A stretch of DNA of 50,371 nucleotides from a bacterium CG_4_9_14_3_um_filter_65_15 (GTDB lineage: Bacteria > Krumholzibacteriota > Krumholzibacteriia > LZORAL124-64-63), in assembly GCA_002790835.1 (NCBI GenBank), contig PFVX01000060.1, positions 1-50,371 on the forward strand, read 5' to 3'. The notes beneath the pieces are model-generated. The model ran no database searches. It was not told the DNA's origin and saw only the letters and a program-made list of their open reading frames with translations. The position numbers were made by a program, and so were the translations under genes. Below are positions 1 to 50,371 of the stretch, piece by piece; the first letter of the stretch is position 1, and every line of letters starts with the position of its first letter.

Positions 1-2
1 CG

Positions 3-497
3 CCGACCTGTCCTAAAGATGGGGTCCACCTCACTCTTCAGGGCGATGGTGGTTTCGTTGCGCCCTATATCCACGTTAACGGAAACCTCCACATCCGGAG
101 CAACGTGGGCACGGTGGGATCGATTCCCGCCACGGTGTTCACGTTGACCTTCAGCCAGCCGGTGAACTTGTCCATCGGGACCACCCATTTCGGTGACGGC
201 AATGTGCGGGAGCAGTTGACCTTCAACAGCCAGGGCGCCGGGAGCATGGTCGGCGCCATCGGAGCCGGGGGAACCGTGACCGGTAACAACACCAGCCTGC
301 TCCATGCCGCCAGCGCGGACAATTCCGGCGGCAGCCCGGTCTCGGCCGTGGCGCTGGGCATCAGCACCCTGGAGATCACCCTCGATGGAGCCGACGAGCG
401 GGACATCGCGGGTATCACCATGTCCATTGATGTCCAGATCAGCACCGTCGACAGCGAAAAATCCAGCCTCGGGACCGTCAAGGCCCTGCACCGCTAG
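3..497 (+). CDS. 3' end of a surface/secreted protein of unknown family (partial)
   Basis: The frame is open from the left edge, so this is the C-terminal 164 residues of a longer gene. An internal GTG at 105 could be read as a start but the same frame runs upstream of it with ordinary codon use. The segment is rich in Thr, Ser, Gly, Asn and beta-prone residues with few charges and ends in KALHR, as in exported or cell-surface proteins. No catalytic motif is visible and I do not recognise the family. A strong hairpin terminator follows 23 nt after the stop, so this is the last gene of its transcript. Confidence 0.6.
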   Translation, partial: PTCPKDGVHLTLQGDGGFVAPYIHVNGNLHIRSNVGTVGSIPATVFTLTFSQPVNLSIGTTHFGDGNVREQLTFNSQGAGSMVGAIGAGGTVTGNNTSLLHAASADNSGGSPVSAVALGISTLEITLDGADERDIAGITMSIDVQISTVDSEKSSLGTVKALHR

Positions 498-520
498 AAA
501 CTGCGGAACCTGAAAAAATA

Positions 521-552
521 GAAGCCGCCCTGGCCGGGGCGGCTTCGTTTTT
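521..552. terminator. Bidirectional intrinsic terminator
   Basis: Perfect 10-bp stem (521-530 with 537-546), 6-nt loop, then five T on the plus side. An A-rich stretch precedes the stem, so it can also end minus-strand transcripts arriving from the lipoprotein gene at 575. Confidence 0.85.
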
Positions 553-574
553 GCGCTGTGGCGGGGAGAGCGGA

Positions 575-982
575 TCAGAGAGGAAGTTTTTCCACCCGGA
601 AATTCGCCGTGCCGTCGAAATTCGAGAAGATGACCTGCACCGTCCAATCGCCGGGGTTGCCGGAGATGCTCTGTTCCGACCCACTGGCCTTCAACTCGCT
701 GCTGTAGACCTGCACGCCCGATGCGTCGCGGATCACCATGCTGGCGCCGCCGTCGGTCTTGGCCGTGGAATGATCCACCGAAACTCCGTTGGTCGGATTC
801 GTCCAGGTGTAGGTCTCGGTCACGGTCACGTTCTTGCCATCGGTGATCTGGAACTGGAAGGAATCGGCGTTGCTGATGATCTCCGGCGAGAAAGGCGCCA
901 GGGGATTGCTGCCGCTGCCGCAACCGGCGGCCAGCAGACAGGCCCCGAGCAACACGGAAGTCAAGATGGCTCGGCGTTTCAT
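575..982 (-). CDS. Small secreted lipoprotein, unknown function
   Basis: 135 aa. The start chosen is the ATG at 982, which has a near-ideal AAGGAGG seven bases upstream; a longer frame to 1018 lacks such a site. The N-terminus MKRRAILTS is followed by a hydrophobic stretch and the lipobox LLAAGC, giving a predicted mature lipid-anchored Cys at residue 21. The mature part (about 110 aa) contains beta-strand-like segments such as DWTVQVIFSNFDG and ends in FRVEKLPL, consistent with a small beta-sandwich binding or pre-peptidase-C-like domain. No family is assigned. It is convergent with the gene to its left and shares the terminator at 521-552. Confidence 0.75.
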   Translation of the reverse strand: MKRRAILTSVLLGACLLAAGCGSGSNPLAPFSPEIISNADSFQFQITDGKNVTVTETYTWTNPTNGVSVDHSTAKTDGGASMVIRDASGVQVYSSELKASGSEQSISGNPGDWTVQVIFSNFDGTANFRVEKLPL

Positions 983-1174
983 GGGGGCCTCCTTGGACAG
1001 GGAAAACTCAAACGACAATATCGCTCCATTATTATCGGCAGCAAGGCCGGAACCTGGATCGGTATTCCCGCGGTTCCGGATCCTCTTCCTGCTGTCTCGA
1101 TAATCTCATTGGGTTTATGATCCCGGAATTCCGGCGCAATCACCTTTCGCCGGCTCTTCCACCCCTGGAGGTTC

Positions 1175-2524
1175 ATGTCCACGCTCGAAGGACCGTTGCT
1201 GCGCCGAGCCCTGCGCCTGTCGGTGGCCGAAGGGTCGGCCTGGGCGCTGATGGTCGGTCTGGCGGAGAGCTACTTCATCGCCATCGCCGCCTTCCTGGGC
1301 GCCACCCCCCTGCAGTTCGGCCTGGTCGTGGCGCTGCCTCTGGCCCTGGGCGGGCTGGGGCCCCTGACCACCATCGCCCTGCTGCGGTGGCGGCCCCGGC
1401 GGCGGCCGCTTGCCGGAGCTGCGGTGGCGCTGCAGGTCGTGGTCCTTGCCTGCCTGATGGTCCTGCTGCGACGCGATCTGCTCCATGTTCCCCAGCTCAT
1501 TGCGGGCATCTGCCTCTACCAGATGGCGGGTCAGGGTGCGGGCACGGCCTGGGCCTCGTGGTACGGCGACGTGGTGGAGGCCGAAAAGCGCGGACGGTGG
1601 TTCAGCTTCCGCAACCGGTTCATCTATGCGAGCACGTGCGTGGGGCTTGTCGTCGGGGGTTTGATCATGCACCGGCTGGCGCCGGGGGGCGTCTCGGCCG
1701 CGGGCAGCTCACGCGCCTTCGCGGTCCTGCTGGGGTTGGCGGCCGTCTTCCGGCTGGTTTCGGGGGCCCTGCTGCTGGCGGCGCCAGAGCCCCAGTTCCG
1801 GGGGCTGCTGCCGCGGCGGCAGGTCATGCTGGCGGCGCGCACGAGGCAGGGCAGCCAGGCCCTGCGCATCCTCCTGCTCGGGGCGCTCTTCCATTTCACG
1901 ATCTACTGGGGTTCGCCATTCTTCGCACCCTATATGCTCGAGCAGTTGCATTTCACATACCTGCAGTACATGGCTGCGTCGCTGTGCGTCATCATGGCGA
2001 AGATGGCCGCCAGCCTTCCCTGGGGCCGCACGATCGACCGGCACGGCGCGCGCGGCGTGTTCCTGGTCAGCATGTTTTGCATCGCCCTGGTGCCGTTGCC
2101 CTGGCTGTGGGCGAAAGGGCTGGGCATGGTGATCTTGGCCCAGGTGGTGTCGGGCGCATCGTGGTCCGGTTTCGAAGTGGGGTACCTGTCCCTGCTGCTG
2201 GAAAACAGTCGCAGCCGCGAACGGCCCTACCTGTTCGCCCTGCAGAGCCTGGGCAACGGCTGGATGCAGCTGGCGGGCGTGTTGACGGCGTCGCTGGTTT
2301 TCCTGCCGCATGTCGGGGGCTATCGGGACATCTTCGCCATCAGCATGGTCGGCCGCTTCCTGGTGGCCATGAGTGCGCCGCTGGTCCTGGCCGGACTGGT
2401 GCGCGGTGCCCGGCCTCCCCTGGGGCAGATCGGGTGGCGCATGTTCGGCCTGCGGACCCACGGCGGGTTCTCGGTGCGGCCCCTCTTGCCGAGCGGCGAA
2501 AAGGAGGATGACCTGCCCGAGTGA
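1175..2524 (+). CDS. MFS-type transporter
   Basis: 449 aa, about twelve hydrophobic segments. GGAGG lies six bases before the ATG. After transmembrane helix 4 it has WYGDVVEAEKRGRWFSFRN, the cytoplasmic loop with an acidic residue and RGR that is typical of major facilitator proteins, and the second half carries the related WGRTIDRHGARGVF loop between helices 8 and 9 (central cytoplasmic loop around residues 200-225 with RRRQ). Substrate cannot be told. The C-terminal 40 residues are hydrophilic. The gene is monocistronic and its last bases touch a decayed gene remnant on the other strand. Confidence 0.8.
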   Translation: MSTLEGPLLRRALRLSVAEGSAWALMVGLAESYFIAIAAFLGATPLQFGLVVALPLALGGLGPLTTIALLRWRPRRRPLAGAAVALQVVVLACLMVLLRRDLLHVPQLIAGICLYQMAGQGAGTAWASWYGDVVEAEKRGRWFSFRNRFIYASTCVGLVVGGLIMHRLAPGGVSAAGSSRAFAVLLGLAAVFRLVSGALLLAAPEPQFRGLLPRRQVMLAARTRQGSQALRILLLGALFHFTIYWGSPFFAPYMLEQLHFTYLQYMAASLCVIMAKMAASLPWGRTIDRHGARGVFLVSMFCIALVPLPWLWAKGLGMVILAQVVSGASWSGFEVGYLSLLLENSRSRERPYLFALQSLGNGWMQLAGVLTASLVFLPHVGGYRDIFAISMVGRFLVAMSAPLVLAGLVRGARPPLGQIGWRMFGLRTHGGFSVRPLLPSGEKEDDLPE

Positions 2525-2993
2525 TCGGCACGATCCCGTCGACGCTGGAGACGCCGGAGCCCAGGACTGTGCCCGCGTTGCCGCCCACGACGTAGAACAG
2601 GGGTCCGTAGACCGCGCGTTTGGCACCCGTGCCGATGAGATGGCGGAACTCCGTGATATCCGGCCCGGGCATAGTGGCCTGGTCTTCCTGATTGACCAGC
2701 CACACGAGGCACTGGCTGGTGGTCGGAAAGTAGTCGTCCCAGAGCATGTCCGTCGAGGTACTCGGCGGCGTGAACCAAGGGAAGGTGCTGAAGACACCCG
2801 TGTCGGCTTCCCCAAAAGCCCTCGACACGACCGAGGGATACCAGTAGGGAGCGATGCTCGGCGCGGTGTAGATGACGTTGACTTCGCTGTCGTCGCCGAT
2901 GGCGACGATGAACGCGGGGTCCAAACCGTTGTTGACGACATTCACCCGACCGGGAACCGGAGGCGCCGATGATACAGGAGAATAATAGTCCCG
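2523..2993 (-). pseudogene. Remnant of an unidentified gene without proper start or end
   Basis: From an in-frame TGA at 2994-2996 the minus strand reads about 157 codons with strong GC preference at third positions and balanced amino-acid composition (for example NVVNNGLDPAFIVAIGDDSE and PLFYVVGGNAGTVLGSG), so it was coding. There is no convincing ribosome site; the only candidate start is a GTG at 2945. On the other side the sensible composition ends where the frame enters the 3' end of the MFS gene, after which it turns into the Arg/Pro-rich text expected of an antisense frame. I read it as a gene fragment cut at both sides. Family unknown. It fills most of the 585-base gap between the two transporters. 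Confidence 0.4.
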
Positions 2994-3109
2994 TCAACGT
3001 GGTGCGGCCAGGCGAAGGACACCACGCAACCCCACAATCCCGCCTCGCCTCCCCCATTGCGCAATGCTAGAATCCACCCGACGTTCAACTCCAACCCGCG
3101 GGCGGTACC

Positions 3110-5008
3110 ATGGTCCACTTCAACTGGCTGGATATCTTCTGGGCGGTCGCGTTCCTGCTGCTGATGGTGGGGGGCGCGGCCTTTTTCTATCGGTTGGCGC
3201 GCCGCAGCGAGAGCGACTTCTTCCTCGCCGGCCGCGGTCTTCCGTGGTGGCTGCCCGCGTCGTCCGTGTTCAGCACCCACACCGCCACCGACACTCCCAT
3301 GTGGATCACCGGCGTGATCTACGCCAACGGGTTGCGCGGGATCTGGTACACCTTCTTCACCGCCTGGACGGCCATCGGCGCGTTCGTCTCGGCGCGCATC
3401 TTCCGCCGCTCGCTGGCCTACACCCAGGCCGAATGGCAGACCCAGCGCTTCGGCGGCCTGGGCGCCGAGATGCTGCGCGGCTGGATGGCCGGCTGGCAGA
3501 TCTTCATGAACATGTTCATCCTCGGCTGGGTGGGCATGGCCATGGGCAAGGTGTGCCACCTGGCCTTCGGTTGGCCGCTGTGGGTGGGGCTGGTGATCCC
3601 CTCGGTGGTCACCGCGTTCTACACCCTGGCCGCCGGCTACTGGGGTGTGGTGATGGGCGATTTCCTGCAGGGGATCGTGGCCGTGTTCGCCATCGTGGTG
3701 GTTTCCTTGGTGGGTATCGCCGCGGCCGGCGGTCCCGCCGATGTGACGGCGAAGATCGTCGAACTGGGCCAGGCCTGGCGCCTGGACGCCTTCGCCTTCA
3801 GCGGGGTGTTCACCGGCGATTTTCCCTTCGTGTGGTTTCTGACCATGCTGGTGATCGCCGTGATCGGCGGTTTCGGCATGGGCACGAGCATCGACTGGTA
3901 CGTCGAGGCCCAGCGCATCCAGTCGGCGCGCACGGTGCGCGACGCGACCTACGGCCTGTGGGCCGGCGGTGCGGTCACCTTGGTGCGCAACGGATTCTGG
4001 GCCGCGGCCGTGCTGGCGTTCTTCTCCATGCTGCCGAACATCGCCGACCAGGCCGACTACGAGCTGGGCTGGTTCCGCATGGGCTTCGAATTGCTGCCCG
4101 TCGGCATGGTGGGTGTGTTCTTCGGCGCGATCCTGGCCATCCACCTGTCGACCATCAGCAGCCATCTGAACCTGGGCGCGCTGTATTTCACCCGCGACAT
4201 CTACCAGCGCTACATCAGGCCCGACGCCAGCCAGAAGCGGCTGGTGTGGATGGGGCGCGCGGCCACCTTCGTGCTGCTGGTCGGATCGTTCTTCTACGGC
4301 CTGATGATGCAGGAGATCACCAAGTGGCTGATCTTCGCCCTGTGGCTGATGATGGCCGGCATCTGGCTGCCCAACATCCTGCAGGTGGTGTGGTGGCGCT
4401 TCAACGCCTGGGGCTACCTGTCCGGTTGGATGGCCAACCTGGGCGTTTCGTGGCTGATCGTGTGGGTCTTGCCCGAGTTCGGCGTCATCCCCAAGTTGCC
4501 CGACCATCTGAATTTCTGGCTGCTGATGGCCCTGGGCGCGCTGATCTTTATCCCCGTGACCCTGGGCACCAAGCCCGAGAAGATGGACCGGCTGGTGCGT
4601 TATTACGTCATGACCCGGCCGGTGGGCTGGTGGGGCCCGGTGCACCGGGAGGCCGTGCAGCGCGGGCTGATCGCCGAGGACAAGACCGTGGAAGAGGCCG
4701 GCCCGCGCCCGCTGATCCGCCGCCGCTGGACCGCCGAGCAGGCCGACGCCTGGACCCGCGAGGATTGGCTGGTGGTCGTGCTTTCGCCGCTGTCCATGGC
4801 CGCGTTGATGCTGGGCGTGGTGCAGTCGTTGCTGCTGCAGGCCGGCGGCATCGCCATGCTGGTTGCGGCGGTTTGCCTGATCTTCCTGATCTACTGGATC
4901 ATCGACCCCAAGCTGCGCTCCATCTCACAGGAGTACGAGTCGCGGCAGGCCGCCTACGTGGAGCAACTCGAAAGGCGCCTGCGCTGGCAGGACGAACAGG
5001 AGGCGTGA
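3110..5008 (+). CDS. Sodium:solute symporter (SSS/SSF family)
   Basis: 632 aa inner-membrane symporter with about 13-14 hydrophobic segments. The N-terminal RRSESDFFLAGRGLPWW stretch is the cytoplasmic loop after helix 1 that marks this family, followed by WLPASSVFSTHTATDTPMW in helix 2, where the Na+ site lies in characterised SSS proteins. A long hydrophilic stretch around residues 505-560 and a charged C-terminus (ERRLRWQDEQEA) are typical of the larger members. The substrate is not evident; choline, sugar, amino-acid or carboxylate are all possible. The start is the ATG at 3110, preceded by GCGGGCGG-rich sequence with weak Shine-Dalgarno character. The stop overlaps by one base the start of a 36-aa membrane peptide. 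Confidence 0.88.
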   Translation: MVHFNWLDIFWAVAFLLLMVGGAAFFYRLARRSESDFFLAGRGLPWWLPASSVFSTHTATDTPMWITGVIYANGLRGIWYTFFTAWTAIGAFVSARIFRRSLAYTQAEWQTQRFGGLGAEMLRGWMAGWQIFMNMFILGWVGMAMGKVCHLAFGWPLWVGLVIPSVVTAFYTLAAGYWGVVMGDFLQGIVAVFAIVVVSLVGIAAAGGPADVTAKIVELGQAWRLDAFAFSGVFTGDFPFVWFLTMLVIAVIGGFGMGTSIDWYVEAQRIQSARTVRDATYGLWAGGAVTLVRNGFWAAAVLAFFSMLPNIADQADYELGWFRMGFELLPVGMVGVFFGAILAIHLSTISSHLNLGALYFTRDIYQRYIRPDASQKRLVWMGRAATFVLLVGSFFYGLMMQEITKWLIFALWLMMAGIWLPNILQVVWWRFNAWGYLSGWMANLGVSWLIVWVLPEFGVIPKLPDHLNFWLLMALGALIFIPVTLGTKPEKMDRLVRYYVMTRPVGWWGPVHREAVQRGLIAEDKTVEEAGPRPLIRRRWTAEQADAWTREDWLVVVLSPLSMAALMLGVVQSLLLQAGGIAMLVAAVCLIFLIYWIIDPKLRSISQEYESRQAAYVEQLERRLRWQDEQEA

Positions 5009-5118
5009 TGGACAAGGGCCTGGTCACCCTCATCGGCATGAGCATCGCCTACGTGGCCTCGTTCGTGGGGCTGGGGTTGGCGTGGTGGAACTGGCGGAAG
5101 CGGCACGGGAAGGAATAA
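5008..5118 (+). CDS. 36-aa single-span membrane peptide, probable symporter accessory subunit
   Basis: Reads MDKGLVTLIGMSIAY at the start, one hydrophobic helix (about residues 6-27, ending GLAWWNW) and a basic tail RKRHGKE, so the C-terminus should be cytoplasmic. AGGAGG lies five bases before the ATG, and the start overlaps the symporter stop as TGATG, so translation is coupled. Small one-helix proteins encoded right behind SSS symporter genes are known as symporter small accessory proteins; the match here rests on size, topology and position, not on a search. It may stabilise or regulate the transporter. Confidence 0.7.
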   Translation: MDKGLVTLIGMSIAYVASFVGLGLAWWNWRKRHGKE

Positions 5119-5327
5119 CCCGTGAGCGGGAAGACAAGACGGTCAAAATTTTGTTTCCTCCGTCCGTGCCTTGTCGTACACTCAAGTAAGCGCATGAAGG
5201 TGCAGAACCTGTGCGCTGGTGAACATTCCGCGCAGCGGCGCGGCAGCGAACACAAGCCAGGGCGGTTTGTGTAGCTGGGCGAGGTGGGTCTCGCCGTGGG
5301 TGACACGCCCGTTAAGGAGGTGATCCG

Positions 5328-5375
5328 GTGGGTATACATAGAGCGAACTCGGTGGAGGTGGCGTCCCTGCTTTGA
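5328..5375 (+). CDS. Possible 15-aa leader peptide
   Basis: GTG-initiated frame MGIHRANSVEVASLL ending in TGA. It is listed only because its ribosome site (5313-5326) is the strongest in the window: 14 bases complementary to the standard 16S tail, with AGGAGG seven bases before the GTG. It lies inside a hairpin-rich region closed by a terminator, the arrangement of an attenuator leader peptide. No run of a single regulatory amino acid is seen, so any translational sensing is unexplained. It may equally be chance. Confidence 0.25.
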   Translation: MGIHRANSVEVASLL

Positions 5376-5455
5376 CGGGGCGTCTCCGGACAGTGGACGT
5401 TGAGGCAGTACCCTCACTGTAGGGAAACCCAACGCCACCCGAACTGAAGTCGACC

Positions 5456-5488
5456 GGGGCCGGTGCTGCAAAGTGCCGGCCCCTTTTT
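5456..5488 (+). terminator. Intrinsic terminator
   Basis: Stem of GGGGCCGG (5456-5463) with CCGGCCCC (5476-5483), extended inward by wobble pairs, followed by five T. It closes the structured region downstream of the symporter operon. Confidence 0.85.
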
Positions 5489-5622
5489 CTGGGAAAGGAA
5501 GGCCGTGGGTCCGGGGCTTTTCGTTCCGACAATTTGTGTCCCAGACTTGCCTTCCACCTGCGGGCGTGGTTTCCTGAACGAAAGACCAAGCCATCATCCC
5601 GCCGCCGAGGGAGTCCGGTTCC

Positions 5623-5763
5623 ATGCACGACGCCATTCCCGCCCTGTCTCCGATCCATGGGTTTTTCTGGACCTGGATTGTTCCGCCGGCCCTGTTTCTG
5701 TTGACCGCGGTGGCGACGGGATTGCTGTACCGTCACTTCTCGAAGAGACCTTCTGGGGAATAG
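5623..5763 (+). CDS. 46-aa single-span membrane peptide
   Basis: Begins MHDAIPALSPIHGFFW, has one strongly hydrophobic helix (about residues 14-35, PPALFLLTAVATGLL) and a basic tail RHFSKRPSGE. GAGGGAG stands nine bases before the ATG. Layout and size resemble the small peptide behind the symporter gene, so it may be another transporter-associated subunit; no family is recognised. It follows the terminator at 5456-5488 by about 135 bases that show no other gene, and precedes the hipBA promoter. Confidence 0.5.
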   Translation: MHDAIPALSPIHGFFWTWIVPPALFLLTAVATGLLYRHFSKRPSGE

Positions 5764-5808
5764 AATCAGCCAAAATGTGCCGATTATTGTGAAAATTGGC
5801 ATTAATAA

Positions 5809-5871
5809 GCCAAATATGGCATAAATTCAATCTCATTAATTATTGACACAAGGCCAAATATGGCATATTCA
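5809..5871 (+). promoter_or_regulatory. hipBA promoter with repeated GCCAAATATGGC operators
   Basis: TTGACA (5843-5848), 17-base spacer, TATTCA (5866-5871) form a sigma-70 type promoter in an AT-rich patch. GCCAAATATGGC occurs twice, at 5809-5820 and at 5853-5864 (inside the spacer), with weaker related half-sites at about 5769-5781 and GGCATATATGGC at the antitoxin start (about 5903-5914). The symmetry GCCA-N4-TGGC suits binding by a dimeric HTH antitoxin, as in known HipB autoregulation, and the site in the spacer would block polymerase. Confidence 0.7.
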
Positions 5872-5909
5872 TGGCTATATCACGGTCTTAAACGCCAGAG
5901 GTGGCATAT

Positions 5910-6263
5910 ATGGCTATAATCAACGAAAATTCGGACGAGGCCGTCCTTGAGGAAGTCGGTAAGCGGTTGGCACGATACCGGTTGAACCGCAATCTGACCC
6001 AGGCCGCCCTGGCCCGGGAGGCCGGAATTTCCCCGCGTACCCTCAACCGGATCGAGCACGGAGAGTCGGTCAACGGGTCCAACCTGATCCGGTTGTTGCG
6101 ATCCCTCGACCTGCTGGCCAACCTCGAGGCCCTGATTCCGGAACCTGCGCCCAGCCCGATCCAGCAGGTGAAGATGCAGGGGAAGATCCGCAAGCGCGCG
6201 TCGGGTGGTCGGGCGAATCCACCGGCCAAGGGCGAGCCGTGGTCGTGGGGGGATGAGGAATGA
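5910..6263 (+). CDS. hipB: HipB-like antitoxin, XRE-family helix-turn-helix protein
   Basis: 117 aa. The ATG at 5910 has AGAGG eight bases upstream; a GTG nine bases earlier is an alternative. Residues about 18-72 form a lambda-repressor-type HTH (KRLARYRLNRNLTQAALARE, then AGISPRTLNRIEHGESV). The C-terminal 45 residues are basic and Pro/Gly-rich and probably disordered, the part that in HipB-type antitoxins can contact the toxin or be degraded. It should neutralise the HipA kinase encoded next and repress its own promoter through the GCCA-N4-TGGC sites upstream. The stop overlaps the hipA start (ATGA), so the two are translationally coupled. Confidence 0.85.
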   Translation: MAIINENSDEAVLEEVGKRLARYRLNRNLTQAALAREAGISPRTLNRIEHGESVNGSNLIRLLRSLDLLANLEALIPEPAPSPIQQVKMQGKIRKRASGGRANPPAKGEPWSWGDEE

Positions 6264-7561
6264 CCGTCGCCGAAGTCATCCTGTGGGGCAGAACGATCGG
6301 TGCGGTCACCTGGAACGACGACGCCGGGAGGGCCGCCTTCGAATATGATCCCGATTTTCGGGACAGCGGAATCCAGGTCTCGCCGCTGGTGATGCCGCTG
6401 GCGGATCGGATCTACACCTTCCCCGCCCTGGTCGGCGAATCCTTCCACGGCATGCCGGGCCTGGTGGCCGATTCCCTGCCCGATGATTTCGGCAACGCGT
6501 TGATCGACGCCTGGCTGGCCGAACAGGGGCGCAATCCCGACAGCTTCAACCCCGTCGAACGCCTTTGCTACACCGGGACCCGGGGCATGGGCGCCCTCGA
6601 ATACAAGCCCGCCCAAGGTCCGGCGGTGGGACATTCCCAGCCCGTCGATGTGGCGGCACTGGTCGAACTGGCCGGCGAGATTCTGAGCGGTCGCCACGGT
6701 CTCGACGGGTCGTTCGTGCCTCCGCGCCGCACCGAATCCCTGCAGAAGATCCTGCAGGTGGGAACCTCCGCCGGCGGCGCCCGGGCCAAGGCCGTGGTCG
6801 CCTGGAATCCCCGGACCCAGGAGGTGCGGTCCGGCCAGGTCGGCGCTGAGCCCGGCTTCACGTCCTGGATCATCAAGTTCGACGGGGTGCGGGGCAACCA
6901 GGATCGGGACCTTGCGGCCCCCGCGGGCTTCGGCCTGATCGAGTTCGCCTACTACGAGATGGCTCTTGCGGCGGGAATCGCCATGCAGGAAAGCCGCCTG
7001 TTGCAGGAGAACGGTCGCAGCCACTTCATGACCCGGCGTTTCGACCGCACCGAAGACGGCGGCAAGATCCACATGCAGTCCCTCGCCGCCCTGGCGCATT
7101 TCGATTTCCGCAAGGCGGGGGCCTATGCCTACGAGCAGGCCCTGCAAACCATCCGCCGGCTGGACATGCCCATGGTGAGCATCGAGGAACAGTTCCGGCG
7201 CATGGCCTTCAACATCGTCGCCCGCAACCAGGACGACCACGTCAAGAACATTGCCTTCCTGATGGATCGAGCGGGGTCCTGGTCCCTCTCGCCGGCTTAC
7301 GATCTCACCTACAGCTACAATCCCGTCGGCCGCTGGACCCACGACCACCAGATGACCCTCAACGGGAAGCGCAACGATTTCGCGGTGGAGGATTTTCGGG
7401 CATGTGCAGCGGGATTTTCCCTGGCGCGGGGCAGGGCGGAGGAGATCCTCGCCCAGGTCATCCGTGCCGTCGCCCGCTGGCCGGAGTTCGCCGCCGCTGC
7501 GGGTGTGTCGGATGAGGTCGCCGCGCGCATCGGCAACACTCATCGTCTGGACATTTCCTAG
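6260..7561 (+). CDS. hipA: HipA-like serine/threonine kinase toxin
   Basis: 433 aa, full length for HipA (about 440). Features in order: N-terminal subdomain (1-110) with YTFPALVGESFHGMPGL and DSLPDDFG; Gly-rich loop GTSAGGARAKAVV (168-180), which in E. coli HipA holds the autophosphorylated Ser; IIKFDG (204-209) with the ATP-binding Lys; catalytic loop NQDDHVKN (323-330); metal-binding Asp in SPAYDLT (344-350). Characterised HipA toxins phosphorylate glutamyl-tRNA synthetase and cause growth arrest; related HipT proteins use other tRNA synthetases, so the target here is open. All catalytic residues appear intact. Its stop overlaps that of the convergent MATE gene. Confidence 0.9.
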   Translation: MTVAEVILWGRTIGAVTWNDDAGRAAFEYDPDFRDSGIQVSPLVMPLADRIYTFPALVGESFHGMPGLVADSLPDDFGNALIDAWLAEQGRNPDSFNPVERLCYTGTRGMGALEYKPAQGPAVGHSQPVDVAALVELAGEILSGRHGLDGSFVPPRRTESLQKILQVGTSAGGARAKAVVAWNPRTQEVRSGQVGAEPGFTSWIIKFDGVRGNQDRDLAAPAGFGLIEFAYYEMALAAGIAMQESRLLQENGRSHFMTRRFDRTEDGGKIHMQSLAALAHFDFRKAGAYAYEQALQTIRRLDMPMVSIEEQFRRMAFNIVARNQDDHVKNIAFLMDRAGSWSLSPAYDLTYSYNPVGRWTHDHQMTLNGKRNDFAVEDFRACAAGFSLARGRAEEILAQVIRAVARWPEFAAAAGVSDEVAARIGNTHRLDIS

Positions 7562-8928
7562 AGAGGTTGTTCCAGGGCCACCGGCGCAATCAATTGCTCC
7601 TGCTTCATGGCGCGGGACATGACGAACAGCCCCACCCCGGCGGTCACGATGTTGGCCACGACTCCGGCCCAGAACACCCCGGCCAGTCCCGCCACCCTGG
7701 CTCCGAGGATGGACAGCGGGATCGTCAGGACGAAAATCTGCAGCACCGACAACGAGGCCGCCCGCAGGGGCTTGAGCATGCCGTTGAGCACCGTGGAGGC
7801 CATGGCCGCAGCGGCGGAGAAGACCGCGCCCACCGGGGCGATGCGGAAGAAGAGCACCGTGGCCTCCTGGAAGCCCTCATGGCCGTTGAAGAGTGCCGCG
7901 ATCGGCCGCGCGAAGATCAGAAAGACCACCCACGTCAAGAGACCGTAACCCATGCCGAACTTCACCGAGAACCAGGCCGCGTCGTGAACCCGGTCCAGCC
8001 GGCGGGCGCCGAGGTTTTGCCCGATGAACGGGACCAGCGAGGCCCCCAGGGCCATGATCACGGCGAAAGCGAACATGCCGACCCGGGTCCCTACGCCGTA
8101 GGCCGCCACGGCGGCCGGTCCGAACTGGGCTACCAGGCGGATGATCACGCCCATGCCCAGAGGCATGACCATGCGCGTGGCGGCGGCCGGCAGGCCCACG
8201 TGCAGGATGCGCCGGCTACTGGCGAGCATGGTGCTCAGGGTCATGCCGCGCCGCGAGAGCATCTTCTTGCGGACGCCCAGTACGTAGATGGCTGCGGTCA
8301 GGGAGGTGGCGCGCGCCAACGCGGTGGCGATGGCCGCGCCTTCGATCCCCATGCGGGGCACCGGGCCCCAGCCGAAGATCAGGATGGGATCGGCGATCAC
8401 GTTGGTCAGCGCGGCGATCCCCATGATCATCGCCGGGGTGCGCGTGTCGCCGGTGGCCCGGATGGCGCTGTTGCCCACCATGGGAATCACCAGGACCCCG
8501 ATGGTCAGGTACCAGATGCGCATGTAGCGCACGACCAGGTCGAGGATCTCTCCCTTGGCGCCCATGGCGGCGAACAGGGGGCGCACCGTGAACATGCCCG
8601 CCGCCGCGACCACGACCACGATGACGAACGAGAGGATCAGCGCGTCGGTGGTCAGGCGCTGGACCCCCTGGTGGTCGCCCTCGCCGATGGCGTTGCTGAT
8701 CACGGCCGAGGTGCCCATGCCCAGGCCGAGGGCCAGGCTGGCCAGGCTCATCACCACCGGGAAGGTGAACGAGATGGCGGTCAGGGCATCGGTGCTGAAG
8801 CGGCCGAGGAAGAACGTGTCCACGAGGTTGAACGCCATGATGGCGATCATGCCTGCGAGCATGGGGCCGGCCATGCGCAAAAGACCCGGGCCGACCGGTC
8901 CGGTGGTCAAGGTGGCGGTGCGGGACAC
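7558..8928 (-). CDS. MATE-family cation/drug antiporter
   Basis: 456 aa with twelve hydrophobic segments in two homologous halves. Typical family stretches are the NLVDTFFLGRFSTDALTAIS motif after helix 1 and GTRVGMFAFAVIMALGASLVP with GQNLGARR in the second half. The GTG start at 8928 is preceded by GGGGA about eight bases upstream. Such proteins export cationic drugs, metabolites or polymers using Na+ or H+ gradients. The N-terminus SRTATLTTGPVGPGLLRMAGPML is the usual short cytoplasmic lead of the NorM/DinF group. It converges on hipA with a 4-base overlap and no room for a separate terminator. Confidence 0.88.
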   Translation of the reverse strand: MSRTATLTTGPVGPGLLRMAGPMLAGMIAIMAFNLVDTFFLGRFSTDALTAISFTFPVVMSLASLALGLGMGTSAVISNAIGEGDHQGVQRLTTDALILSFVIVVVVAAAGMFTVRPLFAAMGAKGEILDLVVRYMRIWYLTIGVLVIPMVGNSAIRATGDTRTPAMIMGIAALTNVIADPILIFGWGPVPRMGIEGAAIATALARATSLTAAIYVLGVRKKMLSRRGMTLSTMLASSRRILHVGLPAAATRMVMPLGMGVIIRLVAQFGPAAVAAYGVGTRVGMFAFAVIMALGASLVPFIGQNLGARRLDRVHDAAWFSVKFGMGYGLLTWVVFLIFARPIAALFNGHEGFQEATVLFFRIAPVGAVFSAAAAMASTVLNGMLKPLRAASLSVLQIFVLTIPLSILGARVAGLAGVFWAGVVANIVTAGVGLFVMSRAMKQEQLIAPVALEQPL

Positions 8929-9100
8929 GCGGACTTCCCCGGTTCGAGGTTGCGGAATTCAAGTTACCCCAAGGTAGGTCACCAGCGGGGGGTTCCGCAG
9001 GAAATATTTCCCGGACGGCGCCCTGCGATTCCGCCTCGCCAATGGACACCGGTGCGGACATAATGTCCCTGAAGTGTTCACCCGCGCGAAAGGTGTTCTC

Positions 9101-11998
9101 GTGTCCCTGCGTGTCCTGCTGATCGCCTTGCTGCTCCCCGCCCTAGTTTCTGCTGCTGGGGCTTCGCCCCTGGCGGACGCCGTTGACCCGTTCATCGGTA
9201 CCGGGGGCCACGGCCACACCTTCCCCGGCCCGACCATGCCGTTCGGCATGGTGCAACTCTCACCCGACACGCGCCTGACCGGGTGGGACGGCTGCTCGGG
9301 CTACCACGACTCCGACCGGGTGATCTCCGGATTCAGTCACACCCATCTGAGCGGCACGGGCGTGAGCGATTACGGCGACATCCTGCTGATGCCGGTGACC
9401 GGACGACCCGAACGGGCAGGAACCTATCCCGCCCTGGCCGACACGGGCTACAGTTCACGTTTTCGCAAGGAGACCGAGCGGGCGGGTGCCGGATGGTATT
9501 CCGTGCACCTGGACGACTACGACACCGACGTGGAATTGACCGCCACGGCGCGCACCGGCCTGCACCGCTATGTGTTCCCCGCCGGGAAGCCGGCCTATGT
9601 GATCATCGACCTGGAGCATCGCGACAAGCTGCTGGATGCGAACCTGGGCATCGGGGACGACGGGGTTCTGCGGGGATTCCGGCGCTCGGACGCCTGGGCG
9701 CGCGACCAGTGGGTGTATTTCCGGGTCGAGTTTTCCCGGTCCGTGAACAGTGGACATCTGATCACCAACGACGATGGCCTGATAACCAAGGCCGTGCTGT
9801 CGTTTGGTGACCAGGGTGGCGAGGTCATTGCCCAGGTGGGGATCTCCGCGGTCGATGCCGACGGAGCCGCCGGCAATCTGAAGGCCGAATGGGCGGATTT
9901 CGATTTTGGCGCCGCCCGCGGGCGTGCCCGTCAGGCCTGGGTGCGGCAACTCGAGCGGTTCGACGTTCCCGAGGCTACGGGAGCCGATCGCACGATCCTC
10001 GCGACGGCCCTCTACCACAGCTTCCTGGCGCCGAACCTCTTCAGCGACGCCGACGGCCGCTACCGGGGCATGGACCAGTGGATCCACCAGGCCGATGGCC
10101 GCGACCAGTACACCGTGTTCTCCCTCTGGGACACCTTCCGCGCCACCCACCCGCTGTTCACCCTGGTCGAACGGGCCCGCACGCGGGATTTCGTGAACAC
10201 CATGCTGGCCCAGTACGAACAGGGCGGACGTTTGCCCGTGTGGGAACTGGCGGCCAACGAGACCGACTGCATGATCGGCTACCACAGCGTTTCGGTCATC
10301 GCCGACGCGTACCTCAAGGGGATCGGGGGGTTCGACGGCGAAGCCGCCCTGCAGGCCATGCTGTCATCGGCCCACGGCGACCGCTTCGGGCTGCAGGCCT
10401 ACCGCACGCCCGGCTTCATCTCCAGCGACCAGGCTTCCGAATCGGTGAGCCGCACCCTGGAATACGCCTACGACGATTTCTGCATCTCGCGCATGGCCGC
10501 AGCGGTGGGGGACGAGGACGTCGCTCGGGATTTCGACCGGCGCTCGCAGTCCTGGCGGCACCTGTTCGACCCGCAGACCCGCTGCTTCCGGCCCCGGCGC
10601 AACGGTCAGTGGCTCAAGCCGTTCGACCCACGCCGGGTGGACAACAACTACACCGAGGCCAACGCCTGGCAGTACCGTTTCTTCGCGCCCCAGCACGTCA
10701 CCCAGCTCATGGAGCTGTACGATTCGGCGGACGACTTCGCCGCCGCGCTCGATTCCCTGTTCACCGCCCCGACGGCCACCATCGGCCGCGACCAGGCGGA
10801 CATCACCGGGCTGATCGGCCAGTACGCCCACGGCAACGAGCCCAGCCACCACATCGCCTGGCTATACCACGCCGCCGGCCGCCCGGAGCAGACCCGCGCG
10901 GTGGTGGGCAAGATCCTCGACGAGTTCTACACCGACAAGCCCGACGGATTGATCGGCAACGAGGACTGCGGCCAGATGTCCAGCTGGTATGTGCTGGCCG
11001 CCTACGGCCTGTACGACATCGCGCCGGGTGACGGGATCTGGTGCGTGATCCCGCCGCGCTACCCCGAAATGACCATGCGATTCGAGGACGGTCGCACCTT
11101 CACCACCCGTCGCGAGGGCGACGGCGCCGTCGCCAGCGTGACCTGGAACGGCGAGCCCCTGACCCGCGGCTGGCTGACCCATGCCGAATTGATCGGTGGC
11201 GGGGAATTGGTGTTCCATCTCGGCGCCGAGGGCGTCTGGGGCCAGACGGAGGCCGACCGTCCGCACTCCAGGGTGCCGTTGACGCAAGTTGTGGCCGCCC
11301 CCTGGGCCGATGCGCCGTCGGACCGGATCCGCGGCAGCCTCGAGGTGACCCTGGATCATGCGGATCCGTTGGCGAAGATCTTCTGTCGCGACAACCACCC
11401 ATCCCCGGTCGATAACATCCTGTACTTGGAACCCCTGATTCTGGAATCGACCACGGAAATCAACTTCTGGGCCCAGGCGGACGCCGGCTACAGCCCGATC
11501 GTCACCGCGTCCTTCACCGCGCTACCGCATCCCGATTGGACCGTCACGTTGGCCTCGATGCCCAGCGCCCAGTACACCGCCGGCGGGCCGGAGGCGTTGG
11601 TCGACGGTTTGCACGGCACGGCGGATTGGCGCACCGGCCGCTGGCAGGGTTACGACGGCCAGGATTTCACGGCCACGTTGGATTTCGGGAAACTGCGGTC
11701 GGTTCATCGCGCCGGCGCAGGATTCCTGCAGGAAATGCGTTCGTGGATCGCCATGCCCACGGCCCTGGAGGTCGAGATCTCAGCCGACGGGACGCATTTC
11801 CGCAAGGCCGGCACGATCGCGGCCAACGTACCCGACACCGAAGAGGGCAGTTTCACGCGAGAACTGGTCCTCGATCTGGATGGATGGCCTTTGCGGGCGA
11901 TCCGTTTCACCGCGCGCAACTACGGCAAGCTGCCGGCCTGGCATCCGGGCGCCGGGGGCGACGCGTTCATCTTCGTCGACGAACTGATCGTCGAGTGA
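9101..11998 (+). CDS. GH92 alpha-mannosidase with C-terminal lectin-like domains
   Basis: 965 aa, exported. The GTG at 9101 is chosen because AAAGGTG lies just upstream and it begins a clean signal peptide (MSLRVLLIALLLPALVSAAG); a GTG at 9074 would add nine residues. The opening DPFIGTGGHGHTFPGPTMPF is the hallmark of family 92, and ETDCMIGYHS plus GNEDCGQMSSWYVLAAYGLY carry the acidic and Ca2+-site residues of the (alpha/alpha)6 domain. After about residue 740 come an FN3-associated-type module (IRGSLEVTLDH) and an F5/8 type C-like module (WRTGRWQGYDGQDF), both sugar-binding in related enzymes. Family members are Ca2+-dependent exo-mannosidases that trim mannan or N-glycans. Confidence 0.9.
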   Translation: MSLRVLLIALLLPALVSAAGASPLADAVDPFIGTGGHGHTFPGPTMPFGMVQLSPDTRLTGWDGCSGYHDSDRVISGFSHTHLSGTGVSDYGDILLMPVTGRPERAGTYPALADTGYSSRFRKETERAGAGWYSVHLDDYDTDVELTATARTGLHRYVFPAGKPAYVIIDLEHRDKLLDANLGIGDDGVLRGFRRSDAWARDQWVYFRVEFSRSVNSGHLITNDDGLITKAVLSFGDQGGEVIAQVGISAVDADGAAGNLKAEWADFDFGAARGRARQAWVRQLERFDVPEATGADRTILATALYHSFLAPNLFSDADGRYRGMDQWIHQADGRDQYTVFSLWDTFRATHPLFTLVERARTRDFVNTMLAQYEQGGRLPVWELAANETDCMIGYHSVSVIADAYLKGIGGFDGEAALQAMLSSAHGDRFGLQAYRTPGFISSDQASESVSRTLEYAYDDFCISRMAAAVGDEDVARDFDRRSQSWRHLFDPQTRCFRPRRNGQWLKPFDPRRVDNNYTEANAWQYRFFAPQHVTQLMELYDSADDFAAALDSLFTAPTATIGRDQADITGLIGQYAHGNEPSHHIAWLYHAAGRPEQTRAVVGKILDEFYTDKPDGLIGNEDCGQMSSWYVLAAYGLYDIAPGDGIWCVIPPRYPEMTMRFEDGRTFTTRREGDGAVASVTWNGEPLTRGWLTHAELIGGGELVFHLGAEGVWGQTEADRPHSRVPLTQVVAAPWADAPSDRIRGSLEVTLDHADPLAKIFCRDNHPSPVDNILYLEPLILESTTEINFWAQADAGYSPIVTASFTALPHPDWTVTLASMPSAQYTAGGPEALVDGLHGTADWRTGRWQGYDGQDFTATLDFGKLRSVHRAGAGFLQEMRSWIAMPTALEVEISADGTHFRKAGTIAANVPDTEEGSFTRELVLDLDGWPLRAIRFTARNYGKLPAWHPGAGGDAFIFVDELIVE

Positions 11999-12002
11999 TG
12001 CC

Positions 12003-12683
12003 GTGAAGAAGATGGCGCTCATCGGGTTGTTGGTGGCCGTGCTGGCCCTGGCCGCCTGCGGCCCTGGGGAAGGGCCCCAGGATCCTCGTCCCCGCGTGCT
12101 GATTATCGGCGATTCGATCTCTCTCGGTTACACGCCCGAAGTGGCGGCCTTGCTGGGCGATCGCGCCCAGGTGGTTCACTGCCCGGGCAACGCCCGCCAC
12201 TCCTGGTACGGCGTGGTCTGGCGGGATAAGCTGGTGAGCGGCGGGCCCTGGGACGTCATCCAGTTCAACTGGGGCCTGTGGGACATGTGTTATCGCCGTC
12301 CCGTGCGCGGCGGCGCTTCGGTTCCGGACAAGGCGTGCGGCCGGGTGACCATCGGCCTCGTGGAATACCGGCGCAACCTCGAGCAGGTGGTCGCAAGGCT
12401 GGAGCGCACCGGGGCCACGCTGGTCTGGGCCTCCACCACATCGGTCCCGGCGGGAGAGCGGGGCCGCTTCTCCGCCGATGTGGACCGTTACAACGCCGTG
12501 GCCGCCGAAATCATGCGCGCCCACGGGATCCGGATCACCGATCTCTGTGCCGTCAGCCGCGCCATGCCGCAGAACCTGCGTGTCAATCCTCACAACGTCC
12601 ACTTCACGGCGGAGGGATACCGGCGCCTGGCTCGGGCCGTGGTGTCGGGGCTTCCTCTTGCCAAGACCGCAGACCTCCCGTGA
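12003..12683 (+). CDS. SGNH/GDSL-family hydrolase, lipoprotein
   Basis: 226 aa. A GTG start four bases after the GH92 stop gives a lipoprotein signal ending LALAAC (Cys19). GDSIS at 36-40 supplies the catalytic Ser; GNARHSW follows; NVHFTAEGY near residue 199 supplies the catalytic His in the usual block V position. Such enzymes are esterases, often deacetylating carbohydrates. Its direct coupling to the GH92 mannosidase suggests removal of acyl groups from the glycan before or after mannose release; this is inference from position. It overlaps the next small frame by four bases. Confidence 0.8.
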   Translation: MKKMALIGLLVAVLALAACGPGEGPQDPRPRVLIIGDSISLGYTPEVAALLGDRAQVVHCPGNARHSWYGVVWRDKLVSGGPWDVIQFNWGLWDMCYRRPVRGGASVPDKACGRVTIGLVEYRRNLEQVVARLERTGATLVWASTTSVPAGERGRFSADVDRYNAVAAEIMRAHGIRITDLCAVSRAMPQNLRVNPHNVHFTAEGYRRLARAVVSGLPLAKTADLP

Positions 12684-12805
12684 ATCGCTCCAGCCCCGGT
12701 ATGCCCGTGTTGCTGGTCCTTCCGCCGCTGGTCGTCGTGGCGACGCTGCTTGGGGCCACCCTGGGCTACATGCTGGTGTTCTGGGTCCGGTTCGGCCGCG
12801 GTTGA
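12680..12805 (+). CDS. 41-aa single-span membrane peptide
   Basis: GTG start overlapping the SGNH hydrolase stop (GTGA). Begins MNRSSPGMPVLLVLPP, with one long hydrophobic helix (about residues 9-35) and a basic end WVRFGRG. Translationally coupled third member of the GH92-SGNH operon. Size and topology resemble the other two one-helix peptides in this window (5008 and 5623) but there is no transporter next to it. No family recognised. It ends nine bases before the stop of the convergent lamin-tail-domain gene. Confidence 0.5.
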   Translation: MNRSSPGMPVLLVLPPLVVVATLLGATLGYMLVFWVRFGRG

Positions 12806-12814
12806 CGACCGCGC

Positions 12815-13444
12815 TCAACGGTACGTGGCCTTCATGGCCCCGAAACTCGTCGTCTGGTCGGGAACCGGCTGCTCGCAGGCGTTGGACCCTCCGGGCGTCG
12901 GAGCGCAGCCGTTGCCCTGGGGCGTTTGGCTGCCGGAGTAGGGATTCAGGCCGTCGAACAGGACCCATTCTCCGGTCACCGGATCGCGCCCGCTGCTGCG
13001 GTCATCCTCGGCCTCGTGGTCGCCCACCCACACCTGCTCGAGGATCTGGTAGTCCAAGATCTCGCTGTAGGGGCCGGACATCAGGTAGATGCGGTCGCCG
13101 CCGCTGTTGTTGATCCCGAATCCGGTTTCCAGCCAGCCCCTGTCGCTCTGCCATGCGGTGACGTCGGACCCGTACACCACCTTGACGCCGCCGGCAGCCA
13201 GCAATCCGGACAGCCCGTAGTCGGGCAGGTACGAGGAGTCGTCGCGCAGCCAGTAGTCCTGCAGATCAACGGCCACGGCCCCGAGGTTGATGATCTCCAC
13301 CCATTCGTCCCCGCGGGCGTTGACGGCGCCGTCGCCGTCCCAGTCGCGGGCCGGGTCGCCGAGCACCTCGTTGATGGCGATCTGGGCGGTGGCGGTGGAG
13401 GAATACAGCAGCAGCGACAGCAGGATCAGGATCGAATTTCTCAT
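12815..13444 (-). CDS. Secreted lamin-tail-domain (LTD) protein
   Basis: 209 aa. The ATG at 13444 begins a signal peptide (MRNSILILLSLLLYSSTATA) cut before QIAINEVLGDP. The mature part is one LTD fold: INEVLGDPARDWDGDG at the start, DEWVEIINLG in the middle, LQDYWLRDD, a GGVKVVYG strand and the NNSGGDRIYL loop are standard for bacterial LTD domains, which are immunoglobulin-like and frequently found in exported nucleases and surface proteins. No catalytic domain is attached. The tail is Pro/Gly-rich with two Cys (GNGCAPTPGGSNACEQPVP) that could form a disulphide. Its promoter should lie in the 220-base divergent gap shared with the DASS gene. Confidence 0.75.
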   Translation of the reverse strand: MRNSILILLSLLLYSSTATAQIAINEVLGDPARDWDGDGAVNARGDEWVEIINLGAVAVDLQDYWLRDDSSYLPDYGLSGLLAAGGVKVVYGSDVTAWQSDRGWLETGFGINNSGGDRIYLMSGPYSEILDYQILEQVWVGDHEAEDDRSSGRDPVTGEWVLFDGLNPYSGSQTPQGNGCAPTPGGSNACEQPVPDQTTSFGAMKATYR

Positions 13445-13664
13445 GGGGTTGCCCCGACCGGGAGAGAATGGTTCGCGACGGCATTGCCAGTTTCGTGCCG
13501 GGCGGTGGATTCCGTTCAGCGAGGGTGTCGTGGGAAATGAGGGGATTACCGTCGTCGTGAGTTGACGCTCCCGAACCCCGATGTCTCCGCGCGGTGACAA
13601 GTTCTTTCCAAGCCAGGGTGGGGGTGGTAAAAAATGAGGGTAGCCTGAGCAAGGGAGCCCGCTC

Positions 13665-15194
13665 ATGAAACGTCCCGGCATCGACGCCTCACGCGGGGGT
13701 CTGCTGGGCGGCCCGCTGGCCGCGGTCGCCCTGATGGTCTTCGCCGACCTCGACCCAGCACACCGGGCCGCCACACCCATGGCCGCCATCGGCCTGTGGA
13801 TGGCCATCTGGTGGCTGACCGAGGCTGTCCCGCTGGCGGTCACCGCCCTGCTGCCGGTTGTGCTGTACCCGGTGCTGGGTGTGATGGCCGGCAAGGCCGT
13901 CGCGCCGGTCTACTTCAACTGGATCATCTTCCTGTTTTTGGGCGGCTTCATGGTCGCCCTGGCCATGGAGCGCTGGACCCTGCACCGCCGCATCGCCCTG
14001 CGCATCATCACCGCCATCGGCGGCGGGCCGCGGCGCATCGTGCTGGGCTTCATGCTCGCCACGGCTTTCCTGTCCATGTGGATCAGCAACACGGCCACGG
14101 CCATGATGATGGCGCCGGTGGCCATGGCCGTGATCGCCCGCCTGAGCGACACCCTGGGAGTGCGGCGTGCGCGCAGGTTCGGCACCGCGTTGCTGCTGGG
14201 TGTGGCCTACAGCGCGTCGGTGGGCGGGCTGGCCACGCTTATCGGTACCCCACCCAACCCTCTGCTGGTCAGCAATTTCGAACTGATGTTCCCCGGCGCC
14301 CCGGAGATCTCGTTCGCCGGCTGGATGGTGCTGGGTGTGCCCCTGGCGGTGGTGGCCCTGGCGGCCATCTGGGTGCTGGTGATCCTGCTTTTCCGCCTGG
14401 GCGACCCCGATCTGGTGGTGGACCACGAGGTGTTGCATCGGGAACGCCGCGAGCTGGGCCCCATGTCCTACGAAGAGAAGATCGTCCTGGCCGATTTCAC
14501 CCTCATGGCCCTGCTGTGGCTGTCGCGCAAGGGGCTGGTCGTGGGGAGCCTGGACTTGCCCGGCTGGTCTTCTCTTTTTGCCCACGGCGAGATGATCGAC
14601 GACGGCACCGTGGCCATGGCCCTGGCGGTGATCCTCTTCCTGGTTCCCAGCCGCAGCGAACCGGGCAGCCGCGTGATGGACTGGCACACCGCGCGCAAGT
14701 TGCCGTGGGGCATCGTGCTGCTCTTCGGCGGCGGCTTCGCCCTGGCCAAGGGCTTCGTGGACACGGGGCTGTCGCTGTGGCTGGGGGAGCGCATGGCGGG
14801 CCTATCGTCCATGCCGGTGCCGCTTGTCGTGCTGGCGGTCTGCCTGGTGATGACGTTTCTCACCGAGCTGACCAGCAACACCGCCACCACCCAGATGGCC
14901 CTGCCGGTGCTGGCCTCCCTGGCGGTGGCCCTGCACCTGAACCCGCTGCTGCTGATGGTGCCGGCCACGCTGAGCGCCTCGTGCGCGTTCATGCTGCCGG
15001 TGGCCACCCCGCCCAACGCCATCATCTTCGGCACCGTACAGGTGACCGTGCGCGACATGGCGCGCGCGGGTTTTCTGCTCAATCTGTTCTGCGCCGTGCT
15101 GATCACGGTGGCCGTTTACGTGCTGGGCCCGTACGCTTTCGGCGTGGACCTGCACCAGGTGCCGGCGTGGGCGTCTCATCTGGCTGCGGGATAA
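13665..15194 (+). CDS. DASS/SLC13-family sodium:anion symporter
   Basis: 509 aa with about eleven hydrophobic segments. The two signature repeats of the family are intact: ISNTATAMMMAP (about residue 143) and ELTSNTATTQMALPV (about residue 405), each with the SNT motif that coordinates Na+ and substrate carboxylate. LIGTPPNPLLVSNF and TPPNAIIFG are the matching GTPPN-type loops. Characterised members import succinate, citrate or other C4/C6 dicarboxylates, or sulfate, with Na+. Which of these is used cannot be decided; a dicarboxylate is most usual with this motif set. AAGGGAG lies nine bases before the ATG. It is followed after 53 bases by a hydrolase. Confidence 0.88.
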   Translation: MKRPGIDASRGGLLGGPLAAVALMVFADLDPAHRAATPMAAIGLWMAIWWLTEAVPLAVTALLPVVLYPVLGVMAGKAVAPVYFNWIIFLFLGGFMVALAMERWTLHRRIALRIITAIGGGPRRIVLGFMLATAFLSMWISNTATAMMMAPVAMAVIARLSDTLGVRRARRFGTALLLGVAYSASVGGLATLIGTPPNPLLVSNFELMFPGAPEISFAGWMVLGVPLAVVALAAIWVLVILLFRLGDPDLVVDHEVLHRERRELGPMSYEEKIVLADFTLMALLWLSRKGLVVGSLDLPGWSSLFAHGEMIDDGTVAMALAVILFLVPSRSEPGSRVMDWHTARKLPWGIVLLFGGGFALAKGFVDTGLSLWLGERMAGLSSMPVPLVVLAVCLVMTFLTELTSNTATTQMALPVLASLAVALHLNPLLLMVPATLSASCAFMLPVATPPNAIIFGTVQVTVRDMARAGFLLNLFCAVLITVAVYVLGPYAFGVDLHQVPAWASHLAAG

Positions 15195-15247
15195 AAACCG
15201 GTGTTAGATTGTTGAAGGATTTCCACCCCACCAGCCGGGAGCACGTC

Positions 15248-16024
15248 ATGATCCGTTCGGTCGCCGTATTCGCCCTGCTTTGTGTGATGCTGGTCGCCTT
15301 GCCCGCGGCGGCGGGCTCATCCCGCCAGCCCGTCTCCTTTCCTTCGCTTGACGGGCTGGAGATCACCGCCGACCTCTACGCGCCCTACCCGGACAAGGCC
15401 ACGACCGTGATCGTGCTGTTCCATCAGGCCGAATGGAGCCGCGGCGAGTACCGCGAGATCGCGCCGTGGCTCAACAGCTTGGGCTACAACTGTTTGGCCA
15501 TCGACCAGCGGTCGGGGCGCGAGATCAACGACGTGCCCAACGAGACGGCGGGGCGCGCCGTGGCTGCCAACAAGGGCACCACCTACCTCGATGCGCGCAA
15601 GGATCTGGTGGCGGCGCTGCAATACGCGCGCGCCGAGCTGACCACGGGCCACGTCATCGCCTGGGGCAGTTCCTACTCGGCGGGCCTGGTGCTGGAAATC
15701 GCGGGCGACCAGCCGGGCCTGGTGGACGGGGTGCTGGCGTTTTCCCCCGGCGAATACTTCACGCGCTTCGGCAAGTCGGACGACTGGGTGACCCGGGCTG
15801 TCGGGGGGATCAAGGCCCCGGTGTTCATCACCTCGGCCCGCAGCGAACGCGACGGCTGGAAGCCTCTTTACGCGGGCGTCAAGGGCGTCAAGGCGTCGTT
15901 CGTGCCCAACACCAAGGGCAACCACGGATCTCGGGCGTTGTGGACCCGGTTCGACGACAGCGCGGTCTACCGCGACGCGGTAAAAACGTTTCTGACCATG
16001 TATCTGGATGGAGTGAAGGAATAA
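15248..16024 (+). CDS. Exported alpha/beta-hydrolase (dienelactone hydrolase-like)
   Basis: 258 aa. ATG at 15248 with GGGAG seven bases upstream, signal peptide to about residue 22 (LVALPAAAG). The fold is shown by VIVLFHQAEWSR (oxyanion strand), the nucleophile elbow WGSSYSAG with Ser142, in which the usual second Gly is Ser, and KGNHGSRAL with the likely catalytic His near 231. The general plan is that of small periplasmic dienelactone-hydrolase/BAAT-like esterases. Substrate unknown. Its stop overlaps the start region of the macrodomain gene (TAATG), so the pair is coupled. Confidence 0.75.
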   Translation: MIRSVAVFALLCVMLVALPAAAGSSRQPVSFPSLDGLEITADLYAPYPDKATTVIVLFHQAEWSRGEYREIAPWLNSLGYNCLAIDQRSGREINDVPNETAGRAVAANKGTTYLDARKDLVAALQYARAELTTGHVIAWGSSYSAGLVLEIAGDQPGLVDGVLAFSPGEYFTRFGKSDDWVTRAVGGIKAPVFITSARSERDGWKPLYAGVKGVKASFVPNTKGNHGSRALWTRFDDSAVYRDAVKTFLTMYLDGVKE

Positions 16025-16551
16025 TGAGCAACATCGGCAAGCGCATGGAAGCGGTTCTGGGCGACATCACGGCCATGGAGGTCGATGCTGTCGTCAACGC
16101 GGCCAACGAACATCTGGCCGGGGGCGGCGGCGTGGACGGGGCCATCCACCGGGCGGCGGGCCCGCAGCTGCTGGAAGCGTGCAAGCGTCTGGGCGGATGT
16201 CCCACCGGCGAGGTGCGCCTGACTCCGGCATTCGATCTTCTGGCGCGCGCCGTCATCCACGCGGTGGGACCGGTGTGGCACGGCGGCCGGCGCGGCGAGG
16301 AGGAGCTTCTGGCATCGTGCTACCGGCAGGCGCTGTATGTGGCGGCGGATGAGGCGCTGGTGACGGTGGCGTTCCCTGCGATCAGCTGCGGCATCTACGG
16401 CTACCCGCGGGATGAGGCCGCCGAGGTGGCGGTGCGCACGCTGGCCGAGACCTTGCCTGAATGCCCGGAGATCGAGAAGGTCTACCTGGTGGCTTACGAC
16501 GAGGAGATGTTCGAATTCTACGAGGCACTCATCCATGAAATGGGGAAATGA
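16024..16551 (+). CDS. Macrodomain protein (MacroD-type O-acetyl-ADP-ribose/ADP-ribosyl hydrolase)
   Basis: 175 aa, a single macrodomain. Motifs in order: GDITAMEVDAVVNAANEHLA with the Asn and Asp of the binding pocket; GGGGVDGAIHRAAG, the substrate loop of MacroD enzymes; VIHAVGPVW; and PAISCGIYGYP, the distal phosphate-binding loop. This full set is the hydrolytically active MacroD2/YmdB class, which removes ADP-ribose from acidic residues and cleaves O-acetyl-ADP-ribose. It is cytoplasmic, although translationally coupled to an exported hydrolase, so co-expression rather than shared location links them. It converges on the broken yaaA. Confidence 0.9.
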   Translation: MSNIGKRMEAVLGDITAMEVDAVVNAANEHLAGGGGVDGAIHRAAGPQLLEACKRLGGCPTGEVRLTPAFDLLARAVIHAVGPVWHGGRRGEEELLASCYRQALYVAADEALVTVAFPAISCGIYGYPRDEAAEVAVRTLAETLPECPEIEKVYLVAYDEEMFEFYEALIHEMGK

Positions 16552-16560
16552 CACCGACCG

Positions 16561-17138
16561 CTAACGCTCCACCGGCCGCGTGAACAGCCAGTTGCCCGAC
16601 GCGGGCGGCTCGCTGCCCGCCTCCCAGCCCATCTCCCCAAAACCCAGCAGATCGGTCGGCTTGCGCGCGGCCCGGGTGATGATCCAGTTGACCATCGCGC
16701 CGCGGGCCATCTTGGCGTAGACGGGTGCGGACTTGAGCGTGCCGTCGGGCCGGATCTCCTTGAACACCGGCGAAATCACGGGCCCACGCAAGGCCTTGAT
16801 GTCGATGACCCTGGCATACTCCTGGCTGGCCAGGTTGATGACCGGTTCTCCATCCTTCAGTTCCTCCTTCAGGGCGGCGGTCAGGCGCGGCTTCCAGTGC
16901 GCGGCCAGGTCGGGGGCGGTGGACGGACGCCGTCTTCGCCCCAGCGCGCGATGTGGGCGCGGGCCGCGGGCAGCGTGTTCTCGCTCAGGTCGAACTCGGC
17001 CAGGGGGTGCCCTCGGCTCAGCGGCTTGAGCGCGGCCATGAGCTGCTGCGCTTCGGCGACGAAGCGAGGCGCAGTGGTCTTCAGCCGCGTGGCGACGTCC
17101 GGATCCATGGTCTTGGTCGAGTTCAGCAGGATCTTCAT
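16561..17138 (-). pseudogene. yaaA: Broken yaaA (DUF328/UPF0246 peroxide-stress protein)
   Basis: The minus strand from the ATG at 17138 starts MKILLNSTKTMD, matching the YaaA opening (E. coli MLILISPAKTLD), and the far end in another frame reads EPVINLASQEYARVID then SAPVYAKMARGAMVNWII and ends NWLFTRPVER, all YaaA-like. Between them the frame shifts near 16915-16925 (578 bases in total, not a multiple of three) and the central 70-80 residues containing the LxGLYGVLRPLDL and YRLEMG region are missing. So the gene has both an internal deletion and a frameshift. The start overlaps the ABC-F stop (ATGA). YaaA normally lowers free iron during peroxide stress and binds DNA. Confidence 0.7.
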
Positions 17139-18952
17139 TCCCGGCTTTCCAGTTCTTCCCACCGGGCGTACACGCCGGGCAATTCGGCTTCGACGGCTTC
17201 GAGGCGCTCGGTGAGCGGCGCGACCTTTTCCGGGGCGGTGCGGTACAGGTCGGGGTCGGCGAGCTGGGCGTGCAACTGCTTCATTTCGCCCTCCAGGGAC
17301 TCGATGCGCGCGGGCAGTTCCTCCAGTTCCTTCTTCTCCTTGAAGCTGAGCTTGCGCGGCTTGTCGTTCGCGGATTTGTCGCTCGAGGATTTGTCGCGCT
17401 TCTCCTTCGCCGGCTTGGGCTCGGTCGCCGCCGCGCCGGCTTTTGAAACCCGCTCCCACTCGCTGTACCCACCCACGGTCTCGACGATGCGGCCTTCACC
17501 CTCCAGCGCCAGGGTGCTGGTGGTCACGTGGTCGAGGAACTCGCGGTCGTGGCTGACCAGCAGCAGGGTGCCGTCGAACTCCAGCAGCAGCTCTTCGAGC
17601 AGATCCAAGGTCTCGAGATCGAGGTCGTTGGTGGGCTCGTCGAGGATCAGCAGGTTGGCCGGCTGGGTGAACAGGCGCGCCAGCAACAGGCGGTTGCGTT
17701 CGCCGCCCGACAGGCGGGTGATGGGGCTGCGCGCGCGGTCGGGGGTGAACAGAAAACTCTGCAGATAGGTGATCACGTGCACCGGGCGGCCGTTCACGCT
17801 CACGGTGTCGCCGCCGCTATCGGCCACGTTCTCCTGCACGGTCTTGGTCTCGTCGAGCTGGGCGCGCTGCTGGTCGAAGTAGGCCAGGCGCAGGCCCGTG
17901 CCCAGACGGGCCGACCCGCCGGTCGGTTCCAGCTCGCCCAGCAGGAGCTTGAGCAATGTCGATTTGCCGGCGCCGTTGGGTCCGAGGATGCCCACCTTGT
18001 CGCCGCGCTGGATGCGCGTGCTGAAATCCCGCACGATGGGTTCGCCGTCGGGGTAGGCGAAGGCGAGGTCGCGGGTCAGGACCACGAGCTTGCCGCTGCG
18101 TTCGGTGTCCTGGAGCTGGAAGCTGGCGTCCTGCTGGCGTCCTCGACGGGCCTCGCGCTCGTCGCGCATCTTCATCAGCTCGCGCGCGCGGCCCTCGTTG
18201 CGGGTGCGGCGCGCGCGCACGCCCTTGCGGATCCAGATCTCCTCCTGGGCCAGCTTGCGATCGAACTCGTCCCACCGGGCCTGCTCGTTGCGCAGGACCT
18301 CGTCGCGCCGCGAGAGAAATGTGTCGTAGTCACAGGTCCAGTCGCGCAGTCGGCCCCGGTCCAGTTCGATGATGCGGTCGGCCAGCCGCCGCAGGAACAC
18401 CCGGTCGTGCGTGACGAAGAACAGGGTGCCGCGGAAGCGCCCCAGCTCGCCTTCCAGCCACGCGATGGCGTCGATGTCGAGGTGGTTGGTGGGCTCGTCC
18501 AGCAGCAGGACGTCGGGTTCGCCCACCATGGCGCGCGCCAGCAGGACGCGGCGGCGGTTGCCCTGGGACTGCTCGTCGAACACGGCGTCCGGATCCAGCC
18601 CGGCGCGGGTGAGCACCTGCTCCACCACGTGTTCGCGACGCCAGGCCTCGTCGTGGCCGCCCGAGCCGCCCGGACCGGTCAGGCCCTCGGCCACCACGGA
18701 CCGCAGATCACCCGGCAGATGGTCGGGCACCTCCTGGGGCAGGAACCCGATGCGCGGCCGGCCGGGCATGAGGACCTCGCCGCAGTCGGGGGTCATCTCG
18801 CCGGTGAGCAGGCGCAACAGGGTGGATTTGCCCTCGCCGTTGCGTCCGAGCAGGGCCAGGCGCTCACCCTTCTCCAAACGCAGATCCACGCGGTCGAGCA
18901 CCGGCGCTCCGCCGAAGGATAAGCTGACCTGTTTGAGTTCGATCTGGGCCAT
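17135..18952 (-). CDS. uup: ABC-F ATPase of the Uup type
   Basis: 605 aa, two ABC ATPase domains and no membrane part. Walker A sites GRNGEGKST and GPNGAGKST, Walker B LLLDEPTNHLD and LILDEPTNDLD, and switch His in VTHDR and VSHDR. The linker IRKGVRARRTRNEGRARELM and the charged C-terminal coiled coil (about residues 515-600, LSFKEKKELEELPARIESLE) are those of Uup, which acts on ribosome assembly and branched DNA. The signature of the second domain is normal (LSGGERNRLLLARL) but that of the first reads QSQGNRRRVLLARA, so LSGG is replaced by SQGN. It heads a two-gene unit with the broken yaaA. Confidence 0.88.
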   Translation of the reverse strand: MAQIELKQVSLSFGGAPVLDRVDLRLEKGERLALLGRNGEGKSTLLRLLTGEMTPDCGEVLMPGRPRIGFLPQEVPDHLPGDLRSVVAEGLTGPGGSGGHDEAWRREHVVEQVLTRAGLDPDAVFDEQSQGNRRRVLLARAMVGEPDVLLLDEPTNHLDIDAIAWLEGELGRFRGTLFFVTHDRVFLRRLADRIIELDRGRLRDWTCDYDTFLSRRDEVLRNEQARWDEFDRKLAQEEIWIRKGVRARRTRNEGRARELMKMRDEREARRGRQQDASFQLQDTERSGKLVVLTRDLAFAYPDGEPIVRDFSTRIQRGDKVGILGPNGAGKSTLLKLLLGELEPTGGSARLGTGLRLAYFDQQRAQLDETKTVQENVADSGGDTVSVNGRPVHVITYLQSFLFTPDRARSPITRLSGGERNRLLLARLFTQPANLLILDEPTNDLDLETLDLLEELLLEFDGTLLLVSHDREFLDHVTTSTLALEGEGRIVETVGGYSEWERVSKAGAAATEPKPAKEKRDKSSSDKSANDKPRKLSFKEKKELEELPARIESLEGEMKQLHAQLADPDLYRTAPEKVAPLTERLEAVEAELPGVYARWEELESRE

Positions 18953-19314
18953 GGGCTGGTTTCGCGTTGGTGTGGGCGGGCCGCGGCCCGGCGCAATCGG
19001 TTCGGCGGACCAATGTAACGGATTTGGGGGCGGATGGTAAGGGGGGAGGGGGGATGGCGGAGCATGGCACCCCCCTCATGGAGCGACCACCGTGGTGGTG
19101 AATCAGCGACAGATTCCCTTCAATCACGGGCTACGGCAGCCGAATCAGAGTGCATCGGGTGCCGTTGGCGTGGATTGATCCCACGGCCACAATGTCAAAT
19201 TGAAAGTGAATTGTCTATATGGGCAGGGAATCACCCCAATTTCGGGCTCTCGATGGAATTGATCTTTCCCCAGGGCTGAATTTGCTGCAAAATGCCACTG
19301 AATAGGGGGGATTA
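18953..19314 (+). other. Intergenic region upstream of the cytochrome operon
   Basis: 362 bases with no plausible gene. The half next to the cytochrome operon is less GC-rich than its surroundings and should hold the operon promoter, but I cannot pick one convincing -35/-10 or sigma-54 pair. The inverted repeat ACCACC-gt-GGTGGT (19086-19099) is a possible operator. GGGGGG at 19305-19310 is the ribosome site for the first cytochrome-operon gene. Confidence 0.4.
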
Positions 19315-20169
19315 ATGGCCAACCGCATCCATTCGTTCGTCATCGGCGTGCTGGCGTTCCTGGTGACACTCATCACCGCCGGGGTTCTGGTTTATGGCCG
19401 TGCGTTCTACCTGACCGGTTATGCGGACCGCCCTCATCACGACCTGTTCCGCGTGCTGCGCTCGGCCGGCCTGGTGGGACACGGCCTGGGCATTTTGGGC
19501 AGCGCCATGGTTTTGCTGCTGCTGGTGTATTCCCTCCGCAAGCGGACCAAGATCATGCAACGCTGGGGAAACCTGCGTATCTGGTTGCGATATCACATTT
19601 TCCTGGGTATTGCGGGCCCGGTTCTCATCACTTTGCACACGTCCTTCAAGGTGCAGGGACTGGTGGCGGTCAGCTACTGGTCCATGGTGGCGGTGGCCCT
19701 GAGCGGCTTTTTCGGTCGCTATCTTTACCAGCAGATTCCGCGCAACGTTCTGGGTGAGGCGCTCAGCGAAGAGGCCATCGAGAATCGCCGCGAGGAACTT
19801 CTGGTCACTTTGGCGGATGATCACGGCCTCCAGGGCTCGGGGGTGGACGCCTTGGAGGATCTCGCCATGGCGAGGCTTTCTCGGGTTCCTCTGGCCATGG
19901 GCTTATTGATCCTGCCTTTTCTGAATATCGTGTTGGCCCGGAGATTGCAAAATTGGGAAAGGGATTTCGTCGTGTCCGAAGACAAAGGGGCCAGGAATCA
20001 AGGCCGGGAATGGGTTCTTTTGACTCGCCGTTTGCACCTGTTTCGGCAAGTCAACGACCTATTCCACTATTGGCATGTCTTTCATAAACCGTTTGCCGTC
20101 ATCATGATCGTTGTCATGATCGTTCACGTGACCGTCGCCGTGATGCTGGGATACACCTGGCTGGCGTGA
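19315..20169 (+). CDS. Multi-histidine membrane protein, likely cytochrome b-type quinol reductase subunit
   Basis: 284 aa, about six hydrophobic helices and a soluble loop near residues 140-195. Histidines lie in or at helices: VGHGLG (helix 2), RYHIF and ITLHTSF (helix 3), HYWHVFHKP before the last helix and IVHVTVA within it. Pairs of this kind bind b haems in the cytochrome b561/ferric-reductase/NarI-like folds. With the cytochromes encoded next it would take electrons from the quinone pool and pass them to the periplasm, the job of CbcL- or CymA-type proteins in Geobacter and Shewanella. That role is inferred from context. No CxxCH is present. It is the first gene of the five-gene unit. 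Confidence 0.65.
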   Translation: MANRIHSFVIGVLAFLVTLITAGVLVYGRAFYLTGYADRPHHDLFRVLRSAGLVGHGLGILGSAMVLLLLVYSLRKRTKIMQRWGNLRIWLRYHIFLGIAGPVLITLHTSFKVQGLVAVSYWSMVAVALSGFFGRYLYQQIPRNVLGEALSEEAIENRREELLVTLADDHGLQGSGVDALEDLAMARLSRVPLAMGLLILPFLNIVLARRLQNWERDFVVSEDKGARNQGREWVLLTRRLHLFRQVNDLFHYWHVFHKPFAVIMIVVMIVHVTVAVMLGYTWLA

Positions 20170-20212
20170 CCCCCTGAAACCGAATGAGGGCCCGGTTTTG
20201 GATTGTAGGAAC

Positions 20213-21940
20213 ATGACATCATTTTCAAATAAACGATTATTCTTATCCATTTTGGTGGTCATTTGTGGTTTTCTGGGGACAGGAATGCCGTCAGCGGTGC
20301 TTGCCCAGCTATCCCCGGGCGACCTCACCCACGCCCACGCGGAACTCGACGGTCTCCGCAAATGCAAGAAATGCCATGACTTCGGCAATCGCGAAGTTCG
20401 TCAGGGCTGTTTGGATTGCCACGGGGAGATCCAGGCCATGCGAACCGAAAAGAAGGGTCTACACAGCCAGGACGAGTTTGATGATTGCGCGAATTGTCAC
20501 GTCGAACACAACGGGGCCGATTACGATCTGATCGCATGGGACGGGGGCCAGGACTCGTTCGAACACCGCCGCGCCGGGTTCACTCTCGCCGGCAAACACG
20601 CGGAGCTGGCCTGCCGCAAGTGCCACACCGTCAAATACGCCCAGGAGCCCCTCAAGTGGCGATCCATGGGCAAGGATCTCAACCGCACCTTCCTCGGCCT
20701 GGACTCCGCGTGCAAATCATGCCACGAGGATCATCACCAGGGTCAGCTGGGGGACGATTGCCTGAAGTGCCACGACCAGCGCGACTGGAAGAAGCAGCCC
20801 CTGTTCGATCACGCCCGCGCGAAATTCCCCCTGACCGGTCTGCACGCCAAGGTCGATTGCGCCAAGTGCCACAAGCCCGAACCGGTGAAGGCCGGCGGAA
20901 GTCCCACCCCCCGCTACACGAACCTCGTCTTCGCCGCCTGCACCGACTGCCACAAGGATCCCCACGAGGGACGCTTGGGCGGCAAGTGCATCGATTGTCA
21001 CAACACCGGCGGATGGTTGAAGTTGGCGACGGACAAATTCGATCACGACCGCACCAAGTATCCCTTGCGCGGTCGCCACACCTCGGTGACCTGTGAGAAA
21101 TGCCACGGAAACACCAAGAGTGGAGATGGCCTGACCAAACCCGCGTACGCCGCCTGCAAGGATTGCCACCGGGACGAGCACGGCGGTCTGGCGCGCGAGC
21201 ATGCCGCCTGGCTGACCTGCGAGAATTGCCACGACCTGGAGGGCTTCCGTCCGTCGCGCTACCCCCTGCAGAAGCACCGCGAGAGCGCTTATTCCCTGGA
21301 AGGGTCGCATCTGGCCGTGGCCTGCGGTCAATGCCACCGCCGCCCCGGTCCGACCGGCGCGGCGAAGCTCGATCTGGCCCCGGCGCGTCAGGATTGCCGG
21401 GATTGCCACGACAATCCCCACGAAAAATCAGCCGCGTCCGGTGACGTGTTCGCCGGGCTGGCTTGCAGCAGTTGCCATGTGCCTGCCACCTGGCGTCAGG
21501 TGTCGGGTGAAGGCGGCTTCGACCACGGCAAAACCCGTTTCCCCCTGGACGGACGCCATCGCCCGGTGTCCTGCCGCGGCTGCCATGTGCCCGACGCCGA
21601 GCACAAGGGCAATCTGCTGTTCAACCAGGCTCCGCGCGACTGCAACGGCTGCCACAAGGATGTTCACGGCGCCCAGTTCGCCGACCGTCTGGTGGCCGAC
21701 TCCGAGCTGATCGACTGCGGCCATTGCCATGTGACGACGGACTGGCTGGCCGAAAAGTTCAACCACGAAACCGACGCCCGCTTTGCCCTCAAGGGCGGCC
21801 ACGAGCGCACCCCTTGCGCAGGATGCCACAAGCCCGAGACCGGCCCGGATGGGGTCGTCATGACACGCTACAAGCCCCTGCCCATGGAGTGCCGGGCCTG
21901 TCATGACGCCCAACCCGGGGAAGGGAGTACCGGTTCATGA
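20213..21940 (+). CDS. Exported 20-haem c-type cytochrome
   Basis: 575 aa. Start ATG at 20213 with TAGGA just upstream; signal peptide to about residue 31 (FLGTGMPSAVLAQ). I count twenty CxxCH haem sites, the first at CKKCH and the last at CRACH. Several units follow the pattern FDHxxTxFPLxGxH then CxxCH (for example FDHARAKFPLTGLH and FDHGKTRFPLDGRH), where the conserved His residues are likely distal ligands giving bis-His haems. The repeat is the same as in the next protein, so the two are related. Expected in the periplasm or across the outer membrane, relaying electrons from the membrane protein at 19315. The stop overlaps the next start by four bases. Confidence 0.92.
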   Translation: MTSFSNKRLFLSILVVICGFLGTGMPSAVLAQLSPGDLTHAHAELDGLRKCKKCHDFGNREVRQGCLDCHGEIQAMRTEKKGLHSQDEFDDCANCHVEHNGADYDLIAWDGGQDSFEHRRAGFTLAGKHAELACRKCHTVKYAQEPLKWRSMGKDLNRTFLGLDSACKSCHEDHHQGQLGDDCLKCHDQRDWKKQPLFDHARAKFPLTGLHAKVDCAKCHKPEPVKAGGSPTPRYTNLVFAACTDCHKDPHEGRLGGKCIDCHNTGGWLKLATDKFDHDRTKYPLRGRHTSVTCEKCHGNTKSGDGLTKPAYAACKDCHRDEHGGLAREHAAWLTCENCHDLEGFRPSRYPLQKHRESAYSLEGSHLAVACGQCHRRPGPTGAAKLDLAPARQDCRDCHDNPHEKSAASGDVFAGLACSSCHVPATWRQVSGEGGFDHGKTRFPLDGRHRPVSCRGCHVPDAEHKGNLLFNQAPRDCNGCHKDVHGAQFADRLVADSELIDCGHCHVTTDWLAEKFNHETDARFALKGGHERTPCAGCHKPETGPDGVVMTRYKPLPMECRACHDAQPGEGSTGS

Positions 21941-24900
21941 AGCTCCGCCCCGCAACCCTGATCGCCATGGCCGCCGTTACCCTGGCCGCCGCCACGCTGG
22001 CGGCCGGGACCGCCTCTGCGGCCGACACGCTCAACCCGCACGGCAACATCTCCCTCGATTGCAAGGTGTGCCACACCGAGAATACCTGGCGCATCACCGG
22101 ATCGCCCAAGGGCTTCGACCACTCCGACACGGGCTTCCTTCTCGAGGGCCTGCACAATCACGTCGAGTGCCGGGAATGCCACCGCAACAAGGTGTTCGCC
22201 TTCGTGGGCACCCAGTGCCTGGATTGCCACGCCGACTTCCACAAGGGCCGGCTGGGACCCGCCTGCCGGGATTGCCACACGCCGTCCGGCTGGGTCGACC
22301 GCGGCGAGATGAGCCGCAAGCACATGGAGACCGCCCTGCCCCTGGTGGGCGCCCACGCCCAGATCGATTGCGATGCCTGCCACACCGGAGCCGCGCGCGC
22401 CGACTATGTGGGCACTTCCGCCGACTGCTTTGGCTGCCATGAGGAACAGTACACCGGGACGACCAACCCGCCTCACGCCCAGTCGGGCATCGGGACCGAT
22501 TGCCGGACCTGCCACGGCGTGTTTTCGGCGACCTGGGGCGCGGGGGATTTTGTCCATCCCCAGAGCTTCCCTCTGACCGAGGGCCACTCGGGCCTGGACT
22601 GCACACGATGCCACGAAGTCGGCAGCGGGTTTGTGGGGCTGTCCACCGAATGCGCGACGTGTCACCAGTTCGACTACGACGGCACCACCGACCCCAACCA
22701 TCAGGCGGCCGGCTTCCCCACCGACTGCACCCAGTGTCACACCACGGTGAGCTGGGAGGGTGCGAAAATCGATCACGACCTGACGAACTTCCCCCTGACC
22801 GGCGCGCACGTGACCGTCGATTGCGCAGCCTGCCATGTGTCGACCTTCACGGGTACGGCCACCAATTGCGATGCCTGTCATCTGGACGACTACAACGGCA
22901 CCGATGATCCCGACCACGCGGCCGGCGGGTTCCCCCTGGATTGCAGCCGGTGCCACCAGACCGACAATTGGGATGGGGCGGTCTTCGACCACGACAGCAC
23001 CGATTTCCCGCTGACCGGGCGGCATGTGGGAGTGAACTGCGCCTCGTGTCACGAGTCCGGTTACGCCGGAACGGCCATGAACTGCGACGCGTGCCACCTG
23101 GACGACTACAACAGCGCCGAGGACCACCGTGCGCAGGGATTCCCCCTGGACTGCACCCGGTGCCACACAACAGCGGGGTGGGAAGGGGCGGTGGCGTTCG
23201 ACCACGGCACCACGGCTTTCCCCCTGACCGGAGCGCACAGCGGCCCCGGTTGCATCTCCTGCCATGAGGCGGGTTTTGTGGGCACGGCCGGCGATTGCTG
23301 GAGTTGCCACCAGGACAACTACGCCGGCGCCACGGATCCGGACCACCCCGGCGGGGGCTATTCCCAGGATTGTTCCCAGTGCCACAACGTCGACGGTTGG
23401 GGCGGAGCGACCATCGACCACGCCACGCAAACCTCGTTCCCCCTGACCGGAGCCCACGTCGGCGCCGCTTGCGCGTCCTGCCATACTTCCGACTATACGG
23501 GTACCGCCGCCAACTGCGATGCCTGCCACCTTGACGACTACAACGGCACCGGCGACCCGGACCACGTCGGCGGCGGGTTCCCTCTGGATTGTCAGCAGTG
23601 TCACGTGACCGACAGCTGGGACGGCGGTCAGATCGACCACAACCTGACGGCGTTCCCGCTGACGGGTTCCCACGTGACGGTCGATTGCGCCCAGTGCCAT
23701 GTTGCCGGTTACACGGGCACTTCCAGCGAATGCCAGAGCTGTCACCTCGACGATTACAACGGCACCGTGGATCCGGACCACGTGGGCAGCGGATTCCCCA
23801 CCGCTTGCCAGCAATGCCACAACACCGACAACTGGGATGGCGGTCAGATCGACCACAACCTGACGGCGTTCCCGCTGACGGGCGCCCACGTGGCGGTCGA
23901 CTGCGCCCAGTGCCACGTTTCCGGCTACACCGGCACCGCAAGCAATTGCGACGCTTGCCACCTGGACGACACCAACGGCACTTCCGATCCCGATCACGCA
24001 GCCGAGCAATTTCCCCTGGATTGTTCCGGTTGTCACCAAACCACGGCCTGGGAACCGTCCACGTTCGACCACGCCCAGACGGCGTTCCCGTTGTCGGGCG
24101 CCCACACCACGACTTCCTGTGTCGATTGTCACGACGCCGGCTACGTGAACACCCCGCGGGCCTGTCAAAGTTGCCATCTCGACGACTACAACGGGACCAC
24201 CGACCCCAACCACGCCGCTGAACAGTTCTCCCTCGATTGTTCGCGGTGCCACGATCCGGTGGCCTGGTATCCCGTGAACTTCGATCACAATCAGACATCG
24301 TTCGCATTGACCGGCGCCCACGGCGCGCTGGATTGCCTCCAGTGCCATGCCAGCGGCTATACCGGTACGGCCACCAATTGCGACGCCTGTCACCTGGACG
24401 AGTACAACGGAACCACCGATCCCAATCACGCGGCCGAGCAGTTCCCCCTGGATTGCTCCGGCTGTCATCAAACAACTGCGTGGGATCCGTCCACCTTCGA
24501 CCACGGTCAGACGGCGTTTCCGTTGACCGGCGCGCATGTCTCGACGTCCTGCGTCCAGTGCCATGATTCCGGCTACGTGGGCACCCCGACGGACTGCCAG
24601 AGCTGCCATCTGCCCGACTACAACAACACCACCGACCCGGACCACCAGGCGGAGCAGTTCCCCACCACCTGCACCAACTGTCACACCATCACGGCGTGGA
24701 CTCCCGCCGATTTCGACCACAACCTGACGTCGTTCCCTTTGACCGGCGCCCACGGCCCGCTGGATTGCACCCAGTGCCACGCCACGGGTTACGCGGGGAC
24801 CTCGTCCGAATGCCAGAGCTGCCACCTGGACGACTACAATGGAACCGTGGACCCGAATCACCAGGCGGAGCAATTTCCGCTTGTTTGCGCCAGTTGTCAC

Positions 24901-25587
24901 AGCACCACCGCCTGGACCCCGTCTTCCTTCGACCATGGGCAGACGGCGTTCCCGTTGACGGGCGCGCACACCACGACCTCGTGCCTCCAGTGTCACGATG
25001 CCGGCTATGTCGGCACGCCCACGAACTGCGACGCCTGCCACCTGACCGATTACAACGGGACCACCGACCCGGACCATCAGGCCCAGTCGTTCCCGCTGGA
25101 TTGTTCGGGCTGTCACGAGACCACCGGCTGGACCCCCGCGACCTTCGACCACACCCAGACGTCATTCCCGCTGACCGGGCGGCACATCACGACGGCCTGT
25201 ACCCAGTGCCATACTTCGGGTTATTCGGGCACGCCTTCGAACTGCGACGCGTGCCATTTGAACGACTACAACAACACCACCGACCCGAACCACGCCGCGG
25301 CGAATCTCCCGCTGGATTGCGCGCAGTGCCACACCACCTCGGCCTGGGAGCCGAGCACTTTCGACCACGACCGCGACTACTTCCCCATCTATTCGGGAAA
25401 ACACCAGGGCAGGTGGAACAGCTGCACGGATTGCCATGTGGTGTCGTCGGACTACGCGCAGTTCGAGTGCATCCTTTGTCACGAGCACAACAAGACCGAT
25501 ACCGACAGGGACCACAGCGAGGTGCGCAACTACGTCTACAACAGCGACGCCTGTTACGCTTGCCATCCGCAAGGGAGGAGCGATTGA
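21937..25587 (+). CDS. Giant 49-haem c-type cytochrome built of three-haem tandem repeats
   Basis: 1216 aa with a signal peptide (cut after GTASAAD, about residue 29). By hand count there are 49 CxxCH motifs, one per 25 residues, with no other domain. From about residue 230 the protein is a chain of about 13 units of 72 residues, each with three haems: CxxCHLDDYNGTTDPNH, then FPLDCxxCHxTxxW, then FDHxxTxFPLTGAH followed by CxxCHxxGYxGT. Conserved His in DPNH, FDH and GAH can serve as distal ligands. The N-terminal 200 residues are divergent units and the last 90 close the chain with CTDCH, CILCH and CYACH. Translationally coupled to genes on both sides. Best read as an extended haem wire through or beyond the outer membrane. 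Confidence 0.93.
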   Translation: MKLRPATLIAMAAVTLAAATLAAGTASAADTLNPHGNISLDCKVCHTENTWRITGSPKGFDHSDTGFLLEGLHNHVECRECHRNKVFAFVGTQCLDCHADFHKGRLGPACRDCHTPSGWVDRGEMSRKHMETALPLVGAHAQIDCDACHTGAARADYVGTSADCFGCHEEQYTGTTNPPHAQSGIGTDCRTCHGVFSATWGAGDFVHPQSFPLTEGHSGLDCTRCHEVGSGFVGLSTECATCHQFDYDGTTDPNHQAAGFPTDCTQCHTTVSWEGAKIDHDLTNFPLTGAHVTVDCAACHVSTFTGTATNCDACHLDDYNGTDDPDHAAGGFPLDCSRCHQTDNWDGAVFDHDSTDFPLTGRHVGVNCASCHESGYAGTAMNCDACHLDDYNSAEDHRAQGFPLDCTRCHTTAGWEGAVAFDHGTTAFPLTGAHSGPGCISCHEAGFVGTAGDCWSCHQDNYAGATDPDHPGGGYSQDCSQCHNVDGWGGATIDHATQTSFPLTGAHVGAACASCHTSDYTGTAANCDACHLDDYNGTGDPDHVGGGFPLDCQQCHVTDSWDGGQIDHNLTAFPLTGSHVTVDCAQCHVAGYTGTSSECQSCHLDDYNGTVDPDHVGSGFPTACQQCHNTDNWDGGQIDHNLTAFPLTGAHVAVDCAQCHVSGYTGTASNCDACHLDDTNGTSDPDHAAEQFPLDCSGCHQTTAWEPSTFDHAQTAFPLSGAHTTTSCVDCHDAGYVNTPRACQSCHLDDYNGTTDPNHAAEQFSLDCSRCHDPVAWYPVNFDHNQTSFALTGAHGALDCLQCHASGYTGTATNCDACHLDEYNGTTDPNHAAEQFPLDCSGCHQTTAWDPSTFDHGQTAFPLTGAHVSTSCVQCHDSGYVGTPTDCQSCHLPDYNNTTDPDHQAEQFPTTCTNCHTITAWTPADFDHNLTSFPLTGAHGPLDCTQCHATGYAGTSSECQSCHLDDYNGTVDPNHQAEQFPLVCASCHSTTAWTPSSFDHGQTAFPLTGAHTTTSCLQCHDAGYVGTPTNCDACHLTDYNGTTDPDHQAQSFPLDCSGCHETTGWTPATFDHTQTSFPLTGRHITTACTQCHTSGYSGTPSNCDACHLNDYNNTTDPNHAAANLPLDCAQCHTTSAWEPSTFDHDRDYFPIYSGKHQGRWNSCTDCHVVSSDYAQFECILCHEHNKTDTDRDHSEVRNYVYNSDACYACHPQGRSD
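22651..25380 (+). repeat. Tandem array of ~216-bp coding repeats inside the 49-haem gene
   Basis: About 13 head-to-tail units of roughly 216 bp, each encoding three haem sites. Some neighbours are nearly identical at DNA level, for example the segments beginning at about 23625 and 23841, which both encode GGQIDHNLTAFPLTG, whereas others differ at many codons. This indicates expansion by duplication at more than one time and a copy number that may vary between strains or be miscounted in short-read assembly. Confidence 0.8.
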
Positions 25588-27215
25588 AACACCTGCGCAA
25601 CATCATGATTTTGACAGCTTTGCTGACCGTGGGTGCTGGAATGGCTCAGGCGGACCAGGCGATCGTGAAGGTCCGCTACCTGAGCGCCGAACACGTGTAC
25701 CTGGATTCCGGAGCCCTGGATGGCCTGCGCGTGGGTATGACGGGCGAGGTGAGGCGCGGCGATCTGACGGTGGCGGTGCTGGAAGTGGTCTTCACGGCCG
25801 ACCATTCGGCGGCGTGCAAGACCGTCGGGGAGTCGGCGGCCGTCGCCGAGGGTGAGGAGGTCTATTTCACGGTGGATGACGAGGCGAATGAGGCCCAGGC
25901 GGACACCGTTGCGGTCTCCCGCCCGTCCCGCCAGCGCCCGGTTTCGGTCGCCGGCGTCGGGACCGACCTGGTGCCGATAGCCGAACGCGCCCATCTGACC
26001 GGCAACATCGGCTTGGTCTGGGATCACACCGAGTCCACCGCCGAGGCCGAACTGAAGACCGACTACTGGACGCTTCCCTTCCGTTTCCAGGTCGAAAACC
26101 TGGGCAAGGGCTGGGAGTTGCGGTCGCGGGGTTCGCTGCGGCGGTTCGATCGCTCCGGTTACAGCGGTTCAACGCCCGGCGGGGAGTGGCGCAACCGCGT
26201 CCGCGAGATGTCCCTGGTCAAGGACGGCGAAGGAGCACCGTGGCATCTGGCCGTCGGCCGGGTGCGCTCGCGCCAGACCAGCGCCGCCGGACCCTTCGAC
26301 GGCCTGCTGGTCGAACGCCGCCTGGGAGGCGAAACGTATTGGGGACTGTTCGCCGGGTTCACACCCGAGTGGGGCACCTACGCCTTCGGCACCGACGACC
26401 ACGTCAAAGGCATGACTTTCCACAGCCGTTCCCGTACCGAGTCGGGGAAGTTTGCCGACGCGACCGTCACCGCCCTGGGCCGCTACCGCAGCGGGGAGAT
26501 CAGCCGGGAGTACATGACCTGGACCCTCTCCTTGCGCGACGGCGCCAAATGGAACCTCATGCAGGGGGGCGAGGTCGACCTGAACCGGGATTGGCGCAAG
26601 GATGCCGCCGACGGCAAGTCGCTGACCTTGACCGGATTCGCGCTTTCCGGCGGCATGAAGGCCAGCGGGCGCACGCGGCTGGATCTGGGCTTCGACAACC
26701 GCGAACTGATTCGCACCTGGGAGTCGCGCTCCTTGCCCGACAGCCTGTTCCGCAATTCCGGTCGTCGAGGCTGGCGGGCCGGTCTGAGCATGCGCACCGG
26801 AACGAGCGGCCGGCTGCGCCTGAGCGGCAGCGTGCGGCAGGACGACAGCCAGGACGGAAACACCACCTCCTGGATGGGCCGGTTCACCCAGCCCCGACTT
26901 GCGGGCACCCCGCTGGGCCTCCTCCTGGTGATGCGCGGATTCGATGGCCCCTACCTCAAGGGCTGGGCTCCGCAGGGCGGGTTGTCGCTGTACAAGAATG
27001 GAAGCCGCTTTTCCCTCGACGGGGGCGGGTATTCCTACGAGGACGCCGCCGGCACCAACAACCGCAAAAACACCTGGGTCAGCCTGCGCTGGTCGCGCGA
27101 TTTCAGCCGCAGCTGGTCGGGATCCGTGGAGTACCGCAAGGATTGGGGCGACGACATCGTCGGCAAGCGCTGGTATCTGGAAATCCATCATCGCATCGGA
27201 CCCGCAGGGGGGTGA
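25584..27215 (+). CDS. Outer-membrane beta-barrel with N-terminal FlgT-C-like domain (putative conduit porin)
   Basis: 543 aa. The TTG at 25584 overlaps the cytochrome stop, follows GGGAGGAG, and gives a signal peptide with a basic start (MKHLRN to GMAQA); an ATG at 25605 is less suitable. Residues 25-110 (AEHVYLDSGALDGLRVGMTG, VVRRGDLTV) look like the small SH3-like FlgT C-terminal domain. From about 150 on the sequence alternates polar and hydrophobic residues with many aromatic strand ends and finishes KRWYLEIHHRIGPAGG, as in a barrel of 20 or more strands. There are no haem sites. By position it is the analogue of MtrB/PioB-type porins that hold a cytochrome in the outer membrane, but I see no direct sequence likeness. 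Confidence 0.7.
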   Translation: MKHLRNIMILTALLTVGAGMAQADQAIVKVRYLSAEHVYLDSGALDGLRVGMTGEVRRGDLTVAVLEVVFTADHSAACKTVGESAAVAEGEEVYFTVDDEANEAQADTVAVSRPSRQRPVSVAGVGTDLVPIAERAHLTGNIGLVWDHTESTAEAELKTDYWTLPFRFQVENLGKGWELRSRGSLRRFDRSGYSGSTPGGEWRNRVREMSLVKDGEGAPWHLAVGRVRSRQTSAAGPFDGLLVERRLGGETYWGLFAGFTPEWGTYAFGTDDHVKGMTFHSRSRTESGKFADATVTALGRYRSGEISREYMTWTLSLRDGAKWNLMQGGEVDLNRDWRKDAADGKSLTLTGFALSGGMKASGRTRLDLGFDNRELIRTWESRSLPDSLFRNSGRRGWRAGLSMRTGTSGRLRLSGSVRQDDSQDGNTTSWMGRFTQPRLAGTPLGLLLVMRGFDGPYLKGWAPQGGLSLYKNGSRFSLDGGGYSYEDAAGTNNRKNTWVSLRWSRDFSRSWSGSVEYRKDWGDDIVGKRWYLEIHHRIGPAGG

Positions 27216-27224
27216 GAACAGTTC

Positions 27225-28586
27225 ATGGAAGCCTTCTTTGAAAAGTATCTGATCTGGGGATTGGTTCTCGCCTCGGTCGTGACGGGAGTGTGGGTCTATC
27301 TGCGGAATTTCCGGGCCATGCGCTCGAGCGCGGCCCGGCGCCTGACGCAGAACCAGGAACTGGGCATGGATCGGCCCATGGGCCAGTACCCCCTGGTGGA
27401 TTCCGGACAGTGCATCGGTTGCGGGACGTGCGTGGACGCGTGTCCCGAGGGTGATGTGTTGGGAATCGTCTCGGGCCGGGCCATGGTGATCAACGGCGCG
27501 CGCTGCATCGGCCACGGCAAGTGCGCCGAAGCATGCCCCGTGGGAGCGATCATCGTGGGCCTGGGCGACGTCACCAAACGGGACGATATCCCGCAGCTCG
27601 ATGCGAACCGGCAGACCAATGTCCCCGGCCTGTATGTCGCCGGCGAGCTGAGCGGATTCGCCCTGATCCACAACGCGGTGAACCAGGGCGCCGAGACGGC
27701 CAAGGCGGTGGCGCAGTCGCTGAAATCCACCGGCCCTCGCGACACGGGCAAGCTCGACCTGGTCATCGTGGGTGCGGGTCCCGCCGGCATGAGCGCCGGC
27801 TTGACGGCGTGTGAGCTGGGCCTGTCGTTCGTGGTGCTGGACCAGCAGGGGGCAGGCGGGACCATCCTGCAGTACCCGCGGCGCAAGCTGGTCATGGTGC
27901 AGCCGATCACGATCCCCACCTATGGTCCCTTGAAGAAGCTGGAATATCGCAAGGAGCAGCTCCTGGAAATCTGGAACGAGCTGCACAAGACCCAGGGGCT
28001 GGACATCCGAGTGGGCGTGAGGGTCACCGGGGTCGAGGGATCCGACGGCAATTTCCGGGTCATGACCAGCGGCGAAACGGTTTCCTGCCGCAAGGTGATC
28101 CTGGCCCTGGGGAGGCGGGGATCCCCGCGCCGCCTCAACGTGCCGGGCGAGGACCTGCCCAAGGTCGCCTACAAGCTGATCGACGCCGAGGCCTACACCA
28201 GGCGCCGGGTGCTCGTGGTCGGCGGCGGCGATTCGGCGGTGGAGGCCGCCATGGGCCTGGCGCATCAGGACGGCTGCGTGGTCACCCTGTCCTACCGCAA
28301 ACCCGACCTGCTGCGCATCAAGCAGCGCAACGCCGAACGCATCGCCCCGCTGATCGAAGACGGCCGCCTCACCTTCCTGGGCGCCACCAACGTGACGGCC
28401 ATCCAGGAGGAGGTCGTCACCCTCAAAGGGCCCGACGGCCCCATCATCCTGCCCAATGACGAGGTCTTCATCATGGCCGGCGGTATCGCGCCCTTCGGCC
28501 TGCTGCGCCAGATGGGTGTGAGGTTCGGCGGCGACCAGAAGGACGATGTCCTGCTGCATGCCGGGGCGGGCAACCATTCCGCCTGA
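27225..28586 (+). CDS. Membrane-anchored ferredoxin/FAD-NAD(P) oxidoreductase
   Basis: 453 aa. One N-terminal helix (about 8-27), then two Fe-S motifs: C63-x2-C66-x2-C69-x3-C73-P and C94-x2-H97-x2-C100-x3-C104-P, the second with His in place of the second Cys. Residues 118-165 (NVPGLYVAGELSGFALIHNA) resemble the C-terminal FAD-contact segment of a thioredoxin-reductase-like flavoprotein. A full flavoprotein follows with FAD GAGPAG (183-188) and a second dinucleotide site VVGGGDSAVEAA (about 329-340). It could exchange electrons between NAD(P)H, ferredoxin or quinone and the cytochrome chain. It is the last gene of the operon, nine bases after the barrel gene. Confidence 0.8.
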   Translation: MEAFFEKYLIWGLVLASVVTGVWVYLRNFRAMRSSAARRLTQNQELGMDRPMGQYPLVDSGQCIGCGTCVDACPEGDVLGIVSGRAMVINGARCIGHGKCAEACPVGAIIVGLGDVTKRDDIPQLDANRQTNVPGLYVAGELSGFALIHNAVNQGAETAKAVAQSLKSTGPRDTGKLDLVIVGAGPAGMSAGLTACELGLSFVVLDQQGAGGTILQYPRRKLVMVQPITIPTYGPLKKLEYRKEQLLEIWNELHKTQGLDIRVGVRVTGVEGSDGNFRVMTSGETVSCRKVILALGRRGSPRRLNVPGEDLPKVAYKLIDAEAYTRRRVLVVGGGDSAVEAAMGLAHQDGCVVTLSYRKPDLLRIKQRNAERIAPLIEDGRLTFLGATNVTAIQEEVVTLKGPDGPIILPNDEVFIMAGGIAPFGLLRQMGVRFGGDQKDDVLLHAGAGNHSA

Positions 28587-28619
28587 TGGATTTCCTTTCT
28601 CTGCCCGAGATGCCATGTC

Positions 28620-29015
28620 ATGCTGCGGATCCGGAACCGGTGTTCCCCGTCCCGCTGCTCCGGCTACGGGCCCGTGGCCCTGACCTCCCAGCCCGTCGCC
28701 GAGGAGAATGGCGATACGCCCCCGCCGCCCATGGTCAGAAAGAGAATGGAGGTCCGCGTTACCACGGTTTCTGATGGGATATTGACGGGAACGGTGACCG
28801 CATTGACCGATAGTTCCCTGACCGTCGCCAAGGTGGGCAACTACGGACTTGAGGAGAACGAGATCCCCTTCGATGAGGTCATGCGGGTAGAGTCGGAGCA
28901 GGGATCTGAAGGAGCAACAGTGGTGGCCGGTGTGCTGGCCTTCATGGGCATAACCGTTGCAATATTGTTTGGCCTGATCCTGTACGAATGCCACGACGGC
29001 TGCTTCGGGACGTGA
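28620..29015 (+). CDS. Small protein with C-terminal membrane helix, uncertain start
   Basis: 131 aa as written. The middle (about 43-95, MEVRVTTVSDGILTGTVTAL, then EENEIPFDEVMRVES) is a small beta-rich domain like those that read out a setting such as SLTVAKVGNYG, followed by one helix (ATVVAGVLAFMGITVAILFGLIL) and a short Cys-containing tail. The N-terminal part CSGYGPVALTSQPVAEE looks like the mature start of a lipoprotein, but what precedes it is not hydrophobic, so the true 5' end may be damaged or frame-shifted, or translation may begin at the ATG for MEVRV. Function unknown. Confidence 0.45.
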   Translation: MLRIRNRCSPSRCSGYGPVALTSQPVAEENGDTPPPPMVRKRMEVRVTTVSDGILTGTVTALTDSSLTVAKVGNYGLEENEIPFDEVMRVESEQGSEGATVVAGVLAFMGITVAILFGLILYECHDGCFGT

Positions 29016-29099
29016 CCGGCAGTTTCCCGCCGTAGATTTTCTCGTCCCCCGATGGCATGATAAGCAAAACCGCATCCCCTCCTGCGAAAGGTGATCGTC

Positions 29100-31838
29100 G
29101 TGAAGTTGCGCGCATTCCTCTGTCTGGGTCTGTGTCTGACCTCGGTCCTGGCTACGGCCGCGGATGACCACCGCGCCATCACGGCCGACGATCTGACGAC
29201 CATCGGCTGGCGCGGCATCGGGCCGGCCAACATGGGCGGCCGGGTGGCCGCCATCGCCCTGGTTCCCGGCAGCACCACCGAATTCTACGTGGGCTACGCC
29301 ACCGGCGGCCTGTTCAAAACCGACAACATGGGCACCACCTTCCAGGCGGTGTTCACCGACAAGGAGACCAGCAGCATCGGCGCGGTGGCTGTGGCCAACG
29401 CCCCGGCAGATTGGCCCGGCTGGGACGCCATGGCGGCCGACGGCGACACCGTGGCGGTGGAGGACCGGATCGAAAAGGGCCTCGGCCGCATCGTCTGGGT
29501 GGGCACGGGCGAGGCGAACGGGCGCAACAGCTCGTCCTGGGGCCACGGCGTGTACCGCAGCACCGACGGCGGCGGCAGCTTCGAATCCGTCGGTCTGATC
29601 GAGACCCAGAACATCCCGCGCCTGGCCGTCGACCCGCGAAATCCCGATGTGTGCTACGTGGCCGCCATGGGCCACCTGTGGGGCGCCAACCCGGAGCGCG
29701 GCCTGTACAAGACCTCCGACGGTGGCGAAACCTGGCGGCAGGTCCTCAAGGTGGATGACCAGGTGGGCGCCTGCGACGTGGTCATCGATCCGGCCAACCC
29801 CAACCGCGTGTTCGCCGGCCTGTACCACGCCCGGCGCACGCCGTGGAGCTTCGACGGGTTCAGTTCGCGGGCCGGGATCTGGCGGTCCGACGATGCCGGA
29901 GCGACCTGGACCCGCCTGACCAGCGGCCTGCCCGAACGCACCGGACGCATCGGACTGTCGATTTATCTGCACGACACGGGCATCGTCTACGCCACCATCG
30001 AAAGCGACCAGGGCGGCATCGGGCGCGACGCCTGGGACGACCGTTCGCCGGCCGGCGGACTGTTCCGCAGCGACGACGGGGGCGACACCTGGCGGCGGGT
30101 GAACGAGCTGAGTTTCCGGCCCTTCTACTTCTCGCGGCTCGCCGTGGACCCGGAGGATCCCGAACACGTGTACATGCCGGGCTGGGACGTGGCCATCAGC
30201 AACGACGGCGGCAAGACCTTCCGCCGGGACGGTTCGACCGAGGTCCACGTGGACCATCACGCCATCGTGGTCTGCCCCGACGATCCCGAGTTCATCCTGC
30301 TGGGCAACGACGGCGGCCTGTATCTGAGCCACGACGGGGCCAAGACCTGGGACCTGATGAACAACCTGGCGGTGGGGCAGTTCTACCATGTGGACGTGGA
30401 CATGAGCACGCCCTTCCGGGTGGGCGGCGGCCTGCAGGACAACGGGTCGTGGATCGGTCCCTCGGCCGTGAAGTTCAAGTCCGGCAGCGACGGCAAGGCC
30501 TTCATCCTCAACGAGGATTGGCAGGTGATGTACGGCGGCGACGGGTTCACCGTGGCCTTCGATCCGGTCGACGAGAACATCGTCTACGGCACCAGCCAGG
30601 AAGGCCATATGGGCCGGGTGGATTTGCGCACCATGCTGACGCGACCGCTGCGGGCCGCTCCCGACGAGGGCCAGGCGCGCCTGCGCTGGAACTGGGATGC
30701 GCCGTTCCGGATCTCGCGCCACGACCCGACGGTGCTGTACCACGCCGGCAACAAGGTCTTCAAGCTCACCGACCGCGGTGACTACTGGTATGCGATCAGC
30801 GGGGACCTCACGCGACAGGAGGTCGACAAGGTCATGACCGAGGGCTCGGCTGCCGAGGCTTACGGCACCATCACCGCCCTGGCTGAATCACCCGTGCAGC
30901 AGGGTATGCTGTGGACCGGCAGCGACGACGGTCTCATTCACGTGACCTTCGACGAGGGCGGAGCCTGGAAGGATGTGACGCCCAAGCTGGTGAACGGCCT
31001 GTACATCGCGTGCCTGGAAGCCTCGTGTCAGCGCAAGGAAACCGCCTATTGCGCCGTGGACGGTCACCGCAGCGACGTGTTCGCCCCTCTGATCCTGGTG
31101 ACCGACAACGGCGGCCGCAAGTGGACGGACATCACCGGCGACCTGCCCGCCGGCAGTCCCGTGCGCGTGGTGCGCGAGGATCCCGCCAATTCGGACGTGC
31201 TGTACTGCGGCACCGAGACCTCGGCCTACGTCACCTTCGATCGCGGGGGACACTGGCTCAAGCTCGGCGGCAAGTCGTTGCCCACGGTTCCGGTATACGA
31301 CCTGGTGGTCCATCCCCGCGAGCACAGCCTGGTCGCCGCCACCCACGGCCGCAGCCTGTGGATCATGGACGGCATGGCTGCGTTGGCCGAGCTTCCCGCA
31401 GCGGCGGACGAAGCCCTGCATCTGTTCGCCGTACCGGACGCCGACCCGCAACTGTACGGGTTCCGCGGCTATGGAAGCGGCAACCGCGTTTTCCGCGGCG
31501 CACCGGCACCCGACGGCGCGACGATCACCTACTGGCTGCGTGATCTGGCCGACGACGGCGTGAAGATCGCCATCAAGAACGAGGCGGGGGAGACCGTGCA
31601 AAACCTCAGCGGCTCCATGCGCCCGGGGTTGAACCGGGTGCAGTGGAACCTGCAGGCCGATCCCAAGCGGCGATTCGCGAACCCGCGCCTGGGCGGCCCG
31701 GTCTTCGTGGACCCCGGTGTCTATACGGTAAGCATCACCAGTGGGGAGGAGTCGGCCGAGACCGCCTTCACGGTCAAGCCCTACCCGGGATATGTCTCTC
31801 CAAAGGACAAGGCGGTGCTGCCGCCGCCCCAGCCCTGA
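29100..31838 (+). CDS. Secreted VPS10/sortilin-like beta-propeller (BNR-repeat) protein
   Basis: 912 aa. GTG at 29100 preceded by GAAAGGTGAT; signal peptide to about residue 21 (LTSVLATAA). The opening IGWRGIGPANMGGRVAAIAL is characteristic of the large WD40/YVTN/BNR-like glycosyl-hydrolase-annotated proteins common in FCB bacteria. Many Asp-box repeats are visible (STDGGGSF, SDGGETW, SDDAGATW, SDDGGDTW, SNDGGKTF, THDGAKTW-like SHDGAKTWD, TDNGGRKW), predicting a 10-bladed sortilin-type propeller or two stacked propellers, followed after about 750 by an Ig-like tail ending VSITSGEESAETAFTVKPY. No sialidase catalytic set is evident. Likely a surface or periplasmic binding protein. Confidence 0.8.
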   Translation: MKLRAFLCLGLCLTSVLATAADDHRAITADDLTTIGWRGIGPANMGGRVAAIALVPGSTTEFYVGYATGGLFKTDNMGTTFQAVFTDKETSSIGAVAVANAPADWPGWDAMAADGDTVAVEDRIEKGLGRIVWVGTGEANGRNSSSWGHGVYRSTDGGGSFESVGLIETQNIPRLAVDPRNPDVCYVAAMGHLWGANPERGLYKTSDGGETWRQVLKVDDQVGACDVVIDPANPNRVFAGLYHARRTPWSFDGFSSRAGIWRSDDAGATWTRLTSGLPERTGRIGLSIYLHDTGIVYATIESDQGGIGRDAWDDRSPAGGLFRSDDGGDTWRRVNELSFRPFYFSRLAVDPEDPEHVYMPGWDVAISNDGGKTFRRDGSTEVHVDHHAIVVCPDDPEFILLGNDGGLYLSHDGAKTWDLMNNLAVGQFYHVDVDMSTPFRVGGGLQDNGSWIGPSAVKFKSGSDGKAFILNEDWQVMYGGDGFTVAFDPVDENIVYGTSQEGHMGRVDLRTMLTRPLRAAPDEGQARLRWNWDAPFRISRHDPTVLYHAGNKVFKLTDRGDYWYAISGDLTRQEVDKVMTEGSAAEAYGTITALAESPVQQGMLWTGSDDGLIHVTFDEGGAWKDVTPKLVNGLYIACLEASCQRKETAYCAVDGHRSDVFAPLILVTDNGGRKWTDITGDLPAGSPVRVVREDPANSDVLYCGTETSAYVTFDRGGHWLKLGGKSLPTVPVYDLVVHPREHSLVAATHGRSLWIMDGMAALAELPAAADEALHLFAVPDADPQLYGFRGYGSGNRVFRGAPAPDGATITYWLRDLADDGVKIAIKNEAGETVQNLSGSMRPGLNRVQWNLQADPKRRFANPRLGGPVFVDPGVYTVSITSGEESAETAFTVKPYPGYVSPKDKAVLPPPQP

Positions 31839-31858
31839 TCCTCGTTTTTCCCTCCGTG

Positions 31859-31893
31859 CGGGCCCTGATCAAGTGATCGGGGCCCGTTTTTTT
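31859..31893 (+). terminator. Intrinsic terminator
   Basis: Thirteen-pair stem (CGGGCCC with GGGCCCG, one T-G wobble, GATCA with TGATC) closing a 2-base apex that would open to a small loop, followed by seven T. Ends the propeller gene transcript. Confidence 0.9.
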
Positions 31894-31967
31894 GAACATC
31901 ACTCCGCCGGCTTGTTCGGGTGGCAACAGCCTCTCGCCCCACCTCAAGCCCCCAGGAGTGATGCCCC

Positions 31968-32702
31968 ATGAAAACCTCACCCATCATTTTCCTCATTCTG
32001 GCCGCCATGATCTGGTCGTTTGCCGCCTGCAACGAGACGGTTACCATTCCGGTCGGCGATTCCGGTATCTCCAGCTCCACCGACAAGTCCGGCACGGACG
32101 ACCCCCAACTCCACGCGGACTTCGAGAAGGCGTTCAACGGTGTCACCGGCGGGGATTTCCAGCTCGCCACCCAGGTCATCAACCGGCAGATCGGCGGAAC
32201 GCTTGCGGTGACGCCCGAGGGCTGGCCCACCGGCTGGGAGGTGCGTCTGGTGGTTCCGCCGTACGCGTTCGACGCCACCTGGGGGGACAGCGTGGAGTTC
32301 GGCGTGTCCATCCCCGTCACCGGGGATTCCACCGGCGTGCCGTCCTACGAGTTCTTTCCCGACGGGATCCAGTTCAACGAACCGGTCACGGCGACCTTGT
32401 GCTGGCCGACGTGGGCGGGCGAACCGGTCGGCGAGGTCCTCACCCTGTTCCATCTCCAGGCCGTGACCCGCGACCTGGGAGAGCATTACGTCGTCACCGA
32501 CGTCCTTGCCGGAACACCGGCGGCGCTGAAGGGAACCGAGCCTCCGGCAGGCTGGTCCCTGACCGACCGTTGCACGGAGATCCTCTTCCCTTTGCCGCAT
32601 TTTTCCGATTGGAGTTTGAATGATGATGACAGCATCAGCCAGGGCGGCGGGAAGATCCTGCCTCAGGTTATCCAGGTTGGTGATTCCTGCTGGACGCCCT
32701 AG
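31968..32702 (+). CDS. Lipoprotein of unknown function
   Basis: 244 aa. ATG at 31968 after AGGAGTGATGCCCC. Signal sequence MKTSPIIFLILAAMIWSF with lipobox SFAAC, lipid-anchored Cys21. The mature part starts with a Ser/Thr/Asp-rich spacer, then a domain of about 130 residues with strands such as GWEVRLVVPPYAF and DSVEFGVSIPV, PDGIQFNEPVTATLCW and SLTDRCTEILFPLPHFSDWSL. The phrase FNEPVTATLCWP with a later LPHFSDW is reminiscent of ZU5-type domains in exported bacterial proteins, but I would not name it firmly. Two Cys near the end could pair. Convergent with the CHAT gene, 34 bases apart. Confidence 0.65.
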   Translation: MKTSPIIFLILAAMIWSFAACNETVTIPVGDSGISSSTDKSGTDDPQLHADFEKAFNGVTGGDFQLATQVINRQIGGTLAVTPEGWPTGWEVRLVVPPYAFDATWGDSVEFGVSIPVTGDSTGVPSYEFFPDGIQFNEPVTATLCWPTWAGEPVGEVLTLFHLQAVTRDLGEHYVVTDVLAGTPAALKGTEPPAGWSLTDRCTEILFPLPHFSDWSLNDDDSISQGGGKILPQVIQVGDSCWTP

Positions 32703-32736
32703 ACGTGGTCTCTGAATTCAACCACGGCGAGGCGGT

Positions 32737-35700
32737 TCACCCATTGGCGTCGATGAGGCGGAAAAAGGCCCAGTAGGCCGGATGATTCCACTCGCTCCGG
32801 GCCGCCCGCAGATCCTGTTGGGCGGCCCGCAGCGCCTCGGCCCGGGACATTCCCTCCTGCCAGTGGGCGTAGAAGTGCTCCGCCAGATAGGCCGAGGACT
32901 CCTCCTCCACCCACAACGTGGAAGCGATGACCGATTTCGCCCCGGCTTGCAGGAAGGCACCGGCAAAGTCGGAAACGCCGCCGCCGCCAGGAGACAGCCG
33001 CCGGGCGGCGTTGCAGCAGGACAGGTAGACCAGTTCGGCGTCGAGGTGCAGACCGCTGACGGCGGGGATGGTGACCGGGGAATCCTTGCCCGGGGTGGCC
33101 AACCGCAGCGTCGACTGGCCGGGCAGGCCATGGGTGACTTCGGCGTGGGAGGAGATGTGGATGACGCCGAACTTCGTCAGATCCAGCCCGGTTATGGTTC
33201 GCCAATCCGCTTTGTCGCCGACCAGGAGACGGGAGCCCGTTCCCGACCAGTGCGCCGCGATGTCGGCGGCTTCCTGCTCGGCCTTGATCAGCCGGGGCAG
33301 GGACGGATTCTCCGGGTTTTGCCCCGCGGGGCCGTTGCAGCCGACGGCCAGCAGCGCCAGGGCGTCGGGAGAGGAGGGAGGCGTCTTCGCGGTCGGGCCG
33401 CCGTGGTATTCCCGGATGGCCCCGTGGTCCAGCGCCAGCCGAGCATCGCCGTTCGCGGCGGGCGCGGCCAGGGGCAGGGCGCCCCAAGGAAGGGCGCCCC
33501 AAGGGACATCGTGCAGCAGGCCGTCCGGCGCGACGGTCAAGGTGCCGCCCGTTCTCCAGGCGTCGCGGACGGGCCCCCACAACACTTGGGTCAATTCGGC
33601 GGCTGCGGCCCAGTCCATCGGGCGGTCCGGCATGACCATGTCCGCCAACATCGGACGCAGGAGATCCCGCAAGGCCCGCGTGCCCGGCAGGGGAAAGAGG
33701 GTGACGCCCCGGTCCGACACGAGCCATCCCCACGAGCGGTCGGCGCCGACCCGGTAAGCCACCCAGGGCGAGCCGGGATCGGGGTGAGGCATGCCCGAGG
33801 GAAAGATCTTCGCGAGGTCCAGGGTCGCCCGCGCGGGATCCTTGCCGGCGCACAGCTCAGGGTGATCGTGGGAGAGGGAGATGAGGTCGCTCTCGGCCAT
33901 GCGGTGGACGTTGTCGCTGAAGATCTTCAACTCGTCGAAGCCGGCCTGATGCGGGAGGTCGCCGGAGGCGTCCTGGACGGCGAGCAGGACCTTCTGGGCC
34001 TCCCCGAATCGCCCCAGCGCCGCGAGGGCCTCACCCTCGGCGAGTTCGAAGCGGAGCTTCAGGTCACGGGGCGAGTCGGGGTTCAGGTGAGCCAGGTTCT
34101 CCTGAAAAAGGGTCAGGGCTTCCTGGTTGCGGCCGGTTCTGGACAGGGCCATGCCGGTCAAAAGCTGGCTCATCAGGTGGGTCCGGTACCGGGATCCGAA
34201 TGCCGAGTTGGACCGGGTCGCCGCGAACAGATCCAGGGCCTCGTCGATGCGGTTCATCTGGAGATAGAGATGACCAAGCCGGAAGCGACTGCCGTCCAGG
34301 ATGTCCGGATTGTCGCCTTTTTCGGCGATCTCCAGACAGGTCCGGAACGACCTTTCGGCCGCGGCCTCGTCCTCCCGCAACAGGGCGAGACCCCCCTGAA
34401 GTGACGCCAAGCGCCAGGGTCGGCCATCTCCCCGGTTGTCGACCACCGCTTGGGCGGCCCGGTCCAGGGCGGAGGCCGCGCGCCGGAACTCGCCCTGCCG
34501 CATGAGAAGCTGGGCGGACACCATCTCGAAGTCCGCTTCATAGTTCTTGTTCGGGGTGTCGCTGATGATTGCGCTTTTCAGCTCCTCCAGCCGGTCAAGG
34601 CACGAGTAGGCCAGGCCGGCGTTACCCATTTCCAGGGCCCGGGGGATCATGGCCAGCAGGATGAGGGCTTCCCGGGGTTTGGCCGCGTCCCGTGAGCTGA
34701 TGCCCCAGGATTTGACCAGCAGGGATTCCGCCTTGGCGTAGTCACCGACCTGGCAGTAGTACTCCGCCATCTTCTCCTTCATGACCGCCTGGTTGTTCTT
34801 GTAGCGGTAACGTTTGACGATATCGTCGGCCCGCAGCAGGTAGACCAGGCTGGAATCCATCTGTCCCATCATCCGGAAGCCGGCACTGATGTTGGCGAGG
34901 GAGCGGGGATAGTTGAGATAGTCATCGGTGAGTGCGTTGACTGCCAGGGTTCGCCGGTTGATCTCGACGGAGCGCTGGTAGTCCCGGGCTTCGAGGGCGA
35001 GGTCGTCAGCCTGGTTGAGGGCGTGCCCCAGGGGCAGGTAGTACCGATGCTCTTCCGCATAGTCCATCAGGGATGGGAGGCGGTCGAGGATGGCGTCGGT
35101 TTCTCCCCTGCGTCCCATGATCTCGGTCAGGGTCACGAGAGAGGATACGCGCCGGTAGTCAACACCCGCGTGGTCGTCCAGCGCGACCGCGAGCGAGGCC
35201 GCATACAGGGCGTCGTCGAGATGGTCCACCGTGCCCAGGCGCCAGGCGATGATCTTCCACAGGCGGGCCTGGCAGCTGAATCCGCCGGCCTCGCGGGCCA
35301 GAGGCATGATGCCGAGCAGGCGGCGCACGGCGACGAAGGGGTGTCCCTCGATGTGCTCCTGAATCGCGAGCTGGATGTTCAACCAGACCAGATCACCGGG
35401 CTTCCAGTCGGCCGCGCCCTGTTCCGCCTTGCGGAGGTATTTCCCCGGCGGGTAGCCCCTGGGGTCGGTATCGGCGAGAAAAAAGCAGCCCAGGGCGGTC
35501 GTGGTGTCGTTGAGGACGGGAAAGGCGTGGATCTCGTTCACATCGTCGTCCCGGTGCATCAGGAAGGCCTGGTGGATGCCCAGATAGCACCAGAACAGAT
35601 TGCCGGGCTCGGCTCGCCAACGGTCGATGATCTCGGCGGCGGCGGCATCGCGCTCGTCGGGGAGGCGGAGCCGGCGCGGGAAGTCCTCGAAGAGCGCGAA

Positions 35701-35898
35701 ATCGCTGGTCAGTTCGTCCGGGCCCACCGGCTCCTGCAGGGAAGCCACCGCGGCTTCCACGTATGGCGCGAGCTCGGGCGAGAGCGGGACCCGGGACAGG
35801 TCGGCGATCCCCTCGTACCACGGCGGTTCCTGGTGGCCGCAACCGCAGCCGAATCCCACCAGGAGAACGAGGGAAAATATGCCGAGGGAAGTTCGCAA
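32737..35898 (-). CDS. CHAT-domain caspase-like peptidase with TPR array, lipoprotein
   Basis: 1053 aa from the TTG at 35898 (AGGA upstream, compact signal MRTSLGIFSLVLLVGFGCGCG with a lipobox-like Cys); a GTG at 35952 would add 18 residues. Residues about 150-680 are helical repeats of TPR type (for example RGDNPDILDGSRFRLGHLYL-style units, RTGRNQEALTLFQENLAHL, LGRFGEAQKVLLAVQD). The C-terminal 270 residues are a CHAT domain, with the His of VIHISSHAE (His918) and the Cys of VYLSCCNAA (Cys961/962), the dyad of clan CD proteases, so it should be active. If lipidated it faces the periplasm. It is divergent from the sigma/anti-sigma pair, 104 bases away. Confidence 0.85.
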   Translation of the reverse strand: MRTSLGIFSLVLLVGFGCGCGHQEPPWYEGIADLSRVPLSPELAPYVEAAVASLQEPVGPDELTSDFALFEDFPRRLRLPDERDAAAAEIIDRWRAEPGNLFWCYLGIHQAFLMHRDDDVNEIHAFPVLNDTTTALGCFFLADTDPRGYPPGKYLRKAEQGAADWKPGDLVWLNIQLAIQEHIEGHPFVAVRRLLGIMPLAREAGGFSCQARLWKIIAWRLGTVDHLDDALYAASLAVALDDHAGVDYRRVSSLVTLTEIMGRRGETDAILDRLPSLMDYAEEHRYYLPLGHALNQADDLALEARDYQRSVEINRRTLAVNALTDDYLNYPRSLANISAGFRMMGQMDSSLVYLLRADDIVKRYRYKNNQAVMKEKMAEYYCQVGDYAKAESLLVKSWGISSRDAAKPREALILLAMIPRALEMGNAGLAYSCLDRLEELKSAIISDTPNKNYEADFEMVSAQLLMRQGEFRRAASALDRAAQAVVDNRGDGRPWRLASLQGGLALLREDEAAAERSFRTCLEIAEKGDNPDILDGSRFRLGHLYLQMNRIDEALDLFAATRSNSAFGSRYRTHLMSQLLTGMALSRTGRNQEALTLFQENLAHLNPDSPRDLKLRFELAEGEALAALGRFGEAQKVLLAVQDASGDLPHQAGFDELKIFSDNVHRMAESDLISLSHDHPELCAGKDPARATLDLAKIFPSGMPHPDPGSPWVAYRVGADRSWGWLVSDRGVTLFPLPGTRALRDLLRPMLADMVMPDRPMDWAAAAELTQVLWGPVRDAWRTGGTLTVAPDGLLHDVPWGALPWGALPLAAPAANGDARLALDHGAIREYHGGPTAKTPPSSPDALALLAVGCNGPAGQNPENPSLPRLIKAEQEAADIAAHWSGTGSRLLVGDKADWRTITGLDLTKFGVIHISSHAEVTHGLPGQSTLRLATPGKDSPVTIPAVSGLHLDAELVYLSCCNAARRLSPGGGGVSDFAGAFLQAGAKSVIASTLWVEEESSAYLAEHFYAHWQEGMSRAEALRAAQQDLRAARSEWNHPAYWAFFRLIDANG

Positions 35899-36002
35899 GG
35901 ATGGGTTCCTGCTCGGGTTATCGGGGGTGGGTGGACAAGCCGATTCAACCACGATATCTTCATGACTGGCAAGAACCTTGAAACGGACTGGGTATCCAGA
36001 TC

Positions 36003-36608
36003 ATGAAATTTGCCGAACATGCCGACGAGAAATTTCCCCCGCGCGAGGTCGATACCGCCTTGCTGGTCCGGGATTTCCTGGAAGAAGAGCCGGGGGCCGA
36101 CGACCGCCTGTCGTCGTTCCTGACCCGCCTGTCCCGGCGGACAATCTGCAATTTCCTCGGTACCCGCGAGATGTTCACCGATGACCTGGCCCAGGAAGCA
36201 TCCCTAGCCGTGTTGGCCTATATCCGGCGCCGGGGGGAATTCCAGGGGGACCTTGATCGGTTCACCATCACGGTGGCCCGCAACACCTGCCGGAATTTCG
36301 TGAAGTGGCGCAAGGTCCACGAAGGTCGTCCCCTCGACGATTTCACACCTTTCCTGGCCAGCCATGCCGATGGCCCCCTGGACTGGCTCCTGGGCAAGGA
36401 GCTGTTCGACCTGGTGCAGAAGGCACTCGACCAGCTCGATGAGAAATGCCGCGACCTGTTGCGTGCCCTGTTCCAGGATGAAGTCAGCATCGAGGAGATT
36501 CGGCGCAAAGAAGGCGTGAAGGTGGTGCAGACGGTCTACTACAGGCGGGCCAAATGCCTGGAAAAGGTGGGCCGGTACCTGAGAAGGAGAATGGATGATT
36601 GGGATTGA
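36003..36608 (+). CDS. Sigma-70 family (ECF-like) RNA polymerase sigma factor
   Basis: 201 aa. Region 2 is visible at about 60-115 (MFTDDLAQEASLAVLAYI, then FTITVARNTCRNFVKWRK, where the aromatic/basic part melts the -10 element) and region 4 at about 140-195 (KALDQLDEKCRDLLRALFQ, then EVSIEEIRRKEGVKVVQTVYYR, the -35 binding HTH). There is no region 1 or 3, as in ECF/group IV factors. An N-terminal extension of about 35 residues is acidic. It is followed after 96 bases by its likely anti-sigma factor and is divergent from the CHAT lipoprotein, which it may also transcribe. Confidence 0.85.
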   Translation: MKFAEHADEKFPPREVDTALLVRDFLEEEPGADDRLSSFLTRLSRRTICNFLGTREMFTDDLAQEASLAVLAYIRRRGEFQGDLDRFTITVARNTCRNFVKWRKVHEGRPLDDFTPFLASHADGPLDWLLGKELFDLVQKALDQLDEKCRDLLRALFQDEVSIEEIRRKEGVKVVQTVYYRRAKCLEKVGRYLRRRMDDWD

Positions 36609-36704
36609 ACGGAAATTATCTTTTGAAAAACCCGGCACCGGGTTGTTCCGGGATGGAGCGGGAATACCTGCGGTGACGCCCCGATATCCTCTGGGAGGAT
36701 GGAG

Positions 36705-37478
36705 ATGACGGACCGGATTCAGGGTCCGCACTCGCAGTACGAGTGCGTGGAGCCCGAACTCGGAGAGTTGTTGTGGCGCCGCTTGGATCCCGGTCTGGAA
36801 CCGGATTTGCGGAGCAGGCTTCAGGACCATCTATCCATCTGTGATGCGTGTCGCCTTACCCTTCTGGTGGAGGGACGAATCGAAGGCGGCCTGCGGGCAG
36901 GGGAATGGGCCCTGGAAGGTGGGCGGTCGGTGAGGCCGGCCACCGGAAGCCGAACCCGGAAATCGACGGTTTTCGCGGGTGGACTGGCCCTGGCGGCATC
37001 GCTGGTGCTGATGTTGATCCTTCCTCCCGCCGCGCGAGCCCCGCTCGGCCTTGTGCGGGGCGACACAGCCGGGATGGGGTTCGTGCGGCCTGTTGAAAGC
37101 GAGGTCCTGGTCACTTCCAGACCGGATTTCCGCTGGACTCCCATTGCCGGAGCCACAGCCTACCGGATCGAGGTCTCCCAGGTTGACGGCCCGTGGTTCT
37201 GGTCGGGGCGTACGGGTCGGGCCGAGTTGCGGCTACCCGCGGAATCCGCCTTGCCTCCCCGGGGATCTTTCCGGGCCATGGTGCAAACAATCCCCGCCGA
37301 TCTTTCCGGTCTGGCCGATGTGACGGTGTCCTTCCGCAGGGGCGCTTTCGGCGCCTTCCTCTCCTACCGGGCCGCGGCCTCGCCGCTCTGGGTCAAGTTT
37401 CTGGCCTGTGGCGGCCTGGCGCTCTTGACCTGGTGGGGCCTGACGGGTTGGGATCGGCGCAGGCGCCTGGCGAATTAG
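36705..37478 (+). CDS. Zinc-finger-type anti-sigma factor with two membrane helices and periplasmic Ig-like loop
   Basis: 257 aa. The ATG at 36705 is chosen because GGGAGG stands six bases upstream; the ATG at 36699 abuts it. The N-terminal domain has H42-x3-C46-x2-C49 (DHLSICDACR), the zinc-binding anti-sigma (ZAS) motif. Helix 1 spans about 88-107, then a periplasmic segment of 120 residues that looks like an FN3/Ig fold (PDFRWTPIAGATAYRIEVSQ), and a second helix at 228-246 leaves a short basic cytoplasmic tail. It should hold the sigma factor encoded upstream, releasing it when the periplasmic loop is sensed or cut. A strong terminator follows. Confidence 0.8.
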   Translation: MTDRIQGPHSQYECVEPELGELLWRRLDPGLEPDLRSRLQDHLSICDACRLTLLVEGRIEGGLRAGEWALEGGRSVRPATGSRTRKSTVFAGGLALAASLVLMLILPPAARAPLGLVRGDTAGMGFVRPVESEVLVTSRPDFRWTPIAGATAYRIEVSQVDGPWFWSGRTGRAELRLPAESALPPRGSFRAMVQTIPADLSGLADVTVSFRRGAFGAFLSYRAAASPLWVKFLACGGLALLTWWGLTGWDRRRRLAN

Positions 37479-37495
37479 CTGAGATTCCCAGCACG

Positions 37496-37524
37496 AAGGC
37501 CCGGAGCCGAAGCTCCGGGCCTTT
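37496..37524. terminator. Bidirectional intrinsic terminator
   Basis: Perfect 12-bp stem (37496-37507 with 37512-37523), tetraloop CGAA, flanked by A on one side and TTT on the other. It lies between the convergent anti-sigma and ATP sulfurylase genes and serves both. Confidence 0.9.
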
Positions 37525-37548
37525 CTCGTCACTGGTCGCAATAAGGAA

Positions 37549-38778
37549 CTACTTCTTGTCCGTTCCTTTGCCCGTCGCGGCGTCATGCATCTTGACCTCG
37601 ACGTTGTCCTCGTCGGACAGGCCGGCGTAGTACTCGCGCAGGTGCTTCAACACCTCGGGGCGGGAGAACTCGGCCGGGATGTCGGCACCTTCGCTCAGTC
37701 CCTTGCGCAGGGCTGTTCCGCTGAGGAACAAGCGGTCTTCCTTGCCGTGGGGGCAGGTGCGCATGCTGATCATGCCGCCGCACTTGTAGCACCAGAAGGT
37801 CCAGTCGATGGGCAGCATCTTGATCTCCATGGCGCCTTCGGGAACCTCGCTCCAGATGTTCTGGGCGTCGAAGGGGCCGTAGTAGTTGCCCACGCCGGCG
37901 TGGTCGCGGCCGATGATCATGTGCGTGCAGCCGAAGTTCTGGCGGAAGACGCCGTGCAGCAGGCCTTCGCGGGGGCCGGCGTAGCGCATGTCCAGCGGGT
38001 AACCGCCCTGCACCACGGTGCCCTCCTTGAAGTAGCCGTCCACCAGGGCGTTGATGCACTTCACGCGCACGTCGGCGGGAATGTCGCCGGCCTTCAGGCC
38101 GCCGACGAGCTGGTGGATGTACAGACCGTCAAGGGTTTCCAGGGCGATCTTGGCCAGGTACTCGTGGCTGCGGTGCATGGGGTTGCGCAGCTGCAGCGCG
38201 GCGATGGTCTTCCAGCCCTTCTCGGCGAAAATGGCGCGGCTTTCGGACGGGCGCTGGTAGATGCCCGCGAACTCCGTGGGGAACACGCCCTCGCTCAGCA
38301 CCTTCACCGGGCCGGCCAGGTTCACGGCCTTCTGGTCCATGACCATCTTGACGCCGGGGTGCTCGGAGTCGGTGGTCTTGTACACGTTCTCGCACTCGAA
38401 GGCCTTGTCGATGGTGTACTTCTCGTTGACGGTCATGGTGGCCATGATCTCGCCATCGGAGACCAGGGCGATCTCCGCGCCGGCCGCCAGGCTCTCGGCG
38501 GTGTCCGCGTCGGCGCTGAGGGTGATGGGGATGGGCCAGAAAACGCCGTTGGCCATCTGCATCTTCTCACAGACGCCGCGCCAGTCGGCCTCGCCCATGA
38601 ATCCGGTCAGGGGGGTGAAGCCACCGATGCCGAGCATGATCAGGTCGCCGGCTTCGCGGCTGGTGATGGACACCTGGGGCAGGCTTGCGGCCCGTTTGAG
38701 TTCGGCCTTGCAGGCATCGCCTTCAAGAAGCAGGGGCATCAGCTTGTCACTGCCATGGGGTTTGATCAAATCAGCCAC
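37549..38778 (-). CDS. sat: Sulfate adenylyltransferase (ATP sulfurylase, Sat type)
   Basis: 409 aa. GTG at 38778, with AAAGGG nine bases upstream. It contains the nucleotide-binding motif [14 protein letters not shown] (QxRNPxHxxHE), [13 protein letters not shown] (GRDHAG) and the zinc ribbon [16 protein letters not shown] found in homo-oligomeric Sat enzymes of sulfur-metabolising bacteria and archaea. It makes adenosine 5'-phosphosulfate from ATP and sulfate, or the reverse reaction during sulfur oxidation. No APS kinase, APS reductase or sulfate permease is encoded beside it, so direction and pathway remain open. The length is normal and there is no fused kinase domain. Confidence 0.93.
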
Positions 38779-38978
38779 TTTTTTCCCTTTCGATTGATCC
38801 CGTCTGCGTCGGCAAACGGTGAATTGCTTTTCCACTGCGCGCTCAAAACAGGTCGTTTGAAGGTGAAAATGCAAATGAAATCCTTCTTGCTCTTTTATCG
38901 TCCGGCCGTCCATGGGGTGGCCGTGATGGGGCACACGGAATAGTATGGGGAACGGATAGTCCTTCCGGGAGGTCGAGT

Positions 38979-40889
38979 ATGCGCTGGATTCAGGGTTTCG
39001 GGTTGATGGTGGTCGTGGTTGTTTCCGGTGGTCAGGTGCCCGCCATGGCTGGGGATGTCGGCGCCACCGCCGGTCTCGATTCCACCCTTTCGTTCATGCC
39101 TTTCTCACGTCTGGATAGCGGGGACTTCAGCGCCGAACAGGCGTCCTTGCAGCAATTCTGGGGTTGCCCGCGCCGGATGGACCCGGTCTGGGGGTTCGGC
39201 GGGGTCGGATCGCCCGTTCTGGGCGCAAGCGGGTCGGTTCTCGACCCGGGTGAGGTTCCCACGGAGGCCGGCGCCGCCACCGGCATGTCCAGCTACCTGC
39301 GCAGCGGATACCAGACTTCCCGCAGCGACTCCTATATCGCCGGTGGGGTCAAGGGCGGTGACGCCCGCATGGATACCAGGGCGGATCTGGGGGCGCGGGA
39401 AGCGGGCAACTATTCCTCGCCGTCGGGAACGGTGGTGCCTGCGGGGCTGTCGACGCGCCGGGCCGGCCTGGCCGCGACCTGGCATCTTTCCCCCCAGGAC
39501 GACCTTTGGACGTCCTTCACCTACCTGCAGCGCCGGAACATCGATGCGCCGTCGCAACCCATGGACACCATCACCGCCGACAACCTCGGCGGCCGGAGCG
39601 GGCTGGTTTTCCGGCGGCCCGGATCGACCCTGGGCGCCATTTCCCTTACCGGAGGGTTCACGGCGGTGGACCAGCTCCTGAGCAACAGCCATAAACCCAC
39701 GGTGATGACCGCACCCGCGGAGATCAACGGTCGGATCCGCGCCTGGAACGCCCACGCCCGGACCCGCTTGGCGGGCACGGGGCCGGAGATCACCCTGGGG
39801 GCGGATTTCAGCCACCAGACCCAGGCCTTCGCTCGGCGCGGGGTGACCCTGGCCGACGGCGGCGCCCAGCTCGACAACCTGGATACCCGCGCGCTGCAGT
39901 ACGCCGGGGGAGCGTACGCCCGGGCGGACATTTCCCTTGCGCAGTCCTCGGGTCTGGCCCTGGAGGGCAGGGCCCAGGCCGTGACCAGCCGCTCGCGGAC
40001 GGCCGAGGCGCCGACGGTGGGCAACCAGCAGCTGTTGGACTACTGGATCCGCTATTTCGGCACCGAGGCCTCGGACTACGACCAGACCGAGTGGGTGGGC
40101 GCAGGTAGCGCAACGCTTGGCCACGGGTTTTCGCCGAGCGTCCGCAGCTACCTGAGGCTCGAGTACCAGGCCCGGCCCGCAGGCATCGGCCAGCGCTACT
40201 ATGGCTTCATTCCGACCCCCGGCGGCTATCGCCTGGGCAACCCCACCTTGACGACGCAGAAGGACCTGACCGTGGATTCGGGGTTGACGTGGACTTCGGA
40301 CGCGCTGTCGGTGACGGCGACGGTCTTCATGACCGATGCCCGGGACTACATCATTCCGCGCATCATCGACCGGATCGACGTGGACGGTGACGGGGTGCCC
40401 GATGCGATCAAGGGCTTCCTTCCGCGCGACGCCCAACTCTACGGCGGGTCTCTCGGCGCCAGTTGGCAACCGAGGGCGTGGATGCGGATGCCGTTGTGCG
40501 TGAACTACCTGCGAGGTCGGAACACCTCCGAGAGCAAGGATCTGCCGGAGATCCCCCCCTTGTCCGGCTATGCGGAGCTGCAATTCCTGCTGCATTCGCC
40601 GAGCCGGACCTGGTTCTGGACCCAGGTGGATTTCGCCGCCGACCAGAGCAACATCGACGCCCAGTTCGGCGAGAACAGCACGCCCGGCTACGCCATCTGG
40701 GGTGTCGGTCTGAGCGTCGAACCCGGAGCGGGCCTGAGCCTGTCCCTGCAAGTGGACAACGTCTTCAACCGTGAATACCACAGGCACCTGACCCGCGAAG
40801 CCATGTTGCCCGCCGACGGGCTCAGCCAGGGCCAGGAGATCCCCGCCCAGGGACGGAACGTGCGGCTGGCCGCGCAATGGAATTTCTGA
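38979..40889 (+). CDS. TonB-receptor-like beta-barrel with decayed plug domain
   Basis: 636 aa. GGGAGG seven bases before the ATG and a signal peptide to about residue 24 (QVPAMAG). The barrel is a close paralogue of the next gene: matching stretches include [69 protein letters not shown] and the final [19 protein letters not shown] ending AAQWNF. The plug is reduced to about 60 residues and lacks the usual conserved TonB box, leaving only GCPRRMDP as a trace. It may be a plugless pore, a non-TonB binding barrel or a gene in decay, although the frame is fully open. Confidence 0.75.
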
Positions 40890-40965
40890 GTGTGATCCGC
40901 AGGTCCGGGCGGTTATATTGCGACCTATCTGATTGCCGGGGGAGGGGATACCCTGGAGGTTGAGG

Positions 40966-43080
40966 ATGATGCTGCGTGCGAGGCCCCGCCTTGTCTGCTC
41001 CTTTGTGCTGGTTTTCGGTTTTCTGGCTCCTGATTCTCATCTTCAAGCGGCCCCGGTTTCGATGGACCCGTCCGATACCCTCACCACCCGCATCGGCGAC
41101 CTCGAAGTCTCTCCCCACGCCATGCCCTGGGGGGACCAGCCCGTTCCTTCGGCTCTGCTGCAGGCTCAGCACGGCGGCAACCTGGCCGAGGCGCTGGCCG
41201 GTTTGCCCGGGGTGACGGCCGTGCGCCGGTCCGCCGACGCCGCCGAGCCGGTGATCCGCGGCTTGGGGTGGGAGCGGGTGCAGACCCTGCTCGGGGCCGT
41301 GCCCCTGTACGGAGCCTGTCCCGGCCGCATGGATCCGCCGGCCACCTATTTCGGCCCCACGAGCTTCGACCGGGTTGATGTCTCCCGCGGCGGCGGCATG
41401 GGCCTCATGCCGGGAGGAACCGGCGGGGCGATCCATATCGATCCCCAATACGCCCGGCCGAACGGATCGCCGGACGGATGGACCCCGTTCCTCGAAGGCG
41501 GCTACGGCTCGGCGCGCGACGCCTATCACGTGGACGCCGGCGTGTTCGGAGGCCAGGGGGGCACCGATATCCGTGCCGTAACCGGGATGCGCGAAGCATG
41601 CGACTACACGTCACCCAAGGGGACGGTCGTGCCGGCGGACGCATCGTCCTACCATGCCGACCTCTCGATCAGCAACCAGGCCTCCGATCATTCCCGGCTG
41701 TGGGCGGCGGCTTCCTTCGTCCACGAAGAGGATGTCGATTTTCCCGCCCTGCCCATGGACAACATCGACACGGACTTCCTGGTTGGAAACGGGGGATACG
41801 ATTGGCTGCGTCCCGACGAGGGGTGGAGCGAGATCCGGACGAGCTACGGCTTCAGCAAGATCAACCACCTCATGGACAACAGCATGAAGCCCACCGCCAA
41901 GATGATGCCGGCCGAAACGAACGCCAAGACCCGCTCCTGGGGTGTCCACGTCCAGGCCGTCCATACGGGCGAACGGCGGGTGACCATCGGACTGGATGCC
42001 ACCGGTCTGACCCGCGATGCGGTGCGCACCCGCACCCTGACGGCCATGGACATGACCTATTACGACCACCTGTGGCCCAAGGGCCGGCAGAACAACCTCG
42101 GTGTGGCGGCGGAAGTTGTGCTCGACCCGCAGAGCGCCACGCGCTGGACGCTGACCGGGCGCTTCGATGCGGTGGACAGCCGGGTTCGGGCTGCCGACGA
42201 TCCCAGCCTGCAGGGCTTGACGATTCGCCAGCAGTGGGATCGCTACTTCGGTCTGGGGACCGAGGATCCCGACCGCACCGAATCCGTCGGCGCGGGTGGC
42301 CTGCGGGTGGATCGTGCCCTGTCCGGACACCTGAACGGTTTCGCGCGGGCCGGGTTCAGCACCCGCGCCGCCGGCATCACCGAACGCTACTACGCCTTCG
42401 CCCCGGCGCCGGGCGGCTACCAGCTGGGCAACCCGACTCTCCCGGCGGAGAAGAAACGTGAACTGGAGGCGGGGGTGACGTGGCAAGAGACGAAGATCTC
42501 GGTCCACGCAGGTGTCTTCGGTTCCTGGTTCAGCGACTACATCCTGCCCCAGATCATCGATCGCATCGATGTCAACGGGGACGACCTGCCTGACGCCATC
42601 AAGGGTTTCCTGCCCGTGGACGCCCGCCTGTACGGCGGCGAGCTGGGTCTGGAATGGCGCCCGAGGGGCTGGGTGCGGATTCCGGTCTCGGTTGCGGTGG
42701 TGCGGGGCGAGAACACCACCGACGGCCGCGACCTTCCGGAGATCCCCCCCGTGTCCGGTTCGGCCGAGTTGCGCCTGCGCGCCCACGCCGCCACCGGATC
42801 CTGGTTTGCGGCCCGCTGCGATTTCGCCGCCGACCAGAAGCGGATCGACCCCCTGTTCGGCGAAAACGCCACACCGGGGTATGCGGTGTGGAGCGTGGCG
42901 CTGGCCACGCGACCGGTGGCCGGCCTGGACGTGGATCTGCGTGTGGGAAACATCTTCGACTGCGAGTATCACGACCATCTGACCCGCGAGTCGGCGCTCA
43001 CCGCCGGCGACCTCCTCAAAGGGCAGGAAATCCCCGCCGTTGGTCGAAACATTCAGATTTCGGCCCGCATGGAGTTCTGA
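40966..43080 (+). CDS. TonB-dependent outer-membrane receptor, OprC/NosA-like (putative copper or metal uptake)
   Basis: 704 aa. The ATG at 40966 follows GGAGG by six bases; signal peptide to about residue 29. A full plug is present: ALLQAQHGGNLAEALAGLPG, VIRGLGWERVQTLLGAVPLY and GPTSFDRVDVSRGGGMGLMP. GACPGRMDPPATYF holds a C-x3-M pair where the copper receptors OprC/NosA have their Cu-binding Cys and Met, and DNSMKPTAKMMPAE in the barrel supplies more Met. The barrel ends with the aromatic terminus SARMEF. Copper or a related metal is the likely substrate, by likeness to that subfamily from memory, not from a search. It lies 77 bases behind its plug-poor paralogue, in the same orientation. 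Confidence 0.8.
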   Translation: MMLRARPRLVCSFVLVFGFLAPDSHLQAAPVSMDPSDTLTTRIGDLEVSPHAMPWGDQPVPSALLQAQHGGNLAEALAGLPGVTAVRRSADAAEPVIRGLGWERVQTLLGAVPLYGACPGRMDPPATYFGPTSFDRVDVSRGGGMGLMPGGTGGAIHIDPQYARPNGSPDGWTPFLEGGYGSARDAYHVDAGVFGGQGGTDIRAVTGMREACDYTSPKGTVVPADASSYHADLSISNQASDHSRLWAAASFVHEEDVDFPALPMDNIDTDFLVGNGGYDWLRPDEGWSEIRTSYGFSKINHLMDNSMKPTAKMMPAETNAKTRSWGVHVQAVHTGERRVTIGLDATGLTRDAVRTRTLTAMDMTYYDHLWPKGRQNNLGVAAEVVLDPQSATRWTLTGRFDAVDSRVRAADDPSLQGLTIRQQWDRYFGLGTEDPDRTESVGAGGLRVDRALSGHLNGFARAGFSTRAAGITERYYAFAPAPGGYQLGNPTLPAEKKRELEAGVTWQETKISVHAGVFGSWFSDYILPQIIDRIDVNGDDLPDAIKGFLPVDARLYGGELGLEWRPRGWVRIPVSVAVVRGENTTDGRDLPEIPPVSGSAELRLRAHAATGSWFAARCDFAADQKRIDPLFGENATPGYAVWSVALATRPVAGLDVDLRVGNIFDCEYHDHLTRESALTAGDLLKGQEIPAVGRNIQISARMEF

Positions 43081-43092
43081 GCCGAGGGGTGC

Positions 43093-43228
43093 GGATCGGG
43101 GGTTCCTTCCCGTCCAGGGTCAGCGGCCCGTGGCGTCCTGCCACGGGCCGCTTCGGCATTCGGGCCCTTCCGCCCTCCATGGCTCACGGGTCCTCATGAC
43201 GCCCTGGACGGAAAAGAATCCCCGGTCC
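43093..43228. repeat. Three-way-junction repeat element, copy A
   Basis: Outer stem of about 27 bp (43093-43119 with 43202-43228, two mismatches plus wobbles), first inner hairpin GCGGCCCGTGG (43123-43133) with CCACGGGCCGC (43141-43151), second inner hairpin GGGCCC (43162-43167) with GGGTCC (43188-43193). It begins 13 bases after the TonB receptor stop. Copy B is at 44772-44899. Shared core: TCGGCATTC.GGCCCTTC and TCATGACGCC. Confidence 0.75.
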
Positions 43229-43346
43229 ACACCCTGGGCTCAGATCTGCAATCCGGGCTTAATGATCCGTGTCTCCGGCCGATAACAATTCAGTAAGGAA
43301 ATCGCCACAGGGGCGAGCATCGTGAACTTATTTGGGAGGGTGACCA

Positions 43347-43874
43347 GTGAAATGTCCGGCATGCGGCCACGGGATGACCGAGGTGAACGTCCAGGATGTC
43401 AAAGTTGATGTGTGCCAGGGCGGCTGCGGCGGCATCTGGTTCGATGGTCGTGAACTCAGGAAGGTCGACGAGCCCCACGAGTCCCTCGGCGAGGATCTGA
43501 TGCACGTTGTGCGCGATGCGTCGGTCACCATCGTCGACAACGACAAGCGCACCTGCCCCCGCTGCAAGGATATGCCCATGATGCAGCATTTCGCCAGCGT
43601 GCGGCGCGAGGTCACGGTGGACGAGTGCCCCAACTGCGCGGGTTACTTCCTGGACTACGGCGAGCTGAACCAGATCCGCGACCAGTACGAGACCGAAGAG
43701 GAGCGCAGCAAGGCTGCCGAGTCCCTCTTCGCCGATCTGTTCGACGACAGCATCGCCGCCGCGGCCATGCAGAGCGAAGCCAAGCTCGAGCGCGCCAAGC
43801 GCCTGGCCCGCATGTTCCGCTTCTTGCTGCCCAGCCATTACATTCCGGGCAAGCAGAAGTGGGGCGCGTTCTAG
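43347..43874 (+). CDS. Zinc-ribbon protein (zf-TFIIB type)
   Basis: 175 aa, GTG start six bases after GGGAGGG. Two zinc-ribbon modules: MKCPACGHGMTEV with DVCQGGCGGIWFDGRELRK, and RTCPRCKDMPMMQHF with DECPNCAGYFLDYGELNQI. The phrase CxxCxGxWxDxGEL is the mark of the bacterial zf-TFIIB family of small cytoplasmic proteins, whose function is generally unknown. The last 60 residues are helical and charged (EEERSKAAESLFADLFDD) and end in a semi-hydrophobic RMFRFLLPSHYIPG, which might touch the membrane. It sits alone between the two repeat elements and is followed by a PHP gene. Confidence 0.75.
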   Translation: MKCPACGHGMTEVNVQDVKVDVCQGGCGGIWFDGRELRKVDEPHESLGEDLMHVVRDASVTIVDNDKRTCPRCKDMPMMQHFASVRREVTVDECPNCAGYFLDYGELNQIRDQYETEEERSKAAESLFADLFDDSIAAAAMQSEAKLERAKRLARMFRFLLPSHYIPGKQKWGAF

Positions 43875-44012
43875 GCCGACGGTCCTTTCGTGCGACTCAG
43901 GCAACCTCCCGTCGGCCCTCGCCGCGGGAGGTTGCGGACTGTTCAGGCCGGAGCTAACCTGAGCTTGTCCGCAACGCAGCCCACGCCCGACGCATCACCT
44001 CGGGAGAAAAAT

Positions 44013-44765
44013 TTGGAACTGTCCGGTCAAGACGATCTGGTGCGTCCCTGTCGAATCAAGGGGATCCTGCACGCCCACAGCCGCTGGACCGATGGCGCCC
44101 ATTCGCTGGCGTCCATGGTCGAGACGGCGCGGGAGATCGGGCTGGAATACCTGGGCATCAGCGACCATTTCTTGTCCTCGGCGCACCAGGAGGGCATGGA
44201 CATCGACGCGGCCGCGGTTCAGCTGGCCGAGATCCAGCGACTCCGCGACCTGTATCCCGATTTCGACCTCCTCCAGGGCATTGAAATCGACGCGAACCCG
44301 GACGGTGGGCTGCCCCTGGCCGACGATGTGCTGGGCCGGTTCGACTACGTCATCGTCGCGTTTCCGGAAAACGGTGGTTACGACCCCGACACGTTTACCG
44401 GGCAGGTCGCCCAGGTAGCCCGCCAACCCCGGGTGACCATCCTCAGCAGACCTTTGGGCGATCTCATGCTCCGCAAGGAGAACGGTGTCCTGGATATGGA
44501 AACGGTGCTGCATGCCGCCGCCGAAGGCCGCACGGTGATTGAAGTGACGGCCAATCCCACCGGCAACAAGCTGGACTGGAGCAACTGCCACCTCGCGCAG
44601 GAGCTGGGCGTGCTGATGGCGATCAGCCCCGACGCCCATCGCGCCGCTCGTCTGGTGGACTTCCGCCACGGCGCCGAACTGGCCAGGGAGGCGGGGCTGC
44701 GGTGCAGCAGCGTGCTCAATACCTTCTCCAGTGAGGAATTGCGGGAGTATCTCAACAATTCATAG
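44013..44765 (+). CDS. PHP-domain protein with partly lost metal site
   Basis: 250 aa. TTG start preceded by GGGAG about seven bases upstream; an in-frame extension toward 43890 has poor composition. PHP motifs: LHAHSRWTDG (HxH), LGISDH, GIEIDANPDGGLPL (Glu), and near the end SPDAHRA (DxH). Where active histidinol-phosphatase and PolX-type PHP domains have SxH and a hHP motif, this protein reads IVAFPENGG and TILSRPLGDLML, so two expected histidines are replaced by other residues, including Arg. It might bind fewer metals or have a non-hydrolytic role. A complete three-way-junction repeat begins six bases after its stop. Confidence 0.75.
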   Translation: MELSGQDDLVRPCRIKGILHAHSRWTDGAHSLASMVETAREIGLEYLGISDHFLSSAHQEGMDIDAAAVQLAEIQRLRDLYPDFDLLQGIEIDANPDGGLPLADDVLGRFDYVIVAFPENGGYDPDTFTGQVAQVARQPRVTILSRPLGDLMLRKENGVLDMETVLHAAAEGRTVIEVTANPTGNKLDWSNCHLAQELGVLMAISPDAHRAARLVDFRHGAELAREAGLRCSSVLNTFSSEELREYLNNS

Positions 44766-44771
44766 GCCATT

Positions 44772-44899
44772 CCGGATGGTTTCCCTGTCCCTGGACGGCG
44801 CCCCGTGACCTCGTGTCACCGGGCGCCTCGGCATTCAGGCCCTTCTGACATCCCTGTCCTTCGGGCCTTCATGACGCCAGGGAAAGGGAAGCCATCCGG
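44772..44899. repeat. Three-way-junction repeat element, copy B
   Basis: Outer stem of 23 bp (44772-44794 with 44877-44899, one mismatch and one wobble), first inner hairpin GGCGCCC-c-GTGAC (44797-44809) with GTCAC-c-GGGCGCC (44814-44826), second inner hairpin AGGCCC (44837-44842) with GGGCCT (44863-44868). Arm sequences differ from copy A but all three helices are kept. It lies right after the PHP gene. Confidence 0.75.
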
Positions 44900-44921
44900 T
44901 ACGACCAATGAGTTTGAGATA

Positions 44922-45031
44922 CCCCCGCAGGGGTAACCCGGAGGATGGCAAAGTCGGGCAAGGGGGGTCACGAGTATCCAGAAGCGCCCGCAGCGGTAAC
45001 CCGGAGGGGGCAAAGTCGGGCGAGGGGGGTC
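44922..45031. repeat. Two imperfect direct repeats, period about 62 bp
   Basis: Units at 44922-44969 and 44984-45031 share CGCAG.GGTAACCCGGAGG, CAAAGTCGGGC and AGGGGGGTC. They lie between copy B and the Omp85-like gene in a gap of more than 600 bases without a credible gene. The text reads as a short peptide-like repeat in two frames (for example NPEGAKSGEGG), a common property of intergenic REP-type repeats, but no coding signals support translation. Confidence 0.6.
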
Positions 45032-45047
45032 CGGGCGCTGACACAAG

Positions 45048-45089
45048 TTTTCCCCCGCCTGCGGGGAAAGCCCTGCCGCAGGGGGAAAA
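45048..45089. repeat. Inverted repeat / hairpin
   Basis: TTTTCCCCC-gcc-TGCGG (45048-45064) pairs with CCGCAGGGGGAAAA (45076-45089), leaving a three-base bulge and a loop of about 11. The A- and T-ended arms would suit a bidirectional terminator after the PHP gene. The remaining 45090-45383 shows no further structure or gene that I can support. Confidence 0.5.
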
Positions 45090-45383
45090 GAGATGCGGCG
45101 CGGGGGTTGCAAGGGGTCGGGTGTCGATCCCCGGACTCCAGCGGACGAGGCGGACCCGGCGGTGCTCGAAACCCGCAGCAATCTTTTGTGCAAAACGGAG
45201 TATCGCAGCACGGTGGCCGGCGGCGCAGCGGGGCGGTGGGACGGAAGCGGGACGGTCTCCGGCGTGGGAGCGTCCCGCTTCGTGAACTCGAAACGGGTTC
45301 TGGCCACCAGGGGAACCCATGGGATATGATGCCGTTTTCATGACGTCCCGTAAGCGAATTCCCAGTGGACGAGGTGCCGAATC

Positions 45384-47726
45384 ATGACGCTCCTGCTTCG
45401 CCTTTTCGTGGTGGTCCTGCTGGTGTGGCCGACGATGGCCCGGGGTGCGGACCCCGCCCCGGCGACCGCCGCCGCCGACAGCGACACCGTCGCCACCCTG
45501 CCGGGATTGTTCCTGCCCGAGGGTATGACCCTCCAGGACCTGCTTCCCGGCGTTGAATGGACCCCGACCACGGGCGCGGCGACCGACAGCCTGCTGCGCG
45601 CGGGGCTGGGCGTGGTGCTGGCGTTCGAGGACACCTTCAGCTTCGATCCGGGTACCGTGGACACCATGCTGGTGACGGCCCCGCGGGTGACCATCGGTGA
45701 GGTCATCGAGGCCATCGGGCGCCGCATGGAAGCCGAGGCGCGCGCCATGCGCGATGTGGAGTTCACCACCCTGACCACGGTGGTCGAACACGACACGCCG
45801 TCGCGCTCCGGCGGCGACTACAAGGTGACCGAACTGGCCGAGCGCACAAGTCTGAGCCCGGACCGGGGCAGGCAGAGCGTGCGCATGTGGAAGCGCGAAC
45901 GGGAGGTGAAGAACGGCGAGGTCGTCAAGGAAGACGTCACCGACCGACCCGAACGCAGCTGGGACGACATGTCGCAGAACATGATGATGGCCATGCCTTT
46001 CGTCCCCGGTTCGGGCGGCCGCTACAACTACACGATCACGGCGCGGGACCTGGTGGGCAACAGCCTCATCTACCGCATCGATTTCGCGCCGAAAAGCCGC
46101 TTCGAGGCGCTGCCGACGGGCACGGTCTGGGTGGACACCGGCCACTGGGTGATCCGCAAGGTCGAGGCGCGCATGACCGAGGTGGTGCCTTTTCCCCTGT
46201 TCCTGGAGAGCGTTCCGGTCTTTCGTCTGAGCCGGGAGCGCCTGGGCGAGTACTGGTTCACCACCGACATGCAGATGGAGGTGCGGCTGCACAAACTGCC
46301 CCTGCTGAATCTGCCGCGGGTCATCGACCTGCGCACGACCCTGGGCGATTTCGTCATCAACGGCCAATCGCGCGACCCGGATTCGCCCCTCATGCCCGAC
46401 CCGGCCAGCGCCGAACCGGATTCGGACGGTTTCTGGCTTTCGCCCGAGGCATCCGAGGACACGTTGCGCGCCTACTGGGACGGGATCGCAGAGGTCTGGA
46501 ATGATGAGTTGGCGCCGGACCTGAAGCCGGTCGAACTGAGCGAGGCCGAGGTGGATAGCCTGATGCGGGTGGGCCGCCGAGAACTGGCGCAGATGGGCCA
46601 GGCCAGCCCCTGGACGGTGCAGCTGCACGAATTGGCGGAGCCCGGGTTCAACCGGGTGCAGGGTCCGGTACCGCGTTTGGGGCTGACGCTGCGACACCGC
46701 GGGTCCGTGCGCCCGCGCCTGGACCTGGGCGCGGGTTACGGGTTCGGCAACGAGCGCCCCGAGTTTTCGGCCCGGGCCTCTTTGCCTTTGCTGCGCGGTG
46801 CGGGCGCCGACGCCCAGATGTTGGGGGGCGGGCAGGCGCCGGGGGCGCTGGTCCTGAAGGTGGGCGGCTGGAAGGCCGCGCGGCCTTTCGCGGGCGACGG
46901 CAGACGCGGCACCCGCACCGTCACGGCGCTGTTTGCCGGCAGCGACCCCAACCAGTACTTCGAATCACGGGGCGCCCGGGCCCGGCTGAGGTGGAACGCG
47001 GGACCGCTGAGCCTGTGGGCGGAAGCCGGGGTGGCCGAGGAGCGCGCCCTGGAGCAGACGACCACCTGGAACGTGATGGGCCGGCGGTTGAGTCCCGACG
47101 GGAACCTGGCGGCCAAGGGTCTGGATGACCGCCGTTGGGGGGCGGGGGCGCGGTGGGACCTGGGTTCTTTGGCTCTGGACGGCACCTGGACCAGGCACGA
47201 CGTCGATGGCTTCGGGGAGGCGGGCGGGGGACGTCTCCAGATGGACGAGGTGTCGGCGGGCGCGCGGGCCCAACTGCTGGATGAGCGGGGCAACGAATGG
47301 GTTGTGCGCGGCGGTTACCGCGCCTTCGACGGCCAGGCGCCCCGGCAGTGGCGCACGTGGCTGGGCGATTGGGGCACCTTGCGGGGGTATCCCGCCGCGG
47401 CGCTGAGCGGAGACCGGGCGATGTGGGCCAGCGTGGATCTGCGCCTGGGGGTGGACCCGTTCCATGCGCTGCGGGTGCCCGGGTTGAAGTCCTTGGGCTT
47501 GCAGCCGATCCTGTTCGCCGACCACGGCCAGGCCTGGGCCGAAGCGGGCCCGCTGCCGGACGAGACGCGGACGGGGCACCTGTGGGATGTGGGTTTCGGC
47601 CTGGGACGGCGGCTGGACTTGCCGTTCGCCTGGGGGCTGCCCAACGTGCGGGCCTACCTGGCGCGGCCGGTCGGACCGGGAACCGGAGACGAGGGGTGGA
47701 CGGTGCTGGTCGGGTTCGAGAAATAG
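45384..47726 (+). CDS. Omp85/surface-antigen-like outer-membrane barrel protein with periplasmic domain
   Basis: 780 aa. ATG at 45384, GAGG eight bases upstream, signal peptide to about residue 22 (LVWPTMARGAD). Residues 100-440 form a periplasmic region: VTAPRVTIGEVIEAIGRRME, YNYTITARDLVGNSLIYRIDF and VWVDTGHWVIRKVEARMTEV resemble the DUF5686-type lead of FCB proteins with an outer-membrane lipoprotein-sorting-like beta domain. The last 330 residues are a barrel with the GTLRGYPAAALSGDRAMW phrase (the RGY/F motif of Omp85 proteins), ILFADHGQAW and the terminal TVLVGFEK. It probably inserts or transports outer-membrane or surface components. It is alone in its unit. Confidence 0.7.
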   Translation: MTLLLRLFVVVLLVWPTMARGADPAPATAAADSDTVATLPGLFLPEGMTLQDLLPGVEWTPTTGAATDSLLRAGLGVVLAFEDTFSFDPGTVDTMLVTAPRVTIGEVIEAIGRRMEAEARAMRDVEFTTLTTVVEHDTPSRSGGDYKVTELAERTSLSPDRGRQSVRMWKREREVKNGEVVKEDVTDRPERSWDDMSQNMMMAMPFVPGSGGRYNYTITARDLVGNSLIYRIDFAPKSRFEALPTGTVWVDTGHWVIRKVEARMTEVVPFPLFLESVPVFRLSRERLGEYWFTTDMQMEVRLHKLPLLNLPRVIDLRTTLGDFVINGQSRDPDSPLMPDPASAEPDSDGFWLSPEASEDTLRAYWDGIAEVWNDELAPDLKPVELSEAEVDSLMRVGRRELAQMGQASPWTVQLHELAEPGFNRVQGPVPRLGLTLRHRGSVRPRLDLGAGYGFGNERPEFSARASLPLLRGAGADAQMLGGGQAPGALVLKVGGWKAARPFAGDGRRGTRTVTALFAGSDPNQYFESRGARARLRWNAGPLSLWAEAGVAEERALEQTTTWNVMGRRLSPDGNLAAKGLDDRRWGAGARWDLGSLALDGTWTRHDVDGFGEAGGGRLQMDEVSAGARAQLLDERGNEWVVRGGYRAFDGQAPRQWRTWLGDWGTLRGYPAAALSGDRAMWASVDLRLGVDPFHALRVPGLKSLGLQPILFADHGQAWAEAGPLPDETRTGHLWDVGFGLGRRLDLPFAWGLPNVRAYLARPVGPGTGDEGWTVLVGFEK

Positions 47727-47773
47727 GGTCGGAGGGGTGGCACAAATCGCCGCCCGGGGGGACGGCGGATTTC

Positions 47774-47802
47774 TTGACGCATTAAGCGGGGGGCAGTATA
47801 TT
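47774..47802 (+). promoter_or_regulatory. Sigma-70 promoter of tRNA-Asn
   Basis: TTGACG (47774-47779), exactly 17 bases, TATATT (47797-47802), with expected start near 47809, about 70 bases before the mature tRNA. The G-rich spacer has a run of six G. Confidence 0.75.
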
Positions 47803-47881
47803 GCCACTCCGCTCAAGCCGGGCGGTCCGGGGCCGAACTATGGCTCAGACTGGCCAGGCAAGCGTGAAATACGAATTCGGT

Positions 47882-47956
47882 TCCTCGGTAGCTCAATGGT
47901 AGAGCATGCGGCTGTTAACCGCAGGGTTGTAGGTTCAAGTCCTACCCGAGGAGCCA
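47882..47956 (+). tRNA. tRNA-Asn (anticodon GTT)
   Basis: 75 bases with CCA encoded. Acceptor TCCTCGG pairs with CCGAGGA, the D arm contains AGCTCAATGGTAGAGC, the anticodon loop CTGTTAA carries GTT at 47914-47916, and the T arm has GGTTCAAGTCC. All stems are complete. The 3' end of such genes is a common integration site, and the DNA behind it differs in composition. Confidence 0.97.
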
Positions 47957-48002
47957 ATCCTTTTTCTGCGGAATTCCAGAGGCATTTCGGTTAACGACGC
48001 GG

Positions 48003-48030
48003 CCCGGGGGCGAGAGCTTCGGGGTTTTTT
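48003..48030 (+). terminator. Probable tRNA terminator
   Basis: CCCGGGG (48003-48009) pairs with CTTCGGG (48017-48023, two G-U pairs), seven-base loop, followed by six T. It ends the tRNA transcript 47 bases after the CCA. Confidence 0.65.
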
Positions 48031-48273
48031 GTATATACGCAGTTCTGGCAAGGGTTTGCGCGGTTCTGGCGGGTGGGGCCGGATTCTCTGTTTTGGGTGA
48101 GAGAGTTTGGGGGTCGGTGGGAACAGTCAGGGTTCACGACCGGACCCCGAAGGGTGGTAGAAAAACTCTCGAAATCTCGGTTTAACAACCCCCTCAAATT
48201 TAACGCATGGGGACGGACCGATGACCGATCGTAACAGTCGTAAAAGCAACTCATCAGGCGACATCGGCTCCGC
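48031..48273. other. Non-coding junction between tRNA and the less GC-rich region
   Basis: With the preceding bases from 47957 this makes about 317 bases without a gene. The left part is G-rich; the right part, from about 48160, is clearly richer in A and T. I see no integrase gene and no second copy of the tRNA 3' end in the window, so a partner attachment site, if any, lies beyond the right edge. Confidence 0.4.
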
Positions 48274-49590
48274 CTAGACCTGAAACGGAACGCCGTCTTT
48301 CAATTCCAGAACCGTAGCTCCGAAGACGGACCGATACTGATCCGGGAAGAAGGTGTGGATCGGAATGATGTGTTTCGGCTTTATGGCTGTCACCGATTTC
48401 TGAAGGGTTTCGAGGGTAGCGTGTCCGCTCGTATGCAGCGACCGCACGTCGAGCCCGAGCTTCTCGGCCGCTTCAACAAATCGCCGCGTCCGATCGCACT
48501 TGCGGTAGCCCTCCCATAGCGAGTAGATGAGAATCCCGCTCGTCAAATCCCCCATTCGACGAAGATCGATCTCCATGCCCGGCCGAACGAAGACGAGAAA
48601 CGCCCCGGGGTTCGCAGCGATCTCCTCCTTGCGGATCTTGAACTGAACTTGGCTATAGGGGATGTCTTGGCGACCGTCCTTGAAAAGGCGATCAGTAATG
48701 CGGGCCGGATACCAGACGCGGATGTTCCGATAGCGGGAGTTGCCAGGATAGGGCAGCGAGTCCCCGCCTGGTAGATTGCCCAGTTGGGTCAGGACATGGG
48801 CCGAATAGACATCCAGGACGAAGGTCCTGTCAGTCGCCAAGGCCGCCTTGAAGAAGGATACCGCGCGGCTGACGTTCTGGCCGGATTGATAGACTAGTAC
48901 CGGACGACCGGGGACGGAGCAGATAGCTCTCGCTTCGTCAGCCAACTCCTGCTCGGTCATCACATGTTCGGACTTCCGTCCCATCATGGTGCCTTCGAGA
49001 AGGAGTACATCGGCACCTGGAGGTACACGGTCGAGCATCATGTCGGTCGCTTTGCCGACGTGGCCGTGATCGCGGAAGTCTCCCGAGTAGATGACCCGCT
49101 TCCCACCGGCCTCGATGTCGAAAGCGAAAGCGCCAAAGCAACTGTGGTCGACCAGGTGGGGCGTGATGTCGAACGCTCCCACTTTGAAGCGGCCAGGCCA
49201 CTCGAATCGCTCGACCCTCCCTGTTGGACGACCACGGTTGCTGAACATGGCCGTGATCTCGATGAGAGAAGCGGTTCCGGCACTCAGGTAGACCGGGATG
49301 TCGGCATGAATGAAATCGAGGAAGCCATAGTGGTCCTGGTGGCCATGGGAGACGAGAACACCCGTGATCTCTGGCGCCTCCCATTTGTAGAGCCCGCCCA
49401 CATCAGGGAGGACGCCGCGAGCCACCAGTTCAGGGCCGTCAGCGCTCGCATGGTCTCCGATGTCAAATTCGCCGCCACCGGGTTTGACCAGTGGTATTCC
49501 CAGATCGACCAGTAGTCGGCAGCCCTCGTGAGCCAATTCGACGCACGACCCACCAATCTCCTTGGCACCACGATGGATGGTCAACTGCAT
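48274..49590 (-). CDS. RNase J-like metallo-beta-lactamase/beta-CASP nuclease
   Basis: 438 aa. ATG at 49590. Starts MQLTIHRGAKEIGGSCVEL, as RNase J-type proteins do. The metal site is complete: SHGHQDHYG (HxHxDH, 82-87), a His in HLVDHSCFG, the Asp of YSGDFRDHG, and HTSGHAT near residue 394, the beta-CASP SGHA motif. PIHTFFPDQY near the end is the motif after which RNase J continues with a C-terminal domain of about 100 aa, absent here. It probably cuts RNA, or DNA, as a solitary nuclease rather than the housekeeping RNase J. Codon use is less GC-rich than left of the tRNA. It follows 19 bases after the PD-(D/E)XK gene and is likely co-transcribed with it. Confidence 0.8.
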   Translation of the reverse strand: MQLTIHRGAKEIGGSCVELAHEGCRLLVDLGIPLVKPGGGEFDIGDHASADGPELVARGVLPDVGGLYKWEAPEITGVLVSHGHQDHYGFLDFIHADIPVYLSAGTASLIEITAMFSNRGRPTGRVERFEWPGRFKVGAFDITPHLVDHSCFGAFAFDIEAGGKRVIYSGDFRDHGHVGKATDMMLDRVPPGADVLLLEGTMMGRKSEHVMTEQELADEARAICSVPGRPVLVYQSGQNVSRAVSFFKAALATDRTFVLDVYSAHVLTQLGNLPGGDSLPYPGNSRYRNIRVWYPARITDRLFKDGRQDIPYSQVQFKIRKEEIAANPGAFLVFVRPGMEIDLRRMGDLTSGILIYSLWEGYRKCDRTRRFVEAAEKLGLDVRSLHTSGHATLETLQKSVTAIKPKHIIPIHTFFPDQYRSVFGATVLELKDGVPFQV

Positions 49591-49609
49591 GAGTGGTTCA
49601 CTCCGTCAA

Positions 49610-50269
49610 TCACCAGCGCGGGTTGCCGCGGAACAGAGTGACCGGGTTCACCTTGCGGATGTCACCGATTTTGTAGGCTGAAATGCCTTGGGCCTTCAGT
49701 GTGCGCAGTTCAACGTCGAGCTTCTCCTGTTGCATCGCGTCGAAACCGAACACCAAGAGCCGTGGCGTCGGATCGATCTCGGTTGGCTGCGGCAACGGAA
49801 CATTCGGTGAGAAGAGCGAATTGATGACGGCGACATGCGCGCGATAGGCATCCAGGACCTCGCGGTATACCGCTGAGTCGTTCAACTGCTTCTGATACCG
49901 CGCTATCTGGCGAACGATGCGGGGCGTCGACCCTGTCTTGGCGCGAATCTCTCCATTGCTGTAGTGCTTGGCCTCGAAGAACCGCAGCTGGCCCGTCTTG
50001 GTATCCATCAATAGCAGGTCGATTCGGTCCATCGGCGTCCGCTGTTTCCTGCCCGGCTCTGGCAACCCGTCTTCTTGGTGGCGAGCCAGGGATACCTCAA
50101 TGTCGAGAACGACGACCTGGCGCAGAGGATCCTTCTTCGCGCAGGAGTACCGTCCATACACTTCTGCAACGCCGGCGGCTTCGAGTCCTGAATAGAGCGC
50201 ACAGTTCTCTTTGATGCGGTCGTATCCCGCAGCGAAGGATGGGGTCGCAGTCAGACTGTCATCCGTCAC
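49610..50269 (-). CDS. PD-(D/E)XK nuclease-like protein, 5' end uncertain
   Basis: 219 aa from the GTG at 50269. VVVLDIEVSL followed by MDRIDLLLMDTKTGQLRFFEAKHYS gives the D-x(n)-EAK core of the PD-(D/E)XK nuclease fold (Asp in RIDLL, Glu and Lys in FEAK). The C-terminal half (TPRLLVFGFDA, TLKAQGISAYKIGDIRKV) is an alpha/beta region. The same frame stays convincingly coding upstream (LDYYETVSKYASVILAKSNQ) to a TAA at 50342-50344, and before that stop reads MQYAST from an ATG at 50362. So the gene may be longer and interrupted by a stop, or use a non-standard start. Next to the RNase J-like nuclease in probable island DNA, a defence role is possible but unproven. Confidence 0.6.
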   Translation of the reverse strand: MTDDSLTATPSFAAGYDRIKENCALYSGLEAAGVAEVYGRYSCAKKDPLRQVVVLDIEVSLARHQEDGLPEPGRKQRTPMDRIDLLLMDTKTGQLRFFEAKHYSNGEIRAKTGSTPRIVRQIARYQKQLNDSAVYREVLDAYRAHVAVINSLFSPNVPLPQPTEIDPTPRLLVFGFDAMQQEKLDVELRTLKAQGISAYKIGDIRKVNPVTLFRGNPRW

Positions 50270-50371
50270 GTAAGGCTGATTGCTCTTGGCTAAGATGACC
50301 GACGCATACTTACTAACCGTCTCATAATAGTCCAGACCAATTTACGTGGAAGCATACTGCATCGTCGGGGC

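Follow-up and report, generated by a model that had tools for sequence, protein, structure and literature searches.

A candidate PCC3-type porin-cytochrome conduit with a putative electron-entry module of its own in Krumholzibacteriota

Among the described porin-cytochrome conduits, the PCC3 type, known since 2017, comes closest to the locus reported here. According to He et al. (PMC5566968), a PCC3 cluster consists of a porin, an extracellular multihaem cytochrome (MHC) with a median of 34 and up to 85 haems, a periplasmic MHC with a median of 21 haems, and an inner-membrane protein (IMP) of about 300 amino acids. The IMP has five transmembrane helices (TM), with a W-x3-H-x13-H motif on TM3 and on TM5 and an SGxxG motif on TM4; its histidines were read as ligands of two b haems and the protein was compared with FRD. 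Such clusters occur in Gallionellaceae, Leptothrix and Burkholderiales (PMC5566968), are functionally unverified (PMC12442390), and were down-regulated on Fe(II) in Sideroxydans ES-1 (PMC8788666). In addition, an adjacent pair of MHCs with 24 and 49 haems, encoded with a porin, is described for Burkholderiales S13 (PMC7399161).

The present locus lies in a stretch of 50,371 nucleotides (the window) from a Krumholzibacteriota MAG, the closest named relatives of which are Krumholzibacteriia MAGs. The host genome has a size of 3.39 Mb in 94 contigs and is 95% complete. An earlier note, made from the letters of the window alone, had described five same-strand genes joined by 4-base overlaps or short gaps, and our computational analysis agreed with this layout. 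On the forward strand, gene A (19315–20169) encodes a 284-aa inner-membrane protein, gene B (20198–21940) an exported 20-haem cytochrome, gene C (21937–25587) an exported 49-haem cytochrome, gene D (25584–27215) a predicted outer-membrane barrel, and gene E (27225–28586) a membrane-anchored 4Fe-4S/FAD/NAD(P) reductase according to its Pfam matches and fold. A and B are separated by 28 bases and D and E by 9 bases, while the end of B and the start of C share 4 bases (ATGA). The start codon of B is TTG, an ATG at position 20213 being possible as well. For D, the TTG at 25584 is preferred over a possible ATG at 25605; translation from this TTG yields a 4-base overlap with C (TTGA) and a fuller signal peptide, MKHLRNIMILTALLTVGAGMAQA. 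A consensus scan of the locus gave no convincing promoter or terminator. Upstream of A, a gene for a two-ATPase ABC protein is located on the opposite strand (17135–18952), and downstream of E a small ORF without an assigned family is followed by a gene for a Sortilin/Vps10-like protein. The window also holds, upstream of the five genes, genes for a HipA-type kinase (6260–7561, forward strand) and a macro-domain protein (15433–16551, forward strand).

The two exported cytochromes had been credited with 69 CxxCH haem-binding motifs, and the exact counts were 20 in B and 49 in C. On both strands of the whole window, B and C are the sole frames with at least three such motifs, so their occurrence is not due to chance. 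B contains Cytochrome_C7 and c3 domains and is a putative periplasmic wire, and C, on which a signal peptide is visible, is a putative wire outside the cell. Haem packing is dense in both, with 29 residues per haem in B and 25 in C. The homologues of B carry 17, 20 or 23 haems (three have 24) and those of C between 12 and 67, although some of the latter counts come from fragmented MAGs and may be too low; the numbers in the window and in its relatives are in keeping with those of PCC3. The haem count of C leaves a remainder of one on division by three in 37 of 48 cases (nominal p = 7e-10, not corrected for kinship). Regular trihaem repeats extend over positions 22822–25332 of the forward strand, with haem spacings of approximately 15-25-32 residues and a 216-bp period in the DNA (tandem repeats finder). 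Based on the counts and this regular spacing, C seems to grow and shrink by whole trihaem modules. The modules in the window are 67–81% alike in DNA, and thus the array is no obvious assembly artefact. With TIGR03508, the model for decahaem MtrA-type proteins, the two cytochromes reached 40 and 45, the cut-off being 192, and a match of C to PF22113 (MtrC/MtrF) was ascribed to shared haem motifs and not to membership. Elsewhere in the host genome (L150, G000:C78:9000–28000), cytochromes with 26, 16, 6 and 7 CxxCH motifs adjoin a PPIC-type rotamase gene in a locus at 6357–13155, with no homologue of A, D or E alongside; this cluster may be a separate electron-transfer system.

Gene A had been noted as a multi-His membrane protein, and its histidine motifs do sit on hydrophobic segments. 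By inspection of the alignment, the protein has five such segments, the last three of which bear one motif each: a first W-x3-H-x13-H (W90, H94, H108; 19582–19638), an SGxxG (residues 130–134; 19702–19716) and a second W-x3-H-x13-H (W253, H257, H271; 20071–20127), all on the forward strand and with all positions invariant in 46 of 46 homologues. Its size, its five segments and both types of motif are those published for the PCC3 IMP, and A is therefore a putative di-haem cytochrome b. Four histidines arranged as two Hx13H pairs on two helices, together with a cytosolic flavin/NAD(P)H unit, are also reminiscent of NADPH oxidases and FRD proteins (PF01794), but this likeness concerns a possible way of working only. 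Here A and E are separate proteins, E is of the TrxR and not the FNR type, 4Fe-4S clusters are added, and PF01794 gave no match to A up to an E-value of 5, so the fusion of PF01794 to a flavin reductase in one protein, by which that group is recognized, is not found. Distant homologues of A that keep all four histidines adjoin an unrelated flavin reductase (FAD_binding_6/NAD_binding_1) on proteobacterial plasmids of Methylophaga, Alteromonas, Variovorax, Sphingobium and Roseomonas. This reductase usually comes with a Fer2 (2Fe-2S) domain, which in Roseomonas has a gene to itself. A-type proteins thus occur with NAD(P)H-type reductases of two unrelated kinds. The plasmid operons of this kind, six in number, mostly include a small multihaem cytochrome and are often located near copper-resistance genes or, in Alteromonas, hydrogenase genes.

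The structure of D was predicted with AlphaFold2 using 41 natural sequences. The model, which is confident (pLDDT 89.4), shows a small beta domain at the N-terminus and, following it, 22 barrel strands, so that the barrel proposed in the earlier note was recovered and the porin of a PCC3 cluster has its counterpart here; in many cases more strands were predicted for the published PCC3 porins (PMC5566968). The note had further set this barrel apart from the MtrB type, and every test that was run supports the distinction. The best PDB matches of the model were ushers and porins with TM-scores below 0.6, MtrB was absent from the top 50 matches, and MtrB_PioB (PF11854) was matched neither by the 41 relatives of D nor by anything in the host genome. 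On these grounds, assignment to the MtrAB family was dropped. The MtrCAB, MtoAB and PioAB systems share with the present locus a way of working, a haem wire through an outer-membrane barrel, but differ in possessing MtrB_PioB and decahaem cytochromes instead of the 20- and 49-haem ones. As for the FlgT-C-like N-terminal domain previously suggested for D, it holds at the level of the family, where 11 of 41 relatives matched PF16538 (FlgT_C) with a best E-value of 2e-5, but not for D itself, which was not significant; a Pfam search with D alone found nothing.

E fits its initial description as a membrane-anchored ferredoxin/flavoprotein, with a single N-terminal helix, a pair of 4Fe-4S motifs and a Pyr_redox domain. 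An arginine-rich stretch after the helix suggests that the catalytic part is on the cytosolic side. In the first cluster motif, C63-x2-C66-x2-C69-x3-C73P (27411–27443; this and the following features of E are on the forward strand), C63, C69 and C73 are present in 39 of 39 sequences and C66 in 33, the remaining six having Ser, Thr or Val. The second, C94-x2-H97-x2-C100-x3-C104P (27504–27536), is of the Cys3His type, with a His where a second Cys is usual; this His is found in 37 of 39 sequences and the cysteines in all 39. Then follows a segment (residues 123–165; 27591–27719) that matches residues 250–293 of 5nii and corresponds to the C-terminal FAD piece of thioredoxin reductase, but is placed before the FAD-binding motif GxGPAG (residues 183–188; 27771–27788). 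When the segment was moved to the end of E, the alignments became continuous over both parts (e.g., 3–311 versus 6–321 of 7a76) and the best score, 83.7 bits before, rose to 90.4 bits. From its sequence, E is thus most readily understood as a circularly permuted enzyme of the thioredoxin reductase type. The NAD(P)-binding motif GGGDSA (residues 333–338; 28221–28238) is invariant in 39 of 39 sequences.

The best neighbours of E in sequence and fold are YpdA/Bdr and the thioredoxin/ferredoxin-NADP reductases, with which it shares intact FAD and NAD(P) motifs. In contrast to YpdA/Bdr and the thioredoxin reductases, E is permuted and membrane-anchored, has an N-terminal 4Fe-4S domain and is devoid of redox-active cysteines: the alignments show GPAG and not GPCG, with Ala where YpdA/Bdr has Cys. 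Without these cysteines, the idea of a functional thiol reductase was dropped, and with TIGR04018 E scored 158 against a cut-off of 340, below the threshold for a bacillithiol reductase. The permutation is not exclusive to the conduit operon, as permuted cores that lack the cluster domain are found elsewhere in Krumholzibacteriota. Four genomes without A and D encode such cores (model positions 117–435) in frames of 659–994 aa that have no 4Fe-4S part, and a 785-aa protein similar to the permuted cores is encoded among glycosyltransferase genes.

To see how widely the genes recur, 57 Krumholzibacteriota genomes, each at least 85% complete, were surveyed. A was present in 20 of them, and D and full-length E in 19 each (one E was cut by a contig end). 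The same 19 genomes carry A, D and full-length E, the twentieth A-bearing genome has A near the end of a short contig, and neither D nor full-length E was found in the 37 genomes without A. Two congeners of the host lack A, D and E, and the system is thus patchy. When the genome collection was scanned with A, 80 loci emerged, distributed over Krumholzibacteriota, Calditrichota, Neomarinimicrobiota, Zixibacteria, Latescibacterota, Acidobacteriota, KSB1, Electryoneota, Marinamargulisbacteria, Nitrospirae and Nitrospinota. Three of the loci, from MAGs labelled Fibrobacter, Latescibacterota and Gemmatimonas, have nearly identical A proteins on short tree branches, and some of these labels are probably wrong. 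As near-identical loci appear under different phylum names, MAG names must be taken with some caution, and the phylum count is no more than approximate.

With Emticicia included, 26 loci were untruncated, having at least 9 kb on either side of A. In twenty of these, from several phyla, A, D and E are accompanied by two or more large cytochromes. Three from Acidobacteriota, which form one supported clade in the tree of A, contain A, two cytochromes and D but lack E, and E is thus not obligatory. The other three are without cytochrome or barrel genes. Loss of the barrel or the membrane protein from homologous loci had been named in advance as a result that would speak against the proposal, and nearly all untruncated relatives keep both. 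The gene order, also expected to recur, does so within the family, since the Krumholzibacteriota relatives have large cytochromes, then D, then E as in the window, but it varies between phyla, being A-B-C-D-E, A-E-B-C-D or B-C-D-A-E depending on the lineage. A cultured member of Bacteroidota, Emticicia oligotrophica DSM 17448, carries ccsA-A-E-B-C-D, with 23 haems in B and 40 in C, at 5899–17697 of the 100-kb plasmid pEMTOL02. A tblastn search of plasmids with A, B, D and E retrieved only Emticicia and the small FNR-IMP-MHC operons, and no proteobacterial PCC3.

The earlier note had regarded the gene order and haem load as unlike any known system. This view was abandoned, together with the idea of a system unknown to science: PCC3 has the same parts, and the 24- and 49-haem pair had been published (PMC7399161). 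In common with PCC3, the locus has a porin, a very large extracellular-type MHC, a periplasmic-type MHC of approximately 20 haems, a five-helix IMP and repeats in the larger MHC, a likeness drawn from the published description and the motifs. It differs in the added flavoprotein E and in its hosts, which belong to non-proteobacterial phyla. The S13 cluster, where the larger of the two adjacent MHCs likewise varies in haem number, has a porin classed by its authors as OmbB-like and, in the accessible part of the report, no mention of a flavoprotein (PMC7399161). No NAD(P)H flavoprotein was found for PCC3 in the open-access literature. We consider, with moderate confidence, that the locus encodes a PCC3-type porin-cytochrome conduit equipped with an electron-entry module of its own; cytochrome c assembly being represented among the genes of the host is in line with this.

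Together, the products of the five genes probably form a wire of 69 haems that leads from the inner membrane to the cell surface by way of a pore in the outer membrane. Cytosolic NAD(P)H would reduce the FAD of E, and the iron-sulfur clusters of E would hand electrons one at a time to two b haems of A, a five-helix protein. On the periplasmic side, A could pass them to the 20-haem wire B, which would be long enough to bridge the periplasm and might dock at or enter the barrel D. From the surface, the 49-haem C would take the electrons outward, where a mineral, an electrode or another cell would accept them. In such a scheme, A and E would work like a two-protein NADPH oxidase/ferric reductase, with flavin and pyridine nucleotide inside and a haem-b pair across the membrane. 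That this pair drains cytosolic NAD(P)H into the haem wire and out via the barrel, bypassing the quinone pool, is a reading we put forward tentatively. Of the complete quinone/NAD(P)H-to-exterior route that had been deduced initially, the conduit fed from the inner membrane is still the best reading, its five-gene linkage being strongly supported, while the entry can be narrowed: NAD(P)H through haem b appears more likely than the quinone model of He et al., since A-type proteins recur beside two unrelated cytosolic flavin reductases.

The main competitor is a conduit that runs inward or is linked to quinones, in which extracellular Fe(II), Mn(II) or another donor would reduce C, and electrons would pass through D and B to A, which would reduce quinone, with E taking part of the electrons or working separately. 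This corresponds to the published PCC3 model and to the occurrence of PCC3 in iron oxidisers (PMC5566968). The host has four haem-copper oxidase matches, a possible electron sink, so that inward flow to oxygen is conceivable, and the clusters without E imply that A could presumably function with a different partner. On the other hand, E is present in most untruncated loci, A-type proteins stand beside two kinds of NAD(P)H-type reductase, and Fe(II) did not induce PCC3 in ES-1 (PMC8788666). Moreover, reduction of NAD(P)+ from surface donors would be uphill and the cluster encodes no pump or other energy-coupling subunit, for which reason outward flow is favoured. On balance, we regard the inward or quinone-linked conduit as rather unlikely.

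E, with A, might alternatively stand outside the conduit and supply reducing power for thiol or haem chemistry in the envelope, for example by keeping the 138 haem-binding cysteines reduced during maturation. The fold of the thioredoxin reductase type and the heavy thiol load of 69 CxxCH motifs would suit such a role, as would the ccsA cytochrome assembly gene that adjoins the Emticicia cluster. The absence of the redox cysteines of thioredoxin and bacillithiol reductases, the pattern of A, which is that of a transmembrane haem-b protein and not of a thiol protein, and the lack of A and E at the other cytochrome-rich loci of the host make this very improbable. A main role of the cytochromes in storing electrons within the envelope, as a capacitor, instead of conducting them through it, could be suggested by the very large number of densely packed haems, and capacitor roles have been proposed for such proteins (PMC7399161). 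This is hardly credible given that a purely internal store would need no barrel: of the 20 Krumholzibacteriota genomes with A, 19 have the barrel, and the remaining one has A at a contig end.

The preferred reading, a PCC3-type conduit fed by A and E, contains several elements that are apparently new. These are the flavoprotein itself, absent from published PCC3 descriptions, with its permutation and Cys3His-type motif, and, within the open-access literature, the trihaem quantisation of C, the spread of PCC3-type clusters far beyond Proteobacteria, including Emticicia oligotrophica, and the co-occurrence statistics. PCC3 is a recurrent conduit, for which a conserved NAD(P)H-type flavoprotein in the operon offers a concrete, testable entry point, and Emticicia oligotrophica, with the full set on a plasmid, could be a laboratory model. 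Within the family, wires differ naturally by whole trihaem modules, a series from which one could learn what sets wire length. Should the NAD(P)H route be true, extracellular respiration in these phyla need not use quinones, and if A and E do act like an NADPH oxidase, they would represent a separate class of electron-export route that is widespread in uncultured phyla.

Follow-up and report, generated by a model that had tools for sequence, protein, structure and literature searches.

A TPR-CHAT protease gene kept beside genes for an ECF-like sigma factor, a membrane anti-sigma factor and a ZU5-fold lipoprotein in Candidatus Krumholzibacteriota

CRISPR loci already offer examples of sigma factors under the control of caspase-like proteases. 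In Craspase, the TPR-CHAT protease Csx29, the sigma inhibitor Csx30 and the ECF sigma factor CASP-sigma are encoded together, and the passages of PMC10028731 on this system propose that proteolysis relieves the inhibition of the sigma factor. The CalpL/CalpT/CalpS system of type III CRISPR is likewise a tripartite set of protease, anti-sigma factor and ECF sigma factor, as outlined in PMC11417357, although its protease, CalpL, is of the Lon type and responds to cA4 as its switch. In the envelope switches of the RIP type (DegS/RseA/RseP-RpoE, RsiW and RsiV) a membrane anti-sigma factor is removed by stepwise proteolysis, as described in PMC10028731.

The locus described here lies in a window of 50,371 nt, by which we mean the whole stretch of DNA analyzed. 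A preliminary description had placed genes for a CHAT protease (CHAT; positions 32737–35952, minus strand), a sigma factor (SIG; 36003–36608, plus strand) and a membrane anti-sigma factor (ANTI; 36699–37478, plus strand) side by side in a setting without CRISPR. All three were located at these positions. In line with that setting, PADLOC gave no cas match among 13 window proteins, and a direct-repeat search found no CRISPR-like array in the window. Within that scope the hallmark of type III-E, Cas7-11 and an array beside TPR-CHAT, was absent. At 0.001 PADLOC had no match in 10 window proteins, CHAT reaching only BovA at 0.042. The analogy with Craspase is therefore one of logic only. Moreover, an export signal is present on CHAT here, a ZAS membrane anti-sigma factor with an FN3 domain takes the place of Csx30 as inhibitor, and a ZU5-fold lipoprotein is added. 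Descent from a decayed type III-E locus would account for the three shared roles (TPR-CHAT, sigma inhibitor and ECF sigma), as these are set out in PMC10028731, but with neither cas match nor array in the scope given above, and with both CHAT and ANTI predicted to be envelope proteins, we find such an origin scarcely credible.

The longest open reading frame for CHAT encodes 1071 aa from a GTG at 35952. The likely start is a TTG at 35898 (residue 19 of the 1071-aa numbering used below), which is preceded by a plausible ribosome site, AGCAGGA, and gives a protein of 1053 aa. Pfam analysis assigned TPRs (TPR_12, 1.6e-11) and a CHAT domain (residues 783–1066, 9.1e-40), the latter with 137.3 bits against a curated cut-off of 24 for the CHAT peptidase family (PF12770). 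The catalytic domain (32755–33606, minus strand) contains H936 (codon 33147–33145) and C980 (codon 33015–33013) in conserved catalytic columns. Among the 24 core CHAT rows having the position, C980 and H932 are found in all and H936 in 23; seven further core rows are gapped at these columns and are not counted. All three residues are retained in 46/46 divergent CHATs. The residues first named as active, His918 and Cys961/962, correspond to H936 and C979/C980 (an offset of 18) and are indeed intact; since C979 varies across the aligned CHATs while C980 is kept, the nucleophile is C980 (Cys962).

The N-terminus of CHAT is a hydrophobic signal segment (35839–35898, minus strand) that ends in GFGCGC. 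This lipobox (GFGC) is weak; most relatives have a clearer one (IAGC, IAAC, ILSC, LAAC and similar). The N-terminus can be read in 23 core CHATs, and by our reading 22 of these, the weak one of the window included, show a hydrophobic stretch that leads up to a lipobox-like Cys; the exception is L036. CHAT is therefore predicted to be exported, and the earlier placement of the protease on the periplasmic side stands as a prediction. A crude scan of divergent CHATs, with starts unrefined, found a hydrophobic segment within the first 60 residues in just 13 of the 26 checked.

ANTI (259 aa) consists of a ZAS domain, a first transmembrane helix (TM1), a linker, an FN3 domain and a second transmembrane helix (TM2). 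The zf-HC2 score of 23.4 bits (cut-off 22.2), the conserved zinc motif (C16, H44, C48 and C51; 36744–36854, plus strand) and the adjacent sigma gene identify it as a ZAS anti-sigma factor; H44, C48 and C51 are invariant in the alignment (14/14) and C16 nearly so. What had been called an Ig-like periplasmic loop has the FN3 fold (37074–37346, plus strand): in the AlphaFold model (pLDDT 84.1), residues 126–216 match the fibronectin FN3 1fna with Z 10.2 and rmsd 2.0 over 81 aligned residues. TM2 is followed by an Arg-rich C-terminus (37386–37472, plus strand). The predicted topology, judged from alignment and model, has FN3 outside and the Arg-rich C-terminus inside.

SIG (201 aa) is called ECF-like because its scores for TIGR02937 sigma70-ECF (42.7 bits, cut-off 42.9) and Sigma70_r2 (22.7, cut-off 24) fall just under the curated cut-offs; Sigma70_r4_2 reached 12.8 bits (cut-off 25.7), so regions 2 and 4 are both matched below cut-off, next to an anti-sigma gene. 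A promoter-like element, GTGGACA-N17-TATCTTC (35930–35964, plus strand), which the preliminary description had overlooked, points toward SIG. It is the sole exact match to its pattern genome-wide, and a similar element precedes the sigma gene in 12/19 core regions, the same regions from which the pattern was derived. No such element is directed toward CHAT in any of the 19 core regions.

These data bear on the possibility that the sigma factor drives expression of CHAT, as a stress-induced envelope protease, and of the lipoprotein, and that the anti-sigma factor is cut by a different periplasmic protease. Neighboring genes are often part of ECF regulons, CHAT is transcribed divergently from the same ~100-bp region as the sigma gene, and some anti-sigma factors without a CHAT found nearby share the linker Arg discussed below. 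On the other hand, the element faces only the sigma gene (although it could be a promoter of the housekeeping type), no site directly before the lipoprotein gene scores above 13, many divergent loci have CHAT in the same orientation as the sigma and anti-sigma genes, and one CHAT (L073) is fused to an FN3 domain of the anti-sigma type. We consider this arrangement possible, though rather unlikely.

A survey of the gene neighborhood covered 80 genomes from the phylum Candidatus Krumholzibacteriota, of which 16 encode a CHAT of this subfamily; ANTI is found in the same 16 and in G062. The sigma gene adjoins CHAT in 20/24 core stretches with a readable 5′ flank, CHAT is on the same stretch for 22/26 core ANTI places, and a sigma gene lies within 2 kb of 33/46 divergent CHATs; as the compared proteins are related, these counts are not independent. 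The adjacency is thus not unique to this genome, though the gene set is absent from the three same-genus genomes searched. The core CHATs L050, L051 and L052 have neither sigma nor anti-sigma nearby, L026 has no sigma, and a sigma gene is lacking at all six plasmid-borne CHAT genes examined in other phyla. A neighborhood kept by chance or by descent, with no functional link, would fit with every member found belonging to one phylum and with the correlated distances of CHAT, SIG and ANTI, which partly reflect species history. Such a reading is very improbable given the co-occurrence, the several gene orders and the paralogous cassettes within single genomes (two in G007, two in G011, three in G029), which retain most of the set. 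Judged from the sequences, the adjacency of CHAT, sigma and anti-sigma genes exceeds chance.

A fourth conserved gene (LIPO; 31968–32702, plus strand), overlooked in the preliminary description, encodes a 244-aa lipoprotein with the lipobox FAAC. LIPO has no match in Pfam, nor have any of 12 members at 0.1, so it is a fold relative of ZU5 and not a detected sequence member, and no UPA or death domain is detected in it. Its AlphaFold model, of moderate confidence (pLDDT 77.8), aligns with ankyrin-B ZU5 (Z 9.3, rmsd 3.6, 132 aligned), and the first 11 rows of structure matches are all ZU5; UNC5b and GAIN domains follow. Foldseek likewise paired the model with ankyrin ZU5 at probability 1.00. The last long strand carries HFSDW (residues 211–215), and HFS is retained in 15/18 members. 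The auto-cleaving ZU5 domains of PIDD and FIIND (CARD8, NLRP1) are comparable in having HFS after a ZU5 fold (cf. the PIDD HF/S sites in the account of PMC3210808) and a caspase-fold protease within the same pathway. They differ in that LIPO is a bacterial lipoprotein of 244 aa, in which self-cleavage is putative.

LIPO was found in 13 of the 16 CHAT genomes, with one weak match in G018, and in 17 of the 24 core CHAT stretches whose 3′ flank can be read. It is convergent with CHAT and abuts its 3′ end in 16 of the 17 stretches having both, the other (L029) having LIPO between SIG and CHAT; the genes are reordered yet linked, with ANTI upstream of LIPO, at L026, L030, L035, L053 and L057. LIPO might accordingly be the substrate or a pseudo-substrate inhibitor of CHAT, its processing being a signal that then reaches the anti-sigma factor. 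This placement, the retained HFS and the self-cleavage of some ZU5/GAIN folds (in the examples of PMC3210808 and PMC3482391) favor that idea, which we nevertheless hold to be doubtful, as LIPO was not recognized at seven core stretches (L028, L032, L033, L050–L052 and L054) and later models matched at none of the 46 divergent CHATs. For the same reason, the core relation is that of CHAT, sigma and anti-sigma. The L040 CHAT is followed by an 857-aa lipoprotein-like ORF that one earlier model did match (2e-10), and L032 has an unrecognized small lipoprotein-like ORF at the LIPO place.

As to where CHAT might act, the linker of ANTI is a likelier target than the Ig-like domain considered at first. 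The proposed cleavage point is Arg120 (CGG; 37056–37058, plus strand), in the sequence LVRGD of the low-confidence juxtamembrane linker (pLDDT below 50 at residues 118–123). Arg is present in the aligned linker in 14/14 rows, in the identical column in 12, and is invariant among aligned divergent CHAT-linked anti-sigma factors (11/11). The motif [LIVM]RG occurs in the linker of 32/58 CHAT-linked anti-sigma factors vs. 1/45 zf-HC2 controls; first spotted on one set, it held on a second (9/14). The exact motif is found in only 9/22 members of the window's own ANTI subfamily, and a looser pattern (Arg and then a small or acidic residue) is frequent among the controls too (30/45). The motif [LIVM]RG also occurs in 6/19 homologs of ANTI for which no CHAT turned up within 5 kb of the stretch. 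Among FN3-type homologs without CHAT nearby, L198 and L199 (both with 6 kb flanks) keep it, as does L204 (4.9-kb contig), while L201 and L202 lack it. Because Arg survives in some homologs of this kind, a link between it and CHAT cannot be taken as proven. In G062, the one genome with ANTI in which this CHAT was not matched, sigma and anti-sigma are fused and the linker in question has no Arg. In L073, from another genome, CHAT is fused to TM-TM-FN3 with the linker ILRGD, and this fusion together with the conserved Arg makes a periplasmic meeting of CHAT and anti-sigma plausible. For Csx29, PMC10028731 reports that none of the residues of Csx30 was essential and that the size of the loop mattered.

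By sequence comparison, the CHAT protease with its export signal, the ECF-like sigma factor, the ZAS-TM-FN3-TM anti-sigma factor and the ZU5-fold lipoprotein are mostly inherited together. We give an even chance to their forming a four-gene envelope-signaling module in which CHAT serves as site-1 protease in the periplasm and cleaves the linker of the anti-sigma factor. SIG would be held at the inner membrane by ANTI, with CHAT and LIPO tethered in the periplasm. An envelope signal, sensed via the TPRs and/or LIPO, would lead CHAT to cut ANTI directly outside TM1, within the disordered linker and most likely after R120. What is left, a short stub, would then be cut by an M50 site-2 protease, for which three matches over the cut-off are candidates, and by cytosolic proteases, freeing the sigma factor. 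The protease-gated transcription switch proposed at the outset is partly supported by the conserved adjacency of its three roles, with a fourth partner added and the linker as the likelier target. The predicted TM1-FN3-TM2 anti-sigma factor is a RIP-type feature; the candidate first protease, in contrast to the known envelope switches, is a TPR-CHAT lipoprotein, whereas DegS is not known to be a caspase-fold protease. A more speculative version, which we consider rather unlikely, has a self-cleaving ZU5 lipoprotein sense envelope damage and activate the tethered, Arg-specific CHAT, which would sever the membrane anti-sigma factor at the linker Arg and release the ECF sigma factor, a PIDD/FIIND-like logic in the envelope, with sigma/anti-sigma/CHAT as a phylum-expanded class present in several parallel copies in many genomes.

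In animals, cell-death and inflammasome proteins are known to pair ZU5 with a caspase-fold enzyme, and the bacterial pairing is offered here as a testable case. If the module works as proposed, the logic known from CRISPR loci would also operate without CRISPR, from the cell envelope, at dozens of loci in one little-known phylum; the CHAT protease would be a new kind of site-1 protease, and many CHAT proteins of these bacteria would gain a concrete job. This suggests that caspase-like proteases may allow bacteria, even without CRISPR, to activate genes from the cell envelope.

The TPR-CHAT protease gene (CHAT) lies at 32737–35952 on the minus strand and is recognized by Pfam CHAT (9.1e-40) together with TPRs. 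The ECF-like sigma factor gene (SIG, 36003–36608) gave region 2, region 4 and TIGR02937 matches that are all under the curated cut-offs, TIGR02937 by 0.2 bits, and the zf-HC2 membrane anti-sigma gene (ANTI, 36699–37478) has a zf-HC2 match above the Pfam cut-off. A 244-aa lipoprotein gene (LIPO, 31968–32702) is convergent with the 3' end of CHAT. The first three genes had been named in a preliminary description, and all were found at the coordinates it gave; its residue numbers for CHAT fit a TTG start, codon 19 of the longest ORF and preceded by a plausible ribosome site, and ours follow the full 1071-residue ORF. That the three roles occur without CRISPR also held, with no cas match from PADLOC on 13 window proteins and no CRISPR-like array in a direct-repeat search of the window, and with these null results a CRISPR origin is very unlikely. 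The window also contains two multihaem cytochrome genes (20198–25587), of which the second has an outer-membrane cytochrome domain resembling MtrC/MtrF, and two tandem TonB-dependent receptor genes (38979–43080), the first being a barrel match only, with no plug domain found. A second CHAT gene of this genome (L001, contig C49) is convergent with a Ser/Thr-kinase-like gene in a 4-kb stretch, as read by eye from the translation.

CHAT appears to be an active protease, as proposed earlier, judging from its catalytic residues. H932 and C980 are kept in all 24 core CHAT rows (the window's own subfamily) that have these positions and H936 in 23 of them (Thr in L036), and all three are kept in 46/46 divergent CHATs, i.e., more distant genes of the same class. 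By reading, 22 of 23 core N-termini have a lipobox-like Cys ending a hydrophobic stretch, the GFGC of the window being weak, and a crude scan of uncorrected ORFs found a hydrophobic segment in the first 60 residues of 13/26 divergent CHATs. From its lipoprotein-like core N-termini CHAT is predicted to be exported, which agrees with its earlier placement on the periplasmic side. Sequence matching against solved structures yielded no identity and excludes nothing: the CHAT half had no phmmer match at E 10, and the best 60 of 68 matches of a family profile (A1) were mostly TPR proteins, with one entry named CHAT (8rot, 1.4e-8).

The ANTI model (pLDDT 84.1) comprises ZAS helices, TM1 (85–107), an unstructured linker with pLDDT <50 at 118–123, an FN3 domain (126–216; Z 10.2, rmsd 2.0 and 81 aligned residues against fibronectin 1fna) and TM2 (230–258) with an Arg-rich end. 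Given this modelled topology, the FN3 domain should be on the periplasmic side, as CHAT. The Ig-like periplasmic loop described earlier is therefore retained as a predicted extracytoplasmic domain, with its fold corrected to FN3 by the model.

From the record titles of its near relatives, the family is assigned to Candidatus Krumholzibacteriota. A survey of named GTDB contigs returned six loci. Four of these come from records titled Krumholzibacteriia or Krumholzibacteriota; the other two are called "bacterium" and "Coriobacteriaceae bacterium", the latter lying on a contig of 4.6 kb. Six loci are too few to judge a spread across phyla. Profile searches of 80 genomes of the phylum found CHAT in 16 (E <= 1e-60), ANTI in the same 16 and G062 (17 in all; E <= 1e-12), and LIPO in 14 (E <= 1e-5), namely 13 of the 16 and a weak match in G018; absences are not absolute, since scoring was confined to the top 9, 30 and 35 candidates in each genome, respectively. 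Linked genes supplied the profile seeds, but gene position played no part in the genome searches. The same searches did not find the set in three same-genus genomes, so its distribution is patchy.

Thirty-five core stretches were mapped. Where the 5' flank of CHAT spans 500 bases or more, 20 of 24 stretches have SIG no farther than 1.5 kb away; 22 of 26 ANTI places have CHAT on the same stretch; and where the 3' flank is at least that long, LIPO is near CHAT in 17 of 24 (L029 has it on the 5' side). These are counts of stretches and not always of separate genes: L034 and L067 are probably two ends of a single gene, and some of the contigs of G066 and G067 may be fragments of one locus. The neighbourhood of CHAT, sigma and anti-sigma genes is thus not unique to this genome. 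Gene order varies, e.g., ANTI-LIPO-CHAT-SIG in L030, which argues for linked parts rather than a frozen order. SIG is absent from L026, where ANTI and LIPO are present, and three stretches (L050, L051 and L052, the last with CHAT split by a stop) have CHAT with neither sigma nor anti-sigma; SIG-ANTI pairs are found elsewhere in these genomes, on separate contigs (L062, L063). Mirror-tree correlations over 15 loci were 0.92 for CHAT-ANTI and 0.87 for CHAT-SIG, and were set aside as evidence of coevolution because species history gives them too and the three proteins often disagree in their nearest neighbours.

A further 46 divergent CHAT genes of the class (6 + 20 + 20 stretches) were hand-picked from the list of CHAT matches. 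With ORF starts unrefined, 33 have a sigma gene no more than 2 kb away and 26 have one within 500 bases, and a sigma or anti-sigma gene is beside 35. Six plasmid CHAT genes (of 203 matching records), from Pseudomonadota, Acidobacteriota, Deinococcota and Cyanobacteriota, have no annotated sigma or anti-sigma gene within 5 kb in the PLSDB gene tables, which are incomplete; the link is therefore not common to all CHAT genes, and a general link across bacteria was rejected. In two genomes (L205:1748–11699 and L206:740–11623) CHAT is separated from the sigma/anti-sigma pair by a very large gene for a surface-type protein. One 5.8-Mb genome of the class (G030) has 19 CHAT matches, which suggests a lineage expansion.

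The ANTI linker contains an Arg (R120) that is present in 14/14 rows of the ANTI alignment, in the same column in 12, and is invariant in 11 divergent CHAT-linked anti-sigmas (consensus VLRGG). The surrounding motif [LIVM]RG was noticed in a first set, with 17/39 CHAT-linked anti-sigmas against 1/27 controls, and tested in a second, with 9/14 against 1/45. The lone first-set control with the motif, L104, adjoins the CHAT gene L137. Pooled and cleaned, the counts are 32/58 CHAT-linked against 1/45 controls (Fisher 1.4e-9, relatedness ignored). Here L066 and L229, truncated at contig ends, and the duplicates L231, L215 and L217 were dropped, L104 was removed from the controls as CHAT-linked, L062, L063, L064 and L086 were reassigned to the group with no nearby CHAT, and the fusion L073 was excluded; the 45 controls leave out three first-set stretches and one second-set stretch without a usable ORF. 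L205 and L206 keep the motif and were tallied apart. Controls were compared by eye with the CHAT list, which has none on the contig of L142, a control with the motif.

The motif also occurs in 6/19 ANTI homologs with no CHAT found within 5 kb, so that the linker Arg is not exclusive to CHAT-linked anti-sigmas; several stretches in this group and the controls stop at contig ends (e.g., L203, L204, L207, L210 and L216), and contig-end matches weaker than the CHAT threshold of 1e-10 were uncounted (L213, 2e-5; L217, on the contig of control L155, 7e-7). The exact form is found in 9/22 core-subfamily ANTI, and a looser Arg pattern is positive in 30/45 controls. Two anti-sigmas of the FN3 type (L198, L204) have an LRG linker and a neighbouring sigma gene, and no CHAT was seen there; they lie beside methionine-synthesis genes as named by eye and are candidates for service in trans.

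Two fusions were identified. A single ORF, L073:6028–9309 (G027, contig C1), is hydrophobic at its N-terminus and continues through TPRs into CHAT (E 9.2e-55; separase also matched weakly, at 1.4e-4). Two further hydrophobic segments follow and then an FN3-like end recognized by the ANTI model; the linker contains ILRGD. The stretch showed no sigma or anti-sigma gene of its own, and by prediction the polypeptide holds CHAT and the anti-sigma outer domain on the same side of the membrane. In L064:1636–2970 (G062, contig C142), a 444-aa ORF, sigma and anti-sigma are fused; G062 is the sole ANTI genome without a match to core CHAT, and in this single case the linker before FN3 has no Arg. Its neighbours, named by eye, are an integrase-like and a tricorn-like protease gene.

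A promoter-like element, GTGGACA-N17-TATcgTC, at 35930–35964 stands before SIG and reads toward it. The pattern, counted in the very regions that supplied it, occurs in 12/19 regions toward SIG and 0/19 toward CHAT, and also before the G062 fusion gene. These counts bear on the chief rival explanation, in which CHAT, as the neighbour of SIG, is an output of the sigma factor; the promoter search suggested earlier for the region upstream of CHAT turned up an element that faces SIG only, and we regard this explanation as rather unlikely. Directly before LIPO no site scored >13. Genome-wide the window element is the only exact match, with eight one-mismatch sites (one site for the reversed control), most of which, in a start-site check, were inside a predicted ORF or were not closely followed by a convincing gene start; a sigma regulon is accordingly not claimed from it. 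Since TGGACA-N17-TATCGT is close to a housekeeping promoter, the element may be of that type and autoregulation is not claimed.

LIPO had no match in a Pfam scan. Its AlphaFold model (pLDDT 77.8) best matches the ankyrin-B ZU5 domain (Z 9.3, rmsd 3.6, 132 aligned; Foldseek probability 1.00 against ankyrin ZU5), and the first 11 structure rows are all ankyrin or ZO1 ZU5 domains, followed by UNC5b (Z 6.5) and then GAIN domains of adhesion GPCRs; Z values of ∼8–9 only moderately exceed the level reached by models without relatives, and the rows are mutually consistent. HFSDW (residues 211–215) is on a strand near the C-terminus, and HFS, with S213, is kept in 15/18 LIPO relatives. PIDD cleaves itself at HF/S after each ZU5 domain (PMC3210808), and for bacterial surface proteins auto-processing by ZU5 has been suggested (PMC3482391). 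The HFS of LIPO may be a putative self-cleavage site or have a structural role. That LIPO, so often near core CHAT, is instead the CHAT substrate is the next rival, which we hold to be improbable; later LIPO models did not find it at the 46 divergent CHAT loci. After one divergent CHAT, an 857-aa lipoprotein-like ORF (L040:7555–10128; G007, contig C57) was matched by one LIPO model iteration (2e-10) and not by later ones.

Our preferred reading, which we give about an even chance, is that CHAT is the site-1 protease of the membrane anti-sigma. Site-2 proteases accept short stubs, as in RseA/RseP, and the genome has three M50 matches. A CHAT cut 8–24 residues outside TM1 (median 14) would leave such a stub. 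Caspase-fold relatives, e.g., separase and metacaspases, cut after Arg. As no residue of the Csx29 substrate proved essential (PMC10028731), Arg specificity of CHAT is a prediction.

Craspase (PMC10028731), CalpL/T/S (PMC11417357) and classical RIP follow a logic similar to that of CHAT, SIG and ANTI. Among the open-licence literature matches listed (titles and abstract starts), there was no non-CRISPR CHAT/sigma/anti-sigma system. Unlike those three systems, the one described here has no CRISPR found beside it, a CHAT predicted to be exported, a ZAS-FN3 anti-sigma and a ZU5-fold lipoprotein. The logic of sigma release by a protease is known, and the new element would be this predicted non-CRISPR envelope form of it.
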